From: a virus
Virus record (IMG/VR): IMGVR_UViG_3300047557_002986
Span: 1-60,782 of that record
DNA: 60,782 nt
Reading direction: 5' to 3' (one strand)
Shown: positions 1 through 60,782 of the stretch, one piece after another
Layout of the letters: each line of letters starts with the position of its first letter
How positions within the stretch are numbered: position 1 is the stretch's first letter
Program-made: the position numbers and the translations under genes
The notes under the pieces: generated by a model
What the model was told of the DNA's origin: nothing
Databases searched by the model: none
What the model saw: only the letters and a program-made list of their open reading frames with translations

Positions 1-101
1 TCCCATGGTACAAGATTTTCTATTTCAGTTAAAGACCAGTGATGATGTTGAATGAGAGAAAAATTAGTTTTATAGTATGACTCAAGATTTTCATGAGCCA
101 T
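1..101 (-). CDS. 51: gp51-like baseplate hub assembly protein, N-terminal part (truncated by window edge)
   Basis: A reading frame starts at an ATG at 99-101 and runs off the left edge, giving 33 residues that begin MAHENLESYYKTNF and contain HHHWSLTEIENLVPW. The start lies 3 bases past the TAG stop of the gp26 gene, so the two are very probably co-transcribed. A small gene with this kind of N-terminus commonly follows gp26 in cyanomyoviruses and is annotated as gp51, the hub assembly catalyst. The assignment rests on that remembered pattern and position, and the rest of the protein is not visible. Confidence 0.55.
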   Translation of the reverse strand, partial: MAHENLESYYKTNFSLIQHHHWSLTEIENLVPW

Positions 102-103
102 CG

Positions 104-823
104 CTAGGCGAAAAAACTTGTTAGTCCCTCCAGTAGAACTTCACTCTCAACATCTGTGTTTGGATTTCTAATCTTGATTTTATGAGAAAGTTTAGGCATC
201 GTTGCAAAGAATTTTTCAACTTCTTTGAATTTTTTTGGACTTAATTGCTCAATGAAATCGGAAAGTTCTTTTTTCGTACAATCTGATGCTGACCAAGATT
301 CTTCTTCACTATAAATTTGTTCGATACATGATAGAATCAAATCAAAAGTATCATCAACACTTATATCAAAATTATTTTCAAAGTTAGTCTTAATAAATTC
401 CTTCATTGAAGGATATTTCATTCTTAGAGTTAAATTATCATCTATTTTAATATCTCTAGAATGTTCTTTACTGATATTAATTTTTATATCATCAAGATTA
501 ATGCTAACTGGAACTTGAGTATTTTGATCATCTGGACAGGTAATTAAAACGTCAACAGTTTCTCCAACAGATTTCCCACGAATATTTAAAAACAAATACT
601 CAATGTCAAAAATAGCAAGTTGATCTACTTTTACTCCTTTTGTCAAGATGCAATTGCTAATAACATTTTTAACAGCATCAGCAATTTGTTTAGAGTCTTC
701 ACTTTCCAGTGCAATGATTAGAATCTTTTCTTCTTTAACAAGAAAGGGTCTATATTTAATTTCTTTTTTAAGAGATGGAATTTCTAAACTATATGATGGA
801 GTTTCAATTTTTGGTAATGGCAT
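104..823 (-). CDS. 26: Baseplate hub subunit gp26
   Basis: This 239-residue acidic protein matches the cyanophage form of T4 gp26, a component of the baseplate hub assembly (T4 gp26 is 208 residues). Visible landmarks are the N-terminal LPKIETPSYSLEIPS segment, a central VDVLITCPDD stretch, and a C-terminus rich in charged residues. It lies directly upstream of a gp51-like gene and downstream of the tail-tube initiator gene, the order expected for a hub and tail-tube module. No catalytic motif is expected or seen. The identification is from family resemblance and context rather than from a diagnostic motif. Confidence 0.75.
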   Translation of the reverse strand: MPLPKIETPSYSLEIPSLKKEIKYRPFLVKEEKILIIALESEDSKQIADAVKNVISNCILTKGVKVDQLAIFDIEYLFLNIRGKSVGETVDVLITCPDDQNTQVPVSINLDDIKINISKEHSRDIKIDDNLTLRMKYPSMKEFIKTNFENNFDISVDDTFDLILSCIEQIYSEEESWSASDCTKKELSDFIEQLSPKKFKEVEKFFATMPKLSHKIKIRNPNTDVESEVLLEGLTSFFA

Positions 824-846
824 ATCAACCTATAAGTCAGTTAGGA

Positions 847-1656
847 TTATTTATTACCATAAAGTGACTCATATAATGATTTATTATTAGGTAAAAATTC
901 AACTCCATTTGATGGTATAGATCCAGGTGATCTTGGAACTAATAATGGTTTTTGAACTTTTTCAGAACTTTGTACAGGTAGATTGGGTTGTGCAGGTTGA
1001 ATGTTATTTGCAGTTTCTCTGTAGTAATCAATACTATAAGATTTTCCAATTACATAACGATCTATTTTAAATGTTGCTTGCATTTTCATCACATCAGATT
1101 GTGTATAGGAAACTGGGATAGAAGCAATGCTGTATGGATATAATCCTATAAAAGTATATTCTATTTCTTGTTGGTAGTCACGATCGAATTTTATAATTCT
1201 AGTTTGATTAGATTTATAGTATTCAGGATATTGCATTCTTGCAAAGTATCCCACATCAACGTTCCCATTAATTGGTTGATTAATACCATCAATTGGATTT
1301 GTAGATCCACTTGCAATGAATTCCATCCAATGTTCTAAAAACTTTAATGTTTTATAATTTTTATCCACATAGAACTCAAGACTTATATCTTGATATACTC
1401 TACGATGTGCAAATGTTTCAGTAATACCAATATAGTTACCTGATATTTCTGCAGTTGCTAGTTGTGTTGTCGGTAAAACTGCATTATTGCATAGCAACCC
1501 AGCATCTTCAGTAATAAATCTTTCGGTAATTCCTCTTCGACCTAAGTATGATTTTAATTGATTTGGTAAACCTCCAAACTTTACTTCATAATGAGAAGTT
1601 TGTGCAAGATTAGTAAATAGTGGTCTAATATCCGATATTCTACGTGGTGTTGCCAC
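847..1656 (-). CDS. 54: Baseplate tail-tube initiator gp54
   Basis: The 269-residue protein contains the block FAHRRVYQDISLEFYVDKNY followed by LKFLEHWMEFI, a signature of tail-tube-like proteins of T4-related phages. In cyanomyoviruses a protein of this type is annotated as gp54, which starts tube polymerisation on the baseplate hub. T4 gp54 is 320 residues, so this version is somewhat short. The C-terminal 60 residues are low-complexity and rich in P, N and S. The gene is divergent from the plus-strand gp4/gp48/gp53 group. A tail-tube protein (gp19-like) is the main alternative, but the position beside gp26 favours gp54. Confidence 0.7.
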   Translation of the reverse strand: MATPRRISDIRPLFTNLAQTSHYEVKFGGLPNQLKSYLGRRGITERFITEDAGLLCNNAVLPTTQLATAEISGNYIGITETFAHRRVYQDISLEFYVDKNYKTLKFLEHWMEFIASGSTNPIDGINQPINGNVDVGYFARMQYPEYYKSNQTRIIKFDRDYQQEIEYTFIGLYPYSIASIPVSYTQSDVMKMQATFKIDRYVIGKSYSIDYYRETANNIQPAQPNLPVQSSEKVQKPLLVPRSPGSIPSNGVEFLPNNKSLYESLYGNK

Positions 1657-1688
1657 TCTAAATACCTATTATGAGCGTTTAGTATAGT

Positions 1689-1696
1689 TATTTAGA
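1689..1696 (-). promoter_or_regulatory. Possible late promoter of gp54 (TCTAAATA)
   Basis: The minus strand reads TCTAAATA about 33 bases upstream of the gp54 start. It differs at one position from the NATAAATA late consensus used by T4-like cyanophages. Confidence 0.35.
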
Positions 1697-1720
1697 TGTC
1701 TTATAAGGGGAAATATTAAT

Positions 1721-1728
1721 TATAAATA
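1721..1728 (+). promoter_or_regulatory. T4-type late promoter TATAAATA before NUMOD3 gene
   Basis: An exact TATAAATA on the plus strand lies 25 bases upstream of the ATG of the NUMOD3-containing gene. It sits between short ATATTA/TAATAT inverted arms. The same octamer precedes every homing-type gene in this window. Confidence 0.65.
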
Positions 1729-1752
1729 ATATGGAATAAAAATATCTTCAAT

Positions 1753-2331
1753 ATGAAAAGAATTTATTATAAATTTAGCACAAAAAAACTTAATGAAATT
1801 TTCAATCTAGGAAGTGAGCAAATTATTGAAGAGTTTTTCACAAGTGATAATGATGGTGGATGTAGTGGTTATAAAAATGGGTTCTATGGAAAAACACATA
1901 CAGAAGAAGTTAGAAAAATGATAGGTGAACGGACAAAATTTTTACATGAAACAGATGAAAATTTCAGAAACTCTAGGATAAATTGTGGTGAAAAAAATGG
2001 TATGTATGGCAGTGCTAGATTTGGAAAACTAAATCCAATGTATGGAAAAACCCACAATAAAGAAACCAGAGAAAAAATGAGTGTAAATATAAAAAAATAT
2101 TATGAAAATAACACAAGTCCTAATAAAGGGAAAAAAATTTCAGATGAAATAAAAAAGAAAATATCTGAAAAAAATAGTAAAGAATATAAGTTAATAGATC
2201 CAACTGGAAAAGTAGTGGAAATTAAAAATCTTACTAAATTTGCAAAAGACAATAATTTAAGCATTGGTTGCTTACAACAAGTAGTTGCTGGAAGAAATAA
2301 AAGTCATAAAGGGTGGAAAAAATATGAGTAG
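1753..2331 (+). CDS. NUMOD3/NUMOD1-type homing endonuclease remnant lacking a catalytic domain
   Basis: This 192-residue basic protein contains three to four NUMOD3 DNA-binding motifs (NGFYGKTHTEEVRKMI near residue 42, NPMYGKTHNKETREKMS near residue 98, and SPNKGKKISDEIKKKISE near residue 122). A C-terminal NUMOD1-like helix-turn-helix (LTKFAKDNNLSIGCLQQVV) follows. Such modules normally trail a GIY-YIG or HNH nuclease domain, but the first 40 residues show neither. It is therefore either a minimal DNA-binding derivative or an N-terminally truncated homing endonuclease. It sits between divergent gp54 and gp4, and its last codons overlap the gp4 start by 8 bases, so it may now supply the translational coupling for gp4. 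Confidence 0.75.
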   Translation: MKRIYYKFSTKKLNEIFNLGSEQIIEEFFTSDNDGGCSGYKNGFYGKTHTEEVRKMIGERTKFLHETDENFRNSRINCGEKNGMYGSARFGKLNPMYGKTHNKETREKMSVNIKKYYENNTSPNKGKKISDEIKKKISEKNSKEYKLIDPTGKVVEIKNLTKFAKDNNLSIGCLQQVVAGRNKSHKGWKKYE

Positions 2332-2767
2332 AAAAAAATTTTTACAGGGAAAATATAAACCAGCAAATCCTGAAAAATACAAAGGAAATATTTGCGAAAT
2401 ATATTATAGATCAAGTTGGGAAAGAAAATTTCTTTATTATTGTGATATGAACGAAAATATTTTAGAATATTCCAGTGAAGAAATGTTTGTGTGGTATAAA
2501 TCTCCAGTGGACGGGAAACCCCACCGGTACTACCCCGATTTTCTAATTAAAGTCAGAGAATCTAATGGTACTATCAAAAAATATATGATTGAAATTAAAC
2601 CGTCAAAACAAACTGTTCCACCATCCAAACCCAAGAGACAAACAAAAAGATATATTAGTGAAGTCTATGAGTACGCCAAAAATCAAGCAAAATGGGGAGC
2701 AGCAAAAGAATGGTGTGCTGATCGTGGATATGAGTTTAAAGTCATTACTGAGAATGAACTTTTTTAG
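2324..2767 (+). CDS. 4: Head completion protein gp4
   Basis: The 147-residue product resembles T4 gp4 (150 residues), which is needed to finish DNA-filled heads. The block YRSSWERKFLYYCDMNENILEYSSEE and the later HRYYPDFLIKV...KYMIEIKP have the look of a PD-(D/E)XK/TnsA-like nuclease fold, with D in YYPDF and E-x-K in IEIKP. I chose the start ATG at 2324 because it opens the conserved MSRKKFLQGKY N-terminus, overlaps the upstream stop (ATGAGTAG) and has AAAGGGTGG upstream. The longer frame from 2285 would lie inside the homing gene. In cyanophages this gene usually sits with gp48 and gp53, as here. Confidence 0.85.
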   Translation: MSRKKFLQGKYKPANPEKYKGNICEIYYRSSWERKFLYYCDMNENILEYSSEEMFVWYKSPVDGKPHRYYPDFLIKVRESNGTIKKYMIEIKPSKQTVPPSKPKRQTKRYISEVYEYAKNQAKWGAAKEWCADRGYEFKVITENELF

Positions 2768-2768
2768 T

Positions 2769-2776
2769 TATAAATA
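2769..2776 (+). promoter_or_regulatory. T4-type late promoter TATAAATA
   Basis: An exact TATAAATA begins two bases after the gp4 stop codon and 24-31 bases before the degenerate GIY-YIG frame. It may also serve the downstream structural genes. Confidence 0.65.
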
Positions 2777-2799
2777 ATAAAAATTGAAAATAAAACCAG

Positions 2800-3429
2800 A
2801 TAAAAATATATTATACATATGCCTATCTAAGAGAAGACGGTACTCCATATTATATTGGTAAAGGTAAAGAAGATAGAATTAAATCCAAACAAAGAAATAT
2901 AAACCAACCAAAAAATATATCAAGAATAATCTTTTTAAAACAAAATCTAACAGAGGAAGAAGCATTCAAACACGAAATTTATATGATTTTTATATTTGGA
3001 AGAAAAGATTTAAAAACAGGTATTCTTCACAATAAAACCAATGGTGGTGACGGTGTTTCTGGAAGAATTTTAAATGAAGAAACAAAGAAAAAAATAGGAG
3101 AAGCAAATAAAATAAGTTTAAAAGGAAAAAAAATTCCGGAAGAAGTAAGACAAAAGCAATCAAATACTTGGAAAGAAAAATTAAAAAATAATCCAAGACC
3201 AAAATCTTACTATAGTAAAAATTTAAAAAAAATGGCAGAAAGAAATAGAACTGATAAAGAAAAGCATAAAAGACATAGTGAATTTATGAAAAACCAATCT
3301 TATGCTGCTAAATCGATAGAATACAATAATAAAATATATAAGTCTATGACCGAAGCAATAAACCAGACGGGACTTTCTAGATATTATATTCTTAAGAAAG
3401 GTGGAAAATTTATCAAAGATATCAAGTAA
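2800..3429 (+). pseudogene. GIY-YIG homing endonuclease that has lost its ATG start codon
   Basis: An open frame from 2794 encodes YTYAYLREDGTPYYIGKG, the GIY-YIG catalytic start. It continues through SRIIFLKQNLTEEEAFKHEIYM, GRKDLKTGILHN and a NUMOD3-like segment, and ends at the TAA at 3427-3429. The sequence is closely similar to the intact GIY-YIG gene at 11313-12059. No ATG, GTG or TTG precedes the catalytic motif in frame. The codon where a start would be expected is ATA at 2800 (IKIYYTYAYL), and a TAA lies at 2791. The first ATG, at 2983, falls after the active-site segment. The gene is therefore probably inactive, or started from an unusual ATA codon. Its stop overlaps the next gene's ATG (TAATG). 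Confidence 0.75.
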
Positions 3430-4025
3430 TGGCACTCACAGGATACGAAAAACCATTAGATCAATATACTCAAAAAGAATTAGCAGAAATTGCTAAGGAA
3501 TATAATCCTTATTATCAGACAGCAAGTGGAAAAGGAAAACTTGGAGGATATGAAAAATTAACTAAGCAACAACTTATCAATATCATTAAAGTTGATATTG
3601 AGTATATTGAAGCAAATCCAAAACTTCCTAGAAGAGTTAAAGGTCCTACTTATAGCAAAAGTAAATCAAAAAGTCTTACAGAATTAAAAGAATCTTTACT
3701 AGGAGTAGAAAACCCCGATGAACTCATGAATGAAATATTGTCCAGACTTAGTGGAAGTGAAGTACCTCTTCCTCCTGTTCCTGGAAGATATTATACTTAT
3801 GTTTATTATGCTAAAACTCCAAGAATTCGTTATGATAGATACCCATTAATTATTGTTGATAGTTTATTACCAAGAGGATTTAAAGGTTATAATTTTCATC
3901 TTGGAAAATACAGACAATATAATACTCAAGATGGAGATCGATTAGTTAGCGGATTGTATGAATTAAGCAGAGATGAATTTTCAATTCTACTAAGAATTCC
4001 ATACGGAAAATTAGTACAAAACTAA
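3429..4025 (+). CDS. Conserved cyanophage protein between gp4 and gp48, probable virion protein
   Basis: This 198-residue protein starts at an ATG overlapping the upstream stop (TAATG). The first 60 residues are helical and charged, with the SAP-like phrases YTQKELAEIAKEY and YEKLTKQQLINIIK. The C-terminal half holds an aromatic-rich block with RYYTYVYYAKTP, RYDRYPLIIVDSLLPRGFKGYNFHLGKY. Proteins with a PLIIV..GFKG.NFHL core recur in T4-like phages next to structural genes, but I cannot name a function. Its position between gp4 and gp48 suggests a structural or assembly role. Confidence 0.6.
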   Translation: MALTGYEKPLDQYTQKELAEIAKEYNPYYQTASGKGKLGGYEKLTKQQLINIIKVDIEYIEANPKLPRRVKGPTYSKSKSKSLTELKESLLGVENPDELMNEILSRLSGSEVPLPPVPGRYYTYVYYAKTPRIRYDRYPLIIVDSLLPRGFKGYNFHLGKYRQYNTQDGDRLVSGLYELSRDEFSILLRIPYGKLVQN

Positions 4026-4026
4026 C

Positions 4027-4034
4027 AATAAATA
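4027..4034 (+). promoter_or_regulatory. Late promoter AATAAATA of gp48/gp53
   Basis: AATAAATA matches the cyanophage late consensus NATAAATA and sits 14 bases before the gp48 ATG, just after the upstream stop codon. This very short spacing would give a short leader. Confidence 0.5.
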
Positions 4035-4047
4035 GTTAAAAAAATAA

Positions 4048-4953
4048 ATGGCCCTCCAACAATCTTCTTTGAGATATCCAATTAAACATATTGGAAGTCA
4101 AGATGATTATTTTAAAATCCAAATATTAGAATATAAAGCACCCGGACTTGATTTGATTGGTGAAGGATTTGCATTAGGGACAACAGAGCAGGCATTGGCA
4201 AGTGTAAAAACTGTTATAGAAACTATTATACTTCCAATGCCAGCGAATATTCAAGATAATAATGCTGCAGATTGGGTTTCTGGAAATATGAATCCAATAT
4301 CGGCTAGTTTAACATCTGCTGGAGCGGATGCAGTTTTAAGTTCGAATATTGTAGCATCTATACTTCAATCTGGAAATAAGTTTTTTGAAAAAGTTGGATC
4401 TGCAGTAGCAACTGGAGAGGGTCAACAAGGTCTGGCAGCAGGAGCAGCTGCCGCAGGATTACAGGCAGCATTGGGTCAAGGAGACATAAATCAAATTATT
4501 TCTAGAAATACTGGACAAGTTTTCAATCAAAATGTTGAATTATTATTTAATGGTGTAACCATGAGACCTGCATTCCAATTTACTTTTGATATGGTTCCTA
4601 GATCAAAATCAGAAAGTGATATGATTAAAAAAATAATCAGAACTTTCAAGCAAAATATGACTCCAAAAAAAGGAACTCCAGAAAAAAATGGTAACGGACT
4701 TTTCGTTAAAGCACCTAATATTTTTAAATTACAATACATGAGTGGTGGAAAACAACACCCATTTTTACATCGATTTAAACCTTGTGCTTTAACCCAGATG
4801 AGTGTTAATTATAATGGATCTGCTCAATATGCAAGTTATCCAGATGCAACACCAGTTCATATGCAGATGACATTACAATTCCAAGAACTGTCCCCAATTT
4901 ATGCTGAAGAATATGATAATACTACAGAAGGTAGAGAAGGAGTAGGTTACTAA
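4048..4953 (+). CDS. 48: Baseplate tail-tube cap gp48
   Basis: The 301-residue protein starts MALQQSSLRYPIKHIG and ends LQFQELSPIYAEEYDN, both typical of cyanophage gp48, which caps the baseplate hub and joins it to the tail tube. T4 gp48 is 364 residues. The middle has an alanine- and glycine-rich stretch (GLAAGAAAAGLQAALGQG, about residues 131-148) and then a conserved FNGVTMRPAFQFTFDMVPRS block. Its stop codon overlaps the gp53 start (TAATG), so the two are translationally coupled. The late promoter just upstream fits a virion protein. Confidence 0.8.
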   Translation: MALQQSSLRYPIKHIGSQDDYFKIQILEYKAPGLDLIGEGFALGTTEQALASVKTVIETIILPMPANIQDNNAADWVSGNMNPISASLTSAGADAVLSSNIVASILQSGNKFFEKVGSAVATGEGQQGLAAGAAAAGLQAALGQGDINQIISRNTGQVFNQNVELLFNGVTMRPAFQFTFDMVPRSKSESDMIKKIIRTFKQNMTPKKGTPEKNGNGLFVKAPNIFKLQYMSGGKQHPFLHRFKPCALTQMSVNYNGSAQYASYPDATPVHMQMTLQFQELSPIYAEEYDNTTEGREGVGY

Positions 4954-5576
4954 TGTCTTATTTCAGAGAGTTACCAAATTTAGAGTATGAGTCATTTTTA
5001 TCAAGCAAAAAATCTTCTAACGAATATTTACTTGTAAAAAATTTATTTCGTAGAGTTAAACTTCGTGATGATTTGAAAAATGTTTTTACTATTTTTAATA
5101 AGTATGAAATAGTAGATGGTGCTAGACCAGATACGGTCGCAGAAGAATTATATGGCAGTTCCCAATATGACTGGGTTGTCTTAGTCACTGCTGGAATCAC
5201 AAAAATCAGAGATCAATGGCCATTATCAGATCAACAACTTTATCTTTACGCAGAAAATATCTATGGTAATGAATTGAATTCAATTCACCATTATGAAACT
5301 ATTGAGGTAAAAGATTCTCAAGATAGACTAATACTCCCTAAGGGTCAAGTTGTTGATTCTAACTTTACCATTCCTAACCCTTTAGATAAATTGCAAACAC
5401 TAAACCCTGTGGTTGGAATTACCAATTATGAATATGAGGTTGATAAAAATAATAAAAAAAGAGTCATCTATGTTCTAAAACCAATATACTTACAACAAGT
5501 TTTAACTGACATAAAAAAAGAGATGACTTATAGTGAGTCATCTCAATATATAAACGATAAATTGATAAAAAATTAA
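4953..5576 (+). CDS. 53: Baseplate wedge subunit gp53
   Basis: The 207-residue protein has the gp53 hallmarks: an N-terminal YFRELPNLEYES, a block around IVDGARPDTVAEELYGSSQYDWVVLV, and a C-terminal YEVDKNNKKRVIYVLKP. T4 gp53 is 196 residues and connects wedges to the hub; this family carries a LysM-like region. The ATG overlaps the gp48 stop, so it is the last gene of the plus-strand structural group. It converges on the minus-strand gene that follows, with only 13 bases between them. Confidence 0.85.
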   Translation: MSYFRELPNLEYESFLSSKKSSNEYLLVKNLFRRVKLRDDLKNVFTIFNKYEIVDGARPDTVAEELYGSSQYDWVVLVTAGITKIRDQWPLSDQQLYLYAENIYGNELNSIHHYETIEVKDSQDRLILPKGQVVDSNFTIPNPLDKLQTLNPVVGITNYEYEVDKNNKKRVIYVLKPIYLQQVLTDIKKEMTYSESSQYINDKLIKN

Positions 5577-5589
5577 AAATATAAATTCA

Positions 5590-6180
5590 CTAAATCCATA
5601 AAAGATTTAAAGTTTTATCAAACATCATAACATAACGGTGCTTGCGGGAGCGTTCTTTCCATTCTCCCTCGGCACCTTTTACTTTACCTCTTGAATGTTT
5701 GGTTCCATCAGAATAGTAAAAATCTTTTTTGGGGTCAGTAAGTCCACAATATTTAAAGTTACAAGCACGGTAAATAGTACCATTGTGAAAATCTGAATCA
5801 GCATAAGAAATAATAGCCCTAACGATTGTTTCTTTGCGTAGTTGTTTGATACAACGGGATACAAACCAGGAAGTAATATTGTATTCTTCTTGCTGAGTTC
5901 CAGGGTGTATACAAAGTCGTGAAAGTTCAAAAAGTCCTTATTGTTGATTTCTTTCAAGTCCAAATGCTCCTTTTGCGATTTCTGGGACTGACAATCCAGT
6001 AAAAATTACGACCCCCACAGGACCACCAATATTCAAAGGTGAAAAATCATTCTTTTTAAACAAACCATAGTTATATCCAGATTTGTATCCCTTAGAAAAA
6101 TCTTTAAGATAATGATGGGTTAAAAGAAGTTCTTCTGCCTGCTTCTTTGTGATTCGGTCAATATGATAATCAGATTTCAT
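5590..6180 (-). pseudogene. Mom/GNAT-like protein gene interrupted by an in-frame TAA
   Basis: Reading from ATG 6180, the frame encodes MKSDYHIDRITKKQAEELLL through GPVGVVIFTG and GAFGLERNQQ. It then meets TAA at 5938-5940. The same frame continues without interruption: GLFELSRLCIHPGTQQEEYN, SWFVSRCIKQLRKE, IISYADSDFHNGTIYRACNF, and so on, to a TAG at 5590-5592. The full product would be 196 residues. The LSRL, SWFVSR and SYAD..HNGT.Y segments resemble the acetyltransferase-like Mom DNA-modification family and related cyanophage proteins. Only one stop separates two well-conserved halves, so this is either a recent nonsense mutation (for example from CAA or AAA), a sequencing error or a readthrough site. 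Confidence 0.75.
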
Positions 6181-6207
6181 AAAAAAGGGGGAGACCATTG
6201 CCTCCCC
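6181..6207 (-). terminator. Rho-independent terminator after gp32
   Basis: On the minus strand GGGGAG and CTCCCC form a hairpin around an 8-base loop and are followed by six T. It lies 18 bases after the gp32 stop. The T run abuts the ATG of the next gene. Confidence 0.8.
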
Positions 6208-6224
6208 AGTATTATAGCACAGAA

Positions 6225-8303
6225 TCAGTCGTCTGAGGCAAGGCGAGCAAAATATTGCAACGTATCATCAGCGTCCTCATCATCTTCATCAACCGCAACA
6301 CGACGAGTGGGTTGAAGATTGTTGAGTTCAGTGCGAAGGTCTTCGTCCAGACTTGGAGCAGGACCACGATAGTCCTCTTCATCTTCAACTTCAGGATCTT
6401 GATAACGTGGAGTACCTTTGTTACCAAGAACATAATCAAGACGCTTTTTCAGTTCTTCATAAGATTTGAACTGATCGGGAGAAACAAATTCAGCAAGAGA
6501 ATATTGACGCTTCCAGATTGCTTCAAGTTCATCGTCATCATCAAGAAGAGCACCAGCAGAAGCAAACTCACTAGAATCATAGTTACGATAACCAGCAACA
6601 TTCTTCGCTTTCAGTTTGAAGTTAGCACCCTTCCAGAAGTCAAAGGGATCAATTGCTTCTTCATCCTCAAACTCGGGTTGCATTGCGGCAGTAAGTTTGT
6701 CAAAGATTTTTTTACCGTATTTAAACTTTATGTTCAGATTGGTTCGCAAGTCCAATCCCGATCTTATTCAGCTATATTTCTCAATATAGAACAGACTATA
6801 TCATAATCCATTTGAATGGATTCCAAGCACTTCGGTTATCATTTGCTTATAACCTACTCCGATAAACGGATAGTCGTTGAACCTTACCTTCTGTGATAGG
6901 TCTTGGCTGCTGATTGTCTCTATTAAACTGTTTTTACACATTTCAGATTCTTTAGGTTCCCATACAACTAGAAATGGTATGTATCCTGCATTTTTAGATG
7001 CTTCCATTTTTAACAATACATTATTTTTATGTATTTTTAAAGTATATGAAGATTTAACTTCAAAAAGTAAATTATCTATTATGATATCTGGATAATAACG
7101 TTTTGTTTTTCCGTTAGTATCTTTATATCTTATTGATATTTTACTATCTACTTTAATTTTTGTATTGTCAAAATACTTGGTTAGAACATCAAGGACATAT
7201 TTTTCATATCCCTGAGTGCGAACCTGTATACCATTCAGTGTATACATATGATATTTGTATTGATTTCTAGACTTAGTTATATTGTCGAAGAATTGATTAT
7301 ATTCTTCTTCAGTTAAACTTTTGTACCATTCTTTTTTATGATGCGAAATAAATTCAGAGTAAGAGGAAAATCCTGTATTTTTAAGTAAAGTTGCTACTCT
7401 TTTCTTTTCAATATCTTCTTTTGAATTATTTGAAAACCGAGTATTCAACATTTTACTTACTATGGATTTCTTATCCTCCTCAGAAGAATTTTTCCACATT
7501 TTCTCAGCATTTTTATTATACTGAGAAGAACACTTAGAATTGCAAAACTTACGATAAGAAAATTTTGTAAATTTTGTAAAATTTCCACAGTTAGGACATA
7601 TGCCTTCAGAATTTAGTTTAAAGTGTTCATCATAATAATTTTTTGGTTCTAATCCGAATTTTTTTATTATTCGAACTATTCCCACTTTAGAATAGTATTT
7701 TCCATCTAAATCACAGTACAATTTATTCATATGTGTTCTTTTATATAAAACTATTTATAAAAGAACAGTTTTCTTTCACAGTGAATCTGTTTTAGTCAGT
7801 TTACCTAACAAGAGTTTCCAGCAATTCACTTGGTTTTCATATAGTATTACTACTATATGCCTCTTTAAAAATTAAAGGAATACTTTACCTTCGTTCTCTG
7901 GATTGACAGGATCTTTTACAACGTAAATATTACTAACATAAGTTAGTTTACGCTTCTGCTTACGTGCTTGTTCTTTACCTGCATCAGTGCCATTGTTCCA
8001 GAGTAGAGTATTGTGCTCAGATACAGGGTCTTTTTGTCCCAGAGTGGTAAGACTGTTCTCAATATACCAACCACCAGGACCTTGGAAAGCATGAGAGTAT
8101 ACCTTTACAAAAGGTAGATCTTCTCCCTCAGGTGCGGGTAGGAAGCGAATTACAGCATATCCATTGCCACTTTTATCGCATTCTAGTTTCCAGAGACGAT
8201 CATCAGAAGATCCTCCAGTAGTATTCATTTTTTCTACTTCCTTGACTAGTTTAGCAGTCAAGGAACCAAGTTTTGATTGTTTTTTAAGATCGGCAAAGCC
8301 CAT
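6225..8303 (-). CDS. 32: Single-stranded DNA-binding protein gp32, split by a group I intron
   Basis: Gene 32 binds single-stranded DNA in replication, repair and recombination. Exon 1 is 7875-8303 (143 codons; MGFADLKKQSKLGSLTAKL, the conserved LAST-like N-terminus, then the OB-fold start). Exon 2 is 6225-6725 (166 residues; FKYGKKIFDKLTAAMQPEF, GANFKLK, then an acidic C-terminal tail ending DEDADDTLQYFARLASDD). Joined, they give 309 residues, close to T4 gp32 (301), and restore VFL-FKYGKKIFD. The splice points obey group I rules: exon 1 ends in U, the intron ends in G, and exon CCUU pairs with intron GAGG with a U-G pair at the splice site. Expression is from a near-consensus sigma-70 promoter at 8348-8376. 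The gp59 gene lies upstream, as in T4. Confidence 0.9.
6801..7730 (-). CDS. Intron-encoded PD-(D/E)XK homing endonuclease
   Basis: The 309-residue protein lies inside the gp32 intron. Residues 43-70 carry a zinc-finger pattern, CPNCG ... FCNSKC. After a basic linker, the block RTQGYEKYVLDVL ... SIRYKDTNGKTKRYYPDIIIDNLLFEVKSSYTL gives the E, D and E-x-K residues of a PD-(D/E)XK nuclease. It would cut intronless gene 32 and so spread the intron. The last 35-40 codons overlap the Q and R elements of the ribozyme, so coding and RNA structure are constrained together. An exact late promoter inside an inverted repeat lies just upstream of its ATG. Confidence 0.75.
   Translation of the reverse strand: MNKLYCDLDGKYYSKVGIVRIIKKFGLEPKNYYDEHFKLNSEGICPNCGNFTKFTKFSYRKFCNSKCSSQYNKNAEKMWKNSSEEDKKSIVSKMLNTRFSNNSKEDIEKKRVATLLKNTGFSSYSEFISHHKKEWYKSLTEEEYNQFFDNITKSRNQYKYHMYTLNGIQVRTQGYEKYVLDVLTKYFDNTKIKVDSKISIRYKDTNGKTKRYYPDIIIDNLLFEVKSSYTLKIHKNNVLLKMEASKNAGYIPFLVVWEPKESEMCKNSLIETISSQDLSQKVRFNDYPFIGVGYKQMITEVLGIHSNGL
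7735..7766 (-). promoter_or_regulatory. Late promoter TATAAATA inside an 11-bp perfect inverted repeat
   Basis: GTTCTTTTATA at 7735-7745 is the exact reverse complement of 7756-7766. The minus strand reads TATAAATA at 7752-7759, overlapping the distal arm. Read-through RNA would fold the arms next to the endonuclease ATG (7728-7730), whereas RNA started from the late promoter would lack the first arm. This is the arrangement known from T4 I-TevI. Confidence 0.6.
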
Positions 8304-8347
8304 TAGATTACCTCGGATAGTTTTGGATTCGGGGGATTGACTTAGAT

Positions 8348-8376
8348 ATTATAGCAAGGATGACTCAATCAGTCAA
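8348..8376 (-). promoter_or_regulatory. Sigma-70 type promoter of gene 32
   Basis: The minus strand has TTGACT (8371-8376), 17 bases, then TATAAT (8348-8353). It overlaps the end of the DUF1825 gene and gives gp32 its own early/middle transcription. A leader of about 40 bases follows. Confidence 0.75.
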
Positions 8377-8698
8377 GATACTTTCTGAGAGACTCAATAG
8401 TTTTACTCATACTTGAAAATAACATTCCAATATCAGTTTCTGGCGGAAATCCCATAATGGCAATTGATTTCCTAAGGTTCTCTTTCATTTCAATCGCTTG
8501 TGGATCATCAGAAAGAGAAAGACGAGTATACATAATCTGCTGTTTTTCAAGCAGTTGAGTCATTTTTTCAATATGCTCCAATTTATCTTCACGGGACATT
8601 ATACCGAAAGATAAGATACTCCCATAAAGAAATTCTTGAAGTTCATTAATTTCTTTAAGTTCTTGTTGAATCAATTCTGAGTCAAAAAATCTACTCAT
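8369..8698 (-). CDS. DUF1825-family protein
   Basis: The 109-residue helical protein begins MSRFFDSELIQQELKEINEL and contains the block KLEHIEKMTQLLEKQQIMYTRL followed by LSDDPQAIEMKENL. This FFDSE..Q.E start and the EK...LLEK...MY.RL.LS pattern match the DUF1825 family of cyanobacteria and their phages, whose function is unknown. The start ATG overlaps the gp59 stop (ATGAGTAG), so it belongs to the exonuclease-gp33-gp59 operon. The gp32 promoter is placed over its 3' end. Confidence 0.65.
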   Translation of the reverse strand: MSRFFDSELIQQELKEINELQEFLYGSILSFGIMSREDKLEHIEKMTQLLEKQQIMYTRLSLSDDPQAIEMKENLRKSIAIMGFPPETDIGMLFSSMSKTIESLRKYLD

Positions 8699-9287
8699 TT
8701 ATAATATCCCGTAAAATTTTTTTGTATTGGAGTATATTAATATGTAGTAAAAATGGAGAATACTTCTTGATCTTCATACTTACGGTTTCCCACACTGGGT
8801 CAATCAGTTTCTTATCAAAATCTTTTGCAAATTGGAAGATTCTTTCGTAAATTATGAAGGTTTCTAAGGATAGTTTCCCGCTTAGAAACTTTTTGAGAAC
8901 TGGTGGATGACCTTTGCAACACTTGAATACATTCTCTAATTCTGTTTCTGAGAATAATTCCGTTGACTGTTCTTTGAACAAGTAACTCAAACTCTGTTGG
9001 CGTTTTTTCCACTCCGAATAGACTTTTTCTCCTTCGTTTATTAAAGAACCAATCCATATGTTAGAGTTACTTTCTGATTGAACGAAGTTGGAGACAAAGA
9101 AATCAACAATTTCTTCATCCTTATATTTGCGACTTGTCTTTTCGAACCAATATTTATCGGTCCGGCGGTTAAATGATGTTATTGAAGCACGAACTTTTTT
9201 ATTATATTTGAAATAATCGTAGTTTTTATTAGTAAAGTGCGATTTTAAGGCGAGATACTCCGTATAAACTTGATAAGGCGTCACCAT
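8691..9287 (-). CDS. 59: Replicative helicase loader gp59
   Basis: The 198-residue protein shows the gp59 pattern: YQVYTEYLALKSHFTNKNYD near the N-terminus, then NRRTDKYWFEKTSRKY and VDFFVSNFVQSE. In T4, gp59 (217 residues) loads gp41 helicase onto gp32-coated forks. Its gene neighbours gp32 in T4 as it does here. The start overlaps the gp33 stop (TAATG) and its stop overlaps the next gene, so it is in the middle of a tightly coupled operon. Confidence 0.85.
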   Translation of the reverse strand: MVTPYQVYTEYLALKSHFTNKNYDYFKYNKKVRASITSFNRRTDKYWFEKTSRKYKDEEIVDFFVSNFVQSESNSNIWIGSLINEGEKVYSEWKKRQQSLSYLFKEQSTELFSETELENVFKCCKGHPPVLKKFLSGKLSLETFIIYERIFQFAKDFDKKLIDPVWETVSMKIKKYSPFLLHINILQYKKILRDIINE

Positions 9288-9547
9288 TAGATAGGCAAAC
9301 GAGCACGGGAAGTTTTCTTCATAAAGTTCAAATTAATTGCATCATTTTTGAGTCTTTCCTTCAATGGTTTTGAAATGAGTTTCGTTACGGATTCAATTTC
9401 AAGACCATTGATTTCACAATAATGCACGATGCTATCAATATAATTGAGATTTTCTTCAATTACAATCTTTTCAATTTCCATCGCAAATCTTGATGGAGTA
9501 AGAAACTTATCCTGAATTACTTGTTCTAGTTCTTTATTTTGTTCCAT
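9287..9547 (-). CDS. 33: Late-transcription coactivator gp33
   Basis: The core RFAMEIEKIVIEENLNYIDS followed by IVHYCEINGLEIESVTKLIS and KPLKERLKNDAINLNF matches the gp33 family, which binds the RNA polymerase flap and couples late promoters to the sliding clamp. A longer frame from 9646 exists but lies over the exonuclease gene. I chose the ATG at 9547, which gives 86 residues and overlaps the upstream stop by 14 bases. The C-terminal half is the conserved part. Its presence fits the many TATAAATA-type promoters in this window. Confidence 0.75.
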   Translation of the reverse strand: MEQNKELEQVIQDKFLTPSRFAMEIEKIVIEENLNYIDSIVHYCEINGLEIESVTKLISKPLKERLKNDAINLNFMKKTSRARLPI

Positions 9548-10217
9548 AGAGTTCCAGTCTATCTCTAACAAACTCTCTAATGTATTCAGTGAGGAGTTTG
9601 ATGTATTTTGATTTGTCTTTTTCTTCATAAACGACGCATTCTCCATTTTCGCAAGCCATAATAACTACAAGTTTTTTAATTGGAATTCCAGTTAATTCGT
9701 AAAACATTGCCCCGTATGCCATACATTGAACAAAATAATGTTCAATCCATTCTTTGGGCTTTGGTTTTTTTGATGTTTTAAAGTCAATTATTGCCAATTC
9801 TCCATCAAACTCTCCAATACAATCTACTGTTCCTGCTATTCCAAGAACTTTACTGTATAGAGAACCTTCGAGAGCGTAAATATTATTTATCTTATTTAAT
9901 TCTGGTCTAGCGATTTTAAATAAGAATTCTGACAAAGGCTGGACTTCTGGAAGTTTTGGAATGTTATAAAGATAATTTTCAACCAAACTATGCATATCAG
10001 TACCGCGACTAGTTGCTTGTTTGGTTATTTTATTTGCTTTTTCTTCCCCAACTTTTTTACGCCAGTTTGCAAAAAACTGGCGATTTTTGTGACTAGTTAC
10101 AGAAGTAATTGAAACTAATTTTAGTAGTTCCCCATTATCAGGAACTTCATAATATCTTACCCCATCAATTGTAGTTCTTTCAAGTTTGGGTAATTCAATA
10201 TCAATATGATTGAACAT
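9534..10217 (-). CDS. RecB/Cas4-like PD-(D/E)XK exonuclease
   Basis: The 227-residue protein has the RecB-family exonuclease motifs: RGTDMHSLVENYL (about residues 72-84), GTVDCIGEFDGELAIIDFKT SK (D, D-x-K catalytic residues, about 129-150), and a Q in HYFVQCMAYGAMF (motif QxxxY). Similar cyanophage proteins are often annotated as exonucleases related to mitochondrial MGME1. A role in DNA repair or host-DNA recycling is inferred. It is the first gene after a near-perfect sigma-70 promoter and is followed by overlapping gp33 and gp59. Confidence 0.8.
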   Translation of the reverse strand: MFNHIDIELPKLERTTIDGVRYYEVPDNGELLKLVSITSVTSHKNRQFFANWRKKVGEEKANKITKQATSRGTDMHSLVENYLYNIPKLPEVQPLSEFLFKIARPELNKINNIYALEGSLYSKVLGIAGTVDCIGEFDGELAIIDFKTSKKPKPKEWIEHYFVQCMAYGAMFYELTGIPIKKLVVIMACENGECVVYEEKDKSKYIKLLTEYIREFVRDRLELYGTK

Positions 10218-10237
10218 TAAGACCTCACTCTTCCTTT

Positions 10238-10266
10238 ATTATATCCCATAGGTATGGATTCGTCAA
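10238..10266 (-). promoter_or_regulatory. Sigma-70 type promoter of the exonuclease-gp33-gp59 operon
   Basis: The minus strand has TTGACG (10261-10266), 17 bases, then TATAAT (10238-10243), with the gene start about 20 bases downstream and a GAGG Shine-Dalgarno sequence before the ATG. Confidence 0.75.
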
Positions 10267-10295
10267 TTGTTATAAGTTTTTCATCAATACCATTA

Positions 10296-11051
10296 TTAAA
10301 GACCCAAAGTTTCTTTGGCGATAATAAATTCACGAACTAACCCAGATCTAACAATATCATCTATACCAAATTCAATAATATCAAAAGAAGGCATAGATCT
10401 AAGAATTTTCATAAAGTCAATAACACCATTTCTTTCATTTGTCTTTATAAGATCACTTTGAGTTGCGTCTCCACAAAACATAATTTTACAGTTTTCACCA
10501 ACACGAGTAATGATAGAACATAATTCGTGAAAATTTGCGTTTTGGAACTCATCAACAATTACGATTGCGTTATCAAGAGTTGTTCCTCTAAGGAATGAAG
10601 TACTCCAAAACTTAACTGTTTCTTGAGATTTCAGATTTCCATAGAGCATTTCAAAGTCAGCATCACTAGGCATTTGGAACATATACTTTACCATATTCTT
10701 ATAAGGAATTTGGTAAATGTCTGCCTTGTCATCATGAGAACCTGGAAGAAAACCAATCTCTCTAGTAGCAACTAAAGATCTTACAATATAAACCTTTTCA
10801 TAAGGACTTCTTTCATCAAGAACGTCTCTTAGTGCATTGTAGAGCGTGATGAATGTTTTACCAGTTCCAGCACACCCATAAGCAACAAGATGCTTACCTT
10901 CAGAATACGAATTAAAAAGTTTTCTTTGATTTTCTGTAAGAGGATCGATATCTATCAGATACTCACTACTTAATGGTTTTCTACGCTTCATTTGACGAGT
11001 AGTAAGACCAACCCCAATTGGTTGATCTGCTCTTCTGTTTTTTCTTGCCAT
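10296..11051 (-). CDS. phoH: PhoH-like P-loop ATPase
   Basis: The 251-residue protein carries Walker A GCAGTGKT (about residue 59), the PhoH phrase VRSLVATREIGFLPG, and Walker B AIVIVDEFQN. PhoH family ATPases are very common in marine phages; the E. coli homologue responds to phosphate starvation, and the phage role is unsettled (RNA metabolism is one proposal). The ATG overlaps the stop of the upstream small gene (TAATG). It lies in the same transcription unit, and the next promoter is just after its stop codon. Confidence 0.9.
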   Translation of the reverse strand: MARKNRRADQPIGVGLTTRQMKRRKPLSSEYLIDIDPLTENQRKLFNSYSEGKHLVAYGCAGTGKTFITLYNALRDVLDERSPYEKVYIVRSLVATREIGFLPGSHDDKADIYQIPYKNMVKYMFQMPSDADFEMLYGNLKSQETVKFWSTSFLRGTTLDNAIVIVDEFQNANFHELCSIITRVGENCKIMFCGDATQSDLIKTNERNGVIDFMKILRSMPSFDIIEFGIDDIVRSGLVREFIIAKETLGL

Positions 11052-11290
11052 TAAATTTTCTTTACGGTTGATTTTGGTGCTTTACTTGCACGATCCAGAA
11101 CAGTATTCCAATCTGGGTGCTTATTAATTAATTTATTTTTCCAATCGCCCACTTCACCAACATTCATTTGTGTTGGTATAAGTGGTTTAAGATGAGGATT
11201 TTCTTTGAGATATGGTTCTTTTTCTGCCATAAGCATCCATTTCTCAAATATTTCTCCAGTTTCCGTATTTTCAAAGCGATATGTAGGCAT
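11051..11290 (-). CDS. Small conserved phage protein (MPTYRFENTETGE start)
   Basis: This 79-residue protein begins MPTYRFENTETGEIFEKWM, the usual start of a small protein common in T4-like phages and reminiscent of the N-terminal strand of FmdB-type zinc ribbons. There are no cysteines, so a metal site is not supported. The rest is helical and ends in a basic tail. It is coupled to phoH by a TAATG overlap. Function unknown. Confidence 0.65.
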   Translation of the reverse strand: MPTYRFENTETGEIFEKWMLMAEKEPYLKENPHLKPLIPTQMNVGEVGDWKNKLINKHPDWNTVLDRASKAPKSTVKKI

Positions 11291-11312
11291 AAAGTTACGA
11301 ATTCAAGATAAT

Positions 11313-12059
11313 TTATTTATTAAGATTTAAATAGGTTGTTTTTTCTTCCCATCTCTTTTTATTTGCTTCACCTATTTTTCTTTTATGTTCTTCACTCATT
11401 TTTTTACCTTTATTAGGAGATATTCTACCTTTTGAAGATTCGCTCAATTTTTTTCTATGTTCCTCACTTTTATTTTTAGCATATTCACTTATTTTTCTTT
11501 TATGATCTTCACTAAAGGGTTTCATTTTTTTACCTTTATTCCAACCACAAGCACTATTTCCTTTATTCGCTTTACTTGCTTTTATTTTAGTTTCTTTGGA
11601 TGGAGTTTTTCCATACATAGGATTATTTTTGCCAGTCTTCGATGCACTTAATTTTTTTCTAGTTTCCTCACTACAAACTCTATTTTTACTTGCTTTACTT
11701 AATTTTTTTCTAGTTTCATCTTTACATTTTCTACCTTTACCAATTTCTCCAATTTTTTTTCTAGTTTCTTCGGAATGTTTATATCCACACATTCCCTCAC
11801 CCCCATCAGTTCTATTATGAAGAATACCAGTTCCTAAATCTTTTCTACCAAAAACAGCAATCATATAGATTTCGTGCTTGAATGCTTCTTCTTCTGAAAT
11901 ATTTTGTTTTAATAAGATTATTCTGAATTTGTCTTTTGGTGGGTTAACTCCCTTTTGTCTTTTTCTATAAACTCTATCTCCATTACCTTTACCTATGTAA
12001 TAAGGAGTTCTATCCTCTCTTAAATAAGCGTAAGTATAAAATCTGTTAGGATTTACCAT
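11313..12059 (-). CDS. GIY-YIG homing endonuclease with NUMOD3 repeats
   Basis: The 248-residue protein starts with a GIY-YIG nuclease domain: FYTYAYLREDRTPYYIGKG, R at DRVYRKR, and E in FKHEIYMIAVFGRKD (about residues 1-95). Five or six NUMOD3 DNA-binding repeats of the form (E)EHRKKLSES(S)KGR/N-P-MYGKTPSKET follow. It stands free between the phoH operon and thyX and presumably recognises a nearby intergenic or gene target. It is the intact close relative of the degenerate copy at 2800-3429. It has its own late promoter within a flanking inverted repeat. Confidence 0.85.
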   Translation of the reverse strand: MVNPNRFYTYAYLREDRTPYYIGKGNGDRVYRKRQKGVNPPKDKFRIILLKQNISEEEAFKHEIYMIAVFGRKDLGTGILHNRTDGGEGMCGYKHSEETRKKIGEIGKGRKCKDETRKKLSKASKNRVCSEETRKKLSASKTGKNNPMYGKTPSKETKIKASKANKGNSACGWNKGKKMKPFSEDHKRKISEYAKNKSEEHRKKLSESSKGRISPNKGKKMSEEHKRKIGEANKKRWEEKTTYLNLNK

Positions 12060-12070
12060 AACTGCTCTTT

Positions 12071-12144
12071 AGTTGACTGCATTAATATTTATAATTTAAA
12101 GGAGAGTATTTCTACTCTCCTACCCGTAGAGATTGCAGTCAACT
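12071..12144 (-). promoter_or_regulatory. Late promoter and hairpins upstream of the GIY-YIG gene
   Basis: AGTTGACTGCA (12071-12081) is perfectly complementary to 12134-12144. Between them lie a GGAGAGTA/TACTCTCC hairpin, which could end thyX transcription, and a minus-strand TATAAATA (12086-12093). Late transcripts would lack the distal arm. The structure abuts the endonuclease ATG at 12057-12059. Confidence 0.6.
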
Positions 12145-12158
12145 TCAGGCGGAATTAT

Positions 12159-12911
12159 TTATGGAGACAGTTTTGCTTTCTTCAACCTTTTTTCTTCATA
12201 ATATTTCCAAACGTTTGGTGCCCACTTCTGAAGTTCGGGAATGAAAGCATCACACAATGCTTGAATCTCAATTTGAGCATCAAGTTTTGAACGAAGGTCC
12301 ATGAAGTGAAGAACAGAGCGTAGATTAAAAGTTACTACAAAGTTCTGACGAATTGCTTGTGGTAGGTAGTCACGGATATGTTCTTCACACATTCCCTGTT
12401 CATAATACTCAGCATACTCCTCACACTCATTTAGAATACGCTCTAGTTTGCGTTGACGGTGTTCTTCAGTCCATTCATACTTCTTACCCTTACGATTGGT
12501 ATAGAACCCTACAGGACGCACGTAGAAGACTTCTTCAATAGGAAGTTCACCTTTAGAAACCTTTACTACACGCTTACCAGTATAACGCTGGGATTGAACA
12601 TCCCAAGAAGTACCAATACGATGAGTTCGTGCCTGAACAATTACATTATGAACAAAACCCGCTACTGAAAAAGTAATGGCAGGGTGTTCAATAGGACCCC
12701 AATGACCACGCTCATTTGCAAGTAGTTGCTCAACAATCCATTCACCACATTCCTGATTAGAAGGAACTTTTACATGGTGAATGGGAACTTCAGAATAATC
12801 CCCCTTTCCCGCTTGCCAAATAACTTGCTCTGGGATTGGATAACCTTGAAGTTTTACTACTTCAAGATGCTTGTCAAGTTCAAGAAGATCCTTTGATTTA
12901 ATTGGTTTCAT
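12159..12911 (-). CDS. thyX: Flavin-dependent thymidylate synthase ThyX
   Basis: The 250-residue protein makes dTMP from dUMP using FAD and methylene-tetrahydrofolate. The ThyX signature is present as RTHRIGTSWDVQSQRY (about residues 95-110; consensus RHRxxSxxxxSxRY), preceded by ERGHWGPIEHPAITFSVAG. The C-terminal block FNLRSVLHFMDLRSKLDAQIEI holds the second conserved R and the Q/E of the active site. It is a standard cyanophage nucleotide-metabolism gene. Its ATG overlaps the stop of the upstream gene (ATGA). Confidence 0.93.
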   Translation of the reverse strand: MKPIKSKDLLELDKHLEVVKLQGYPIPEQVIWQAGKGDYSEVPIHHVKVPSNQECGEWIVEQLLANERGHWGPIEHPAITFSVAGFVHNVIVQARTHRIGTSWDVQSQRYTGKRVVKVSKGELPIEEVFYVRPVGFYTNRKGKKYEWTEEHRQRKLERILNECEEYAEYYEQGMCEEHIRDYLPQAIRQNFVVTFNLRSVLHFMDLRSKLDAQIEIQALCDAFIPELQKWAPNVWKYYEEKRLKKAKLSP

Positions 12912-13075
12912 TTCTTTCCAAATCCTTTTGTTGTTTTTGCTTCCAGTTCTGCGAGTTCTTGCTTAACTACTCGCAATTGTGATTTCATTTCCTTGAGTTG
13001 TTCTCCACTATAAAGATGATCTTGTTTAGTAAGTCTCTCAAGCAGTTTTACAAGTTCCTTTGCTCTATTAGTCAT
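12908..13075 (-). CDS. Small coiled-coil protein upstream of thyX
   Basis: I chose the ATG at 13075, giving 55 residues: MTNRAKELVKLLERLTKQDH, a long helix (EQLKEMKSQLRVVKQELAEL) and a basic GFGKK end. A longer frame to 13147 overlaps the upstream small gene and lacks support. The start overlaps the upstream stop, and the stop overlaps the thyX start. A coiled coil is likely; function unknown. Confidence 0.6.
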   Translation of the reverse strand: MTNRAKELVKLLERLTKQDHLYSGEQLKEMKSQLRVVKQELAELEAKTTKGFGKK

Positions 13076-13226
13076 TATCCTCTTCAAAAATTTCGTCGTA
13101 ATCAAGGTATTTTGGTTTGATGTCATCATATTTGCATGATTTAACATCAGAATAGATTTCTGCCTTTAGAGAATCTACAAGCAATTCAAGATTGCGAACA
13201 ATTAGTTTTACTTTTTCTCTATCCAT
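13068..13226 (-). CDS. Small acidic protein, 52 residues
   Basis: The frame from ATG 13226 encodes MDREKVKLIVRNLELLVDSL, then AEIYSDVKSC, and an acidic tail DYDEIFEEDND before TAA at 13068-13070. It overlaps the next start, forming a chain with the coiled-coil protein and thyX. No function is recognised. Confidence 0.6.
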   Translation of the reverse strand: MDREKVKLIVRNLELLVDSLKAEIYSDVKSCKYDDIKPKYLDYDEIFEEDND

Positions 13227-13258
13227 CCATACATGTGAGGGTTTCCAGTATTTTACAT

Positions 13259-13286
13259 AAAAAAAGGGGGGAAGTCAATCCCCCCC
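13259..13286 (-). terminator. Strong rho-independent terminator
   Basis: On the minus strand six G and six C form a stem around ATTGACTT, followed by seven T. It closes the operon of three tiny genes at 13299-13611. Confidence 0.85.
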
Positions 13287-13298
13287 TCAAAGTTTAAT

Positions 13299-13382
13299 TT
13301 ACTTGTAAATAAACTGTATGTACAATGACAAAAGTGCAATTAAAGCTGCAGATGATACTGCTATTTGTGCCATAACTAGCAT
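13299..13382 (-). CDS. 27-residue membrane peptide
   Basis: The frame MLVMAQIAVSSAALIALLSL...IQFIYK has an AGGAG Shine-Dalgarno sequence 7 bases before its ATG. The ATG overlaps the upstream stop (TAATG). The product is essentially one hydrophobic helix. It ends just before a strong terminator, which supports it as the last gene of a small operon. Confidence 0.6.
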   Translation of the reverse strand: MLVMAQIAVSSAALIALLSLYIQFIYK

Positions 13383-13477
13383 TATTTTGCTCCTGCATTT
13401 ACAAGGAGTGCTTTATGACGACGATCTTCTTTTTGTTTTTGATCTTTGATCAGTTGAAGAACATTAAGTTTTTTCAT
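13382..13477 (-). CDS. 31-residue basic peptide
   Basis: MKKLNVLQLIKDQKQKEDRR followed by HKALLVNAGAK. An AAGGAGG Shine-Dalgarno sequence precedes the ATG, which overlaps the upstream TGA (TGATG). Coupled starts on both sides and a strong ribosome site support a real gene. Function unknown. Confidence 0.6.
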   Translation of the reverse strand: MKKLNVLQLIKDQKQKEDRRHKALLVNAGAK

Positions 13478-13611
13478 CACTTTGCCTCCTTTACAAACTT
13501 AACACCGCGATAGGTTTCGTTGTATTGTTGAGGTTGTTGCTGTGCCTGCTGTTGTTGCTGGCGACGAACTTCGGTGTCGTAGGGGACACCTCTATAAACG
13601 GTTTTATTCAT
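13477..13611 (-). CDS. 44-residue DUF4278-like protein with YRG motifs
   Basis: The product begins MNKTVYRGVPYDTEVRR, has a glutamine-rich centre, and ends NETYRGVKFVKEAK. Two YRGV boxes, one near each end, are the pattern of the cyanobacterial DUF4278 family, so host origin is likely. AGGAG lies 7 bases before the ATG. It is the first gene after the sigma-70-like promoter at 13757-13786 and is coupled to the next gene by TGATG. Confidence 0.65.
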   Translation of the reverse strand: MNKTVYRGVPYDTEVRRQQQQQAQQQPQQYNETYRGVKFVKEAK

Positions 13612-13818
13612 TGAAATTCTCCTAAAGAAATGAGATTTTTAATTCCCGTTCCTTTGGGCGGCGTTTCCGTTCGCTATTCTGAAATAGCGAATGAACGATA
13701 TTGCGTTCCGCGTCGTCCTACTTGCGTCCTGTTTAATGAGGATGAACGATGGTGGTAATATAACACACCTAATAATATTTAGTCAATAGTGTATTAATTT
13801 ACACTAAAATGTATATTA
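13612..13818 (-). promoter_or_regulatory. Promoter and structured leader of the small-ORF operon
   Basis: No gene was found here. The minus strand has TTGACT (13781-13786) and TATATT (13757-13762), 18 bases apart. The transcribed leader of about 140 bases contains a perfect 9-bp stem (TTCGCTATT/AATAGCGAA, 13670-13691) and a GC-richer stretch with repeated GGACG/GGAACG words, unlike the AT-rich surroundings. Confidence 0.6.
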
Positions 13819-14421
13819 TTAAATTTTTTTATATTTAATCGATGGATGATTTCTTGATATTTTTGCCCTCAAAGTATGAGAAGAAATATTTAAAATTTGA
13901 GCAGCATCTTTAACGGAATATTCTTCATCGTTAATTAAAACTAAAATTTTACTTACTTTTTTAATTGGAACATCCAAATCTTTTCCCATTCTAACTCTTT
14001 TAGATAAAGTTGAATGATTAATATTTAAAATTTCAGATGCTTGTTTTAAAGAAATATATTCAACCCCGCCAATAATAACTTTTTTTGCTGGATGAATTTT
14101 ACTTCCTTTTATTTTTCTTTCTTTACTATATAAAAAAAGATTGCTACCATTACCAATTGGAGGAGCACTTCCTCCGGGAGAAATATTTAAAAGAATTCCA
14201 CCATCACATTTTCTTCCCCAAAAATTTATTAATATCTTTTCAAGACTAAACGCATCTTCTTCTAACAAATCATCTTTTACAATAATTACCCTACTTCTAT
14301 CTTTTGGAGGATTGCAATTTTTTCCCCTTTTATGATAGCATCTTTTACCACATCCCTTCCCAATATAATAGGGTGTATATTTATCCTCACGCAAATATGC
14401 GTAGACATAAAACTTTCTCAT
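13819..14421 (-). CDS. GIY-YIG homing endonuclease with NUMOD1-type helix-turn-helix modules
   Basis: The 200-residue protein has the GIY-YIG catalytic start FYVYAYLREDKYTPYYIGKG and GRKCDGGILLN. The DNA-binding half differs from the gene at 11313: instead of NUMOD3 repeats it has two helix-turn-helix units, ISLKQASEILNINHSTLSKR and SVKDAAQILNISSHTLRAK. It is a free-standing homing gene between the small-ORF operon and conserved hypothetical genes. It has a TATAAATA late promoter inside an inverted repeat upstream. Confidence 0.8.
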   Translation of the reverse strand: MRKFYVYAYLREDKYTPYYIGKGCGKRCYHKRGKNCNPPKDRSRVIIVKDDLLEEDAFSLEKILINFWGRKCDGGILLNISPGGSAPPIGNGSNLFLYSKERKIKGSKIHPAKKVIIGGVEYISLKQASEILNINHSTLSKRVRMGKDLDVPIKKVSKILVLINDEEYSVKDAAQILNISSHTLRAKISRNHPSIKYKKI

Positions 14422-14433
14422 CCGCTTCTAAAT

Positions 14434-14502
14434 TAAGGTCGCAATAGTATTTATAATAAAATAGGGTGGATTTCTCCACCCTTCTCTAAAAGTGCGACCT
14501 TA
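14434..14502 (-). promoter_or_regulatory. Late promoter and hairpins upstream of the second GIY-YIG gene
   Basis: TAAGGTCGCA (14434-14443) pairs perfectly with 14493-14502. Inside are a GGGTGGA/TCCACCC hairpin and a minus-strand TATAAATA (14448-14455). The layout is the same as at 12071-12144 although the sequences of the arms differ. Confidence 0.6.
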
Positions 14503-14574
14503 TTAGAGCATTACTATATATAAAAACTATCGCGTGAGAAATTTTTGGGGAAATTTTTTAGACTCCCTGGGAAA

Positions 14575-14928
14575 TCACTTTCTCTTTTTCTTTTCAGGTG
14601 CCTTATATCCCCAAAGTTTTGGACCTATTCTACCATATCCAAAACTAATACTCTTCAAATTATCACGAAACTTGTCCCAATACATATCAAATAAACGAAC
14701 TCGTGAACCTCGTGTCAAATCAAAACAAATTTTATCATCAAGAAAATATTTAACAATATATGCGTCACTTGGTGCATCTTTAGTACACACTTCAGCATAG
14801 GAACCATTTTGAATCAAAATATCACATCCATATTTTGATTTACAAGTTTCTTTTTCTGCAGGTGTCCAAGATTCCATCTTATCTTCGGTATTTTGTACTT
14901 TTTTAATTACATCATGAAGTTTACTCAA
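14575..14928 (-). CDS. Conserved cyanophage hypothetical protein
   Basis: About 117 residues with the phrases MESWTPAEKETCKSKYGC, DAYIVKYFLDDKICFDLTRG and a basic C-terminus KKKRK. No family is recognised. I favour the TTG at 14928, which overlaps the upstream TGA and has GGGGAGG at a good distance. A GTG at 14943 would add five residues but lies inside that ribosome site. Confidence 0.55.
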   Translation of the reverse strand: MSKLHDVIKKVQNTEDKMESWTPAEKETCKSKYGCDILIQNGSYAEVCTKDAPSDAYIVKYFLDDKICFDLTRGSRVRLFDMYWDKFRDNLKSISFGYGRIGPKLWGYKAPEKKKRK

Positions 14929-15530
14929 GAACGACCTCCCCACTGAATATCAGGATAAGCTTCAGATACGATTTCTTTTGTAATTTTATACTTTGTTTCA
15001 AGTTGCTTATCTTTCACAAGACATAAAATTTCAGCCTCAAGTGGGTGAAGTCCCTGAAGAATATTAATGAACATTGTCTCTCTACGAAGAGAACTTAGTC
15101 CATCATTACCACCTTTCACAAAATTATAAAACTTAGTATATTCTTTACGAATGGAAGAAAATCCTTGATCTTGAGATCCTAAGGAATTTGATCCAATTTC
15201 TTGCATTTTAGTTACAGCATCCTCAATTTTACCACTAATGGTTCCACCAAAAGAATTTTGTTCGCCTACACTAGCGTATGGAACTTCTCCAGGAGGAAGC
15301 ATAGAAATTATACTTTCATCAAAATTCCAAATAAAAATAGACTTTAAAGATGGATGATTATATTTTTGAAGAACTTCTACTTTCTTTGCATTAGATCGTT
15401 GCTTAGATGTAAGTTGAAGAATTTCAAAAATAAATGGATTTGCAGGTAATTCTGTAATGGCATTATCAGTTTTCTTATCCGCAACTTTCTTAGAATTACT
15501 TGCGGGTTTCTTTTGCGTTGTTGTAGTCAT
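14925..15530 (-). CDS. Conserved cyanophage protein, 201 residues
   Basis: The protein has a basic, low-complexity start (TTTTQKKPASNSKKVADKK), then LPANPFIFEILQLTSKQRSN and a C-terminal block LSSLRRETMFINILQGLHPL followed by EAEILCLVKDKQLE. A protein of this kind is widespread in cyanomyoviruses (DUF6433-like, from memory). Function unknown. It is coupled to the next gene by overlap. Confidence 0.6.
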   Translation of the reverse strand: MTTTTQKKPASNSKKVADKKTDNAITELPANPFIFEILQLTSKQRSNAKKVEVLQKYNHPSLKSIFIWNFDESIISMLPPGEVPYASVGEQNSFGGTISGKIEDAVTKMQEIGSNSLGSQDQGFSSIRKEYTKFYNFVKGGNDGLSSLRRETMFINILQGLHPLEAEILCLVKDKQLETKYKITKEIVSEAYPDIQWGGRS

Positions 15531-15563
15531 AAAAAATCAAATTCCAAAATGATTGTATGTTAT

Positions 15564-15794
15564 TTAGTCCTCTTCATCATCAAGTTCATCGTCATCGAAA
15601 TAATCAGGATTAAAACTAACTGCTAAAACTTCATCAGGTATTACATTTCCATTGTCGTCAAAAAATTCTGGATGAAGTTTTGGTTTATCCTGATAATTCA
15701 TCATATATTCTCTAGCAACCCAACCAGTTAAAAGTCCTACTATGAGAAATAGGATTGTTAAAAAACAACCAAAAACTAAACTAGTTGCCAACAT
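15564..15794 (-). CDS. Small single-pass membrane protein with acidic tail
   Basis: Residues 1-25 (LATSLVFGCFLTILFLIVGL) form one transmembrane helix. The remainder is cytoplasmic-like and strongly acidic, ending YFDDDELDDEED. No family is named. It follows a long leader that has a late promoter at its far end. Confidence 0.6.
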   Translation of the reverse strand: MLATSLVFGCFLTILFLIVGLLTGWVAREYMMNYQDKPKLHPEFFDDNGNVIPDEVLAVSFNPDYFDDDELDDEED

Positions 15795-15987
15795 TTCTTT
15801 TCTCCGGGAAACTACTTATTTTTTCCTCAATTTAAAGGAAAATTCAAAATAAATGGTTACTTCCCGTTTAAGAAAGCAAACCACCTTTTGAAATATTATG
15901 TGAAATGGATAGGTTTGCTTCCTTTTTCCTCCATATAAAATAAAATCAACACCACGATTTTTGTGGCTATCATTATTTATATTCGTA
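15795..15987 (-). promoter_or_regulatory. Leader with late promoter TATAAATA and inverted repeat
   Basis: A minus-strand TATAAATA is at 15974-15981. Downstream, AAGCAAACC and GGTTTGCTT (between about 15884 and 15926) form a 9-bp inverted repeat. No convincing gene is seen in the stretch. Confidence 0.5.
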
Positions 15988-16224
15988 TTAGACAATTTTC
16001 TTCTCTTTTAAGTATTCAATTGTGTCAGTGCATCCACCAAGTTTTTGATCATCGCAAAGGACTTGAGGAAATGTTGAACCTTCACCAAACTCAGAATAAA
16101 ACTCATCTTTGGTAAAATGTTCTCCCAAATTATACACTACAAAGTTGCTTCCAGTCAACTCTAAGACTTGTTTAATTTTGTAGCAGTATGGGCAACTATC
16201 TTTTGAATATACGGTAAAGTTCAT
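15988..16224 (-). CDS. grx: Glutaredoxin
   Basis: The 78-residue protein has the active site CPYC at residues 11-14 (SKDSCPYCYKIKQ), the cis-proline phrase TFPQV, and the glutathione-site GGCTD. The length is normal for a class I glutaredoxin. It probably supplies electrons to ribonucleotide reductase, as proposed for other T4-like phage glutaredoxins. Confidence 0.9.
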   Translation of the reverse strand: MNFTVYSKDSCPYCYKIKQVLELTGSNFVVYNLGEHFTKDEFYSEFGEGSTFPQVLCDDQKLGGCTDTIEYLKEKKIV

Positions 16225-16242
16225 TTTTTCACCTAAAATAGA

Positions 16243-16461
16243 TTATACAGATTCTTCAAGTTGTGCAGGTTCAACTACTTCGGTAGCATCAACATTCACA
16301 GGATTAAGACCAACTGTTACAGTTGCTTCTACTTCATGATCTGCACCGTGTTCTTCAATCATCTGTCTTACTTGATCCAGAGTATAACCAGTATCATTAT
16401 TTGGATCATAAGTCAAATGATAAAGACTCATTAAGTTTAAAGTAAGTGTTTTAGTTTCCAT
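16243..16461 (-). CDS. Small hypothetical protein
   Basis: From the ATG at 16461, which overlaps the TGA of the upstream glycosyltransferase gene, the product is 72 residues: METKTLTLNLMSLYHLTYDP, then a helix DQVRQMIEEHGADHEVEA and an acidic C-terminus. The longer frame to 16521 lies inside that upstream gene. No family is recognised. Confidence 0.55.
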   Translation of the reverse strand: METKTLTLNLMSLYHLTYDPNNDTGYTLDQVRQMIEEHGADHEVEATVTVGLNPVNVDATEVVEPAQLEESV

Positions 16462-17444
16462 CAACCTTTCCTCCAAAGTTCTTTTGAAAATTGTACCCAA
16501 TCTTGTACTCGGGTATCCCATCCATAATATTTATTTACGATTTCTACTTGTCGAGTATTATCAAACTCACCATTTCGATATTCAGTAATCGTTTTTTTAA
16601 GTTCTCTTGCAAATCTCTCAATGTGTTTTTGACGATCAGGAATAAATCCATAATGTCTAGAAAATCCCAATCCAGTTTCAGGAAGAACGGCAAGATTACT
16701 AGTAAGCACAGAGCATCCAGCAGCAAGTGCTTCAATCATACAAATACAGGATGTTTCCTGGAAATATGCAGGATAAGCAAAGATATGAGTGTTCATTAAT
16801 TGCTCACGAATCTTTGAATTGTTTGTTCTAGTATGACGAACAACTCTTTTATCATCATTTGCAAGTTTTAAACAATAACGAAGGAACTGTTCTTCTTGTG
16901 GTACAACATATGAATACTCATAAGTTTGAAGTCCTTGTTCATATTGTTTCTTTCTTTCATCAGGATCTAATTCGTGAAAGATATGAAGGTCAAAATCTTC
17001 TTCTGGAATTAATTTAATTGCTTCTAGAAGAACATCCAATCCACGAATAGGATTTGGATGGAACATTAGTTGTAATTTACCTTCTGGTTTCTTATGAGGT
17101 TCAAATGTATGAATTGCATTTTTAATCACATAACATTTTTCCATTGGTAATTGGAATCGTTCACCAAATCTTTCATACTGCCAATCAGAAACAAAGACAT
17201 ATGCCTTAAAATGTTTCTGGAATTGTTTGTCCATCAGTTGTTCTAGATTTGCTTCTAGATGATGAGGATGTAACCAAACAATATTAGAACTATCTGGCGA
17301 AATTACATTATCGCCGGGAATCACACACCAGTGCCAGTCAGCAAGGTCAGGAGCAGCAGGAAGTACAAGGTCTTGCCACGCACGACCCATAATCTCAGTG
17401 CCGCCTGTACCGTCTTTATTCAGAGATGATTCAAGTAAAGTCAT
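16461..17444 (-). CDS. GT-B glycosyltransferase (GT4-like)
   Basis: The 327-residue protein has the C-terminal nucleotide-sugar site ETSCICMIEALAAGCSVLTS, characteristic of group 1 glycosyltransferases, plus the switch-region phrase YVFVSDWQYERF and MFHPNPIRGLDVLLEAI. The N-terminus contains the glycine-rich GTGGTEIMGRAW. It is one of six consecutive overlapping genes (16461-21792) that look like a phage glycan block. The acceptor is unknown. Confidence 0.75.
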   Translation of the reverse strand: MTLLESSLNKDGTGGTEIMGRAWQDLVLPAAPDLADWHWCVIPGDNVISPDSSNIVWLHPHHLEANLEQLMDKQFQKHFKAYVFVSDWQYERFGERFQLPMEKCYVIKNAIHTFEPHKKPEGKLQLMFHPNPIRGLDVLLEAIKLIPEEDFDLHIFHELDPDERKKQYEQGLQTYEYSYVVPQEEQFLRYCLKLANDDKRVVRHTRTNNSKIREQLMNTHIFAYPAYFQETSCICMIEALAAGCSVLTSNLAVLPETGLGFSRHYGFIPDRQKHIERFARELKKTITEYRNGEFDNTRQVEIVNKYYGWDTRVQDWVQFSKELWRKG

Positions 17445-18283
17445 AGTACCTCCTTTAAAAAGTTTTCCATTGGTGATTTTTTGAATATTTCTAGTCCTTG
17501 TTCTGCCTGTTCATCAAGTTTCTTAGTATCTTTAAGAAGTTCATAAGCAGTCTTTACATAATCTTCATAAGTTGCAGTATTGACTGTACCTTCCATATAA
17601 TCAGGAAAGTCTGTGGTTGCATTTCTTTCTGCAAGAACTGGAACTTTATTTTGAATCAAATGTGTGACTCTAACCATCTCAAAGATTTGATTATCGTGAT
17701 TATGGAGATTCATCACAAGTTTTGCTCTTTTAATCAAATTGTCTCTGTCATCACCGTAAGTACTTTGAACTGCAACAAAATTAATATTCTTATCTTCCGC
17801 AAATTGATTCATAATTTCAAGTCTTCTTGGACTTGGAGACATATAAGCAAGAATATCTATATCTCTTTCTTCTGGTTTGTTTCTTTCAAAATATGAAATC
17901 TCAGGAACGTATCCAATTTGGACGTGTTTGATATTTTCTACACCTGCCTTTTCAAGAACTTCTACATTTCTTTTTGAATAATCCCAGACTTCAAGACCAC
18001 GATACTTACGACACCAACGCAAACACTCTGGTGAGTCACGCATCTGTTCCAAAGAATAAACAATTGTATTCTTTGGAAGGTCGTGTCTTACAACATCCAC
18101 AGGAATATGATGCATTCCAAATACAATATTCCTACAATCTGGTGCAAAGTCATTTACACTATTGGTTACATCGTGCCCTAGTCTTTTTAAAGTAAAGAAG
18201 ACTGCTGCTTCGATTTCGTGAAAGACATTTGAATGAATATAAAATCCATTATCAGGTACAATTCTTACAAGATTAAATTTCAT
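17441..18283 (-). CDS. Glycosyltransferase-like protein (GT-B type)
   Basis: I chose the ATG at 18283 (MKFNLVRIVPDNGFYIHSN), giving 280 residues. The middle phrase DILAYMSPSPRRLEIMN and LVMNLHNHDNQIFEMVRVTH followed by LIQNKVPVLAE are typical of GT-B proteins of the glycosyltransferase 1-2 type. It overlaps both neighbours by a few bases. Substrate unknown. Confidence 0.55.
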   Translation of the reverse strand: MKFNLVRIVPDNGFYIHSNVFHEIEAAVFFTLKRLGHDVTNSVNDFAPDCRNIVFGMHHIPVDVVRHDLPKNTIVYSLEQMRDSPECLRWCRKYRGLEVWDYSKRNVEVLEKAGVENIKHVQIGYVPEISYFERNKPEERDIDILAYMSPSPRRLEIMNQFAEDKNINFVAVQSTYGDDRDNLIKRAKLVMNLHNHDNQIFEMVRVTHLIQNKVPVLAERNATTDFPDYMEGTVNTATYEDYVKTAYELLKDTKKLDEQAEQGLEIFKKSPMENFLKEVL

Positions 18284-19706
18284 AGATAAACTCTCCAAAG
18301 TTCTTTTTAATTTCATTAATAAGATTTATATCCTTTGAAACAATGCCTAAACCATTTGAATGGTGGAAGTTTGTTTTTGGTAAATTAATTTCCTTAAAAA
18401 ATTGTGCAACACCATAACCTGCTTTATCAACGCAAGTATCGTGCATCAGAATGATACCATCATCCTTTACAAACTTAGACCAAGTTTCAAAGTCATTCTT
18501 GACTGCTTCATATGTATGATATCCATCAATATGAAGAATATCAATTGGTTTATTCCAAGTCTTTGCTACATCATCAAAGAAACCTTTAATGAGTGTAATA
18601 TTAGATAGTTCAAGTTCTTTTTGCTTTTCTAGAACATAGTCATAAGTATTTCTAATACCTGCTTGGTCATCACCTTCAAAACTATCCACACCATAAACGT
18701 GACCTATTTCTGGAAGTGCAAAACAGAAAGTTGAGTATCCATAATCCACTCCAAGGTCTACAACAGTCTCTGGTTTCTTTCTGCGAACCAACCAATCAGC
18801 AAACTGCCGATGGTCTCTCCAATTCATATTACTTCTTGTACCAACCTCTGTAAGTGTGTGAATTTTATTGTATCGACGAACTTCTTCTTCACTCTTACAA
18901 CTTTCATCATACATCTCTCTTGGATAGTAGATAAAATATCGTTCCAGACCTTGATTGTCGTATTGATGATGCCGACGATAATGGAAGCAATATTGTTTTG
19001 GAATACCAGTTGCCATCCAAAGTTCAAAGCAATAACGATAGTTTTGTAGTTCTCTCATCATTGCTTCTACATCCATATACTCTTCAATCTTTAATGGATG
19101 TTTCAGTTTACGAATATAATCATTTCGTGCCCACCAGAAGTTTCCTGCATAGTGTTGAACCACAAAATCAAGTTTAATATCGTGTCGTTCTACCCAATCA
19201 ACACCACAACAATCATATCCTTCATCTAGTTTTTGAATGCAGTCTTCCCACTTTTCAATATTGAAGTACTGCATATAGTGTCTCCAATCTTTAATCGCAC
19301 CAGGAATATGTGTTGTATAAGAACTCATTCCTTTATTATGAAAGTAGAAGACATATCCATTATCTTCTAATGCGTGTTCATAAATCTTTGCAAGTGTCTG
19401 TCCTTCATAAAGATTTGGTTGCTCACCTATATTTCTTACATCAATAATATTCACAAAAGGAAATCTTTCTTTGATGTATCCAAGAACCATATCATCATAA
19501 GAATGTCCAGTCTTGGAATTATGAAGACCCAAAGGTAGAGTCACACACATATTCACTGTTGCTTTATCTGCAAGACCAGTGGATTTAAGCAATCCCATTT
19601 GTTCATCCACCCACCAAATCCACATATTTTGTGTATCAGGAATGAAGAGGTGATAAAAAACGGTGATAGTTTTCTGTACTTTCTTTTCGTTTTTATAATT
19701 AAGCAT
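18273..19706 (-). CDS. Fusion of a glycosyltransferase-like domain and a SAM methyltransferase
   Basis: From the ATG at 19706 the product is 477 residues. The N-terminal 260 residues (TVFYHLFIPDTQNMW, DNGYVFYFHNKGMS, HYAGNFWWARNDYIRKL, YCFELWMATG) are paralogous to the whole of the next upstream gene at 19699-20394. The C-terminal 190 residues are a class I methyltransferase of the Methyltransf_24/CmcI kind (VVDLGVDYGYSTFCFALPE, DSFEGDDQ, DILHIDGYHTYEAVKNDFE, ILMHDT). A domain fusion next to its unfused paralogue suggests that both modules act on the same glycan. Confidence 0.75.
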   Translation of the reverse strand: MLNYKNEKKVQKTITVFYHLFIPDTQNMWIWWVDEQMGLLKSTGLADKATVNMCVTLPLGLHNSKTGHSYDDMVLGYIKERFPFVNIIDVRNIGEQPNLYEGQTLAKIYEHALEDNGYVFYFHNKGMSSYTTHIPGAIKDWRHYMQYFNIEKWEDCIQKLDEGYDCCGVDWVERHDIKLDFVVQHYAGNFWWARNDYIRKLKHPLKIEEYMDVEAMMRELQNYRYCFELWMATGIPKQYCFHYRRHHQYDNQGLERYFIYYPREMYDESCKSEEEVRRYNKIHTLTEVGTRSNMNWRDHRQFADWLVRRKKPETVVDLGVDYGYSTFCFALPEIGHVYGVDSFEGDDQAGIRNTYDYVLEKQKELELSNITLIKGFFDDVAKTWNKPIDILHIDGYHTYEAVKNDFETWSKFVKDDGIILMHDTCVDKAGYGVAQFFKEINLPKTNFHHSNGLGIVSKDINLINEIKKNFGEFIYEI

Positions 19707-20394
19707 AACGTTCTCTTGGATAAAGTGCGTGATAATGGTCAACAGCACTATAATGAATTGACCTTACCTTTGGTTTGTTGGTTGCTAACCACATTTCATA
19801 ACAAAATCTATGCCCACCTAGTTTCTCAGTTAGTGATTCATCATAATATAAAGACCTATCTAGAACATTTGGAAGTGTCTTGATATAATCAGTTGTTGCC
19901 CACCAAAAGTTTCCAGAGAAATGTGGATAGAACTCATAAGTCCAGTTGGTGCCGACTGCATCAACTTGATCATCTTCAATCTTTTGAATACAATCTTTCC
20001 ACCTCTCAATCATCCAGTAGTCCATATATTCTCTCCAATCATTTACTGGTTGAGAACCAAATTGCAACATACCTTTGGAGTGAACATAAAGAACATATCC
20101 ATCATTTGTTTTAGAATATGTTTGAAGTTCTTTGAGTGTTTGTCCTTCAAAAAGATTTTCTTGTTCACCTTTTCCAGACATCACTCTGGAAGTTAAAAGA
20201 TTAACGAAAGGAAACTTTTGTTTGATATAGATTTTAATTTCATTAATTGCAAAGTCAGGAGCAGCAAAACACATATTGACTGTTGCTGCATCTGCTAATC
20301 CACTTGATTTAACCAGAGATAGTTGTTCATTTACAATTTTATCCCAGGCACTATTCATCGCACCTAGATGATAAAAGACAGCAAGTTTTTTCAT
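19699..20394 (-). CDS. Glycosyltransferase-like protein, unfused paralogue
   Basis: 231 residues from the ATG at 20394. Landmarks are LAVFYHLGAMNSAWDKIVNE, GYVLYVHSKGM, HFSGNFWWATTDYIKTLPN and RFCYEMWLAT. These align with the first half of the fusion protein that follows. FSGNFWWA is a phrase seen in phage and bacterial glycosyltransferase-like proteins. No donor specificity can be read from the sequence. Confidence 0.6.
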   Translation of the reverse strand: MKKLAVFYHLGAMNSAWDKIVNEQLSLVKSSGLADAATVNMCFAAPDFAINEIKIYIKQKFPFVNLLTSRVMSGKGEQENLFEGQTLKELQTYSKTNDGYVLYVHSKGMLQFGSQPVNDWREYMDYWMIERWKDCIQKIEDDQVDAVGTNWTYEFYPHFSGNFWWATTDYIKTLPNVLDRSLYYDESLTEKLGGHRFCYEMWLATNKPKVRSIHYSAVDHYHALYPRERYA

Positions 20395-20395
20395 A

Positions 20396-21079
20396 TCAAC
20401 AAACAAGATTTGTCTTCATATGACCTACAACAACAGTCGGGTCTACATAAACTTTATGTCCATTTTGTGCAACTCGTTCGCACCAATCTAGGTCTTCGCC
20501 TAATGGAAGATAATAAGTGACTCCATCAATCTCTTGTTCGACTTTACCAAGTCCATACCAAGGTCTTTTAAGCGACTCAAAGACACCTTGCTTGATGCAC
20601 ATAAATCCAAGACCAACGCCATAAACTTCAAATGGTTCTCCAAGTTGTTGCAATAATGAAATCTCATCACGACTCATTGGTCTAAAATCATTCTTGTTTC
20701 GGTGTATCATTACATCAGCACCTTGTGCTTCAAAGTACACGCCTGATACAACATCATAATCGGTGTTACAAAGTTTCAAAAAATGCTCTGGATTCCAAAC
20801 AATATCACTATCAATACAAAAGATTTTATCATAAGTATATTGACCTTTTCCTGGTTGAGAATTAACAATTTCTAGATTTCTTGAACCAGTAATTGTTGCT
20901 TCTCTTGCATTTGTAACAATTGAAGCATACTCATTTTGATAATGCCAGGTAATTCCATTTGCATTTAAAACTTGAACAGTAACAAGCAGAGACTTTACAT
21001 ACTCTGCTGCCAATGTACGTCCAGGAGTCGTAATGACCACATTAAAGTGTGGTTTTTGTGTATTTTGATAGTTCATCAT
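20396..21079 (-). CDS. GT-A glycosyltransferase (DxD motif)
   Basis: The 227-residue protein has NVVITTPGRTLAAEYVKSL at the N-terminus and the metal-binding phrase YDKIFCIDSDIVWNPEHFLKL. Later come VSGVYFEAQG and GEDLDWCERVAQNGHKVYVD with an ED acid. It is a paralogue of the following upstream gene (21076-21792), and the two overlap by ATGA. Confidence 0.7.
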   Translation of the reverse strand: MMNYQNTQKPHFNVVITTPGRTLAAEYVKSLLVTVQVLNANGITWHYQNEYASIVTNAREATITGSRNLEIVNSQPGKGQYTYDKIFCIDSDIVWNPEHFLKLCNTDYDVVSGVYFEAQGADVMIHRNKNDFRPMSRDEISLLQQLGEPFEVYGVGLGFMCIKQGVFESLKRPWYGLGKVEQEIDGVTYYLPLGEDLDWCERVAQNGHKVYVDPTVVVGHMKTNLVC

Positions 21080-21792
21080 AGTACAATAGTTTTTTCGTGA
21101 CCAACTCTAACTTTTGGATTACACCAAATCTCAAATCCATATTCTCTAAAATCTTCACACATTGCAACGTCTTCGGAGCACATATCTTCAAGAAGAACAC
21201 CATCTTCTCTGGTCAGTTGTACTCTCTTTGGTGCAAACCAAGGGTAAGGAATCTTCTCAAAGACACCTTTCTTCATCAGAACCCAACCAAATCCACAGTA
21301 ATCAATTTTAAAAGGTCCTGGTCGTCTTTGCATATCTTCAACAGTTTCAAAATAATAAGAACCAGATTTAAGAAGAAGTTCTTTATCCATATTCACAACG
21401 ACAGTGGATTGATTGGATGTTGCAGTTCCATTTGATTGGACATACCAACCAGTTGCGATATCCTTATCCATTTCAAGAAGGTCTAGAACATTTTGTGTAT
21501 TGAAAACAATATCACTATCAATCCACATAATATAATCATAATTGACCTGACCTCTCCAAGGAGTCAGCATCGTACCTGCAAAATTATCTGCTTGCAAACA
21601 ATCAGTTCTGGCAAAGTTTACCATTGAACTGTATTTTTGTGAGATATAAAAGTTAATACCTAGTTGATTTAAATCAAAAACCAATCGTATAAACTGTGTG
21701 AGAAATGTTCCTGAATATGAACGACCCGGAAGGCAGAAAGCAATTGTTTTTCCTTTAAAATCATTCTTCGGTTGATTTGAATAATTCAACAT
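21076..21792 (-). CDS. GT-A glycosyltransferase (DSD motif)
   Basis: The 238-residue paralogue of the previous gene has IAFCLPGRSYSGTFLTQFIR, YDYIMWIDSDIVFNTQNVL, DIATGWYVQSNG, FGWVLMKKGVFEKIPYPWF and SEDVAMCEDFREYGFEIWCN. It is the first gene of the glycan block and starts 45 bases after the giant adhesin gene. A TATAAT-like hexamer lies in that gap, but no matching -35 is clear. Confidence 0.7.
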   Translation of the reverse strand: MLNYSNQPKNDFKGKTIAFCLPGRSYSGTFLTQFIRLVFDLNQLGINFYISQKYSSMVNFARTDCLQADNFAGTMLTPWRGQVNYDYIMWIDSDIVFNTQNVLDLLEMDKDIATGWYVQSNGTATSNQSTVVVNMDKELLLKSGSYYFETVEDMQRRPGPFKIDYCGFGWVLMKKGVFEKIPYPWFAPKRVQLTREDGVLLEDMCSEDVAMCEDFREYGFEIWCNPKVRVGHEKTIVL

Positions 21793-21836
21793 AAGATAAA
21801 GTCATACAAACTCATTATATCATATCTAGGTGACTT

Positions 21837-24800
21837 TTACCACCAGGTAATTTTCACATATCCATTTCCACCATCACCACCGTCTCCATAGGTATTGGTT
21901 TCGGCAGAGTATCCACCTCCACCACCTCCACCGCCATAAGTTCCGGAACCACCATTTCCTGCGTTTCCTGATGAAGTTCCAGAAGCATAAGTGATTGCAC
22001 CAAAAGCACCACCAATTACATATAAATTGTTTGCATATGCAGTTGTTGCTAATAGGTTTGCAATTGTATTGGATGACCTTGAAGACCACACAATCGCGTC
22101 AGTAGAAGTAATAATTCTTCCACCATTACCAGCAGCAACATAAAGATTATTTACATAACCAATTTCATTAATCGCAGTTGCACCAAATCCTGATGTCTGT
22201 AAAGTCCAGGTGATTCTATCTGTGGATGTTGTAATGATTCCAGCATCACCAGCAGCAACAAAGACTGAACCATAAGAAAGTGCTCTAATTAAAGTTGTTC
22301 CAAATCCTGATGTTCTCATTACCCAAGAAATTGTATCTGTGGAGGTAATTAAAGCAGGACCTACACCAGCATAGTTAGTTGTTGCTGCAACATAGAATGA
22401 ACTATTAGAAGTAAGAGCAACCACCGAAATCATATTATTTGTAGTGGTTCTTAAAGTCCAAGTGATTGTATCAGTTGAAGTGCTTAGATATGCACCTTCT
22501 CCAAGAGCAGCAAGAACACTTTGAGTTGCAGTTGTAAGTGTTCCACCAGCACCACCAGCAACATAAAGATTATTACCATAAGTTAGTGTATTAGTGTTGG
22601 AAGTACCGAAACCTGATGTTCTTGCAATCCAAACAATTGCATCCGTGGAAGTTCTTGTAAATCCACCAGTATTACCTCCACCAATATAAAGATTATTCCC
22701 ATATAAAAGATAAACTGCCGCCGTGCCCCAAGTAGCAGTTCTTACCGTCCAAGCAATTGCATCAGTTGAAGTTCTTGTGACACCACCTGCAACAGCAACA
22801 TAAACACCTCCATAAGTTAAACCAGAGATATTAGAAGTACCAAATCCTGATGTTCTTAATGTCCAAGTAATAGTATCCGTGGAAGTTCTTAATAAACCAG
22901 CATTCGCACCAGCAAGATAAACACCATTACCAAACGCAAAGGTTGTGATTGCTGTTGCACCAAATCCTGATGTTCTTAATAACCAAGTGATATTATTGGT
23001 TGAAGTCATTAAGAAACCAACTTCACTTCTATAATTAGTTCCGTGTGCAAAGGAATAAGAACCACCAGAACCAATTGCAGTAATCGTTTGAGTATTGAGT
23101 GGTGCAGTTCTTGTAATCCAAGTTAAACCATCAGTAGAAGCATTTAGAAGTGCTCCGTTACCAAGAGAAGATAAAGTGTCTTGTGTTGAAGTCGTAATGA
23201 GACCTGCAATACCACCATTTACATAAATGTTGTTTCCATAAGTAACTGCTTGAATTACAGAAGTACCAAATCCTGATGTTCTTAAAGTCCAAGTGATTGC
23301 ATCTGTGGAACTGATACTTGCACCAGCAGAACCAGAAGCAACATAAACATTATTGTTATATGCAAGACCATAAAAAGCTTGTAGAACACCAGCAGTTCTT
23401 AAAGTCCAAGCAACTGCATCAGTAGAGGTTAAAAGTGTTCCAGAAGCACCACCAACAACATAAACATTTCCATAAAGAGATGAAAAGAAATTATTTGGAG
23501 TACCAGAAGTTCTTGTTTCCCAAGAAATTGCATCAGTAGAAGTTTGTATGACGCCGTTAAGACGAGCATTAAGATAAGTCGTTGTTGGTGAAGATGAATA
23601 TAAAAGACTGACTATGGAGTTTGTAATATTCCCTGTTGTTCTTGCAGTCCAACGAATATTATCAGTTGAAGTAAATAATGCACCAGTCCCAGTAACAACA
23701 TAAGTTGATGTTGGCAAATCGCCATAAGTAATTGCTTGCATATTGCTACTAGCGGTAGCAGTTCTTGTAGTCCAAGCAATTCCATCAGTAGAAGTTCTTA
23801 AAATACCAGAAGCACCTGCTAATACATAAGGTTCATTACCTGTTGTTGCAGTGCCAGATTTTCCAGAAACATAAAGAAGTCCATTACCACCAGTAGTTTG
23901 ACCAATCTGTACTGTTGTTCCAGAAGTTCTTGCAGTCCAGTTAATTGAATCTGTGGATACTCTTAAAATACCAGATGCACCAGCAGCAAAGAAATTAGTA
24001 CCATCATACATTGAAGTATAAATTGCTGATGCAGTACCTGATGTTCTTTGAGTCCACATAACAGCAGAACCAGTACCACCAATTAAATACTCACCATTGA
24101 AGTAAGTTACACCAGCAATATTTGTTGCACCAAATCCTGATACACTTGAAACCCAGTTAATACCATCAGTAGAAGCAGTTAAAGTACCAGCATTACCAAC
24201 AGCAACATAAGTCGTTCCACTGGATGCTAATTGAGTAATTGCAGTCGTACCAAATCCTGATGTTCTCTGGAACCAAGTTGTGGTAATTGCTTCACCACCA
24301 AGAACATAAGTTGAACCTTGTTTAATCAGAGCATTCAATCCTCTCTGTGCTCCTGAGGTTCTTTGTACCCAGTTGATACTATCAGTAGAAACCATTAAGG
24401 ATGCTTCATTAATATAATTCACACCAGCAGCAAGATAGAAGTTATTATCTGCATAAACAGCATTAATCTGCTGTGAATTAGATGCTGTGGTTCTTATAGA
24501 CCAGGTGATACTATCAGTTGAGAAGGTATAATAAGCACCATTACCATAAGAAGAAAGTATTGCTGTTGATGAGGTGTTTATAAATGAACCACCACCAAGA
24601 ACATAAGTATTACCAACAGAGATAAGTGCGTTTATAGTATTTCCACCAGTACTAGAAGTTCTTTGTGTCCAAGTGATTGCATCTGTTGAGATTGTTAAGG
24701 TTCCAGGAAGACCACCAGCAACATAAAGATTGTTTGCATATGTTAATGCATTTATAGAAGATCCACCAAACCCAGAAGTTCTTTGAGTCCAAGTAATTGT

Positions 24801-27800
24801 ATCTGTTGAAGTTACTAATAATCCAGCAAGACCACCAGCAACATAGGCATTTGTTTGACCTGATGCATAAGCAAATGCAAGTACAGTACTTGAACCAAAT
24901 CCAGAAGTTCTTAATTCCCAAATAATTGCATCTGTCGAAGCATTAAGGAAAGTAGTACTACCTGCAAGATAAATTGGTGTTGGTGTTGTTGGTGCATAAA
25001 GAAGTGCATATATAGTATTCGTACCAAATCTTGCTGTTCTTAAAGTCCAAGTAATTCCATCGGTTGAGGTATTTAATCTTCCGCCATTACTACCAGCAAC
25101 ATAAGTTGGTGTTGGTAATGCTCCATAAGCAACTGAAAAGATTTCGGTTGTACCAAATCCTGCATTTTGTACTGTCCAAGAGATTGTATCTGTTGAAGTT
25201 GTTAGAGTTCCACCAATACCACCAGCAACATAAAGATTGTTACCAAAAGTAACTGCTCTTATAATACTTGCACCAAATCCTGATGTTCTTTGAGTCCAGT
25301 TAATAGCATCAGTAGAAACTGTTAATGCTCCTCCACCACCACCAGCAACATAAAGATTGTTTCCAAAAGTAACTGCTTGAATTGTAGATGTACCAAACCC
25401 AGAAGTTCTTAAAGTCCAACTTACAGTTGTTGCAAGACCACCACCGAAGAATGAGGTTCCCAAAGAACCCAGAGCATTCATACCTAATGTTGTACCAGCA
25501 GTTCTTAAATACCAACTGCTAATACCTGTGGATAATGCACCACCACCTGCACCACCACCACCACCAATATTTCCAGTATAAGAAGTAGGAATTCCATTTG
25601 CACCATTACCACCTGCATTTGTTCCACCAGTTGCAGTATAAGTGTTTCCGTAATAGTAAGAAACAACATTACCACCAGTATTGGTATTATAAGCACCACC
25701 AGCACCACCAGTCACTTGGAATGGAAGTGTTTGTGTGATGTTATTAGAACTTGCAAGTGCTGAAAGTCCATTACCACCTGCAACACCAGAAACTGAAATG
25801 AGTGGATTGAGTGTTGATGCTGCTGAGGTTCCTGCGGTTCCTCCTGTAACAGCAGTACCAGAAGCACCACCACCAGCAGCAGCACTTAAAGTATATGTTG
25901 CTCTTCCATCAAGAAGATTAGAACTCCAAGTGATTGTGGTGTTGGTTCCTGAAAGACCTGATGATTGTGCAAAACCAGCACCAGCAATATAAAGATTATT
26001 TTGATAGAGTAAATCATAAATGCTGCCGGATATCACGCCAGAAGTTCTTTGAGTCCAAATGATTGCATCCGTTGAAGTGTTTAGAATTCCACCATTACCA
26101 CCAGCAACATAAAGATTGTTTCCATAAGTAATTGTAACAATTTGAGTTGTGCCAAATCCTGATGTTCTTAATGTCCAGGTAATTGCATCTGTTGAAGTTG
26201 CTAGAGTTCCACCATTACCACCAGCAACATAAAGATTATTGGCATAAGTAATTGCAACAATTTGACTTGAACCAAATCCTGATGTTCTTAATGTCCAGGT
26301 AATTGCATCTGTTGAAGTGGTTAGAGTTCCATCTCTACCACCCGCTACATAAAGATTATTTGCATAAAGTAAAGAATAAATGATTGATGAACCAAATCCA
26401 GAAGTTCTTTGAGTCCAAGTAATTGCATCTGTTGAAGTTGTTAGTGCTCCATTAAAACCACTAGCAACATAAAGATTATTTCCATAAGCAATTGTAACAA
26501 TTTGACTTGAACCAAATCCTGATGTTCTTTGAGTCCAAGTGATTGCGTCGGTTGAGGTTGCTAATGGTGCAGAAGGAGTACCATAACCACCAGCAACATA
26601 AAGATTATTTGCGTAGATAATATCTCTAATTAAACTTGTGCCAAATCCAGAAGTTCTTAAAGTCCAAGTAATTCCATCTGTTGAAGTGTTTATAGTATCA
26701 CCAGCAGCAACATAAAGATTGTTTCCATAAGTAAGTGCAAGAACACCTGTTGTACCAAATCCAGCAGAAGTTCTTAAAGTCCAAGTGATTGCATCAGTAC
26801 TTGTCCATAAAGGTTTAGTGCTTCTTCCGCCACTTCCAGCAGAACCAGGAGTCACTGTAAGTGTTGTTGCATCACCAAGTTCGGGTCTTCGTATTAACCA
26901 AGCATTATAAGCACCAGAACCTCCACCACCACCAGAACCTAATGTTCCACTATCTCTTCCTGATGCTCCACCACCACCTGCACCAATTGCTTCAATATAA
27001 AAAGTTGATGCAGTTGGTGGAACATAGAAGGTTTGTGGAATTGGTAATGTAAACTCTTGTGTTCCTTTATAAGTGATTGCAGTACTATTGGTAGAAGTTA
27101 AAGAAGTCCAGTTTGATTTCTTACTTACATATTGTGAGGTTGCAATCTGTCCTAAACCACCACCAAGAACATAAGTACTTGCACCAAATCCTGATGTCCA
27201 AATCGTTTGTGAAAGATTTGAAGTACGAATCGACCAAACAACTGCATCCGTTGAAGTAACTAATAAACCACTATCACCCATAACAACATATAAGTCATTC
27301 AAATATCTAACAGACTGATAGTTAAGATTGGTTGGATTAATTCGATAAGTCCAAGCAATAGAATCTGTTGATGTTGTAATCGTTCCAACATCACCAACAG
27401 CAACATAAGTACCATTTAAGTATTCAACATCATTTACATTTACTCCACCAAATCCTGATGTTCTTAAAGTCCAAGTGATTGTATCTGTGGAAGTGCTGAT
27501 AATTCCATTATTTGCTCCAAGAATATAAAGATTGTTTCCATAAGAAACTGATTGTAGAGTTGTGAGACTATCAATACCAGAGGTTCTTAAAGTCCAAGTG
27601 ATACTATCTGTGGATGCTGATAAGAAGAATTGGTTAAGATAATCAGTACCATAAGTGAGGTAAGAGTTACCACCATAAACCAATCCTTTTCGATTGATAC
27701 TTTGAGTGTTGGTTCCTGTGGTTCTTAAAGTCCAAGCAATACCATTTGTTGAAGTGAGAAGTGTTGCACCATCTCCAAGATTTGTAAGAGATGCATAAGT

Positions 27801-30800
27801 TCCTGATGCGGTATATCCAGAGTTTGCTGCTGCAACATAAGTATTATTTCCATATGCAACATTATTAATTGTTGCTGGAATACCTGATGTTCTTGCAATC
27901 CAAGTAATTCCATCTGTGGAAATAAGATTTGTACCAGAAGTATCAGAAGCACTATAAAGATTATTGCCAAAATCAAGTGCTGTAATGGATGTTGAGAGAC
28001 TTGAAGTTCTTAATGTCCAGGTGATGGTATCTGTGGAAGTGTTAAGAATACCAGTATCACCAGCAACAACATAAAGATTATTACCGAAAGTGACTGTACG
28101 AATGGTTGTAAGTCCAAATCCTGATGTTCTTGCAGTCCAAGAAATCGTATCCGTGGAAACTGCTAAGGTACTATTGGAATTATAATCACTAAATGCAGCA
28201 AGATAAAGTGAAGGACTTGAAGTAATTGAATCTACTTGTTGAACATTTGGTATTGAAGTTCTTATATTCCAGGTGATGGTATCAGTAGAGGTTGATAGAA
28301 GTGCTCCATTACCTAGATTGGTGAGTTGTGAGTAGGTTGCTGTGGTTAGAGTTCCATTATCACCACCAGCAACATAGAGATTGTTTGCATAAAGAAGTGA
28401 ATATATAACACTTGTACCAAATCCAGAAGTTCTTGAACTCCAAGTAATGGAGTCTGTTGAAGTTGCTAAGACACCAGCAATACCACCAGCAACATAAAGA
28501 TTGTTTGCATAAGTAAGTGCAATAGGACCACTAGTACCAAGACCTGATGTTCTTAATTCCCAAGTAATAGAGTCTGTTGAAGATGCAATTCCACCTCCAA
28601 CAGCAAGGGCACCAGCAGCATAAAGATATCTACCATTTGCATAAACAAAAGAACGAACAATTCCAGAAGATATTCCAGATGTTCTTGCTTCCCAAGTAAT
28701 TGCGTCTGTTGATGCAAATACTCTAGTAGTAGAACCTACAAGATAAAGATTGTTTAGATAATTTAATCCATATAATCCTACTGTTGTACCAGAAGTTCTT
28801 AATTCCCAAGTAATTGCATCTGTTGAAGTTGTTAGTGCTCCATTAAAACCACTAGCAACATAAAGATTATTTCCATAAGCAATTGTAACAATTTGACTTG
28901 AACCAAATCCTGATGTTCTTTGTGTCCAACTAATAGAGTCTGTTGAAGTGTTTAAAGTTCCACTATCACCAACAGCAATATAAAGATTGTTTCCATAAGT
29001 AAGTCCTCTTATTTGACTTACTCCAAATCCAGAAGTTCTTTGAGTCCAAGTGATTGCGTCTGTTGAAGTGTTTAGAACTCCACCATTACCACCAGCAACA
29101 TAAAGATTATTCCCATAAGTTAGTCCAAGTATAAGACTTGCACCAAAACCAGAAGTTCTTAAAGTCCAACTCACAACAGGACTTAAACCACCAATCAAAT
29201 ACCTAGAACTATCAGCATAAAGTGAAGTAATGCTATTTCCATAAACACCAGCAGTTCTTAAAGTCCAGGTGATGTTATCTGTTGAAGCAATTATCACACC
29301 AGGATTTGAAATATAATCACTACCAGCAGCAAGATAAGAAGAACCAGCAGTGAGTTTATTGATTCTAACTAATCCTTGTCCTGTGGTTCTTATCGACCAA
29401 GAAATACCATTCGTAGAAACATTTAAACGAGCACCATTTCCAAGTGAGGATAGAATACTTGAAGTTGTTGATTGAAGTTGTCCTATTCTTCCAGCAGTAA
29501 TAAAAGTATTATTACCAAATGCAGAACTTCTTTGAGCATTAGAAATAAGACCGAAATTGCTTGTTCTTAAAGTCCAAACAATTGCATCAGTTGAAGTTCT
29601 TGTTGAACCACCATTTGATGCTAAAACATAAACATTATTTCCATAAGAAATATCAACGTAATTTGCAGCAATACCAGCAGTTCTTAAAGTCCAAGTGATT
29701 GTATCTGTTGAGGTTTGTACTGTATTAGAAGCACCAGTTCTAGAAGCAGCAAGATAAAGATTAGAACCATTCGTACCTAATACAACTCTAAAAGGCATAC
29801 TAGTTGCAGCAGTTCTTGCAACCCAGTTAATAGTATCAGTCGAAACTGCAAGTGTTGTATTGGAATTATAATCACTCAAAGCAGCAAGATAAAGTCCTGG
29901 TGTGGATACAATTGAATCTACTTGTTGAACATTTGGTATTGAAGTTCTTATATTCCAGGTGATGGTATCAGTAGAAGTTGATAGAAGTGCTCCATTACCT
30001 AGATTGGTTAAAGATTCATAGGTTGCTGTGGTTAGAGTTCCACCAAAACCACCAGCAACATAAAGATTATTACCAAAGGTAAATGAACCATTAGATGTAC
30101 TGCTTGTACCAAATCCTGATGTTCTTTGAGTCCAAGTGATTGCATCTGTTGAAGTGTTTAAAGTTCCACCAGAACCAGAAATAACATAAAGGTTATTTTC
30201 ATAGGAAATATTATTAATTTGAAGAGCATTAAATCCAGCAGTTCTTAAAGTCCAAGTAATTGCATCTGTTGAAGTGTTTAGAATACCACCAATAACACTA
30301 CCACTCATAGAACCACCAGCATAATAAGTGCCGTTAATATAATTAAATGAATAAATTGTTCCTGTACCAAATCCTGATGTTCTTAAAGTCCAAGAAATTG
30401 CATCAGTTGAAGTTGCTAAATGCCCATTATTTGCAGCACCAGAACCAATAAGATAAAGGTTGTTTCCATAACCAAGTCCACGAAATCCATTAGTTCCATA
30501 TACTAATGGTACTTGTGTCCAACTAATTGCATCTGTTGAAGTGATAATAATGTTTGAAGACAAATCCTGAGAAACTGCAACAAAAGTACTTGTTGGAGAA
30601 GTACCATAAGTTAGATATCTAATATTTGTTGTACCATATCCTGATGTTCTTTGAGTCCAAGCAATTCCATCAGTTGAAGTTGATAAGATTCCACCATTAC
30701 CACAAGCAACATAAGTATTGTTTGCATAAAGAAGTGCTCCTATTTGACTTGTACCAAATCCAGAAGTTCTTAATTCCCAGGTGACTGCATCAGTTGAAGT

Positions 30801-32606
30801 AGTTAAAGTTCCACCAGTACCACCAGCATAATAAGTATTATTTGCATAGATAAGTCCAAGTATAACACTTGTACCAAACCCAGAAGTTCTTTGAGTCCAA
30901 CTCACGACTGGTATAAAACCACCAACCAAATATCCATTATCATCAGCATAAAGTGAAGTAATTGTATTTCCATAAACACCAGCAGTTCTTAAAGTCCAGG
31001 TGATGTTATTGGTAGAAACAGAAATCGCACCATCTACACCAGCATAAGTACTGTTTGATGCAAGATAATAAGAAGAATTAGAAGCAAGATAATCAATCTG
31101 TGAAATACTAGATGTTGTGGTTCTTGTAGTCCAGGATACTGCGTCTGTTGATACTGTAAGAAGTGCTCCTGTGTCTATGAGTGCTGATGCTGTGGTTAGA
31201 GTTCCACCAGAACCACCAGCAACATAAATATTGTTTCCAAATGTAAATGCTCTTATTTGACTCGTACCAAATCCAGAAGTTCTTTGAGTCCAAGTAACTG
31301 CATCTGTTGAAATTGCCAAGTTACCAAAGTTTGAACCAGCAATATAAAGATTATTTTCATAAAAAAGTGTTTGTACATTATTTGTACCAAACCCAGAAGT
31401 TCTTTGTGTCCAAGTTACTGAATCTGTTGAGGTAGTTAAAGTTCCAGCAACACCACCAGCAACATAAAGATTGTTCCCATAGGTAAGTCCAATAATAATA
31501 GAAGTACCAAACCCAGAAGTTCTTTGAGTCCAAGTGATTGCGTCTGTTGAAGTAGTTAGAGTTCCAGTATCACCAACAGCAAGATAAGTTACTGTTGGTG
31601 TTGTTGGTATATAAAGAAGTTGTAATATTCTAGTTGTACCAAATCCAGAAGTTCTTGAAGTCCAGGTGATTGCGTCTGTTGAAGTGGTTAGAGTTCCACC
31701 GACACCACCAGCAACATAAGCATTTGTTTGACTTAATGCATATATAAGTGTTCTTATTTCACTTGTACCAAACCCAGAAGTTCTTTGTGTCCAAGTGATT
31801 GCGTCTGTTGAAGTGTTTAATGCACCACCAGAACCACCAGCAACATAAAGATTGTTTGCATAAGTAAGTGCAAATATACCACTTGCACCAAACCCAGAAG
31901 TTCTTTGTGTCCAAGCAATTGCATCTGTTGAAGTGTTTAAGATTCCAGTATCACCAGAAACAATATAAAGATTATTTGCATAAGTAAGTCCAAGTATATT
32001 AGTTGAACCAAATCCAGAAGTTCTTTGAGTCCAAGTTGCAAGAGGATCATAAAGACCACCAGCAAGAAAATATCCCTGACCAAAAGTTACATCATTAATA
32101 TCAGCATCACCAAATCCAGAAGTTCTTGAAGTCCAGGTGACTGTTTCAATAAATCCACCAGCAACAAAGAATCCATTTCCGAATGTTACATCATTAACAT
32201 CTGTGGAACCAAAACCAGAAGTTCTTAAAGTCCAAGAGTTTGTTGGCGGAGTCGCACCACCTAAAAGATATTGATTATTTGCATATAAAACACTATATAA
32301 ATCACCACGAGCACCAGAAGTTCTTAAAGACCAGGTGACTGCATCTGTTGAAGAGATTAAAGATGCAGAACCACCCGCAGCAAGAAAGACATTATTATCA
32401 TAAGTAATTGCATTTACAGAACTTCCATCAATTCCAGAAGTTCTTGCAAACCAATAGACACCAGACTCTGGATAAACACTTAAAAAAGTTCCAGGTATTC
32501 CTGTTGTTTTAAGGCTTCTATCATCAACATAAGACTTATTTGCAGCATCTGTGGAATTAGATACTACACTTACACCTGTGACTTTATTACTGTCTAGTGT
32601 CGCCAT
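21837..32606 (-). CDS. Giant putative adhesin of 3589 residues with 77 propeller blades and glycine-rich domains
   Basis: A single 10.8-kb frame. Residues 1-40 (LDSNKVTGVSVVSNSTDAAN, KSYVDD) match the N-termini of the two downstream paralogues and fibre-type attachment domains. The bulk is a repeat of about 40 residues, YGNNLYVAGGNGGTLTTSTD then AITWTLRTSGFG, resembling Asp-box/BNR blades. I count 77 tryptophan-anchored blades. A glycine-rich domain (FYIEAIGAGGGGASG onward) lies near the middle, and another, with DGGDGGNGYVKITWW, closes the protein. As bracketed modules the blades make 11 seven-bladed propellers, eight of them nested inside others. The role is inferred: host-surface binding, possibly glycans. 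A late promoter lies just upstream at 32634-32641. A glycan block follows. It is unusually long for a phage fibre gene. Confidence 0.8.
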   Translation of the reverse strand: MATLDSNKVTGVSVVSNSTDAANKSYVDDRSLKTTGIPGTFLSVYPESGVYWFARTSGIDGSSVNAITYDNNVFLAAGGSASLISSTDAVTWSLRTSGARGDLYSVLYANNQYLLGGATPPTNSWTLRTSGFGSTDVNDVTFGNGFFVAGGFIETVTWTSRTSGFGDADINDVTFGQGYFLAGGLYDPLATWTQRTSGFGSTNILGLTYANNLYIVSGDTGILNTSTDAIAWTQRTSGFGASGIFALTYANNLYVAGGSGGALNTSTDAITWTQRTSGFGTSEIRTLIYALSQTNAYVAGGVGGTLTTSTDAITWTSRTSGFGTTRILQLLYIPTTPTVTYLAVGDTGTLTTSTDAITWTQRTSGFGTSIIIGLTYGNNLYVAGGVAGTLTTSTDSVTWTQRTSGFGTNNVQTLFYENNLYIAGSNFGNLAISTDAVTWTQRTSGFGTSQIRAFTFGNNIYVAGGSGGTLTTASALIDTGALLTVSTDAVSWTTRTTTSSISQIDYLASNSSYYLASNSTYAGVDGAISVSTNNITWTLRTAGVYGNTITSLYADDNGYLVGGFIPVVSWTQRTSGFGTSVILGLIYANNTYYAGGTGGTLTTSTDAVTWELRTSGFGTSQIGALLYANNTYVACGNGGILSTSTDGIAWTQRTSGYGTTNIRYLTYGTSPTSTFVAVSQDLSSNIIITSTDAISWTQVPLVYGTNGFRGLGYGNNLYLIGSGAANNGHLATSTDAISWTLRTSGFGTGTIYSFNYINGTYYAGGSMSGSVIGGILNTSTDAITWTLRTAGFNALQINNISYENNLYVISGSGGTLNTSTDAITWTQRTSGFGTSSTSNGSFTFGNNLYVAGGFGGTLTTATYESLTNLGNGALLSTSTDTITWNIRTSIPNVQQVDSIVSTPGLYLAALSDYNSNTTLAVSTDTINWVARTAATSMPFRVVLGTNGSNLYLAASRTGASNTVQTSTDTITWTLRTAGIAANYVDISYGNNVYVLASNGGSTRTSTDAIVWTLRTSNFGLISNAQRSSAFGNNTFITAGRIGQLQSTTSSILSSLGNGARLNVSTNGISWSIRTTGQGLVRINKLTAGSSYLAAGSDYISNPGVIIASTDNITWTLRTAGVYGNSITSLYADSSRYLIGGLSPVVSWTLRTSGFGASLILGLTYGNNLYVAGGNGGVLNTSTDAITWTQRTSGFGVSQIRGLTYGNNLYIAVGDSGTLNTSTDSISWTQRTSGFGSSQIVTIAYGNNLYVASGFNGALTTSTDAITWELRTSGTTVGLYGLNYLNNLYLVGSTTRVFASTDAITWEARTSGISSGIVRSFVYANGRYLYAAGALAVGGGIASSTDSITWELRTSGLGTSGPIALTYANNLYVAGGIAGVLATSTDSITWSSRTSGFGTSVIYSLLYANNLYVAGGDNGTLTTATYSQLTNLGNGALLSTSTDTITWNIRTSIPNVQQVDSITSSPSLYLAAFSDYNSNSTLAVSTDTISWTARTSGFGLTTIRTVTFGNNLYVVAGDTGILNTSTDTITWTLRTSSLSTSITALDFGNNLYSASDTSGTNLISTDGITWIARTSGIPATINNVAYGNNTYVAAANSGYTASGTYASLTNLGDGATLLTSTNGIAWTLRTTGTNTQSINRKGLVYGGNSYLTYGTDYLNQFFLSASTDSITWTLRTSGIDSLTTLQSVSYGNNLYILGANNGIISTSTDTITWTLRTSGFGGVNVNDVEYLNGTYVAVGDVGTITTSTDSIAWTYRINPTNLNYQSVRYLNDLYVVMGDSGLLVTSTDAVVWSIRTSNLSQTIWTSGFGASTYVLGGGLGQIATSQYVSKKSNWTSLTSTNSTAITYKGTQEFTLPIPQTFYVPPTASTFYIEAIGAGGGGASGRDSGTLGSGGGGGSGAYNAWLIRRPELGDATTLTVTPGSAGSGGRSTKPLWTSTDAITWTLRTSAGFGTTGVLALTYGNNLYVAAGDTINTSTDGITWTLRTSGFGTSLIRDIIYANNLYVAGGYGTPSAPLATSTDAITWTQRTSGFGSSQIVTIAYGNNLYVASGFNGALTTSTDAITWTQRTSGFGSSIIYSLLYANNLYVAGGRDGTLTTSTDAITWTLRTSGFGSSQIVAITYANNLYVAGGNGGTLATSTDAITWTLRTSGFGTTQIVTITYGNNLYVAGGNGGILNTSTDAIIWTQRTSGVISGSIYDLLYQNNLYIAGAGFAQSSGLSGTNTTITWSSNLLDGRATYTLSAAAGGGASGTAVTGGTAGTSAASTLNPLISVSGVAGGNGLSALASSNNITQTLPFQVTGGAGGAYNTNTGGNVVSYYYGNTYTATGGTNAGGNGANGIPTSYTGNIGGGGGAGGGALSTGISSWYLRTAGTTLGMNALGSLGTSFFGGGLATTVSWTLRTSGFGTSTIQAVTFGNNLYVAGGGGGALTVSTDAINWTQRTSGFGASIIRAVTFGNNLYVAGGIGGTLTTSTDTISWTVQNAGFGTTEIFSVAYGALPTPTYVAGSNGGRLNTSTDGITWTLRTARFGTNTIYALLYAPTTPTPIYLAGSTTFLNASTDAIIWELRTSGFGSSTVLAFAYASGQTNAYVAGGLAGLLVTSTDTITWTQRTSGFGGSSINALTYANNLYVAGGLPGTLTISTDAITWTQRTSSTGGNTINALISVGNTYVLGGGSFINTSSTAILSSYGNGAYYTFSTDSITWSIRTTASNSQQINAVYADNNFYLAAGVNYINEASLMVSTDSINWVQRTSGAQRGLNALIKQGSTYVLGGEAITTTWFQRTSGFGTTAITQLASSGTTYVAVGNAGTLTASTDGINWVSSVSGFGATNIAGVTYFNGEYLIGGTGSAVMWTQRTSGTASAIYTSMYDGTNFFAAGASGILRVSTDSINWTARTSGTTVQIGQTTGGNGLLYVSGKSGTATTGNEPYVLAGASGILRTSTDGIAWTTRTATASSNMQAITYGDLPTSTYVVTGTGALFTSTDNIRWTARTTGNITNSIVSLLYSSSPTTTYLNARLNGVIQTSTDAISWETRTSGTPNNFFSSLYGNVYVVGGASGTLLTSTDAVAWTLRTAGVLQAFYGLAYNNNVYVASGSAGASISSTDAITWTLRTSGFGTSVIQAVTYGNNIYVNGGIAGLITTSTQDTLSSLGNGALLNASTDGLTWITRTAPLNTQTITAIGSGGSYSFAHGTNYRSEVGFLMTSTNNITWLLRTSGFGATAITTFAFGNGVYLAGANAGLLRTSTDTITWTLRTSGFGTSNISGLTYGGVYVAVAGGVTRTSTDAIAWTVRTATWGTAAVYLLYGNNLYIGGGNTGGFTRTSTDAIVWIARTSGFGTSNTNTLTYGNNLYVAGGAGGTLTTATQSVLAALGEGAYLSTSTDTITWTLRTTTNNMISVVALTSNSSFYVAATTNYAGVGPALITSTDTISWVMRTSGFGTTLIRALSYGSVFVAAGDAGIITTSTDRITWTLQTSGFGATAINEIGYVNNLYVAAGNGGRIITSTDAIVWSSRSSNTIANLLATTAYANNLYVIGGAFGAITYASGTSSGNAGNGGSGTYGGGGGGGGYSAETNTYGDGGDGGNGYVKITWW
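21970..32468 (-). repeat. Array of 77 propeller blades arranged as nested seven-blade modules
   Basis: Approximate modules on the DNA (minus strand, right to left): P1 27125-32468 contains A 27785-32250. A contains B 29450-32155 and E 28315-29185. B contains C 31175-32050 and D 30005-30920. A stand-alone module lies at 25955-26815. F 21970-25525 contains G 24545-25435 and H 22500-24290, and H contains I 23160-24070. A module without inserts spans about 0.87 kb. Each opens at a tryptophan lacking the usual STDAI lead (for example PVVSW, TTVSW, AVMW). Each closes at a blade ending in TLTTA-like residues, often followed by LGNGALL. Confidence 0.7.
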
Positions 32607-32633
32607 CTATTTTGTATACTTTTTTCTTAAAGT

Positions 32634-32641
32634 TATTTATT
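32634..32641 (-). promoter_or_regulatory. Late promoter AATAAATA of the giant adhesin gene
   Basis: The minus strand reads AATAAATA 28 bases before the ATG, overlapping the stop codon of the upstream gene. Confidence 0.6.
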
Positions 32642-34439
32642 AGAACCAGGTAATCTTTACATAACCATTACCACCATTACCACCATTACCAAAAGTGGAA
32701 CCAATAGAAGCACCACCACCTCCACCACCTCCACGAACTCCATTACCACCAGTTGCTGCGATTGAAACACTTGCTCCACCACCACCTCCACCATAACCAT
32801 AAGGAAGTCCAGAGATTGCTACTGCTGTGGTTCCATTTGTTCCTGATGCAGTTCCACCAGATGCTGATGTTGAGATTCCATAAACATTAATTGCACCACC
32901 AGCACCACCAGCATTTGTAGCAGAACCAGCACCACTTCCACCACCTGTTGGTTGGAATTGATTGGTTTGTGATGTTGCTGTGACCCCAGCATTTATTGGT
33001 GTTTGACTTGCTCCAGAAAGTCCAGCAGTGGTATAAAAAGAACTTGATTGACTTGTAAGTTGTGCTGCTCCTGCTACACCACCAGCACCTCCCCCAGATG
33101 CTGTGATTGTGTAAGTTCCCCCAGGTCCAGTCCAAGATACTGTGGTTCCTGCTCCTGCTGAACCTGCTGCTGCGTCTGTAGTTCCTCCTGCTCCACCAAC
33201 ACCAGGATTGACTGTGATGTTTGAAGATATAATTGATTTTGGAACATACCAGGAAGTGTAAGAACCTGATGCTCCTCCTTGTCCTGATGCTTGTGTGTAT
33301 GAGGTTGCTACTATTCCAGAACCACCACCAGCAACATAAGTATTGTTTATAAAAATAAGAGATCTAAGTGAATTAGTGGTATTTGAAGTTCTTAAAGTCC
33401 AAGTGATTGCATCTGTTGAGGTATTTAAGATTCCACTATCACCCCCAGCAATATAAGTATTATTTCCAAAAGTAAGAGCATTAATAGCACTAGTAGTTCC
33501 TGAAGTTCTTGCGGTCCAAATTATTGTATCTGTTGAGGTATTTAATACCCCACTATCACCAGATGCAATATAAGTATTATTTGTAAAATTAAATGAACGA
33601 ATAATAGTAGAACCAAAACCAGAAGTTCTTAAAGTCCAAGTGATTGCATCTGTTGAGGTATTTAATATTCCAGAACCACCACCAGCAAGATAAAGGTTGT
33701 TTCCAAAAGTAAGAGCACTAATAGCAGTACCACTAAAACCAGTAGTTCTTAAAGTCCAAGTGATTGTATCTGTTGAAGTAATTATTCTTCCTAAAGTACC
33801 ACCAAAAGCATAAGTATTTACTGGTACTGTCCCAAAAGTAAAAGCATTGATTGTATTAGCACCAAAACCAGAAGTTCTTAAAGTCCAAGTGATTGCATCT
33901 GTTGATGTATTTACTACTCCATTAGTACCACCAGCAACATAAGTGTTATTTACAAAACCAAGAGCAAGAATACTATTAGTACCAAAACCAGAAGTTCTTT
34001 GAGTCCAAATGATTGCATCCGTTGAAGTGTTTAGAATTCCACCATTACCACCAGCAACATAAAGATTGTTTCCATAAGTAATTGTAACAATTTGAGTTGT
34101 ACCAAAACCAGAAGTTCTTAAAGTCCAAGTCACTGTTGCCTGTGCTGTTGTCTGTCCTGCACTTCCTCCACCACCAGCACCTACTGCTTCAATGTATAAA
34201 AGATTTGCTTGATTTGGTACTGTAAAAGACTGTGGTGTGGTACTTGTAAACTCCTGATAGTTGGAAACATAATCCCAAGATGCTGTGGTTCCATCAGTTG
34301 TGGTTAAGACCTTTCCAGCATTACCAGTCTGTGATGGTAGTGTTCCAATACCACTCTCTGCATAAGACTTATTGACTACATCAGTATTGGAAACAACTGT
34401 TGAAATCCCTGTGATTGAATTACCTGTTGCTTGTGACAT
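32640..34439 (-). CDS. Glycine-rich adhesin with one inserted seven-bladed propeller
   Basis: The 599-residue protein starts ATGNSITGISTVVSNTDVVN and KSYAESG, followed by a domain ending LYIEAVGAGGGGSAG. A block of exactly seven tryptophan-anchored blades (about 33300-34140) is then inserted. After it the glycine-rich domain resumes (SYTSWYVPKSIISSNITVNP, GVGGAGG, and further GGGGG runs) and ends GGNGYVKITWF. The inserted propeller thus sits in a loop of a host domain reminiscent of glycine-rich tip adhesins. AAGGAGGAA gives a strong ribosome site. Receptor binding is inferred. Confidence 0.75.
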   Translation of the reverse strand: MSQATGNSITGISTVVSNTDVVNKSYAESGIGTLPSQTGNAGKVLTTTDGTTASWDYVSNYQEFTSTTPQSFTVPNQANLLYIEAVGAGGGGSAGQTTAQATVTWTLRTSGFGTTQIVTITYGNNLYVAGGNGGILNTSTDAIIWTQRTSGFGTNSILALGFVNNTYVAGGTNGVVNTSTDAITWTLRTSGFGANTINAFTFGTVPVNTYAFGGTLGRIITSTDTITWTLRTTGFSGTAISALTFGNNLYLAGGGSGILNTSTDAITWTLRTSGFGSTIIRSFNFTNNTYIASGDSGVLNTSTDTIIWTARTSGTTSAINALTFGNNTYIAGGDSGILNTSTDAITWTLRTSNTTNSLRSLIFINNTYVAGGGSGIVATSYTQASGQGGASGSYTSWYVPKSIISSNITVNPGVGGAGGTTDAAAGSAGAGTTVSWTGPGGTYTITASGGGAGGVAGAAQLTSQSSSFYTTAGLSGASQTPINAGVTATSQTNQFQPTGGGSGAGSATNAGGAGGAINVYGISTSASGGTASGTNGTTAVAISGLPYGYGGGGGGASVSIAATGGNGVRGGGGGGGASIGSTFGNGGNGGNGYVKITWF

Positions 34440-34451
34440 TTGAGTTCCTCC

Positions 34452-37175
34452 TTACCACCAACTGATACGAACATAACCATCACCACCAGTACCACCAGTA
34501 CCTGTTGCAAGTGTTGTGGTATCAAATGCACCGCCACCGCCTCCACCACCTTTGACTCCTGATGCTCCTGAACCTATGAGTGCTGAGTCTGGTGAGGTGT
34601 GAATAACTGCACCAGAACCACAAACAACAAAAGTATTGTTCGCAAAAGTAGATGAAGTTAAAGTGAATGGTAAACCAGAAGTTCTTAGTGTCCAAGTGAT
34701 TGCATCTGTTGAAGTTGTTAATCTTCCAGTATTACCAATACAAATATAATTTGTATTACCAAAATTGAGATTATTAATTTGCGTTGAACCAAATCCAGAA
34801 GTTCTTTGAGTCCAGTTAATTGCATCAGTAGAAACTGTTAAAGTTCCAGCAGTGCCACCAGCAACATAAAGATTATTTGCAAAAAGAAATGCTCTGATAT
34901 CATTAATACCAAACCCAGAAGTTCTTTGTGTCCAAGTAATTGCATCTGTTGAAGTGGATAGAGTTCCACCGTATCCACCAACAATATAAATATTATTTCC
35001 AAATTCAAGTGTCCAAATAATACTTGTACCAAAACCAGAAGTTCTTAAAGTCCAAGTAATTCCATCTGTTGAAGTCGATAATAATGAAGATTCAGGATCT
35101 AAATCTCCTCCTGAAAGAAGATAAAGATTATTTCCGTATGTAAATGACCTTATACTGGTAACTCCTCCACCAGAAGTTCTTGCAGTCCAAGTAATTCCAT
35201 CTGTTGAAGTTCCTAATGCACCATTATTACCTCCAACAAGATATAAATTATTTGAATAAAATAAACTTCTTAGATTAATACCAAATCCTGATGTTCTCTG
35301 TGTCCAAGTGATTGCGTCTGTTGAAGTGTTTAGAACTCCTACATCACCAGCAGCAACATAGGTGGAATTATGAGACCCATACGTAAGTAAATAAGGAGTA
35401 GTTGTTCCAAATCCAGAAGTTCTTAAAGTCCAAACAACAGCACCAGAACTTTGAACACCACCACCAGCACCACCAGCACCATAAGAAAGTCCAGCAATAC
35501 TTTGAGAATTTAACGCATTTACTGCTGCAAAGTTATTGGTATAAGTCTGCCCATAATAGTTGATTGTACCACCAGAACCACCAACATTTCCTGTTCCTTC
35601 ACTCACTCTTCCACCACCACCACCTGTTGTTTGACTTGATATTGTTGAGTTTGTTGCAGCACCAACAATTGGTTCAAAAACACTTCCAGAACCACCATTA
35701 GTTCCAGAAGATGCTGAAAGATAGTTTGTATTTGCTGCTGGTAATGTTCCACCAGAACCACCAGCAGGAAAACCAAAGGTACTTGTGCTACTTCCAGCAC
35801 CTCCACCATTTGCAGTTAAGGTATAAGTCCCTGATGGTCCAGTCCAAGATATTGTGGTTGCTGCTCCTGCTGTGTTTGCAGTACCACCAGCACCAACACT
35901 TAGATTGATTGTAGAACCAGTAATGTATGCTCTTGAAATCTTCCAGGATGCTGATGCTCCACCACCACCTCCTGCACCTGAGAATCCTGATACTGTTGTT
36001 GGTGATGTTGTGAGAACACCATTATCTCCTCCAGCAAGATAAAGGTTACTTGCATAGGAGATGCCAATTATTTGACTTGAACCAAATCCAGAAGTTCTTA
36101 ATTCCCAAGTGATTGCATCTGTTGAAGTATTTAAAACACCACCAGTACCACCAGCAAGATAAAGATTGTTTCCAAAAGCAAGTGCTTGTTGATTTATAGG
36201 TCTTGTACCAAATCCAGAAGTTCTTAAAGTCCAAGTGATTGCATCCGTTGAGGTATTTAAAATTCCAACACTTCCCCCAGCAACATAAGTTGTGATTGGT
36301 GATGTTCCATAAGTAAGAGAAAATATACCACTTGTACCAAATCCAGAAGTTCTTAAAGTCCAGGTGATTGCATCTGTTGAAGTATTTAAAACACCACCAG
36401 TACCACCAGCAACATAAGTATTGTTTGCATATATTATTCCATAAACTACACTTGAACCAAATCCAGGTGTTCTTTGTGTCCAAGTGATTGTATCTGTTGA
36501 TGTAAATAATGTTCCACCATTACCACCAGAAACATATGTTGCAATTGGTGTTGTACCATAAGCAATTGTTAATATTGAAGTAGTACCAAATCCAGAAGTT
36601 CTTAAAGTCCAATTAATTGCATCTGTTGATATGTTTAATATTCCACCAGTGCCACCAGCAACATAAGTATTGTTTGCATAAGTAAGTATTGTTATAATAC
36701 TTGAACCAAATCCAGAAGTTCTTTGAGTCCAAGTGATTGCATCTGTTGATGTTGTTAAAACTCCATTAAGACCACCAGCAACATAAAGATTGTTTGCATA
36801 AGTAAAAGTCCATATTTGAGTTCCACCAAACCCAGAAGTTCTTTGTCTCCAAGCACTTGCAGGTTGATAAGAAGTTCCATCGGTTGTTGCAGAACCTCCA
36901 CCACCTCCTGCACCTGTTGCTTCAATTAGAAACTCACTTGCAGTACTTGGAACATTAAAAGTATAATTCCCTGCTGCTGTGTATTCATTATATCCATCAA
37001 TTGCTGCCCAAGAAGTTGTAGAACCATCAGTTACTAGAAACTTATTTTGTGAAGTATCAGGATTTGGTGCTTGTGATTGAAAGTAATTATCAACATACTG
37101 TTTACTTGCAGCATCAGTTGAGTTTGATGTTGTTGTAATTCCAGTAATTTGATTAGAACCAATCTGTACAGGCAT
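34452..37175 (-). CDS. Glycine-rich adhesin with two inserted seven-bladed propellers
   Basis: The 907-residue protein has the shared N-terminus (IGSNQITGITTTSNSTDAAS, KQYVDN) and FLIEATGAGGGGG. A first run of seven blades (about 36005-36860) is followed by a glycine-rich core with SWTGPSGTYTLTANGGGAG. A second run of seven blades (about 34595-35440) precedes the ending KGGGGGGGAFDTTTL...GGDGYVRISWW. Blade wording (STDAITWTLRTSGFG, NNLYVAGG) is the same as in the 3589-residue neighbour. A GGAG ribosome site lies 8 bases before the ATG. No promoter is seen in the one-base gap to the upstream gene, so co-transcription is likely. Confidence 0.75.
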   Translation of the reverse strand: MPVQIGSNQITGITTTSNSTDAASKQYVDNYFQSQAPNPDTSQNKFLVTDGSTTSWAAIDGYNEYTAAGNYTFNVPSTASEFLIEATGAGGGGGSATTDGTSYQPASAWRQRTSGFGGTQIWTFTYANNLYVAGGLNGVLTTSTDAITWTQRTSGFGSSIITILTYANNTYVAGGTGGILNISTDAINWTLRTSGFGTTSILTIAYGTTPIATYVSGGNGGTLFTSTDTITWTQRTPGFGSSVVYGIIYANNTYVAGGTGGVLNTSTDAITWTLRTSGFGTSGIFSLTYGTSPITTYVAGGSVGILNTSTDAITWTLRTSGFGTRPINQQALAFGNNLYLAGGTGGVLNTSTDAITWELRTSGFGSSQIIGISYASNLYLAGGDNGVLTTSPTTVSGFSGAGGGGGASASWKISRAYITGSTINLSVGAGGTANTAGAATTISWTGPSGTYTLTANGGGAGSSTSTFGFPAGGSGGTLPAANTNYLSASSGTNGGSGSVFEPIVGAATNSTISSQTTGGGGGRVSEGTGNVGGSGGTINYYGQTYTNNFAAVNALNSQSIAGLSYGAGGAGGGVQSSGAVVWTLRTSGFGTTTPYLLTYGSHNSTYVAAGDVGVLNTSTDAITWTQRTSGFGINLRSLFYSNNLYLVGGNNGALGTSTDGITWTARTSGGGVTSIRSFTYGNNLYLLSGGDLDPESSLLSTSTDGITWTLRTSGFGTSIIWTLEFGNNIYIVGGYGGTLSTSTDAITWTQRTSGFGINDIRAFLFANNLYVAGGTAGTLTVSTDAINWTQRTSGFGSTQINNLNFGNTNYICIGNTGRLTTSTDAITWTLRTSGLPFTLTSSTFANNTFVVCGSGAVIHTSPDSALIGSGASGVKGGGGGGGAFDTTTLATGTGGTGGDGYVRISWW

Positions 37176-37176
37176 C

Positions 37177-39573
37177 TTATTGTTCTCCTAATCTTCTTTC
37201 TAACTCATCAATTCTTTGATTTTGTTCCTTAATTGCTTCAATTAAGAGTCCAACTAAGTTAGCATAAGCAACTGATTTAATGTCTTCACCATAGACAACT
37301 TCTGGTATAATTGCTTCAACTTCTTGTGCAATGACACCAATTTGATGGTCTCCATTATCAATCTTATCGTACTCTACACCTCTTAACGATAAGACTTTTG
37401 AAAGTGCATCTGGAATAGTTTTTATATTTTCTTTTAATCTTCGGTCTGAGTTTGCTGTAACTGTTCCTGATGCATTTATATTTCCTGATGCATTTATATT
37501 TCCTACAACGTCTAATTTTTGTGAAGGATTTGTGGTTCCTATTCCAATTCTATTATAAAAATAAGCATTCTCATAAGCACTTAATTCACCATAAGCAGTA
37601 GTATTCTCATAAACATCTAAGTTACCATAAAGACTTGTTTTACCTGTAACTTCTAAATCAGCATCAGAAGTCATGTTGAATTCATATATGGCATCGTTTG
37701 TATAACCACTTAGATATAACTTAGTTCCATCAGGTTTCCAATAAAGTCCTGATGGTGATTTTTCATTAAAGGGAGGTTCCTCAACAGTAGTAATAATACC
37801 AACAAAAGAAGTAGTTGTAATGTCCCAAGGAGTAGATAAGGTATAATAATTTACGTCATCACCAGTGGAACCAGTAAGTAACAATTTAGTTCCATCAAGA
37901 CTAAATCTTATTCCTTCTGCTGTTGTTTCTTGACTTGTTACACTAAATGAAGAACCATAAGATACTGTTAATAGGTTCCAAGGAGTTGATAATGAATATT
38001 GATAGACCCTATCATTAGTAGAACCAACAATATACATTCTGGTTCCATCAGGTTTGAATTCAACCGCCTGTGGAACTGTATCTTGTGCTATGACACTATA
38101 AGCAACTGAATCATATGAAGCAGTAGTTAAGTCCCAAGGAGTAGAGCAAGTGTATTGATTGACTGATGTGGCAGCAGCACCAACTCCAGTAGTTCCTACA
38201 ACATAAAATTTAGTTCCATCAGGTTTAAAATAAAAACCTAATGGATTAGTTAATTGGCCATTAACACTAAATTGACTTACATGAGATGCTGATGTAATAG
38301 ACCAAGGAGTACTCAAAGTGTAGTAGGTAATATCATTTCCAATATTACCTAATACATACATAGTCTTACCATCATTAGAGAAGAAAACGTCTCTTGGTTC
38401 AGTTTCTTGGGATGCTACACTAAATGATGAAGCATAAGAAACTTTTGTTGGTAAAGTATTATTAATGTTGGTATCACCTCGAACAGTAAATGCTGTTGTT
38501 GGTTGTATTAAAGTATTTCCGACTACTTGTAATTCTGCTGTTGGATTTGTGGTTCCAATTCCAAGATTACCAGAAATATAAGCACCCAATTGAGATGTTG
38601 CTGTTCCAATTTGAAGTGCTTGGTTTGCAGTTCCAGTAGATGATGCAGTCCCTATACGAACTGGACCACTTGTGAATGTAGAAATTCCAGAAATACTTAA
38701 TGCAGTTCCAACTATATTAGTTCCACTAATTCCACCTCCAGTAAATTCACCATAAACATTGCTGAAAATTCTATTTGCAGTTAAAATTCCTGCAATGTAA
38801 GTATCACCTTCTATATAAACTTTTGCCGTTGGATTTGTGGTTCCTATACCAATTCTACCATCGGAAGTTGTGGTAATAATAGTTCCACCAGTTCCTACAT
38901 TAAATGATGCTGTCGTGGTGAGTCCAGAAACACTAAGTTGTTGTGATATTAAACTTGTTGCACTAGTAATTCCTAATGTTGAAATGCCAGAAGAATTAAT
39001 ATTTGTTAAGGTAGCATTAGTACTATTCAGTGTTGTGATAGTACCTATACCACTGTAATTTAAATTAGTTCCACTTAAAGTAGTTACAACACCAGTAACT
39101 ATGTTTCCAGTTGTAAAGTTACCTGTTGTATAAGTAGCAGTAGTACCACTTAATGTTGTTGCAGTATTAACACCTGAAGAGTTTAAGTTTCCAGTTACAT
39201 TGCCAGTTAAATTCCCTGCAAAAGTAGTGGCAGTTATAATACCAGTAGAGAATATATTACCAGAAGTAACTATACCAAGAGTTGTAATGCCAGAAACATT
39301 AAGTTGTTGTGATCTTAAACTTGTTGCACTAGTAATTCCAAGAGTACTAACTCCAGTTACATTGAGATCACTAAAAGTGTTAGGAGCATTTGCGATGGCA
39401 CTTTCAATTGTTGCTGTGGTTACAGCATCAAGAGAAGAAATATTTTGCAGTTGTCTTTCAGAACTAATAACCTGAGTATTACCGATGCTTACTGAGGTTA
39501 ATGTTGCAATACCTGCATTAACAATATTTCTACTATCATCAATAATAGTAGAATTAGAAATCTTAATTGCCAT
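37177..39573 (-). CDS. Tail fibre with S74 chaperone end and a five-repeat propeller-like insert
   Basis: The 798-residue protein begins with an N-terminal region AIKISNSTIIDDSRNIVNAG and repetitive fibre segments (SGVNTATTLSGTTATYTTGN). Residues about 385-640 hold five repeats of the form FKPDGTKFYVVG...YTLSTPWDLTTASY, a beta-propeller-like repeat of a kind different from its neighbours. The C-terminus SDRRLKENIKTIPDALSKVL followed by GVIAQEVEAIIPEVV and LVGLLIEAIKEQNQRIDEL is a Peptidase_S74 intramolecular chaperone, which trimerises and then cleaves itself off. The late promoter CATAAATA precedes it. Confidence 0.85.
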   Translation of the reverse strand: MAIKISNSTIIDDSRNIVNAGIATLTSVSIGNTQVISSERQLQNISSLDAVTTATIESAIANAPNTFSDLNVTGVSTLGITSATSLRSQQLNVSGITTLGIVTSGNIFSTGIITATTFAGNLTGNVTGNLNSSGVNTATTLSGTTATYTTGNFTTGNIVTGVVTTLSGTNLNYSGIGTITTLNSTNATLTNINSSGISTLGITSATSLISQQLSVSGLTTTASFNVGTGGTIITTTSDGRIGIGTTNPTAKVYIEGDTYIAGILTANRIFSNVYGEFTGGGISGTNIVGTALSISGISTFTSGPVRIGTASSTGTANQALQIGTATSQLGAYISGNLGIGTTNPTAELQVVGNTLIQPTTAFTVRGDTNINNTLPTKVSYASSFSVASQETEPRDVFFSNDGKTMYVLGNIGNDITYYTLSTPWSITSASHVSQFSVNGQLTNPLGFYFKPDGTKFYVVGTTGVGAAATSVNQYTCSTPWDLTTASYDSVAYSVIAQDTVPQAVEFKPDGTRMYIVGSTNDRVYQYSLSTPWNLLTVSYGSSFSVTSQETTAEGIRFSLDGTKLLLTGSTGDDVNYYTLSTPWDITTTSFVGIITTVEEPPFNEKSPSGLYWKPDGTKLYLSGYTNDAIYEFNMTSDADLEVTGKTSLYGNLDVYENTTAYGELSAYENAYFYNRIGIGTTNPSQKLDVVGNINASGNINASGTVTANSDRRLKENIKTIPDALSKVLSLRGVEYDKIDNGDHQIGVIAQEVEAIIPEVVYGEDIKSVAYANLVGLLIEAIKEQNQRIDELERRLGEQ

Positions 39574-39606
39574 CTACCGTCCTCGTTTACACTAGGTAGT
39601 TTTTAG

Positions 39607-39614
39607 TATTTATG
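39607..39614 (-). promoter_or_regulatory. Late promoter CATAAATA of the S74 fibre gene
   Basis: The minus strand reads CATAAATA 34 bases upstream of the ATG at 39573, overlapping the last codons of the previous fibre gene. Confidence 0.6.
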
Positions 39615-42600
39615 ATAATATATTTTGCTTAAGAAAATCAATTTCTTTTTGTTGTTCTTTAATACATTCAATCAGTAACCCAATCAATCCATTATAATTT
39701 ACAGTTTTAGTTTCATCACCATTTACAAGATTTGGAAGAACTTTTTCAACTTCTTGTGCAATTACTCCGGCAGACTTTTTGCCAGTCTCTTTCCAAGTAA
39801 ACTCTACACCATTTAATTTGGAAACCTTATCAAGGGGATTTAAAATTGTGGAGATATTAGTTTTGAGTTTTATGTCTGATGCGGAATTGTAATCAGTAGA
39901 TGTGATAACACCTGTTACAAAAGTATCACCAACAATATAAAGTTTTGATGTTGGATTTGTGGTTCCTATGCCAATAAATCCGGTAGGAAGTGCATTGAAA
40001 ATAGTTCCACCAACACCTACATCAAGTTCAGTGATGATAGTTGCAATACCTGATACACTTAATTGTGCAAGAGATCCTATACCACCTATAACATTTGTTG
40101 ATATTCCTGATGTTTCGGAATAAGTTGCTATGCCACTTGAAGTAGCATAAGTCGCAATACCAACACTAGTAGCATAAGTGGCAATTCCTGCTGTTGAAGC
40201 ATAAGTCGCAATGCCAGCAGTAGTAGCATAAGTAGCAATACCACTTGAAGTAGCATAAGTTGCTATGCCTGATGTTTCGGAATAAGTTGCTATACCACTT
40301 GAAGTTGCATAAGTAGCAATACCAGCACTAGTAGCATAGGTAGCACTAGAAGCATTACCACTAAAACTTGATGCCGTTATAATACCAGAAGCATTAATAT
40401 TTCTTATAACCAATAGATCATTTTCCGTAAATTGAACGGACCCAGCAGCAAATCTTATACCGTTTGGAACTTGTGTTGATCCAACTCCAACAGCATAATT
40501 AAATATCCAAGCACCAGTGGTCCCAGCACCCATAGTGCCAGACTTAACCCACATTAATTGTTTATAAGTATCTGGTAAAGTATTAATACCAGATACTTTC
40601 ATACTAACTAGGGGACTTCCCTCAGTTGAAGCAATTGCAATACCACCGTGATTAGCAGTAGTATCAGTAGACCTATCTACGCCGCCATTTATTGTAGTAA
40701 TTCCTAATACAATTTCTTTATCCTTTACATTAAGTTCATTTACGAAAATGACAGCAGAAGTTCCACCAATTGTAATGTTTCCGCTTACATTAAGATTATT
40801 ATTGACTTGTAAATCATTTGAAATTGTAACATTTCCAGGAAGTATTGGACTGTCGGGAATTGAAATAATAGGAGTTGATCCCTCACCAGTCCCAGAAGTA
40901 ACTGTAATTTGATTTGCAGTTCCCGAAATATCCTTAACATAATCACCAAAAGTATCAGTTCCAAGTCCAACTGAATTTGGTTGAATTGTTGCTGCCAAAG
41001 ATACATTACCAGTTCCATCAAAAGAAATTGGAGATGCAATAATATCACCAGTGATTTCAAAAGTCCTTACGTTTTGAAGTGAAGTTGCATAAGTAGCAAT
41101 ACCTGATATTGAAGCATAAGTAGCAATACCACTTGAAGTTGCATAAGTTGCTATACCAGCATTAGTAGCATAAGTTGCTATACCTGCATTAGTAGCATAA
41201 GTTGCTATACCTGCTGTTTCGGAATAAGTAGCAATGCCAGCATTAGTAGCATAAGTTGCTATACCTGCTATTGAAGCATAAGTAGCAATACCACTTGAAG
41301 TAGCATAAGTAGCAATGCCAGATGTTGAAGCATAAGTAGCAATACCACTTGAAGTAGCATAAGTTGCTATGCCAGCATTAGTAGCATAAGTTGCCGTTGC
41401 TGCATTACCACTTATGTTAATGTTATAAGTTCCAGATAATCTAGAAGTACTAATTATGCCAGTGGTAATATTTGCAGCATCAGAAAGATTAGTTGCTGTG
41501 GTTGCAGTTCCTGTTAGATTTCCTACAAAACCACCAATAGATGTAGTAACACCAGAAATATAAACGTGATTTTCAAAAGTAGTGTTATTTGTTCCAGCGA
41601 ATCCAATTACCTTATATCCCTGAGCATTATTAATCTGAGACGCACCAATTGTTCCCTGAAACGCTACATTTCCAGTTGAATTATAAATGTAGAAGGAATT
41701 AGTTCCATCTGCTGCTTGAATGTAACCAGTCGAAGGTCTAAATGTTGATCCAGTTACAATTCCAGAAGAATTAATGCTTTGTGATGTTAAACGGGTTACA
41801 CTCGTAACTCCAAGAGTGCTAATACCGCTTGAATTAATATTGGTTAATATAGCATTAGTACTATTCAGTGTTGTAATAGTGCCTATACCACTATAATTGA
41901 GATTAGTACCGATTAAAGTAGTTACGATGCCAGTTGTTATATTAGCAGTAGTAAAGTTACCTGTTGTATAAGTAGCAGTAGTACCACTTAATGTTGTTGC
42001 GGTATTAACGCCAGAAGAGTTTAGATTTCCAGTTACATTACCAGTTAAATTTCCTACAAAAGTATTGGCAGTTATAATCCCAGTAGAGAATATATTACCC
42101 GCAGTAACTACACCAAGAGTTGTAATTCCCGATACATTAAGTTGTTGTGCTCTTAAACTAGTGGCACTTGTAACTCCTAATGTACTAATACCAGTTACGG
42201 TAATGTCACTAAACGTATTTGGAGCATTAGAAATTGCCGATTCAATTGTCGCAACAGTAATTGAATCAAGCGAAAGAATATTTTGTAGTTGTCTTCCAGA
42301 ACTAATGACTTGTGTGGACCCAATACTAAGAGATGTAACAGTCGCAACACCAGCATTAATCTGCCCGCTAAATGTTGTTGCTGTAACTACACCATCCAAT
42401 AATGCATCACCAAAAACAGTTAATTTTGAAGTTGGGTTCGTTGTTCCAACTCCAATATTACCGTCATTATAATAAATTGATCCTCCCGTATTCTCCGTCC
42501 AAGGAGTAACTAGCGTGATTGTGCTTGCAACTCCGGTATCTCTTCTTAAATAGATACGACCATCAAAAGTATTAATCGCGGGTTCGCCTAACTGCAAATC

Positions 42601-42660
42601 TGCTAGTGTTGGTCTTTTGTTAGGTACTGCGGATCTTTTAATCCGAATTGGAGTTGCCAT
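39610..42660 (-). CDS. Tail fibre with S74 chaperone end and nonapeptide repeats
   Basis: The 1016-residue protein starts ATPIRIKRSAVPNKRPTLAD and LQLGEPAINTFDGRIYLRRD, the usual N-terminus of cyanophage fibre/structural proteins. The body has short collagen-like or spiral repeats. These include two blocks of the nonapeptide GIATYATSS and variants, and segments nearly identical to those of the neighbouring S74 fibre. It ends with an S74 chaperone (SDIKLKTNISTILNPLDKVS, GVIAQEVEKVLPNLV, YNGLIGLLIECIKEQQKEI). Adhesion to the host is the likely role. Confidence 0.85.
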   Translation of the reverse strand: MATPIRIKRSAVPNKRPTLADLQLGEPAINTFDGRIYLRRDTGVASTITLVTPWTENTGGSIYYNDGNIGVGTTNPTSKLTVFGDALLDGVVTATTFSGQINAGVATVTSLSIGSTQVISSGRQLQNILSLDSITVATIESAISNAPNTFSDITVTGISTLGVTSATSLRAQQLNVSGITTLGVVTAGNIFSTGIITANTFVGNLTGNVTGNLNSSGVNTATTLSGTTATYTTGNFTTANITTGIVTTLIGTNLNYSGIGTITTLNSTNAILTNINSSGISTLGVTSVTRLTSQSINSSGIVTGSTFRPSTGYIQAADGTNSFYIYNSTGNVAFQGTIGASQINNAQGYKVIGFAGTNNTTFENHVYISGVTTSIGGFVGNLTGTATTATNLSDAANITTGIISTSRLSGTYNINISGNAATATYATNAGIATYATSSGIATYASTSGIATYATSSGIATYASIAGIATYATNAGIATYSETAGIATYATNAGIATYATNAGIATYATSSGIATYASISGIATYATSLQNVRTFEITGDIIASPISFDGTGNVSLAATIQPNSVGLGTDTFGDYVKDISGTANQITVTSGTGEGSTPIISIPDSPILPGNVTISNDLQVNNNLNVSGNITIGGTSAVIFVNELNVKDKEIVLGITTINGGVDRSTDTTANHGGIAIASTEGSPLVSMKVSGINTLPDTYKQLMWVKSGTMGAGTTGAWIFNYAVGVGSTQVPNGIRFAAGSVQFTENDLLVIRNINASGIITASSFSGNASSATYATSAGIATYATSSGIATYSETSGIATYATSSGIATYATTAGIATYASTAGIATYATSVGIATYATSSGIATYSETSGISTNVIGGIGSLAQLSVSGIATIITELDVGVGGTIFNALPTGFIGIGTTNPTSKLYIVGDTFVTGVITSTDYNSASDIKLKTNISTILNPLDKVSKLNGVEFTWKETGKKSAGVIAQEVEKVLPNLVNGDETKTVNYNGLIGLLIECIKEQQKEIDFLKQNILS
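40090..40345 (-). repeat. 27-bp coding repeats, second block
   Basis: About eight to nine units encode GIATYATSS, GIATYSETS, GIATYATTA and similar nonapeptides. The repeats are in frame and without deletions, so they are protein repeats. They offer material for length change by recombination. Confidence 0.8.
41075..41398 (-). repeat. 27-bp coding repeats, first block
   Basis: About twelve tandem in-frame units encode nonapeptides such as GIATYATNA, GIATYASTS and GIATYSETA. They are closely similar to the block at 40090-40345, about 700 bases away. Confidence 0.8.
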
Positions 42661-42713
42661 TTATTACATTCGGTATATACCTTAAATGACAGTATCTACT
42701 GCCGCCTTTTATC

Positions 42714-42721
42714 TATTTATT
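42714..42721 (-). promoter_or_regulatory. Late promoter AATAAATA of the 1016-residue fibre gene
   Basis: The minus strand reads AATAAATA 54 bases upstream of the ATG, overlapping the stop of the HNH gene. Confidence 0.6.
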
Positions 42722-43091
42722 ATGTTAAATTATTTCTCCTTGGACGATAAACATAAAGATTTGCAGGTGCTTCTGGTTTCATCCAATTCTTTACTTTCTC
42801 ATAATTTTCTATACTAAAAAACTCCTGAGAAGAATACCAATCTTCCCAAGGAGTATGACCTTTATCTTGATTACAAGAATGGCAGCAACAAACTACATTT
42901 TTAGTTGTATCTAGACCACCTTTTGACTGAGGAATAATGTGATCAATTGTTAGGTTTTCTTCTGATCCACAATAAGCACACTTATTTTCCCAACTTTCTT
43001 TAATGTGCTTTCTCCATAATCTTCGTGCTTCTCCTGAACTTGTTGCCTGTAATTGAAACAAATATTCTCTTGAAGAATGAAGAGGAACCAT
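42720..43091 (-). CDS. HNH endonuclease
   Basis: The 123-residue protein has a full HNH site: CAYCGSEENLTIDHIIPQSK, then GGLDTTKNVVCCCHSCNQDK. There are paired zinc cysteines (CAYC and CHSC), the H of DHIIP, and N in TTKN. Small HNH proteins of this form are conserved near the structural genes of cyanomyoviruses. It lacks extra DNA-binding modules and an exact TATAAATA upstream, so it may be a resident nuclease rather than a recent homing gene. Confidence 0.8.
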   Translation of the reverse strand: MVPLHSSREYLFQLQATSSGEARRLWRKHIKESWENKCAYCGSEENLTIDHIIPQSKGGLDTTKNVVCCCHSCNQDKGHTPWEDWYSSQEFFSIENYEKVKNWMKPEAPANLYVYRPRRNNLT

Positions 43092-43114
43092 AAGTACCTG
43101 CGACTTGTGATTAT

Positions 43115-43408
43115 TTAGTTGACAATCACAGGTTTACCTTGCCCTTCTGGTAGTTTTTCTGGTTCTTCTACTTTCCAAGAACCACCAACACCACCATCCA
43201 TATTGACTACAATCTCATTAGTCGGTAGTGATTTTGGCATCTCAATATCAACTACTGGACTCATAAGAAATCGATTTCTTTTGATTTGCCGATTATGTGG
43301 GTCAATATCCAACATCATCATCGCGTCTGAATACTCGGCACAATCGCAAATCTTTTTTCCAGTATTTCTATTAATTACTGAAAAATATTCTTCATTATAC
43401 TTTCTCAT
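43115..43408 (-). CDS. Conserved cyanophage hypothetical protein, 97 residues
   Basis: Begins MRKYNEEYFSVINRNTGKKI and contains AMMMLDIDPHNRQIKRNRFL. It ends in a proline-rich acidic tail (KVEEPEKLPEGQGKPVIVN). The start overlaps the end of a 40-residue frame. No function is recognised. Confidence 0.6.
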   Translation of the reverse strand: MRKYNEEYFSVINRNTGKKICDCAEYSDAMMMLDIDPHNRQIKRNRFLMSPVVDIEMPKSLPTNEIVVNMDGGVGGSWKVEEPEKLPEGQGKPVIVN

Positions 43409-43517
43409 TTTTAGAAGTCTTTTCCTTATTATACGGTACTTGTGGTTTCCTGTAAAGTTGTGGCCAGGTATCTCTAAGTATGTCTGCGAGTTTATATGGA
43501 GTTGTTGAAGATATCAT
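43395..43517 (-). CDS. Possible 40-residue protein
   Basis: A frame MISSTTPYKLADILRDTWPQ, then LYRKPQVPYNKEK, overlaps the next gene's start by 14 bases. Its ATG follows directly on the T run of the psbD terminator and lacks a ribosome site, so the start is uncertain. Confidence 0.4.
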   Translation of the reverse strand: MISSTTPYKLADILRDTWPQLYRKPQVPYNKEKTSKNEKV

Positions 43518-43540
43518 AAAAAAAGGAGGGTTTCCCCTCC
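43518..43540 (-). terminator. Rho-independent terminator of psbD
   Basis: Minus strand: GGAGGG, loop GAAA, CCCTCC, then at least seven T. It starts 7 bases after the psbD stop. Confidence 0.88.
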
Positions 43541-43546
43541 ATTATA

Positions 43547-44608
43547 TCATAGAGCATTACCGCGAGGCAACACCTCTTCTGGAAACACAAAGTTCTCATG
43601 AGGTTGATCTACTGGTGCCATCCAAGCACGAAGACCTTCGTTAAGCAGTATATTTTTTGTGTAGAAAGTCTCAAATTCTGGATCTTCTGCTGCACGAATC
43701 TCCTGACTTACAAAATCATAAGCACGTAGATTGAGAGCAAGACCAATAATCCCAATAGAAGATGTCCAAAGACCCATGACAGGAACAAAAAGCATAAAGA
43801 AATGCAACCAACGCTTGTTACTGAAAGCAATGCCAAAAATTTGTGACCAAAAACGATTAGCTGTGACCATAGAATAGGTTTCTTCTTCTTGAGTCGGTTC
43901 AAATGCTTTGAAAGTATTTGCTTTATCACCATCTTCAAATAGAGTATTTTCAACTGTTGCACCATGAATAGCACAGAGAAGTGCTCCACCTAGTATACCA
44001 GCAACTCCCATCATATGAAACGGATTTAACAGATAATTATGAAATCCTTGAATAAACAGAAGAAATCGGAAGATAGCAGCAACTCCAAAGGAGGGAGCAA
44101 AGAACCAACTGGATTGACCCAGTGGATACATCAGAAACACACTCACAAACACCGCAATCGGACCAGAGAATGCAATTGCGTTGTAAGGGCGGATACCAAC
44201 CAGTCGAGCAATCTCAAACTGGCGAAGCATAAATCCAATTAAAGCGAAAGATCCGTGTAGTGCCACAAAAGTCCAGAGTCCCCCAAGTTGGATCCAACGG
44301 ACGAAATCTCCCTGAGCTTCTGGACCCCAAAGAAGTAGAAGGGAATGTCCGAGAGCATCAGCAGGAGTAGAAACAGCAGCGGTAAGGAAATTGCAACCCT
44401 CAAGGTAAGAACTCGCAATACCATGAGTATACCAACTGGTTGCGAACGTAGTTCCCGTAAGCCAACCACCCAGAGCGAGATAAGCAGTCGGGAATAATAG
44501 TAAACCAGACCAACCGACAAAAACAAACCTATCACGCTTAAGCCAATCGTCAAGTACATCAAACCATCCTCGTTGTTGAATTGGTTGTGAAAGTGTTGAA
44601 GATACCAT
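43547..44608 (-). CDS. psbD: Photosystem II reaction-centre protein D2
   Basis: 353 residues from the ATG at 44608 (GGAG five bases before it). A TTG-started frame three codons longer lies over that ribosome site. D2 signatures are [20 protein letters not shown], the chlorophyll/quinone-region [60 protein letters not shown] and the C-terminus [16 protein letters not shown]. It keeps photosystem II repaired during infection, with psbA. It is uninterrupted, unlike psbA. Both a sigma-70-like and a late promoter lie upstream, and a terminator follows. Confidence 0.96.
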
Positions 44609-44629
44609 AGACTCCAATGTAATTTCTCA

Positions 44630-44663
44630 TATTTATGTTAGCATTTCTTAACATAAGAGTCAA
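44630..44663 (-). promoter_or_regulatory. psbD promoter region: sigma-70-like and late elements
   Basis: TTGACT (44658-44663), 17 bases, then TAACAT (44635-44640), a weak -10. CATAAATA (44630-44637) overlaps it as a late promoter. TTATGTTA and TAACATAA form a perfect 8-bp inverted repeat across the region. Confidence 0.55.
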
Positions 44664-44676
44664 TAAGTAATATTAC

Positions 44677-45225
44677 TCAAGTCAACAATCCTTTGAGTAA
44701 ATGAGTTGCTTCAGAAAATCTATCCACATAATGTATGAGTTTCATTTCTTCATTATTGAGAAATCCATTATCTAACATTTCGTCTTCTAACCAAGTTTTA
44801 AATGTTCTCCACATTTTACCAACACAAATAATTGGTTTTTTGTCGATATGATTCACTTGAACCAATTGATAAATCATTGCCATCTCAAGAAGTGTTCCAA
44901 TACCTCCAGGAGTTACAATAAAGGCATCACAGTCTGCAAAAGTTTTCAACCTCGAATAAAAAGTTTGATGCTGCTCATATTCTTGAACATATGGATTTAC
45001 ATTTTCCTCGAAGGGCAAATAAATCGCTTCCGCAACAGAACAAAGAGAATTTCCAATACAAGCACTCATTGCTCCTTTATTTGCTGCTTCCATAGTTCCT
45101 GGACCACCACCAGTAACTACTATCCATCCTTCTGCTGCGATATTTCTACCAAGTTTTTCTACTGCCTTATAAAGTCCGGATTCGGAATTTGTTCTTGCTG
45201 AACCAAAGATTGCTACTTTCTTCAT
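44677..45225 (-). CDS. LOG-family nucleotide-binding protein
   Basis: The 182-residue Rossmann-like protein has the LOG/lysine-decarboxylase-like motifs GGGPGTMEAANKGA (about residues 39-52) and PGGIGTLLEM (about 106-115). It begins MKKVAIFGSARTNSES. Characterised LOG proteins are cytokinin-riboside-monophosphate phosphoribohydrolases; related bacterial ones hydrolyse nucleotides more generally. The role in infection is unknown; nucleotide turnover is a guess. Its start codon lies in a small hairpin (45224-45244). Confidence 0.8.
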   Translation of the reverse strand: MKKVAIFGSARTNSESGLYKAVEKLGRNIAAEGWIVVTGGGPGTMEAANKGAMSACIGNSLCSVAEAIYLPFEENVNPYVQEYEQHQTFYSRLKTFADCDAFIVTPGGIGTLLEMAMIYQLVQVNHIDKKPIICVGKMWRTFKTWLEDEMLDNGFLNNEEMKLIHYVDRFSEATHLLKGLLT

Positions 45226-45257
45226 GGTTTTTAATAGAAACCATTAATAGTTATATC

Positions 45258-45380
45258 TTATCCCCAATACATCATTGATAGAGTAAATACGACAAAAATA
45301 ATAACTGTAAACATCATAATACCTACTCCTGCCCAGATTACCCAATCTTCCATGGGTTCGTGTTGATTATTATGAGACAT
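45258..45380 (-). CDS. 40-residue single-pass membrane protein
   Basis: MSHNNQHEPMEDWVIWAGVG is followed by a hydrophobic helix (IMMFTVIIFVVFTLSMMYWG) up to the TAA at 45258-45260. The ATG overlaps the last 11 bases of the endonuclease VII-like gene. A short polar head and one transmembrane helix suggest a small thylakoid or plasma-membrane peptide. It lies inside the photosynthesis block, but no photosystem subunit is recognised. Confidence 0.6.
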   Translation of the reverse strand: MSHNNQHEPMEDWVIWAGVGIMMFTVIIFVVFTLSMMYWG

Positions 45381-45837
45381 TTGATTTATGTTGTTCGAGG
45401 TATTTAATCATTTCTTCTAATACACCAGAATTTTCACCAATATACCCCATAGTTCTATTACAAATGTTACAAAGCAATCCTCTCACATTTCCAGTTTTAT
45501 GGTCGTGATCAACATAAAAAACTTCTACTGCTCCTCCCCTGCCAGATTTTCTACCTTTTGGATCTGTGCTTCTACAAATAGCACAGCAATTATTCTGTTT
45601 TTCTAAAAGAATATTATAATCTTCTAATGATATTCCATACTTATGCCTTAGATTTTTATCTCTTCCTTTATCTGGAGTATAGTCTTTTTGTTTTGCCTTA
45701 ATAAAACAAGATTTGCATTTTCCATGATAATAAGTTTTGTCAGGAAACTCTTTACTTTTAAATCTTGTCGGATAATATTCCGAAAGTGATTTTATTTTAC
45801 CACATACATTGCATGTTTTCATGGTTTGGATATTCAT
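45370..45837 (-). CDS. Endonuclease VII-like (HNH/His-Me) nuclease downstream of psbA
   Basis: 155 residues. An N-terminal zinc-binding part (CNVCGK ... CKSCF) and the catalytic block NNCCAICRSTDPKGR ... VFYVDHDHKTGNVRGLLCNI CN fit the recombination endonuclease VII family. It lies directly after psbA. In cyanophage S-PM2 a free-standing homing endonuclease gene is known at this place and cuts the psbA intron site, so the same role is possible here. Unlike the other homing genes it has a sigma-70-type promoter rather than TATAAATA. Confidence 0.75.
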   Translation of the reverse strand: MNIQTMKTCNVCGKIKSLSEYYPTRFKSKEFPDKTYYHGKCKSCFIKAKQKDYTPDKGRDKNLRHKYGISLEDYNILLEKQNNCCAICRSTDPKGRKSGRGGAVEVFYVDHDHKTGNVRGLLCNICNRTMGYIGENSGVLEEMIKYLEQHKSNVS

Positions 45838-45847
45838 AGTTAAACTT

Positions 45848-45877
45848 ATTATACCATAGATTTAACTATTTAGTCAA
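45848..45877 (-). promoter_or_regulatory. Sigma-70 type promoter of the endonuclease VII-like gene
   Basis: TTGACT (45872-45877), 18 bases, then TATAAT (45848-45853) on the minus strand, just below the psbA terminator. Confidence 0.65.
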
Positions 45878-45885
45878 TTAGACAT

Positions 45886-45912
45886 AAAAAAAGACCTCCC
45901 GAAGGAGGTCTT
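45886..45912 (-). terminator. Rho-independent terminator of psbA
   Basis: AAGACCTCC and GGAGGTCTT form a 9-bp stem with a 4-base loop. On the minus strand a T run follows. Confidence 0.88.
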
Positions 45913-45931
45913 AAAAACTATTAAGTTTTTA

Positions 45932-48181
45932 TCAACCAATAGAAGGTGCAGTTAGAGCAACAGGAGTGTGCTCAACAGCAGCCAAATCTAGAGGAAAATT
46001 ATGTGCGTTCCTTTCGTGCATTACTTCGATCCCGAGGTTGGCACGATTTAGCACATCTGCCCAAGAATTAATAACACGATTCTGACTATCAAGGATAGAC
46101 TGATTTAGATTAATTCCGTTCAAATTGAAGGCCATGGTGCTTACACCAAGAGCAGTGAACCAGATACCTACAACTGGCCAAGCAGCAAGGAAGAAGTGCA
46201 GTGAACGAGAGTTGTTGAACGAAGCATATTGGAAGATAAGACGACCAAAATAACCATGTGCAGCTACGATGTTGTAGGTCTCTTCTTCTTGACCGAACTT
46301 GTAACCATAATTTTGACTTTCATTTTCGGTAGTTTCTCGTACTAGGCTTGAAGTTACTAGAGAACCGTGCATAGCACTGAATAGAGAACCACCAAATACG
46401 CCAGCCACGCCCATCATATGGAATGGGTGCATCAGAATGTTGTGCTCTGCCTGGAACACAAGCATGAAGTTGAAAGTACCAGAGATACCCAGAGGCATAC
46501 CATCAGAGAAAGAACCTTGACCGAAAGGATAGACCAGGAACACAGCAGAAGCAGCAGCGACGGGAGCACTGTAAGCAACACAGATCCAAGGACGCATACC
46601 TAGACGGTATGAAAGTTCCCATTCACGACCCATATAGGTATAGATACCAATAAGGAAGTGGAAGACTACAAGTTGGTAAGGACCACCGTTGTAGAGCCAT
46701 TCATCAAGGGAAGCAGCTTCCCAGATTGGATAGAACACATAACCCATAAGTTTCCATATGGTGTGGACTATATCATCACCCTAAATTGAGGGTGTCGGGC
46801 ACTTAAACCTGTTATTAAGGAGACTGAACTCCTCAGGTAGTCTCTGAACCTTTCCCAAGTGTACTTGGGACTTGGCTGCTGATTGCCATACCAGTAAAAG
46901 ACCATCCATAAAGTTGTTTCTTTTCTGCACGAAGAAGTTTTCCTATAAGAGCTTTGTTAGGAGTTTCAAAATATTCAATACTTTGAAGTTTCTCACAAAG
47001 TTTAGTAATACTTTCTTGTGGAGGAAGAGTAACAGTTTTTCCAGTTTTATGTTTCCAAGTCGTTGAGTTTTTTAGCATTTCTACTAAATCACCTTTTTGT
47101 CTTGAAAGTCCAACTTGCTTTCCATAAGTTTTACCAACTTTTTGTCTGGCAAGAAACTGGTTTTGAGTATTAGCAGAACCTCCTTTTTTTCCACCCTTTA
47201 ATCCTTGTTCTCTTTGCCATTCAGTATTCCAAAAAAGATTACCTTTTTCTTTATTACTTTTAACAGCAAGTTGAGAACGAAGTTTTACACTTTTAATATC
47301 TTGGTTCCATCTCATTTCATAAGCAACTTTGTCACCTATTTCCTGAAATGACAACCAACGATAATAATGTGCGAGTGTATGAATATGAGGAGGTAAGTAA
47401 ATCAGATTTTCTTTTTCGTCAGTTCCACCATTATGTTTTGGGACAATATGGTGTTTTTCATAATACTCACTATCAAAGTTGTTTGATTTACAATACTCAA
47501 TAAACTGTTCGTAGATAGTCATTAGGATAAAAGTGTATTCCATATTATTATTTATACATTTTTATCCTTTTACTGGGTTAGGTTTCCAGCAATTCACCCG
47601 ATTTTCTTATACCATTTCTGATATAAGGCACTCCTTTACGAATGCAATCCAATCGCATTTGAACTAGGAACAACAGCACCAGAAATGATGTTGTTTCCAT
47701 ACATTAGAGAACCAGCGACTGGTTCACGAATCCCGTCTCAACTTCATATAAACAACCATATCATAAGACTTAGGTTGTTACAGATTACTCTGTGAAGTTT
47801 GGACTATATCTTCACCCTTTATAAGTTATTAAAGGGGCTGGGCACTCTTGCCTGTTATTAAGGGGACTAAACCCCTCAGGTAGTCTCTGAACCTTCCTTA
47901 GGTGTACCTAAGGCTTGGCTGCTGATTGCCTTTCGGTTTCCAGCAATTCACCCAGTTTTAACATCACCCTTACGGATGAAGGACACAGATTAAAGCAGTA
48001 TGTCTACGGGAGGGGCGGCAATGAAAGCAACAATGAAACAAATAGTAGCAGCGAGAAGGGTAGGAATCATTAGAGTTCCAAACCAACCGACATAAAGACG
48101 GTTATTGGTAGAAGTTACCCACTCACAGAATTGTTCCCAAGTGTTACTTCCACCACGCTGACGAGCGATAGTAGCAGTCAT
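45932..48181 (-). CDS. psbA: Photosystem II reaction-centre protein D1, gene split by two group I introns
   Basis: Exon 1 is 48000-48181, exon 2 is 47642-47738, exon 3 is 45932-46735. Joined they code exactly 360 residues, the normal D1 length: exon 1 to FIAAPPVDI, exon 2 [20 protein letters not shown] ... AIGLH, exon 3 [20 protein letters not shown] ... [22 protein letters not shown]. Intron 1 splits codon 61 and intron 2 follows codon 93. Both junctions have exon U before and intron G at the end. Pairings are GACAU with GUGUC and GCAU with GUGC. D1 replacement keeps photosynthesis running in infected cells. Transcription is from a TTGACG-17-TATACT promoter; a terminator follows. Confidence 0.95.
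46833..47522 (-). CDS. Intron-encoded HNH homing endonuclease
   Basis: I favour the ATG at 47522 (229 residues: [20 protein letters not shown]), since the inverted repeat arm ends just before it. A frame from 47543 adds seven residues. The nuclease part is [20 protein letters not shown] followed by [13 protein letters not shown], an HNH site. The rest is basic, with [14 protein letters not shown] and a C-terminal [18 protein letters not shown] that reads through the ribozyme's Q and R elements. It would promote spread of intron 2 into intronless psbA. Confidence 0.8.
   Translation of the reverse strand: MTIYEQFIEYCKSNNFDSEYYEKHHIVPKHNGGTDEKENLIYLPPHIHTLAHYYRWLSFQEIGDKVAYEMRWNQDIKSVKLRSQLAVKSNKEKGNLFWNTEWQREQGLKGGKKGGSANTQNQFLARQKVGKTYGKQVGLSRQKGDLVEMLKNSTTWKHKTGKTVTLPPQESITKLCEKLQSIEYFETPNKALIGKLLRAEKKQLYGWSFTGMAISSQVPSTLGKGSETT
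47524..47568 (-). promoter_or_regulatory. Late promoter TATAAATA within an inverted repeat, intron HNH gene
   Basis: AGGATAAAA (47524-47532) is the exact complement of 47560-47568. TATAAATA lies between them at 47549-47556 on the minus strand. The proximal arm abuts the ATG at 47520-47522. Confidence 0.6.
47739..47999 (-). ncRNA. Group I intron 1 of psbA, minimal, without an ORF
   Basis: 261 bases only. It carries GTGAATTGCTGGAAAC near 47937-47952, AATCAGCAGCCAAG near 47913-47927, GGTTCAGAGACTACCTGAGG near 47875-47894, CTTAATAACAGG and GATATAGTCCA near 47801-47811. The splice helix is exon GACAU with intron GUGUC. No endonuclease is encoded, so its mobility would depend on another gene. Confidence 0.88.
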
Positions 48182-48213
48182 AGTTTTAAAAAGAACGTTA
48201 GGTTTACATGAAT

Positions 48214-48251
48214 TGTTAAGGTTTGTTAGTATTTGCTAACATTCCTTAACA
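48214..48251 (-). promoter_or_regulatory. Long hairpin in the psbA leader
   Basis: TGTTAAGG/CCTTAACA (8 bp) encloses GTTAG/CTAAC (5 bp) with a CAAATA loop. It lies in the psbA 5' leader, between promoter and ATG, and could affect mRNA stability or translation. Confidence 0.6.
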
Positions 48252-48258
48252 CTTATTT

Positions 48259-48287
48259 AGTATAGCACTTGGTTCGTTTCCCGTCAA
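48259..48287 (-). promoter_or_regulatory. psbA sigma-70 type promoter
   Basis: TTGACG (48282-48287), 17 bases, TATACT (48259-48264) on the minus strand. An ACTAAATA octamer (48254-48261), one mismatch from the late consensus, overlaps it. Confidence 0.7.
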
Positions 48288-48445
48288 CCCCTGTACTCAG
48301 CGATCTTATCTAAGACTCGATTGAGATACTGGTGAGCAAGAGATTTGGGATCCGAAGTCCAAGAGACCTCACTATTATACAACTCTTTTTTCAATTTTTC
48401 AACATGGACTCGAATTTCATCTTTAGTCAAAATATTTCTAGGCAT
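48284..48445 (-). CDS. 53-residue conserved protein between hli and psbA
   Basis: MPRNILTKDEIRVHVEKLKK, then ELYNSEVSWTSDPKSLAHQY and LNRVLDKIAEYRG. It looks helical and soluble. The reading frame fills the gap between the hli terminator and the psbA promoter exactly, and the TGA overlaps the -35 box. The ATG follows a T run, with GGAG 14 bases upstream inside the terminator stem, so expression may depend on read-through. From memory, a small protein like this is common beside psbA in cyanophages. Confidence 0.6.
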   Translation of the reverse strand: MPRNILTKDEIRVHVEKLKKELYNSEVSWTSDPKSLAHQYLNRVLDKIAEYRG

Positions 48446-48481
48446 AAAAAAAGACCCTCTCCTTTATATAGAGAGGGTCTT
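48446..48481 (-). terminator. Rho-independent terminator of the hli operon
   Basis: An 11-bp perfect stem (AAGACCCTCTC/GAGAGGGTCTT) is followed on the minus strand by seven T. It is 15 bases past the hli stop. Confidence 0.88.
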
Positions 48482-48495
48482 CAATTATTATGGAT

Positions 48496-48615
48496 TCACC
48501 ATACTCCAGGAATTACTTGACCAGTAATAAGATATGCACCAACAGCGGCGACGAATCCTAGCATTGCAAGACGACCATTCCAGCGTTCTGCTTTTTCAGT
48601 AAAGATTTTTTCCAT
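48496..48615 (-). CDS. hli: High-light-inducible protein, short form (39 residues)
   Basis: MEKIFTEKAERWNGRLAMLG, then FVAAVGAYLITGQVIPGVW. The chlorophyll-binding ExxNGRxAMxG core is present as ERWNGRLAMLGF, with a single transmembrane helix. AAGGAG lies 7 bases before the ATG. HLIPs bind chlorophyll and protect photosystem II under high light. It is one of two in this operon. Confidence 0.92.
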   Translation of the reverse strand: MEKIFTEKAERWNGRLAMLGFVAAVGAYLITGQVIPGVW

Positions 48616-48629
48616 TAGTTTACTCCTTA

Positions 48630-48887
48630 TTAAGAATGTTTTTGTTTGAGATCAGGATTTGGAACTGAAGGAACAACTGGGTTCCTGTTCTTATTTTTAA
48701 TTACAATGAAAGCATCATTTTGATAAGAGACAGTTCCAAATGGTTTTGCCCATTTTGGATTTGCTTCAGGGTTAGTGGCAGTTCCTGTGACAGCCACACC
48801 ACCAATGTCTACAGAAAGTTCATCATCAACATCCCAACCAAGTTCTTGGAGGGCAATAGTAAGTTTCTCAAGCATTTCAGCAGTCAT
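48630..48887 (-). CDS. Conserved cyanophage protein between two hli genes
   Basis: 85 residues from the ATG at 48887: MTAEMLEKLTIALQELGWDV, then DDELSVDIGGVAVTGTA and a proline-rich C-terminus. The start overlaps the TGA of the 28-residue gene (TGATG). A TTG one codon earlier is also possible. Function unknown. Confidence 0.65.
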   Translation of the reverse strand: MTAEMLEKLTIALQELGWDVDDELSVDIGGVAVTGTATNPEANPKWAKPFGTVSYQNDAFIVIKNKNRNPVVPSVPNPDLKQKHS

Positions 48888-48973
48888 CAATATGTCTCAG
48901 AGAGTTGATTAACAGCATACCCCAAAAGCACAAAAAATGCAACTGAGGTGAAAGTAAAGATTACTTCAGTCAT
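48887..48973 (-). CDS. 28-residue membrane peptide coupled to hli
   Basis: MTEVIFTFTSVAFFVLLGYA, then VNQLSETY. One hydrophobic helix with a short acidic head. Both ends form TGATG overlaps, with the upstream hli and with the downstream 85-residue gene. This is strong evidence of a genuine, translationally coupled gene. Its place among hli genes hints at a thylakoid membrane peptide, but no photosystem subunit is recognised. Confidence 0.65.
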   Translation of the reverse strand: MTEVIFTFTSVAFFVLLGYAVNQLSETY

Positions 48974-49167
48974 CAGAAGATACCGAAGAAGAAGTTGCCA
49001 GTGATAGAATAAGAAATAAACCCAGCAATAATGCCGAGCATTGCCCAGCGTCCATTAGTCCGCTCCTTAATTTCGTTAGGGGAATACATTCCATAATTTT
49101 CATAATACATCGTGGGTTCTTTAGCAAAAATATTTTGCTGCCCACGTTCATTAGTTGTAACGGTCAT
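48973..49167 (-). CDS. hli: High-light-inducible protein (64 residues)
   Basis: The C-terminal half SPNEIKERTNGRWAMLGIIA followed by GFISYSITGNFFFGIF has the ExxNGRWAMxG chlorophyll-binding motif and one transmembrane helix. The first 30 residues are polar and variable, as usual. It is the first gene after a consensus promoter and is coupled to the 28-residue peptide by TGATG. Confidence 0.93.
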   Translation of the reverse strand: MTVTTNERGQQNIFAKEPTMYYENYGMYSPNEIKERTNGRWAMLGIIAGFISYSITGNFFFGIF

Positions 49168-49191
49168 TTTTTTATTACGAATTGTAACAAC

Positions 49192-49220
49192 ATTATATAT
49201 GAGAGAGGAGTTGCTGTCAA
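49192..49220 (-). promoter_or_regulatory. Consensus sigma-70 promoter of the hli operon
   Basis: TTGACA (49215-49220), 17 bases, TATAAT (49192-49197) on the minus strand: a perfect match to the bacterial consensus, suggesting strong early expression. Confidence 0.85.
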
Positions 49221-49236
49221 GCGATTTTGTAAGGAT

Positions 49237-50031
49237 TCACTGACCGTGCGGTTGGGAAGACTCCGTGATTCTTCCCAAATATGGATCATAGTCCATCAGA
49301 TCATCAATATTCATTTCATACCCCTGCTTTTCCCAAAATTGAAGCAGTCCATCATGACTACCTCGATGAAAAACATCAATATGTTCTGGATGAATTGATG
49401 ACCCAAGTTCAATACGATACAGAAATAGAGGTATTGAATACGTATTACCAGAGTTATAAATTAGATCATCTGCAACTGCTCTAGGTTTTACACCTTGATC
49501 TAATTTGTACTTATCATCACGAATATGAAATTTTATGAGTTTTTCTGCATGATGTCGCGTAATCATGTATGCAGCGGTAGAAAAATCATTTACAAACCTT
49601 TTGTGAAGTTTTACGTGTAGGTTTCCTGTGCAGATAATTGCAAGTTGAATAACATCCCAATCATAAGGCAATTTAGATGCAAAATCCTTCCATGTAAAAT
49701 TCCAAAATTTAACAAGTTGCAAGTCCACATCATCTTCCATGAAAATTGCATAGGGAGAGTCACTAGTTTCATACCAGTGTTTAATTGCTTTTAGATGAGA
49801 AGTTGTACATCCAATTTCTCCAGAAGTCATATTTTCTGGATAACGTCCCTTGACAATATCGCTTAGATCATCTTCACGTCCATCATAAGCAGAAATGCGA
49901 GTGTAATTTTCTATTTCCCAATATTTAAATTGCTCCTCCATGTACTCCATTCTCTCAGGTTGCCCATCAAGATTAAGATAATAAATTGGAGCAATGTTTT
50001 TTAGTTTATATGCAGATTTATTTTTGTCCAT
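49237..50031 (-). CDS. Glycosyltransferase family 25 protein
   Basis: 264 residues. GT25 signatures: APIYYLNLDGQPERMEYME at the N-terminus, SGEIGCTTSHLKAIKHWYE and the metal-site phrase YAIFMEDDVDLQLVKF. Bacterial GT25 enzymes add galactose or related sugars to lipooligosaccharide. It is the last gene of a glycan operon running from 60734. The target, whether host lipopolysaccharide, a virion protein or another glycan, cannot be read. Confidence 0.85.
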   Translation of the reverse strand: MDKNKSAYKLKNIAPIYYLNLDGQPERMEYMEEQFKYWEIENYTRISAYDGREDDLSDIVKGRYPENMTSGEIGCTTSHLKAIKHWYETSDSPYAIFMEDDVDLQLVKFWNFTWKDFASKLPYDWDVIQLAIICTGNLHVKLHKRFVNDFSTAAYMITRHHAEKLIKFHIRDDKYKLDQGVKPRAVADDLIYNSGNTYSIPLFLYRIELGSSIHPEHIDVFHRGSHDGLLQFWEKQGYEMNIDDLMDYDPYLGRITESSQPHGQ

Positions 50032-50034
50032 TTT

Positions 50035-50751
50035 TTAAGTTTGATACTTAGAATTATCTTTTGCAAGGTGAATAATTTTTGGTTCAAAGTTACAATATTC
50101 AGAAAATACTTCAGGATAAGCATATTCAGAATTTAAAGTATGAACATCGTTGTTATGTTCTATAAAATATTTGTTCAAATGACTTTCATCATGCCAAATA
50201 GCAACAACATCATTATCAAGATCTTTATTTACCCTATCTTGAAGTTCATCAATCATTTCTAGCACATAAGGAACTTTTCCTCCCCATAAACATCCCTGAT
50301 AGTAAATGGATGGCATTTCCTTTTCAACGTCAACATAAGATAAAGATTTTGAATTAGTTTCAAATGCTCCAGGCAATTTATTATGCGGAGGCATTTGTAA
50401 GTAATGGCAAGGATGCCAAACTCCAAATAAATGCTTGTCTGTAAAAAATTCTTCTTCAGATACTTTATCTACAACAAGAGTATCGGCATCCAAAAATACT
50501 AACCAATCATTTTTAAGAATTTCTTCCCTTGCCCTATTAATAATCTCAAAACGAGTTAATGTAATATAAGGCCACTCAAGATGTTCCTGAGGGTAGACTT
50601 TAATATCTTCAGGAAAATCTCCCTCACCATCGGTAAAAACTAAAAATGTTTTTTCTGAATTGGGAAGAAAATTTTCATGGATATTGTCATAGTATTTTGG
50701 AAGAAAATTTAAATACTTTGAAGTACCAATGAATACAATTGCAACTTTCAT
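50035..50751 (-). CDS. Glycosyltransferase family 6 protein
   Basis: 238 residues from the ATG at 50751, which overlaps the upstream TGA. GT6 signatures: TLTRFEIINRAREEILKNDW, the metal motif VFLDADTLVVD, YYQGCLWGGK and the diagnostic WHDESHLNKYF. GT6 includes the blood-group A/B and alpha-1,3-galactosyl transferases; bacterial members make similar structures. With the GT11 gene directly upstream, this pair could build a fucosylated, blood-group-like tip, since GT6 enzymes often act on alpha-1,2-fucosylated galactose. Confidence 0.88.
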   Translation of the reverse strand: MKVAIVFIGTSKYLNFLPKYYDNIHENFLPNSEKTFLVFTDGEGDFPEDIKVYPQEHLEWPYITLTRFEIINRAREEILKNDWLVFLDADTLVVDKVSEEEFFTDKHLFGVWHPCHYLQMPPHNKLPGAFETNSKSLSYVDVEKEMPSIYYQGCLWGGKVPYVLEMIDELQDRVNKDLDNDVVAIWHDESHLNKYFIEHNNDVHTLNSEYAYPEVFSEYCNFEPKIIHLAKDNSKYQT

Positions 50752-51542
50752 CAAATCACCATCCAATTTTCCGGTATAAGATCTTTAGTATCTAGGTGTT
50801 TATTATGAGACTCACCAAACCAATTTGATGGGGCAATAACTTTTTTACTATTCGACAACCACGCACCCCACCAACTAAAAGAACTATTGGCAATAATATG
50901 CCCAGAGCAAAGAGACATAAGGCACATGTCTAAGTAGTTATTATCTGTTTCAGAAATCATAAATCTATCAGATTCAAAAAGTTTTTGCTCTGCACACCAC
51001 TGAGGATCATCAGAGAATATAATTATTTCACAATTTTCATCAAATTCTTTCAAAGATTTTTCGTAATACTCAATAGGTAATACACTGTGATTTGGATTTG
51101 TAATGTAATCCGTTCTGCGTATATGAAGAGCAACTGGATTTTTCCAATTTAGAATAACTTCTTTTGCAGGTTCTAAAATATCATCATGAAATTGAAAATC
51201 AATTAAGAGTTGATTGCGAATATGTTTAAAGTATTTTTCTGTTTGAAAAAACCCTTGAATAGTTACCCAATCAGGACACTCATTAAATAATTTTTCATCA
51301 AAAGAAAATCCACTTTCAACTACAGTAGGACGATCATAGTCAATGTATTGATAGTTCAACTGATTTAAAGTTGACATCTTAAATGCACAGTTAAGTTGAT
51401 GATCAGTCCATTCATTTTTACTCTCAGATATTGGTATGCAAATTTCATATCCTCGATTACTAGCGATTCCTTTGAGAGCAGCATATTGAAACATTTGATT
51501 TCCAAATCTTCCAAGTTTTCCTAAAGAATTAAATCCTATCAT
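50751..51542 (-). CDS. Alpha-1,2-fucosyltransferase-like GT11 protein
   Basis: 263 residues. GT11 motifs: GKLGRFGNQMFQYAALKGIA, VALHIRRTDYI and ANSSFSWWGAWLS. GT11 enzymes transfer fucose from GDP-fucose to galactose in alpha-1,2 linkage. It overlaps both neighbours (ATGA and TGATG). No fucose-synthesis gene is seen in this window, so GDP-fucose would come from the host. Confidence 0.9.
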   Translation of the reverse strand: MIGFNSLGKLGRFGNQMFQYAALKGIASNRGYEICIPISESKNEWTDHQLNCAFKMSTLNQLNYQYIDYDRPTVVESGFSFDEKLFNECPDWVTIQGFFQTEKYFKHIRNQLLIDFQFHDDILEPAKEVILNWKNPVALHIRRTDYITNPNHSVLPIEYYEKSLKEFDENCEIIIFSDDPQWCAEQKLFESDRFMISETDNNYLDMCLMSLCSGHIIANSSFSWWGAWLSNSKKVIAPSNWFGESHNKHLDTKDLIPENWMVI

Positions 51543-52483
51543 AATTCAATAACCTTTTTAATATTTGGTATGTAATAATTGCTGATTACATTTTTCCAAT
51601 CAAACTGTTTTGCATATTCTAATATCTCACTCCTATTTTGAATAGAATATTCCCTATTACGTTTAATACATTCATCGACGAACTCAATATCATTTATTTT
51701 ATCTTCAGGTATAACCGTAATAAACTCTTTTTTAAGATCTAAATTTGCCGCTGCCCACTGACTAATAACTACCCCCAGTCCAGCAGCAAATGCTTCCATA
51801 CAAACTAGAGGATGTGCCTCACCATCACTCAATAGAACTAAGTTACCATACTCAGTCAAGTTTTCATAAAGATAATTTTTTTGCCACTCACCAAGATAAT
51901 TTTTATTAGAGTCAAATCTATAATCTGCAATATTCCCAGCATACCAAAGAGAATCAATTTTTTGAAACATATGTTGCCGTTTTCTGTAATCGATTTTTGC
52001 AAGATAGATTGATCTATCAGAATACTTTGGATTTGAAGTTACTCTAAAATTTTTTAAGGCAACACCATTGTGGTTCAAATAAAGTTTGCTTTTAGGAATA
52101 TTTGAAAGATTTTCGTAGATGTGATTAATCCCTTCAGACAATCCAAATACATTTGGTTTAATTTTTTTAAACTGATCGAAAATTCTTTGGCGATAATCGC
52201 CCATCATTTCTGGTCGTTCAATATATGCAAAGTGTGTTGTTACCGCACATGGATATTGAACATATGGATAGATACTAATCCAATCATCATAATTGATGTG
52301 AACAAAATCTGGACGATACTCGTTAATCATTTGAATGATCTTATAAGGATCTCCAACGTTGATGATCTGAACATTGTGTCCCAATTCATCTAATGTTAGT
52401 TTGACATCCCATATCAAACTCTCAACAGCACCCCATCCAATAGGAGGGATGGGAGTATTTGGACCAATAATACTTATTTTCAT
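51539..52483 (-). CDS. GT-B glycosyltransferase (GT4-like), first of a duplicated pair
   Basis: 314 residues: SIIGPNTPIPPIGWGAVESL near the N-terminus, YLAKIDYRKRQHMFQKIDSL, and the donor-site region LVLLSDGEAHPLVCMEAFAA followed by GLGVVISQ. It closely parallels the next upstream gene, pointing to tandem duplication. Confidence 0.8.
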   Translation of the reverse strand: MKISIIGPNTPIPPIGWGAVESLIWDVKLTLDELGHNVQIINVGDPYKIIQMINEYRPDFVHINYDDWISIYPYVQYPCAVTTHFAYIERPEMMGDYRQRIFDQFKKIKPNVFGLSEGINHIYENLSNIPKSKLYLNHNGVALKNFRVTSNPKYSDRSIYLAKIDYRKRQHMFQKIDSLWYAGNIADYRFDSNKNYLGEWQKNYLYENLTEYGNLVLLSDGEAHPLVCMEAFAAGLGVVISQWAAANLDLKKEFITVIPEDKINDIEFVDECIKRNREYSIQNRSEILEYAKQFDWKNVISNYYIPNIKKVIEL

Positions 52484-53439
52484 AGTAGAGATTCTAATTT
52501 TGGAATATATTCATTTTCAATGATACTCTGCAATCCAAAAACATTATCACCATATTGTTTTATTTCCTCTCTATGAGAAATAGAATACTCTCGATTAGAT
52601 TTAATCACATCATGTAGAAAAGATAAATCATTGATCTTATTTTCAGGAATTACATCAATAAATTTTTGAGTGCAATCTAATTCTAAAGAAACTGCTTCAG
52701 AAACAACTACACCCAACCCACAAACTAGAGCTTCTTTTACTGCAAGAGGAGTTGTATTTTCAATAGAACTTAATAGTGTAAAATTACCATACTTTGTAAT
52801 TTCAGAATTTAAAGTATCTCTAGTATATTCTCCTTTATAATTTTTTCGATTATTAAATTTACCATATTCTATACGACCAACAAAATCAACATCATCAAAA
52901 TCTTGAATTAAATACTGTCGCTTACGGTCACAAATTTGAGAGAAGCACAGAGTTTTTTCATATGTATGATTCTGATCAAACTTGTAAGAACTAGAAAGAA
53001 CTCCTAGTCTACTCATCCAACAATTTTCTTCTTTTGCACCATGGTTTATAAATGTATTGATGTCATTTTGACTAGATGCAAAGATATAAAAATTATCGTT
53101 TCTCGCATAAGAATTCATTATTGGATGATAATTATCACGATTCCACATACTAGGATTGTTAATATATGGATAATGACTAGAAACGATTAGTTTTGTATCT
53201 ATAGTTTCAAGTATAATTGGGATTATGTCATGGAACACATCATAATGTAAGTGAACCACATCAAATTTATCCTGCATCAATTCATTAATAATTTCATTCC
53301 TATCTGGAGTATTAATGATTGCACCAGTGTGACCAAGATCACCCATAATTGTAGCATAATCCCAAATCATCATTTCCACTGCACCCCAACCATCTGGTGG
53401 GATTGGCATTACACCAGGACCAATAAAAGCAATATTCAT
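52480..53439 (-). CDS. GT-B glycosyltransferase (GT4-like), second of a duplicated pair
   Basis: 319 residues: AFIGPGVMPIPPDGWGAVEM, DVVHLHYDVFHD, CFSQICDRKRQYLIQDFDDV, FTLLSSIENTTPLAVKEALV followed by CGLGVVVSE. The same order of motifs as the previous gene, with the E-x7-E type donor site modified. Overlaps neighbours by ATGA. Confidence 0.8.
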   Translation of the reverse strand: MNIAFIGPGVMPIPPDGWGAVEMMIWDYATIMGDLGHTGAIINTPDRNEIINELMQDKFDVVHLHYDVFHDIIPIILETIDTKLIVSSHYPYINNPSMWNRDNYHPIMNSYARNDNFYIFASSQNDINTFINHGAKEENCWMSRLGVLSSSYKFDQNHTYEKTLCFSQICDRKRQYLIQDFDDVDFVGRIEYGKFNNRKNYKGEYTRDTLNSEITKYGNFTLLSSIENTTPLAVKEALVCGLGVVVSEAVSLELDCTQKFIDVIPENKINDLSFLHDVIKSNREYSISHREEIKQYGDNVFGLQSIIENEYIPKLESLL

Positions 53440-54158
53440 GAGAAAACCTTCGCTCTTTCAAATTGAGTTGATACATAAGACTCTTTACCATCACCAAGAG
53501 TTTTGTGATATTTTAATCCATGCATCATAGCATTATATCCTAGCATTACTTCAGCATTGAACTCAATACCCTGATTATAATATTTTTCAAGATTATCAAA
53601 TACAGAACAATAAGCATCTATATTTTCACTATTTGATACTGCAATATGATCATTAATTGCATATTCAGTATGCTTACAATCATTTTTTACATTTAAATAA
53701 TTTAAGTCAAAATCTTTAACATTGTATTTCTTTGTAAAGATATAATCAAATCTACATCTAATTACACAATCGTAACGAAAATTGTTTTCGATTTCATATT
53801 GCCTCTTTAAATCATTAGATTTTTTTAAAGAGTAAAAAAATGATTGAATATTTTGAGATGGATTTGGAATAAAAACACTACGGGTAGGCCAGTGAGGAGA
53901 ATCTTCATATTGATTTTCGAAGATTATTTGCTCCTGAATTTCATACATAACTGGATTTAATTTTTTCAGTAAGTATTGCTCAATACCCTTAAAATAAAAA
54001 TCAGACGGCGTATCAATCCGATAAGGAGTTGTGCCGTCAGGTTTCCATGTATGGAAGAAAAAATCTAATTCTTGATTAGTTCCCCACGATTCCTTAATGT
54101 TATCAAGAGTTTTAACAACATTTCTAGGTTGTCCACAAAAACAAAATGCTACTTTCAT
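53436..54158 (-). CDS. Putative glycosyltransferase of a three-copy family (CGQPR type)
   Basis: 240 residues beginning MKVAFCFCGQPRNVVKTLDN, with DFFFHTWKPDG, FYSLKKSNDLKRQYE and YDCVIRCRFDYIFTKKYN. The genes at 58568 and 59350 have the same plan (SGQPRFV / SGYPRFV; YDWVIRTRTD / YEYFIRIRSD). The R-x-R-x-D acid may serve as a GT-A-like metal site. Such proteins are annotated only as hypothetical or glycosyltransferase-like. Confidence 0.6.
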   Translation of the reverse strand: MKVAFCFCGQPRNVVKTLDNIKESWGTNQELDFFFHTWKPDGTTPYRIDTPSDFYFKGIEQYLLKKLNPVMYEIQEQIIFENQYEDSPHWPTRSVFIPNPSQNIQSFFYSLKKSNDLKRQYEIENNFRYDCVIRCRFDYIFTKKYNVKDFDLNYLNVKNDCKHTEYAINDHIAVSNSENIDAYCSVFDNLEKYYNQGIEFNAEVMLGYNAMMHGLKYHKTLGDGKESYVSTQFERAKVFS

Positions 54159-55162
54159 AAAATTTTCAGTAGGTCAGAACATCTATTGATATAAGTATGA
54201 TTTTCTTTTACATAATAAAAAGAGTCTTTAATGAATTCAAAATCTGTTCTTTTTTGCATAGCATCATAAAATAATTGAGTCACGGAAGGATTATAAACAC
54301 AATAACCTTCCATTTCTTTATAAACTTCTTCAGAATTCGTTGTACTTAAAAGACCATAACTTGCATTTTTGAATACCCTACATGGGATATATCCAGTTTC
54401 TCTATTATCCTTACCCCTTAAATCCAATCCAAATAATGATCTTTTGTAATTTGATATGTAATCACTGACAGAAATTTGGTCAGATCCATAAGAGTAAGGA
54501 TTAACTAAGAAATTGACATTATTTTTTTCACAAACCTGTGCAAATTCCTGTAATTCTGGAATATTTGTGTATTGATCAGAATAGACTGTCCCAAGAAATA
54601 CAATTAGATTTTCCCTTTCCAAATAAATGTCATTTTCATTCATTTCTTCGGGAAGTAAATCGGTTGCCCAGTTTGTGTAAATTTTATCAAAGTCTTCAAT
54701 ATCATAGTCAACATATCCATTCTTAAGATGAATGGTTTTATTTGTAGACTGTTGATAATAGCAACATGGTCCCAATTTAACGTCTTCATCTTTATTTCGA
54801 TCAAAAATATAATTTGGATTACGCATATATTTTTGATTATAACGCATGTCAACGAACTTCTTCACCTTTCCAATATATTTGGCAGGATCGTATGCACAAT
54901 GCACATAGTAAATAGAAGTATCATTAATGGGTATCTTATTACTATCCCAGGCTTCAGCGATGAAGATACAATTAGAATAATCTATTGTTTCATCATAATC
55001 ATCATCAGAAAACCAATAGGTTTCAAACCCTAATGATTTGAAACCTCTATAAAATCCATTCCAAACATATCCTACAGTATTTTTATAAATTCCTTGGGAA
55101 TTAGGTTTAAATCCCCAAACAATAACTTTATACTTTGACTTTAGTTTTTCAATGTGATTCAT
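54155..55162 (-). CDS. Putative GT-B glycosyltransferase
   Basis: 335 residues starting HIEKLKSKYKVIVWGFKPNS. It has TSIYYVHCAYDPAKYIGKVK, LIVFLGTVYSDQYTNIPELQ, and a C-terminal donor-like region RGKDNRETGYIPCRVFKNAS followed by YGLLSTTNSEEV. The RVFKNASYG...TN pattern resembles the glycosyltransferase DUF3880/spore-protein type end. Overlaps the downstream gene by 4 bases. Confidence 0.6.
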   Translation of the reverse strand: MNHIEKLKSKYKVIVWGFKPNSQGIYKNTVGYVWNGFYRGFKSLGFETYWFSDDDYDETIDYSNCIFIAEAWDSNKIPINDTSIYYVHCAYDPAKYIGKVKKFVDMRYNQKYMRNPNYIFDRNKDEDVKLGPCCYYQQSTNKTIHLKNGYVDYDIEDFDKIYTNWATDLLPEEMNENDIYLERENLIVFLGTVYSDQYTNIPELQEFAQVCEKNNVNFLVNPYSYGSDQISVSDYISNYKRSLFGLDLRGKDNRETGYIPCRVFKNASYGLLSTTNSEEVYKEMEGYCVYNPSVTQLFYDAMQKRTDFEFIKDSFYYVKENHTYINRCSDLLKIL

Positions 55163-55165
55163 GAT

Positions 55166-55807
55166 TTATTTTTTTCTAGCAAATCCAATTCCATAGTCTT
55201 GTGGGCAAGCATTTTCAATTACATCCCAAACATCCTTATTTAAATTTCTAACGAATAGATAAGGTCCAGTATGATGACTAGTATCATGGAATCCAACAAT
55301 ACCACCTTCATTAAGAAGATTTGAATATTCCCAATCTCTAAGAACTTGATTTACACTATGGTCGCCATCAATAAAAATAAAATCAAACTTTTCAATCCCC
55401 ATAGTTTTGAAGATTTCTACATTTTCCTCATAGTTTGAACTACTACCTTGAATTGTGTAGATGTTTTCACCACAATCAATCAGCCAACTACGGTCTTCAA
55501 TGTCAATTCCTACATACTTAGTTTCTTCTTTTTTATTTTTAAAGAAAACGTGAGCAAAAGAATTTTCACCATTTCTACCAATTCCAATTTCAAGAATTGC
55601 TTCACAATTATCACGAACTTTTAAAAATTGCTCCAACAAAGCTGCTTTGTTACACTCACTACACTCAACACCATCAAAAGGATTTAGAACACCAGGATCT
55701 TCTTCAATACCAGGCCAGATATGTAGAAAATGATTGATACCTGCTTCGGTATCATCATATGGGGTATTGCTTCTAATATCTTTGATAAGATCAGTTTGCC
55801 ACTTCAT
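55166..55807 (-). CDS. SAM-dependent methyltransferase (CmcI/Methyltransf_24-like)
   Basis: 213 residues. SAM-site AILEIGIGRNGENSFAHVFF, acidic residue in YVGIDIEDRSWLID, and FDFIFIDGDHSVNQVLRDWE followed by GGIVGFHDT. This set is typical of methyltransferases in polysaccharide and antibiotic clusters. It overlaps the GDPD-like gene by 17 bases. Confidence 0.8.
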   Translation of the reverse strand: MKWQTDLIKDIRSNTPYDDTEAGINHFLHIWPGIEEDPGVLNPFDGVECSECNKAALLEQFLKVRDNCEAILEIGIGRNGENSFAHVFFKNKKEETKYVGIDIEDRSWLIDCGENIYTIQGSSSNYEENVEIFKTMGIEKFDFIFIDGDHSVNQVLRDWEYSNLLNEGGIVGFHDTSHHTGPYLFVRNLNKDVWDVIENACPQDYGIGFARKK

Positions 55808-56285
55808 AAGGTTTAATCTCTTTTACTATTTTTTTATAAAAAATTGGATTATCAGTACAAATACCGTATCCTTCTTGTATGTATTCTGGATTTTGAGAGA
55901 ACAATTCACTATTTTCAGGCAAGACAATCACAGATTTTGAATATGGTAGTTGTCCGACTAAAACCCACCCAATTCCCTTGCTGGTTAAAGTGTATCGATC
56001 ACTCTCATGCCAAAAGTAGTTAAATTCTACCACAGAACTAGATATTTTTTCAAGTGCCTCACGATTCTTACAATGAATCCAAAGAACATCTTTATATTTT
56101 CTCAGCCATTCCATGGTCACATAATATTGAGGATCGTCGTGACCAAGATAACACTGATGATCCTCAACTCTCAAATCAATTTCAACATCAAATCCTTCAG
56201 CAATAGCCTCTTCAATATAATCGATACTATTTTCTCTAATTGGATTAATGCCAGTTAAATTGCCTCGATGAGAAATAATTTTCAT
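55791..56285 (-). CDS. Short glycerophosphodiesterase (GDPD)-like protein
   Basis: 164 residues: KIISHRGNLTGINPIRENSI, AIAEGFDVEIDLRVEDHQCY and LGHDDPQYYV give the two catalytic histidines (HRG, GHD) and the metal ligands E-x-D. A lysine-containing WIHCKN follows. It is much shorter than full GDPDs (about 250) but has an intact active site. Such short forms occur in surface-polysaccharide operons. A role in making or trimming a phosphodiester-linked substituent is inferred. Confidence 0.78.
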   Translation of the reverse strand: MKIISHRGNLTGINPIRENSIDYIEEAIAEGFDVEIDLRVEDHQCYLGHDDPQYYVTMEWLRKYKDVLWIHCKNREALEKISSSVVEFNYFWHESDRYTLTSKGIGWVLVGQLPYSKSVIVLPENSELFSQNPEYIQEGYGICTDNPIFYKKIVKEIKPYEVAN

Positions 56286-56286
56286 A

Positions 56287-57525
56287 TCAAAAATCTAGTA
56301 CCCACTCAGGCAAAGATCCACCACCAGTTTCATAACCCCATTTATCGATAGCGGAACGGAATTCTGGACCAGGAGTTTTATCAATTGCCTGCCTCATCGC
56401 CAACGCACCAGATAGAGTTCCACCAGGATGTCCATGAATTGCACCACCACAATTTGCAAGGAAGTCAGTTCCAAATTTCTCTGCAGTAGTATTCACGATA
56501 CCTGGATGCATTCCACAACTCAGTGCCGGGAGAACATTTCTCTTGTGAAGTGTTGCCATAGTTTGACGTAGTTCATCTTCGTCATCACTCAGATAACCAC
56601 CCCACATTCCAGCATGAATAGTATCCACACCACAAAGTCCAGCAAGATCGCATAGAACATCCCAATCAATACCAAATGCGTGCCTCTTATCAGTCAAAAT
56701 CTTGTCACCACTTTTTTGATAATGCATGAACAAAGGAAGATTCATTTTTCTTACGGAGTTGTAAACTCCAAGACCAGACCAGAAGTTGATATGAATTCCA
56801 TTACCACCATTATCTGCAACAAACTTAGCACGATCAAGAATAGTATGGTGATCACCATTAATGCAAAATGTATAAATTACATTTCTTCCACAGTTATTCA
56901 CAATATTGGAAATCAACTCTACACGATCCTCTAGACGGCAGAATGAAGGATTGGAAAGAATCTCATCTTCCTTAATAAAATCTACACCACCATCAAGAAG
57001 TTCCTTGACCATTTCAGCAAGAGTTTGTGGTGAAATACCGGTCTTTGGTTTTACAATTGCACCCGAAAGTGGTTTGTCATAGCGATTAACAAACTGACGG
57101 ATACCATCAATACCATTCTTGGGTCCAAGAAAAAATGATTCTACATCTGCAGGAAATTCTAGTTTCTGAAGACGACAAACTTTAAAAACATCAATGTCTA
57201 ACTGCCCACCCATTACTTGACAAAGAAGATGAGAAATACCGTCACCTTCCCAATCAGTATTAACCTTAGGAAAACCAATTTTAACTTTTCCAGAAAATTT
57301 TTGGGAGAGTTCCTGCTCATCTTCATAAATGACGCAAGATGCCAGTTCAAAAAGTTCATCACTTTCCCAGCGGTTACGAACTTTTGGATTACCTACACTT
57401 TGTCCAATTGCGAGATTCCAAGCAGCATCTCTCAGTGAACCAATTTGTTCATAAGATTCAATATAATATGTTGCAACTACACAGCGATTTTTTTCTTGTT
57501 CAGTTAATTCTCTAAAAAATTTCAT
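56287..57525 (-). CDS. RuBisCO-like protein (form IV type)
   Basis: 412 residues with the large-subunit fold markers. Retained residues: K175/K177 in GAIVKPKTGISP, the carbamylation-site lysine and metal acids in GGVDFIKEDE, H294 in LPLFMH, H327 in DTIHAGMWGGYL, S379 in LSCGMHPG, and the glycines in CGGAIHGHPGG. Changed residues: R295 is Y (MHYQ), and loop-6 K334 is Y (GGYL). Carboxylase activity is therefore unlikely, while enolase/isomerase chemistry, as in other RuBisCO-like proteins, is plausible. It overlaps the cupin gene by ATGA and lies in a glycan operon, suggesting work on a sugar phosphate or sugar acid. Confidence 0.85.
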   Translation of the reverse strand: MKFFRELTEQEKNRCVVATYYIESYEQIGSLRDAAWNLAIGQSVGNPKVRNRWESDELFELASCVIYEDEQELSQKFSGKVKIGFPKVNTDWEGDGISHLLCQVMGGQLDIDVFKVCRLQKLEFPADVESFFLGPKNGIDGIRQFVNRYDKPLSGAIVKPKTGISPQTLAEMVKELLDGGVDFIKEDEILSNPSFCRLEDRVELISNIVNNCGRNVIYTFCINGDHHTILDRAKFVADNGGNGIHINFWSGLGVYNSVRKMNLPLFMHYQKSGDKILTDKRHAFGIDWDVLCDLAGLCGVDTIHAGMWGGYLSDDEDELRQTMATLHKRNVLPALSCGMHPGIVNTTAEKFGTDFLANCGGAIHGHPGGTLSGALAMRQAIDKTPGPEFRSAIDKWGYETGGGSLPEWVLDF

Positions 57526-57848
57526 TTTTCAACCTCAAATTTATCAGATGGAATAGAAGGTACTTTTACAACAACTAATGTACAATCTTCAAGAAAAATT
57601 GGATCAGCAATCTCTCCCTTGGAAAATACGAATACATCACCACTATTTAACTCATTTCCCTGAACAACCATTTTACCAGTTATCAGGACATTATATTCGA
57701 TACTTTCTTTATGATAATGTGGTGCCCAGTATTCTCCCTTTTTATGTGTTAAAACACCGACTTCAAAATCTGATGTTTTTAATACCGAAGGTTCAAAGTT
57801 TCCAATAAACCACCCCCTAACATAATCAGTGATTTTTGTAATTTGCAT
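57522..57848 (-). CDS. Cupin-domain protein
   Basis: 108 residues. The first cupin motif is WAPHYHKESIEYNVLITGKM (H-x-H, E); the second part is GDVFVFSKGEIADPIF. Two histidines and a glutamate could bind metal. It may be a sugar isomerase, epimerase or binding protein. It sits between the nucleotidyltransferase and the RuBisCO-like gene and overlaps both. Confidence 0.8.
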   Translation of the reverse strand: MQITKITDYVRGWFIGNFEPSVLKTSDFEVGVLTHKKGEYWAPHYHKESIEYNVLITGKMVVQGNELNSGDVFVFSKGEIADPIFLEDCTLVVVKVPSIPSDKFEVEK

Positions 57849-58566
57849 TGTTTTTTACTTTTTCAATATAAAGTTGTAGATCTTCTGGAACTCCCACTGG
57901 ATTGTGTTGGTAGTTTGGAATATGATGAACACCTACTTTCAGTCCATCCTTTATCATATAGTTATAGGTTGGACCAACGTAGAATTCACCATTAGGAGCT
58001 CTATCATCACATTGTATCATATTTTCGGCACTGTGTACAAAATATTTACCTTTTCTCCAATAATGTATTCCATTTAAAGATATATTACTAATAACTTCCT
58101 TCTCTTTGATCTGTTCCACAAATCCTTCAAAGTTAACGCGGGCAAAACTATTTTTTGGAGTATTAGTACTATATGTTACGATCATACCATCATACTTATA
58201 GTACCTAGCGTTTAACAAGAATAATTCAGGATCCCATAACATTATTTGATCACAATTACATATAATTAATTCTTCCTCGTTATTAATGTAGTTTTTAAAT
58301 AAGAGACAACTTGAAGCAGGACCTTCGGTAGTTTCCTCAACACTAATAATTTTTGGATCTGGAAGAATTTTGTGAAGAAGGGTACATACCTGATCATAAT
58401 AACTATCTTTTCTAACCAGAAAATGATAAGTTCCTATTATTCCAAGAGATTCAACAGCACATTGAATCATTGGTTTACCATTAATCTCTATTAGTGGCTT
58501 GGGTATTTTATACTGATCTCGGGGAAATCTAGTTCCCTCTCCTGCCATGGGTATTACTATATTCAT
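57826..58566 (-). CDS. Sugar nucleotidyltransferase
   Basis: 246 residues from the ATG at 58566: MNIVIPMAGEGTRFPRDQYK, then IPKPLIEINGKPMIQ, the NTP_transferase signature (GxGTRF...PKPL). IICNCDQIMLWDPELF gives the metal aspartate. It should activate a sugar phosphate with an NTP. With the RuBisCO-like protein, cupin and GDPD-like protein, it could form a path to an unusual nucleotide sugar. A longer frame to 58629 lies over the upstream gene. Confidence 0.85.
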   Translation of the reverse strand: MNIVIPMAGEGTRFPRDQYKIPKPLIEINGKPMIQCAVESLGIIGTYHFLVRKDSYYDQVCTLLHKILPDPKIISVEETTEGPASSCLLFKNYINNEEELIICNCDQIMLWDPELFLLNARYYKYDGMIVTYSTNTPKNSFARVNFEGFVEQIKEKEVISNISLNGIHYWRKGKYFVHSAENMIQCDDRAPNGEFYVGPTYNYMIKDGLKVGVHHIPNYQHNPVGVPEDLQLYIEKVKNNANYKNH

Positions 58567-58567
58567 A

Positions 58568-59344
58568 TTAAAATCTAGGTAAAGATGCTGAAATGAAGTG
58601 CCCTTGTGCTTTAATACCGTGCAATTCAATCATTTTTCGGTGAACTAATTCTGGACACCAGGATCCTTCGTTAGTTTCTATGCACATATTTATGAGATGG
58701 TCATAAACCGAAAAACAACTATTAAATATATCCATCACATAAGAATTTCCAAAATTTATCCAATCACATATCAAACCAGGAGTTACAGACTCTTGATTAT
58801 TAATGTCAGTGTAATGAACAAAGTTTGAATCATAGGTTTCTAGTCTTAATGCATTATGCAACTGAATATCTGTTCTTGTTCTAATTACCCAATCATACTT
58901 AAAATCATGAGTATATTCATATTTTCTTTTTAAATTATTTGCCTTATTCAAACTATAAAAATATGATATCTGATTTGATTTAATCAAATTTGAAAACCCT
59001 TCGGTTCCATTTTTCATATTTTCAGGAGCATTTGGTGTAGGCCAATTCACATACTTTTTTAAACTAGGTTCAAAGTTTAAATTTTTATTTCTAAAAAGAA
59101 TACTTTCTTCAACTTCAATTAATTTTGGTCTATAAAGTTCTTTGAAATATTCTACAGCATTTTGATCAATTGTTTGAGAAGTCCAATTACCTTCAACTTT
59201 ATATGGATTTTTAGTTAGATTTTCATCAAACCATAAATGTGCAAAAATATCAACATCATATTGATTGATAATATTTTGATGCAGATATGGAAAAGATTCT
59301 CTTACAAATCTGGGTTGACCAGATAAAATTAATGCTACTTTCAT
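58568..59344 (-). CDS. Putative glycosyltransferase of the CGQPR-type family
   Basis: 258 residues: MKVALILSGQPRFVRESFPY, DVDIFAHLWFDEN, YSLNKANNLKRKYEYTHDFK, YDWVIRTRTDIQLHNALRLE, and WCPELVHRKMIELHG. A paralogue of the genes at 53436 and 59350. Substrate unknown. Confidence 0.6.
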   Translation of the reverse strand: MKVALILSGQPRFVRESFPYLHQNIINQYDVDIFAHLWFDENLTKNPYKVEGNWTSQTIDQNAVEYFKELYRPKLIEVEESILFRNKNLNFEPSLKKYVNWPTPNAPENMKNGTEGFSNLIKSNQISYFYSLNKANNLKRKYEYTHDFKYDWVIRTRTDIQLHNALRLETYDSNFVHYTDINNQESVTPGLICDWINFGNSYVMDIFNSCFSVYDHLINMCIETNEGSWCPELVHRKMIELHGIKAQGHFISASLPRF

Positions 59345-59349
59345 ACAGT

Positions 59350-60060
59350 TTATTCAGAGTAAAATTTAAATGGTAATTGAATATTAAATTCGTCAATTTT
59401 CATATTATATGGAATACCCAATTCTTCTACTAAAGAATGCATTGCAACTATTCCGTCTTTATAATGGTGTTCAATATTAGAAAGTTCTTTAAAAAAGTTT
59501 AATTGATTTCGCGGACAGATAAAAAACCAATCGCAAAATTTCCTATCCCAACCAGCAATATATCCATTTTGATTTACAATACAATCGCTATCAAAATTTT
59601 TAAGTTCTAACTTCTTTTCAAAAATCAAATCAGATCTAATCCTGATAAAGTATTCATAATCTTCCAAATTATCAATTAAATTAATACAATCAACTATTCC
59701 CTGATATTGACACTTACTTCTATAAAATTGATCTCTACTCTGTTCAATCGTTAAATTCATTCCAGGATATAACGATAGTCCATTGTAATTTGATACGTCA
59801 AAATTATATGGTTTAATTACATTTATTTTTTTTAGATTAAATGGAGTATATACTTCAATAAAATCTTCTAATTCATTTGATTCGAATGTTTTATCAAAAC
59901 AATGATGGATTTTTTTATTTTTCCAATCATCAGTCCATTGAAAGTGTGCATATATGTCATAATCACCCAGTCCTTTTAATAAATTTTCAGATATCCCAGG
60001 AAATGTTTTTTTGACAAATCTAGGATATCCAGAAAAACATACAGCAAATTTTTTTTTCAT
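59350..60060 (-). CDS. Putative glycosyltransferase of the CGQPR-type family
   Basis: 236 residues from the ATG at 60060, which overlaps the upstream TGA: MKKKFAVCFSGYPRFVKKTF, DYDIYAHFQWTDDW, FYRSKCQYQGIVDCINLIDN and YFIRIRSDLIFEKKLELKNF. Third member of the family. The longer frame to 60081 lies in the methyltransferase gene. Confidence 0.6.
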   Translation of the reverse strand: MKKKFAVCFSGYPRFVKKTFPGISENLLKGLGDYDIYAHFQWTDDWKNKKIHHCFDKTFESNELEDFIEVYTPFNLKKINVIKPYNFDVSNYNGLSLYPGMNLTIEQSRDQFYRSKCQYQGIVDCINLIDNLEDYEYFIRIRSDLIFEKKLELKNFDSDCIVNQNGYIAGWDRKFCDWFFICPRNQLNFFKELSNIEHHYKDGIVAMHSLVEELGIPYNMKIDEFNIQLPFKFYSE

Positions 60061-60734
60061 AACTTTATGAAGTCCAAGCACACTACTGAAAGTTTTTGAC
60101 CATTATATACAATATAACAATCTGTATTTTCATATTCTTTTTTGTACTCACCATTTAGAGCAAATCCATTTTTTTCAACATATTCAATAATTTTGGATGG
60201 TGAAATAAATTCACCATTTGTATTACTAACATTACAATCTGTTGAAACTATAAAGTGCCCATTCTTTTTCAAAGGTCTGTGAATTTTTTGAGAAACTCTT
60301 TCCCATTGATTTAAATCATGAACTTTGTTTGTAAATGATTCGTGATTAAAATGAGTAACTGAGCAGACATCAGAAAAAATATCTACGCTATTGTCTTCCA
60401 GTTTATCAAGTTCTACAAAAATATCTCCAGTAATTAGTTTAGAAAGTGCATTTGTTCCAAGTTGAGAAAAGTACTTATACCCCTCCAGATCAATAGCAGT
60501 TACATCATGTCCCATTTTTTGTGCTAAGTGTGGAAAGGCTCCAGCAGCAGATCCTATGTCTACGATTTTTTGTGGTTTATCAAATTGCTTTACTATTTCA
60601 AGTAAACTTACAACTTTACAAACATGAGTACTGTGTTCCCATTGATGCTGAGGTGGAAAACAATTCCACTGATTTTCTAATAGAATTTTATTAAAAATCT
60701 CAAAATCCTGTAAATTAAAAACTTTATTATACAT
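60057..60734 (-). CDS. Class I SAM-dependent methyltransferase
   Basis: 225 residues. The SAM site is KIVDIGSAAGAFPHLAQKMG, with VTAIDLEGYKYFS next and DIFSDVCSVTHFNHESF as motif IV region. A later GHFIVSTDCN fits the sixth strand. It is the most upstream gene of the glycan operon in this window. The 48 bases beyond its start hold no clear promoter. Confidence 0.75.
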   Translation of the reverse strand: MYNKVFNLQDFEIFNKILLENQWNCFPPQHQWEHSTHVCKVVSLLEIVKQFDKPQKIVDIGSAAGAFPHLAQKMGHDVTAIDLEGYKYFSQLGTNALSKLITGDIFVELDKLEDNSVDIFSDVCSVTHFNHESFTNKVHDLNQWERVSQKIHRPLKKNGHFIVSTDCNVSNTNGEFISPSKIIEYVEKNGFALNGEYKKEYENTDCYIVYNGQKLSVVCLDFIKL

Positions 60735-60782
60735 TTTTTTATTTTAATGAATCATATCAATTGTTTTCAAAAAAACATTTAT

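Follow-up and report, generated by a model that had tools for sequence, protein, structure and literature searches.

A giant cyanophage reading frame whose repeats parse as seven-bladed propellers nested within one another

The window analysed here, i.e. the whole stretch of 60,782 nucleotides of the IMG/VR virus record IMGVR_UViG_3300047557_002986, carries psbA, baseplate genes, tail-fibre genes, and the gene of an S74 chaperone protein. Because the contig bears psbA together with baseplate and tail-fibre genes, the virus is considered to be a cyanophage. The psbA gene (photosystem II D1, cyanophage type) is located at 43547-44617 (-), and several glycosyltransferase genes in a row lie nearby (49237-53439). 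An open reading frame of 3589 amino acids at 21837..32606 (-) is real and uninterrupted; a letter-for-letter identical protein is encoded on a longer contig, IMGVR_UViG_3300044825_002608 (99.6 kb), and over 20.9 kb the DNA is 100% identical. The whole giant ORF matches Pfam PF19755 (DUF6242) above the cut-off (E 8.6e-17). The giant protein and two paralogues, o2 and o3, share a glycine-rich domain, the loops of which carry propellers. The adjoining 798-aa protein (37177-39573, (-)) ends in a Peptidase_S74 chaperone domain and also holds a propeller stretch of the SGL/lactonase type, a different propeller family. The modules of the giant ORF and the two paralogues are as follows, where propellers are named by letters and related IMG/VR sequences by L numbers.

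32454..32606 (-), N-terminal segment (MATLDSNKV...NKSYVDDR), with the same start in L010, L012, L024, L027, L030, and L042
27123..32453 (-), outer propeller P1 of seven blades, with A inserted in blade 2 (unit parse)
27789..32234 (-), propeller A, host of two inserts, B (blade 1) and E (blade 3) (unit parse)
29463..32135 (-), propeller B, host of two inserts, C (blade 1) and D (blade 3) (unit parse)
31194..32033 (-), leaf propeller C at depth 4 (parse, and one-block alignment with leaves of other phages)
30036..30899 (-), leaf propeller D (unit parse)
28344..29168 (-), leaf propeller E (unit parse)
26799..27092 (-), first part of the glycine-rich domain (EFTLPIPQTFYVPP...GSGGRSTK), from the sequence and from Gly_rich_2 on the equivalent part of L042
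25959..26798 (-), stand-alone propeller S within the glycine-rich domain (unit parse; cleanly missing in L024 relative to L027)
25515..25958 (-), middle part of the glycine-rich domain (sequence)
21993..25514 (-), propeller F, host of two inserts, G (blade 1) and H (blade 3) (parse; the tree is identical in L024 and L027)
24576..25418 (-), leaf propeller G (unit parse)
22530..24275 (-), propeller H, host of I in blade 2 (parse; AF2 pLDDT 82.7)
23193..24056 (-), leaf propeller I, set into H blade 2 between its b and c strands (AF2 secondary structure)
21840..21992 (-), C-terminal part of the glycine-rich domain (GGGGGGGGYSAE...GYVKITWW), from the sequence
32640..34439 (-), paralogue o2 of 599 aa, a glycine-rich domain with one un-nested seven-bladed propeller, a natural control
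34452..37175 (-), paralogue o3 of 907 aa, a glycine-rich domain with two un-nested seven-bladed propellers, a natural control

The N-terminal segment may attach the protein to the virion, a role that is inferred only.

When the sequence is cut at the tryptophan of each blade, a repeat of some 40 residues is obtained, W-TLRTSGFGTSAINALTYGNNTYVAGGAGGTLNTSTDAIT, in which the tryptophan, the arginine, and the S-T-D turn are nearly invariant. Each blade consists of strand d (WTLRT), strand a (INALTYG), strand b (TYVAGG), and strand c (GTLNT), in agreement with the secondary structure predicted by AF2. The Asp-box-like turn S-T-D-x-I-x-W lies between strands c and d, and its S-T-D is nearly invariant in normal units. 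Splitting the giant ORF in this manner yields 77 units; a tryptophan at aa 1902 was rejected as a blade anchor, as it belongs to the glycine-rich domain. The units are of four kinds, namely normal, elongated, closing, and opening. An opening unit has no Asp-box before the next tryptophan and lacks any c strand, and a closing unit has about 24 residues between strand b and the Asp-box in place of the usual 7 or so; the length of this tail is trimodal, with values of 7 (normal), 11-13 (elongated), and 24 (closing).

When these labels were read by a stack machine, the window was parsed without error as 7(b2:7(b1:7(b1:7,b3:7),b3:7)) 7 7(b1:7,b3:7(b2:7)), i.e. 11 modules of exactly seven blades each, nested four levels deep. 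At the sequence level, strand d is the first of a module and strand c the last. The S module (aa 1936-2215) is shifted by one strand relative to the other modules, with its entry at strand c (KPLWTSTDAITW) and its exit after strand b. By enumeration, a random order of the marks would give sevens throughout with a probability of 2.2e-7 for the 42-unit block and 8.5e-5 for the 28-unit block, the latter having been simulated as well (34 of 400000 trials gave all sevens); the joint chance for both nests is 1.9e-11. The labels were set after inspection of the sequence, and therefore these probabilities cover the order of the marks and not their definition, for which the relatives are a better test.

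The eight insert-bearing blades of the window end in LLGG, VAGG, LAGG, LVGG, LIGG, FGGG, VLGG, and LIGG, and the hosts are of two types: A, B, and F take inserts in blades 1 and 3, and P1 and H take theirs in blade 2. After the insert, the host mostly resumes with LGNGALL. In all eight cases the next blade after closure of the insert has an elongated b-c hairpin (e.g. ASNSTYAGVDGAISVST and AALSDYNSNTTLAVST). In terms of sequence, the insertion unit consists of the opening blade, the insert, the resumption, and the long-hairpin blade. A preliminary description had proposed 77 blades in 11 seven-bladed modules, a bracket tree drawn by eye with seven blades at every level, and an insertion point after the LxGG strand. 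The count was upheld by the rule-based parser, and the tree returned by the stack machine is identical; the rule of seven, by sequence, and the insertion point held both in the window and in the relatives. One correction is needed, namely that each insert is accompanied by a long-hairpin blade downstream, which the earlier grammar did not include.

Scans of IMG/VR retrieved many proteins related to the giant ORF. Relatives at 37-62% identity keep the nest rule with different trees, and the bracket pattern is not peculiar to a single sequence. Across 58 ORFs the length correlates with the number of blades (r=0.993), and it increases in steps from about 595 aa (one propeller) to 900 (two), 1185 (three), 1520 (four), and 1780 (five), up to 4380. 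The trees of the shorter and medium-sized relatives were read as follows.

L024: 7(b1:7,b3:7(b2:7)), with an identical nest contained in L027
L047: 7(b1:7,b3:7) 7 7
L045: 7(b2:7,b4:7) 7
L040, the 908-aa protein of L012, and the 914-aa protein of L030: 7(b2:7) in each
L030, 2719-aa protein: 7(b3:7) 7 7(b1:7,b3:7(b2:7(b3:7))), under an earlier form of the parsing rules
L012, 3328-aa protein: 7(b3:7(b1:7)) 7 7(b1:7,b3:7(b2:7(b1:7,b3:7))), read by hand
L010, F part: 7(b1:7,b3:7(b2:7(b2:7,b4:7),b3:7)), read by hand

The parsing rules were tuned on some of the relatives and a few corrections were made by hand in L012, L030, and L042, so that testing on the relatives was not completely blind. Of 59 ORFs, 35 fail to parse as all sevens, for the most part because weak anchors escape the parser, and some of the distant ORFs belong to other families. 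In L010, and also in L011, a reading-frame break cuts the giant ORF near the end of P1, upstream of the F part (between 12763 and 12849 of L010). Plain tandem pairs of seven-bladed propellers, together with single ones, are spread over several paralogous ORFs in L104 and L114.

The longest proteins, L042 and L043 (4380 aa, from two metagenomes), are linear nests of 13 levels and 91 blades. On its way outward the chain mostly lays down two blades per ring; the innermost ring lies at aa 1324-1578, and on the return mostly five blades are added per ring. For this reading of L042, two weak tryptophan anchors were added and one unit was relabelled by eye. It was also observed that levels 3 and 4 of L042 resemble levels 5 and 6 in both arms (71% and 69% for 3 against 5; 51% and 67% for 4 against 6), the similar arms being found at aa 705-786 and 541-621 on the outgoing side and at aa 3217-3365 and 3690-3838 on the returning side, with thousands of residues between the arms. 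It appears that levels of L042 duplicate as coordinated pairs.

Leaf propellers, whether nested or standing alone (n=107), align in one block on insert I. The isolated phage DSL-LC01 encodes a lone leaf-like seven-bladed protein of 290 aa with the same first and last strands. A tblastn search of 50,697 phage records returned only three distant relatives, and no nest was present in the two that were examined; a single-sequence query of genome contigs returned only distant cellular propellers, the nesting status of which was not looked at.

If the nested pairing is correct, a common history would be expected for both arms of a ring, outgoing and returning. For 48 hosts, the correlation between the similarity matrices of the two arms is r=0.542 for nested pairing, 0.365 for first-in-first-out pairing, and 0.267 +/- 0.054 for shuffling within proteins, and none of 5000 shuffles reaches the nested value. 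L042 alone gives r=0.657 (p<2e-4). In the window, the DNA of A3 and B3 is 88.9% identical in the outgoing arms and 86.6% identical in the returning arms, compared to 68.6% for the respective inserts E and D and 58.9% for the later blades.

Comparisons of close relatives show that propellers are gained or lost as a whole. L024 and L027 share 92% DNA identity, and L024 is without the entire P1 nest (aa 52-655 of L027) and without the entire S propeller (aa 737-1041). L012 and L030 are 87-90% identical around I, and L012 has a complete additional propeller in blade 1 of I, plus the long-hairpin blade. The depth-4 leaf of L012 shows 77% identity to the P1 leaf of L030, which is at depth 2, and 71% to the G leaf of L027. 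As judged from this similarity, entire propellers are relocated from one site or depth to another. E has exact repeats of 113-117 nt in common with S, as does S with the neighbouring o2, and these suggest that recombination or gene conversion took place recently.

The H propeller with its insert I was modelled by AF2 from an alignment of 47 rows, comprising full nests and leaves with flanking host blades aligned end to end. A 60-row alignment with bare leaves and another with bare return arms were dropped, as their rows were in the wrong register. The H(I) model has a pLDDT of 82.7 and a pTM of 0.71, and four of the five models are near 80. DSSP assigns 56 strands (14 x 4) in the order of four strands of H1; d, a, and b of H2; 7 x 4 strands of I; a short helix; strand c of H2; four strands each of H3 to H7; and a short helix. 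Strand b of H2 is at model positions 66-72, the strands of the insert are at 79-368, and strand c of H2 follows at 379-384. H(I) is therefore predicted to consist of two propellers, with the insert in the b-c loop of host blade 2, and the model fits the proposed topology strand by strand, the closure of the host ring being inferred. For the F nest, with its four propellers (1187 aa), the model was built from six sequences and was too poor to be used (pLDDT 37.6), so that the predictions support one level of nesting, in the H(I) pair, and do not support the larger nest. A Foldseek search of the PDB with the H(I) model, which cannot separate nested from tandem order, returned mostly double propellers at the top (2YMU, Elp2, Gemin5, AIP1) with poor superposition of the whole model. 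One ring of H(I) superimposes on the model of a 299-aa viral DUF6242 protein at 2.9 A (TM 0.78). Overall, the nested bracket architecture of the giant ORF is very probably correct, strongly supported at the sequence level and only partially at the structural level.

Gly_rich_2 (PF21722) matches the equivalent part of L042 above the cut-off (E 5e-12), the only tested protein to pass, and falls below the cut-off on o2 of the window (2.9e-4). No match to the PF21722 profile was found on the giant ORF, and no sequence match in the PDB was found for the glycine-rich domain. Glycine-rich tail-fibre tips are known from Pam3 gp24 and phage S16 gp38, and the loop tips of Pam3 are proposed to bind the host (PMC9608196). 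The giant protein would resemble them in having glycine-rich loops at the end of a cyanophage fibre, and it differs in that loops of its glycine-rich domain carry whole propellers. It is very likely that the giant gene encodes a tail-fibre-type adhesin of the cyanophage, in which whole propellers have been recursively inserted into one tolerant b-c loop of others, receptor binding being inferred from context only. S and F sit in loops of the glycine-rich domain and, by analogy to Pam3, the propellers probably replace or extend the tips of these loops.

Of the loops of a four-stranded blade, b-c and d-a are on one face and a-b and c-d on the other. A module starts with strand d and ends with strand c, and therefore it should join its host via the c-d face and have its own b-c insertion loop on the opposite face. 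From this topology it is inferred that nesting would stack the rings end to end, outward from the host, and that two inserts in one ring would create a branch. Each joint would be crossed twice by the chain and not once, which should make it stiffer. The product may thus be envisaged as a stiff, doubly connected, and branched fibre with exposed distal rings, the shape of which is untested. In such a fibre, binding heads could be exchanged by recombination with the carrier ring kept intact, and the most plausible task would be multivalent recognition of the host surface, for which there are no binding data. A bolder reading, which is still considered likely, is that phages use a recursive grammar, by which a propeller repeatedly takes its own kind in one loop, single chains grow into fibres of closed rings, either unbranched or branched, and the heads that bind the host evolve through the relocation of whole rings.

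Several alternative explanations can be considered. In a plain tandem array, the rings would follow one another along the chain and the apparent openings and closings would be degenerate blades. Un-nested seven-bladed propellers do occur in the neighbouring ORFs and in many relatives. However, the pieces outside the brackets total seven only when counted across the insert (chance of about 2e-11), the arms co-vary in nested order, entire inserts are present or absent between near relatives, and AF2 places strand c of H2 after the insert; the tandem array is all but ruled out. Another possibility is an artefact of assembling a highly repetitive gene, as exact repeats of up to 117 nt are abundant in it and are difficult for short reads. 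Against this, identical or collinear long ORFs were obtained from several metagenomes (four contigs, L012-L015; L010/L011; L042/L043; the window and L009), and a collapsed or chimeric repeat would not preserve seven blades at each level, which leaves almost no room for such an artefact.

The brackets may also be real with rings that are closed in trans, between the subunits of a homo-oligomer by domain swapping, in which case the nest would be a property of the fibre and not of the single chain. Sequence and arm co-variation are blind to the difference between cis and trans, and the myocyanophage fibre protein Pam3 gp24 is a trimer (PMC9608196). However, AF2 folds H and I with high confidence from a single chain, each leaf is formed by an uninterrupted stretch of chain, and a propeller of similar type stands alone as a 290-aa protein. 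Closure in trans is thus highly improbable, yet it cannot be excluded. Finally, the nest could serve as a rigid scaffold or a length spacer, with the host bound only by the tip or by another protein. The unbranched chain of 13 rings in L042 resembles a stalk, and adjoining genes encode other fibre proteins; on the other hand, branching, as seen in the proteins of the window, L010, L012, and L030, is not needed in a spacer, and the swapping of whole propellers between sites is better matched by variable heads. This role is regarded as unlikely, and an adhesin of nested propellers remains the preferred reading.

Recursive domain insertions have been catalogued from ECOD, where the deepest case reaches six levels in the Si3 region of cyanobacterial RNA polymerase beta' and inserts are typically smaller than their hosts (Schaeffer et al. 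2026, PMC13114784). Si3 and the giant ORF are alike in that one fold family is repeatedly inserted into itself, with branching hosts and the order A1-B1-C-B2-A2. They differ in that Si3 has six levels of small hybrid-motif domains, whereas the family of the giant ORF has seven-bladed rings, hosts of the same size as the inserts, and a depth of four levels in the window and of thirteen in L042. Double WD40 propellers (AIP1, Gemin5, Elp2, the repetitive propeller 2YMU, and beta'-COP) likewise have two propellers per chain and are among the best matches in the PDB. In some double WD40 propellers one ring is closed by strands of both termini. They have one level at most, without recursion, and WD40 blades in contrast to the Asp-box/DUF6242-like blades found here. 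DUF6242/Asp-box (BNR-like) and Kelch-like phage propellers have the blade sequence family in common with the giant ORF; the viral DUF6242 model used for comparison is a single propeller, unlike the nested giant ORF.

The literature searched contained no description of nested DUF6242-type propellers, and none of propellers nested in propellers beyond one level with a constant number of blades; many papers behind subscriptions and every bioRxiv preprint fell outside its scope. The preliminary description had regarded the architecture as unknown from the literature, which held in part, since self-insertion of a fold is known to six levels (PMC13114784), and the papers searched contained no propeller nests deeper than one level in which the blade number is constant. 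The recursive principle is the same as in known cases, but, as inferred from sequence, the rings are of constant size, the trees branch, there are thirteen levels, and whole rings are evidently exchanged.

If the nested reading is true, no other domain architecture in the sources searched would be nested as deeply (thirteen levels versus six), and the case would depart from two rules of thumb, one being that an insert is smaller than its host and the other that nesting seldom goes deep. It would also raise the question of how a ring folds when some 3,400 residues separate its two halves, which is the case for level 2 of L042, and whether the innermost ring folds first, as well as the question of how a gene duplicates a level with far-apart halves. 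Such proteins would offer a principle, taken from nature, for the design of single-chain fibres that are branched and doubly connected and have exchangeable heads.

A gene of the phrog_1574 type (function unknown, weakly glycosyltransferase-like) was observed directly after a propeller gene of the giant-ORF family in four different phages, at the following positions.

21076-21792 (-) and 20396-21079 (-) of the window, phrog_1574-type followers
17509-18222 of L042, phrog_1574-type follower
12684-13403 of L047, phrog_1574-type follower
2298-3011 of L040, phrog_1574-type follower

The phrog_1574 product could possibly be a dedicated partner of the propeller proteins, e.g. a modifying enzyme or an assembly factor.

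Follow-up and report, generated by a model that had tools for sequence, protein, structure and literature searches.

The window analysed here is a 60,782-nucleotide stretch of viral DNA, positions 1 to 60,782 of IMG/VR record IMGVR_UViG_3300047557_002986. The source contig belongs to a T4-like cyanophage: it carries psbA and psbD and shows a ~80% match to Synechococcus phages. Its minus strand includes an intact open reading frame for a RuBisCO-like protein (RLP), which lies in a cluster with the following neighbours:

55166–55807, minus strand: methyltransferase (Methyltransf_24, 8.2e-8), an optional neighbour found at 22/75 viral loci
55791–56285, minus strand: short GDPD-like phosphodiesterase, 164 aa, with HRG, EN, ExD and GHD motifs
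56287–57525, minus strand: RLP, 412 aa (PF00016, 3.4e-43)
57522–57848, minus strand: small cupin, 108 aa (Cupin_7 2.3e-4, below cut-off)
57826–58566, minus strand: sugar-phosphate nucleotidyltransferase (PF12804/PF00483), ATG start
60057–60734, minus strand: methyltransferase (Methyltransf_11, Pfam match), on the 5' side of the cluster

The stop codon of the cupin gene and the start codon of the RLP gene overlap in the tetranucleotide ATGA (57522–57525), with the nucleotidyltransferase gene next upstream in the cluster. The GDPD-like gene begins 1 nt downstream of the RLP gene, and methyltransferases lie at both flanks. The original prediction, which coupled the RLP to a cupin and placed it beside a nucleotidyltransferase, a GDPD-like protein and methyltransferases, thus describes the gene order correctly. 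The RLP itself matches Pfam RuBisCO_large (E = 3.4e-43), and its AlphaFold2 model (pLDDT of 91.6) aligns in Foldseek with RuBisCO structures from Pyrococcus (2d69) and Thermococcus (TM of 0.85). The N-terminal domain and the TIM barrel bearing the FxKDDE/FIKEDE motif identify the RuBisCO superfamily fold.

Two other regions of the window were noted. Two group I introns (Rfam RF00028, 47778–48009 and 46744–47019) divide the psbA gene (45932–48181, minus strand) into three exons, and an HNH/homing endonuclease open reading frame lies within the split region at 46833–47543. Positions 21837–32606 (minus strand) form a single open reading frame of 3589 aa that adjoins tail-fibre-like genes.

Active site and phylogenetic position

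We aligned 226 proteins with spinach RbcL, whose residue numbering is used except where positions of the RLP itself (such as K185 or Y311) are given, and recounted residues after removal of duplicates. The RLP and its viral and cellular relatives are hereafter called the clade. Three active-site stretches of the RLP gene are:

56962–56979, minus strand: FIKEDE, containing the lysine predicted to be carbamylated, K185 (equivalent to K201), and the putative metal ligands D187 and E188; invariant in the clade
56713–56718, minus strand: Q270-K271, equivalents of spinach H294-R295 by alignment
56593–56595, minus strand: Y311, at the position of loop-6 lysine K334; tyrosine in 110/110 clade members

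The RLP keeps K201, D203 and E204 (the FIKEDE motif), K175, K177, H327, S379, G381, G403 and G404. Relative to carboxylating RuBisCO, seven residues are replaced (E60G, T65N, W66P, N123G, H294Q, R295K and K334Y), and the carboxylase set of forms I–III (17 positions, E60 to G404) is therefore incomplete. The original prediction correctly listed FIKEDE, K175, H327 and the phosphate-site glycines as kept and a tyrosine at the loop-6 position, but it counted H294 among the kept residues, where the window has Q270, and read R295, which is K271, as tyrosine. Both readings stem from a register in which MHYQ was taken to contain H294-Y295, which we rejected because three alignments agree that it is off by two residues. 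A gap-free alignment of spinach LLLHIHRAMHA with LFMHYQKSGDK of the window equates H268 with H292, Q270 with H294 and K271 with R295, and the Legionella form, FYQKSGDG, fits the same register. The histidine at position 292 is not the invariant residue, since 11 clade members, including Legionella, have phenylalanine there and one has methionine; position 294 is glutamine in 111/111 members.

Across ~110 aligned members, the clade reads G60, N65, P66, G123, K175, K177, K201, D203, E204, Q294, K295, H327, Y334, S379, C380, G381, G403 and G404, a signature absent from the other aligned RuBisCO relatives. Position 334 is tyrosine in 110/110 clade members and in 0/108 other relatives, which have lysine (101), arginine (4) or serine (3). 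In RuBisCO, E60, T65, N123, H294 and K334 serve CO2 addition. Judged by the alignment, these residues are lost from the RLP; the predicted enolising metal centre (carbamate-Lys/Asp/Glu) is kept together with K175 and K177, and the putative phosphate sites are partly kept. Because ~110 members share this signature, carboxylation by the clade is very unlikely.

All viral and cellular relatives form one clade with support of 100/100 in a careful tree of 74 rows (unrooted; three long or odd rows excluded), in which forms I–III are united (98/90), MtnW forms its own group (100/99) and OiaX-type RLPs are separate from the clade. A quick tree of all rows agrees. Forms I, II and III, MtnW, the OiaX group and a single IV-Photo-like protein all branch apart from the clade. 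We looked for the placement that would contradict a non-carboxylating RLP, nested in one of forms I to III with a full set of catalytic residues, and did not find it. With carboxylase residues missing and a position outside forms I–III, the RLP is a form IV protein in the broad sense. Among NCBIfam models, the form III match is strong in E-value (2.8e-57) but scores 194 against a cut-off of 497. The RLP likewise stays below the cut-offs for MtnW (165 and 122.6 bits versus 409 and 513.6) and OiaX (154 bits versus 700), from both of which the tree also separates it. A new, separate lineage within the known RuBisCO superfamily, with a new genomic role, is strongly supported by clade, residues and synteny. 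The alignments also contained another divergent RuBisCO-family group with D/H at position 204 (L142, from a Vibrio nigripulchritudo plasmid, L191 and L194); L142 adjoins transketolase-like and FGGY kinase genes.

Conservation and distribution of the cassette

In the 75 viral loci that include three genes either side of the RLP gene, a nucleotidyltransferase occurs within those three genes in 73, a cupin in 61 and a GDPD-like protein in 60. The cassette genes are almost always on the same strand and frequently overlap, with a median upstream gap of −4 nt. Certain viral and SAR11 loci lack the cupin, others lack the GDPD-like gene, and the cassette has no constant kinase or reductase that would round off a named pathway; these gaps count against the biosynthetic model proposed below.

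Deep-branching cellular members retain the set: the order GDPD–RLP–cupin–nucleotidyltransferase is found in Azospirillum oleiclasticum (L099) and an Elusimicrobia assembly (L098), and RLP–cupin–nucleotidyltransferase in Sphingobacteriales. The module is shortened in SAR11 (GDPD–nucleotidyltransferase–RLP–nucleotidyltransferase), in Legionella and in DPANN archaea, with RLP–nucleotidyltransferase in Legionella and Nanoarchaeia. The two nucleotidyltransferases that flank the RLP in SAR11 single-cell genomes (L090–L096) are divergent, and the first forms a separate subgroup together with a Nanoarchaeia copy. Cellular modules lie mostly in glycan gene clusters. The Legionella pair adjoins LicD, SAR11 neighbours include GT17, GT61 and epimerases, and other loci have GT41, SIS isomerase, epimerase, cytidylyltransferase-like and GT8 genes nearby. 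Together with the seven replaced carboxylase residues, this setting agrees with the original prediction of a non-carboxylating RLP in a phage glycan operon.

The partner proteins differ in how firmly they can be assigned. By its profile matches, the nucleotidyltransferase is a genuine sugar-phosphate type: it exceeds the cut-offs of PF12804 (29.1 versus 27) and PF00483 (26.2 versus 21.2), has the conserved columns G-x-G-x-R-F, K and D106, and matches 4evw at 5.6e-30. A longer reading from a TTG start at 58629 is less likely than the ATG start. The GDPD-like protein has no Pfam match and is ~90 residues shorter than GDPDs; its catalytic motifs HRG, EN, ExD and GHD are invariant, its profile matches GDPD at 2.8e-5, and the best Foldseek matches of its AF2 model (pLDDT of 95.5) are all GDPDs (E = 3e-3, TM of 0.67), which places it in that family. 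The cupin's identity is only loosely confirmed, by profile matches to cupin dioxygenases, sugar isomerases and KdgF, the best PDB matches being quercetin dioxygenases.

Relatives of the RLP are encoded by 225 IMG/VR contigs in the first count and 297 in the later one, including contigs of 172–518 kb. We therefore rejected the idea of a rare gene. We also rejected that of a cyanophage-only gene: among 50 tested contigs, many of them fragments, only 6 have photosystem II reaction-centre genes, and 9 have the T4-type major capsid protein. The gene is thus no one-off of T4-like cyanophages, the setting named in the original prediction. A very large virus contig (L053, 518,643 bases) encodes a T4-type major capsid protein as well as the RLP cassette. 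The RLP has no match among 50,697 phage records or in PHROG, and a viral structure library contains no RuBisCO fold (best TM of 0.39). The earlier statement that such a gene lacks a description stands for these three resources, but several papers, discussed below, report viral 'rbcL'. In a search for true RuBisCO in IMG/VR, pattern scans built on alignments of forms I, II and III and of OiaX-type RLPs confirmed no relative; each scan used two short peptide patterns, so this result is a bound rather than proof.

Cellular relatives are patchy, occurring in 2/297 SAR11, 4/22 Legionella and 1/82 Azospirillaceae genomes; the other matches in Azospirillaceae are other RuBisCO forms. One of these (L240, 32%) looked closer, and we rejected it as a member because it is an ordinary RLP of the OiaX/NonPhoto type. 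Elusimicrobia, Sphingobacteriales, Verrucomicrobiia, Pacearchaeota, Nanoarchaeia and Woesearchaeota contribute one assembly each, and some assembly-derived matches (L082–L087 and L104) may be phage or mis-binned contigs.

A proposed role in glycan synthesis

On balance, we favour a model in which the RLP lineage serves surface-glycan synthesis as a ketose-phosphate enzyme whose product is activated by the nucleotidyltransferase. The RLP would bind a ketose in phosphorylated form, probably a pentulose with one or two phosphates or a closely related C4–C6 compound; a pentulose phosphate is our first guess, and a doubtful one. Carbamylated K185 with Mg, K159 and K161 would remove the proton next to the carbonyl to form a Mg-bound enediolate, as in RuBisCO and MtnW, and the enzyme would release, with no CO2 added, a ketose phosphate that has been isomerised, epimerised or rearranged in some other way. 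The cupin probably works on the same intermediate. In the next step, the nucleotidyltransferase would couple the phosphate to a nucleotide, giving NDP-X, from which transferases encoded nearby would hand X or phospho-X to the glycan, and the GDPD-like enzyme may trim or recycle phosphodiesters. The glycan in question would, in phages, be host LPS or capsule, or a glycosylated part of the virion. The enzyme set thus points towards the new route to an activated sugar-like compound that was originally proposed.

Cassettes in isolated phages are consistent with this model. The NDP-sugar cassettes of the Synechococcus phages S-CAM9, B23 and DSL-LC03 share the nucleotidyltransferase and GDPD families of the RLP cassette (the B23 GDPD is 68% identical to the GDPD-like protein of the window) but have no RLP and carry an HAD phosphatase in its place. 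In S-CAM9 and B23, the HAD phosphatase is fused to a nucleotidyltransferase of the same subfamily, which nests among RLP partners in the nucleotidyltransferase tree. S-SM2 has a related nucleotidyltransferase beside a class II aldolase. In S-SKS1, the fusion partner of the nucleotidyltransferase is DHBP synthase, an enzyme of ribulose-5-phosphate, which suggests an NDP-activated C4 ketose made from ribulose-5-phosphate; because this nucleotidyltransferase is distant (34% identity, long branch), the hint is weak. The 3,4-dihydroxy-2-butanone 4-phosphate synthase part of that fusion (AGH31555, L232:4001–5428) matches PF00926 at 5.4e-65. Since an HAD or DHBP synthase accompanies the nucleotidyltransferase in phages lacking an RLP, the upstream ketose-phosphate enzyme looks exchangeable, and exchangeable modules appear to feed one activating enzyme.

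Of the other explanations, a decarboxylase or retro-aldol enzyme acting on a sugar-acid phosphate, OiaX-like and recruited to glycan precursor synthesis, is unlikely but survives best. OiaX is also an RLP in which N123 is glycine and the phosphate site is partly changed, and, outside the clade, some of the better-scoring matches are OiaX and NonPhoto RLPs. OiaX-type proteins nevertheless retain K334, R295, H294 and T65, all lost in the clade, and form a separate group in the tree; four-carbon acid sugar kinases, which lie beside related RLPs on plasmids, were not seen beside the clade.

The co-occurrence of an RLP and a cupin is also reminiscent of methionine salvage, which uses the aldolase-type dehydratase MtnB, the RLP enolase MtnW, the HAD phosphatase MtnX and the cupin dioxygenase MtnD. 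An analogous set acting on a deoxy or diketo sugar phosphate, with the cupin as oxygenase, would fit the HAD and class II aldolase genes that adjoin the related nucleotidyltransferase in phage isolates, an HAD–nucleotidyltransferase fusion near the RLP in L078 and L079, and the quercetin dioxygenases that are the cupin profile's best PDB matches. We consider it quite unlikely: MtnW is a clade of its own with different residues, HAD is rare at RLP loci, the canonical fourth histidine of the cupin motif is not evident, and the nucleotidyltransferase needs a phosphate.

T4-like phages glycosylate DNA, and a cassette with nucleotidyltransferases and glycosyltransferases could instead make a modified nucleotide or DNA decoration. 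The presence of the module in bacterial and archaeal surface-glycan clusters (LicD, GT41 and GT61), where no DNA-modification genes were seen, makes this improbable. Loss of many RuBisCO active-site residues could also mark a binding or regulatory relic without catalysis, an idea to which we give very little weight given that bacteria, archaea and viruses alike keep the catalytic Lys/Asp/Glu centre unchanged. A true CO2-fixing RuBisCO that boosts carbon fixation in infected hosts is hardly credible at all: E-value-based annotation (NCBIfam form III, 2.8e-57) would name it so, and a viral rbcL1, not necessarily a member of the clade, is reported to be active when expressed together with rbcS (PMC12615777), but the clade has other residues at E60, T65, W66, N123, H294, R295 and K334, the NCBIfam match falls far short of its cut-off (194 versus 497), and the neighbours are glycan genes.

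Taken further, the glycan-synthesis model would make the cassette a four-gene module, common to bacteria, archaea and viruses, with a reaction new to the RuBisCO superfamily and an undescribed nucleotide-activated ketose or polyol destined for surface glycans, and the clade the main or only RuBisCO-family gene of IMG/VR, with some viral rbcL reports misread. We regard this combined proposal as possible, with slightly less than even prospects. To our knowledge, few reactions have been assigned to RuBisCO-like proteins, and most of these are catabolic. The clade would be a deep RLP lineage tied to biosynthesis; hundreds of virus contigs encode it, and phage records, PHROGs and the viral fold library have no counterpart. 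It would offer a testable new reaction in the superfamily and, probably, a new activated sugar.

Comparison with known RuBisCO relatives

Viral 'rbcL' has been presented as a carbon-fixation gene (PMC8506154, PMC12615777, PMC13390420, PMC13288924), and a viral 'RbcL-like' protein has been reported (PMC12607003). These auxiliary metabolic genes resemble the clade as RuBisCO-family genes on virus contigs; in the accessible parts of these sources, all but the 'RbcL-like' protein are read as carbon fixation and no glycan cassette is mentioned. Within the main texts of open-licence papers, we found no link between an RLP and glycan synthesis and no active-site analysis of a viral RLP. As the clade is the sole RuBisCO relative recovered by our IMG/VR scans, some reports of viral carbon fixation may be misread. 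E-value alone would label the clade RuBisCO, so the active site, and K334 and H294 in particular, should be checked before a viral 'rbcL' is taken as evidence of carbon fixation.

The best sequence and structure matches of the RLP are form III RuBisCOs (Pyrococcus 2cwx/2d69 and Thermococcus 3a12; ~27% identity), which have all carboxylase residues, whereas seven are replaced in the window. With form IV RLPs (MtnW/YkrW, OiaX, IV-NonPhoto and IV-Photo) the clade shares the fold, the carbamate-metal centre and an incomplete carboxylase site, but it is separate from them and alone has Q294, K295, Y334, N65-P66 and C380. It also sits in a glycan cassette, whereas MtnW and OiaX belong to methionine salvage and apiose breakdown. 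Outside the known forms, the Global Ocean Sampling survey described further RuBisCO homologues (PMC1821046), and IV-GOS is one of seven RLP subgroups (PMC10173188). IV-GOS and the unassigned homologues resemble the clade in lying outside the known forms and are known only from ocean metagenomes, a pattern that a viral origin would fit. It is plausible that the clade is IV-GOS, a candidate identity that would give these orphan ocean RLPs a possible origin.
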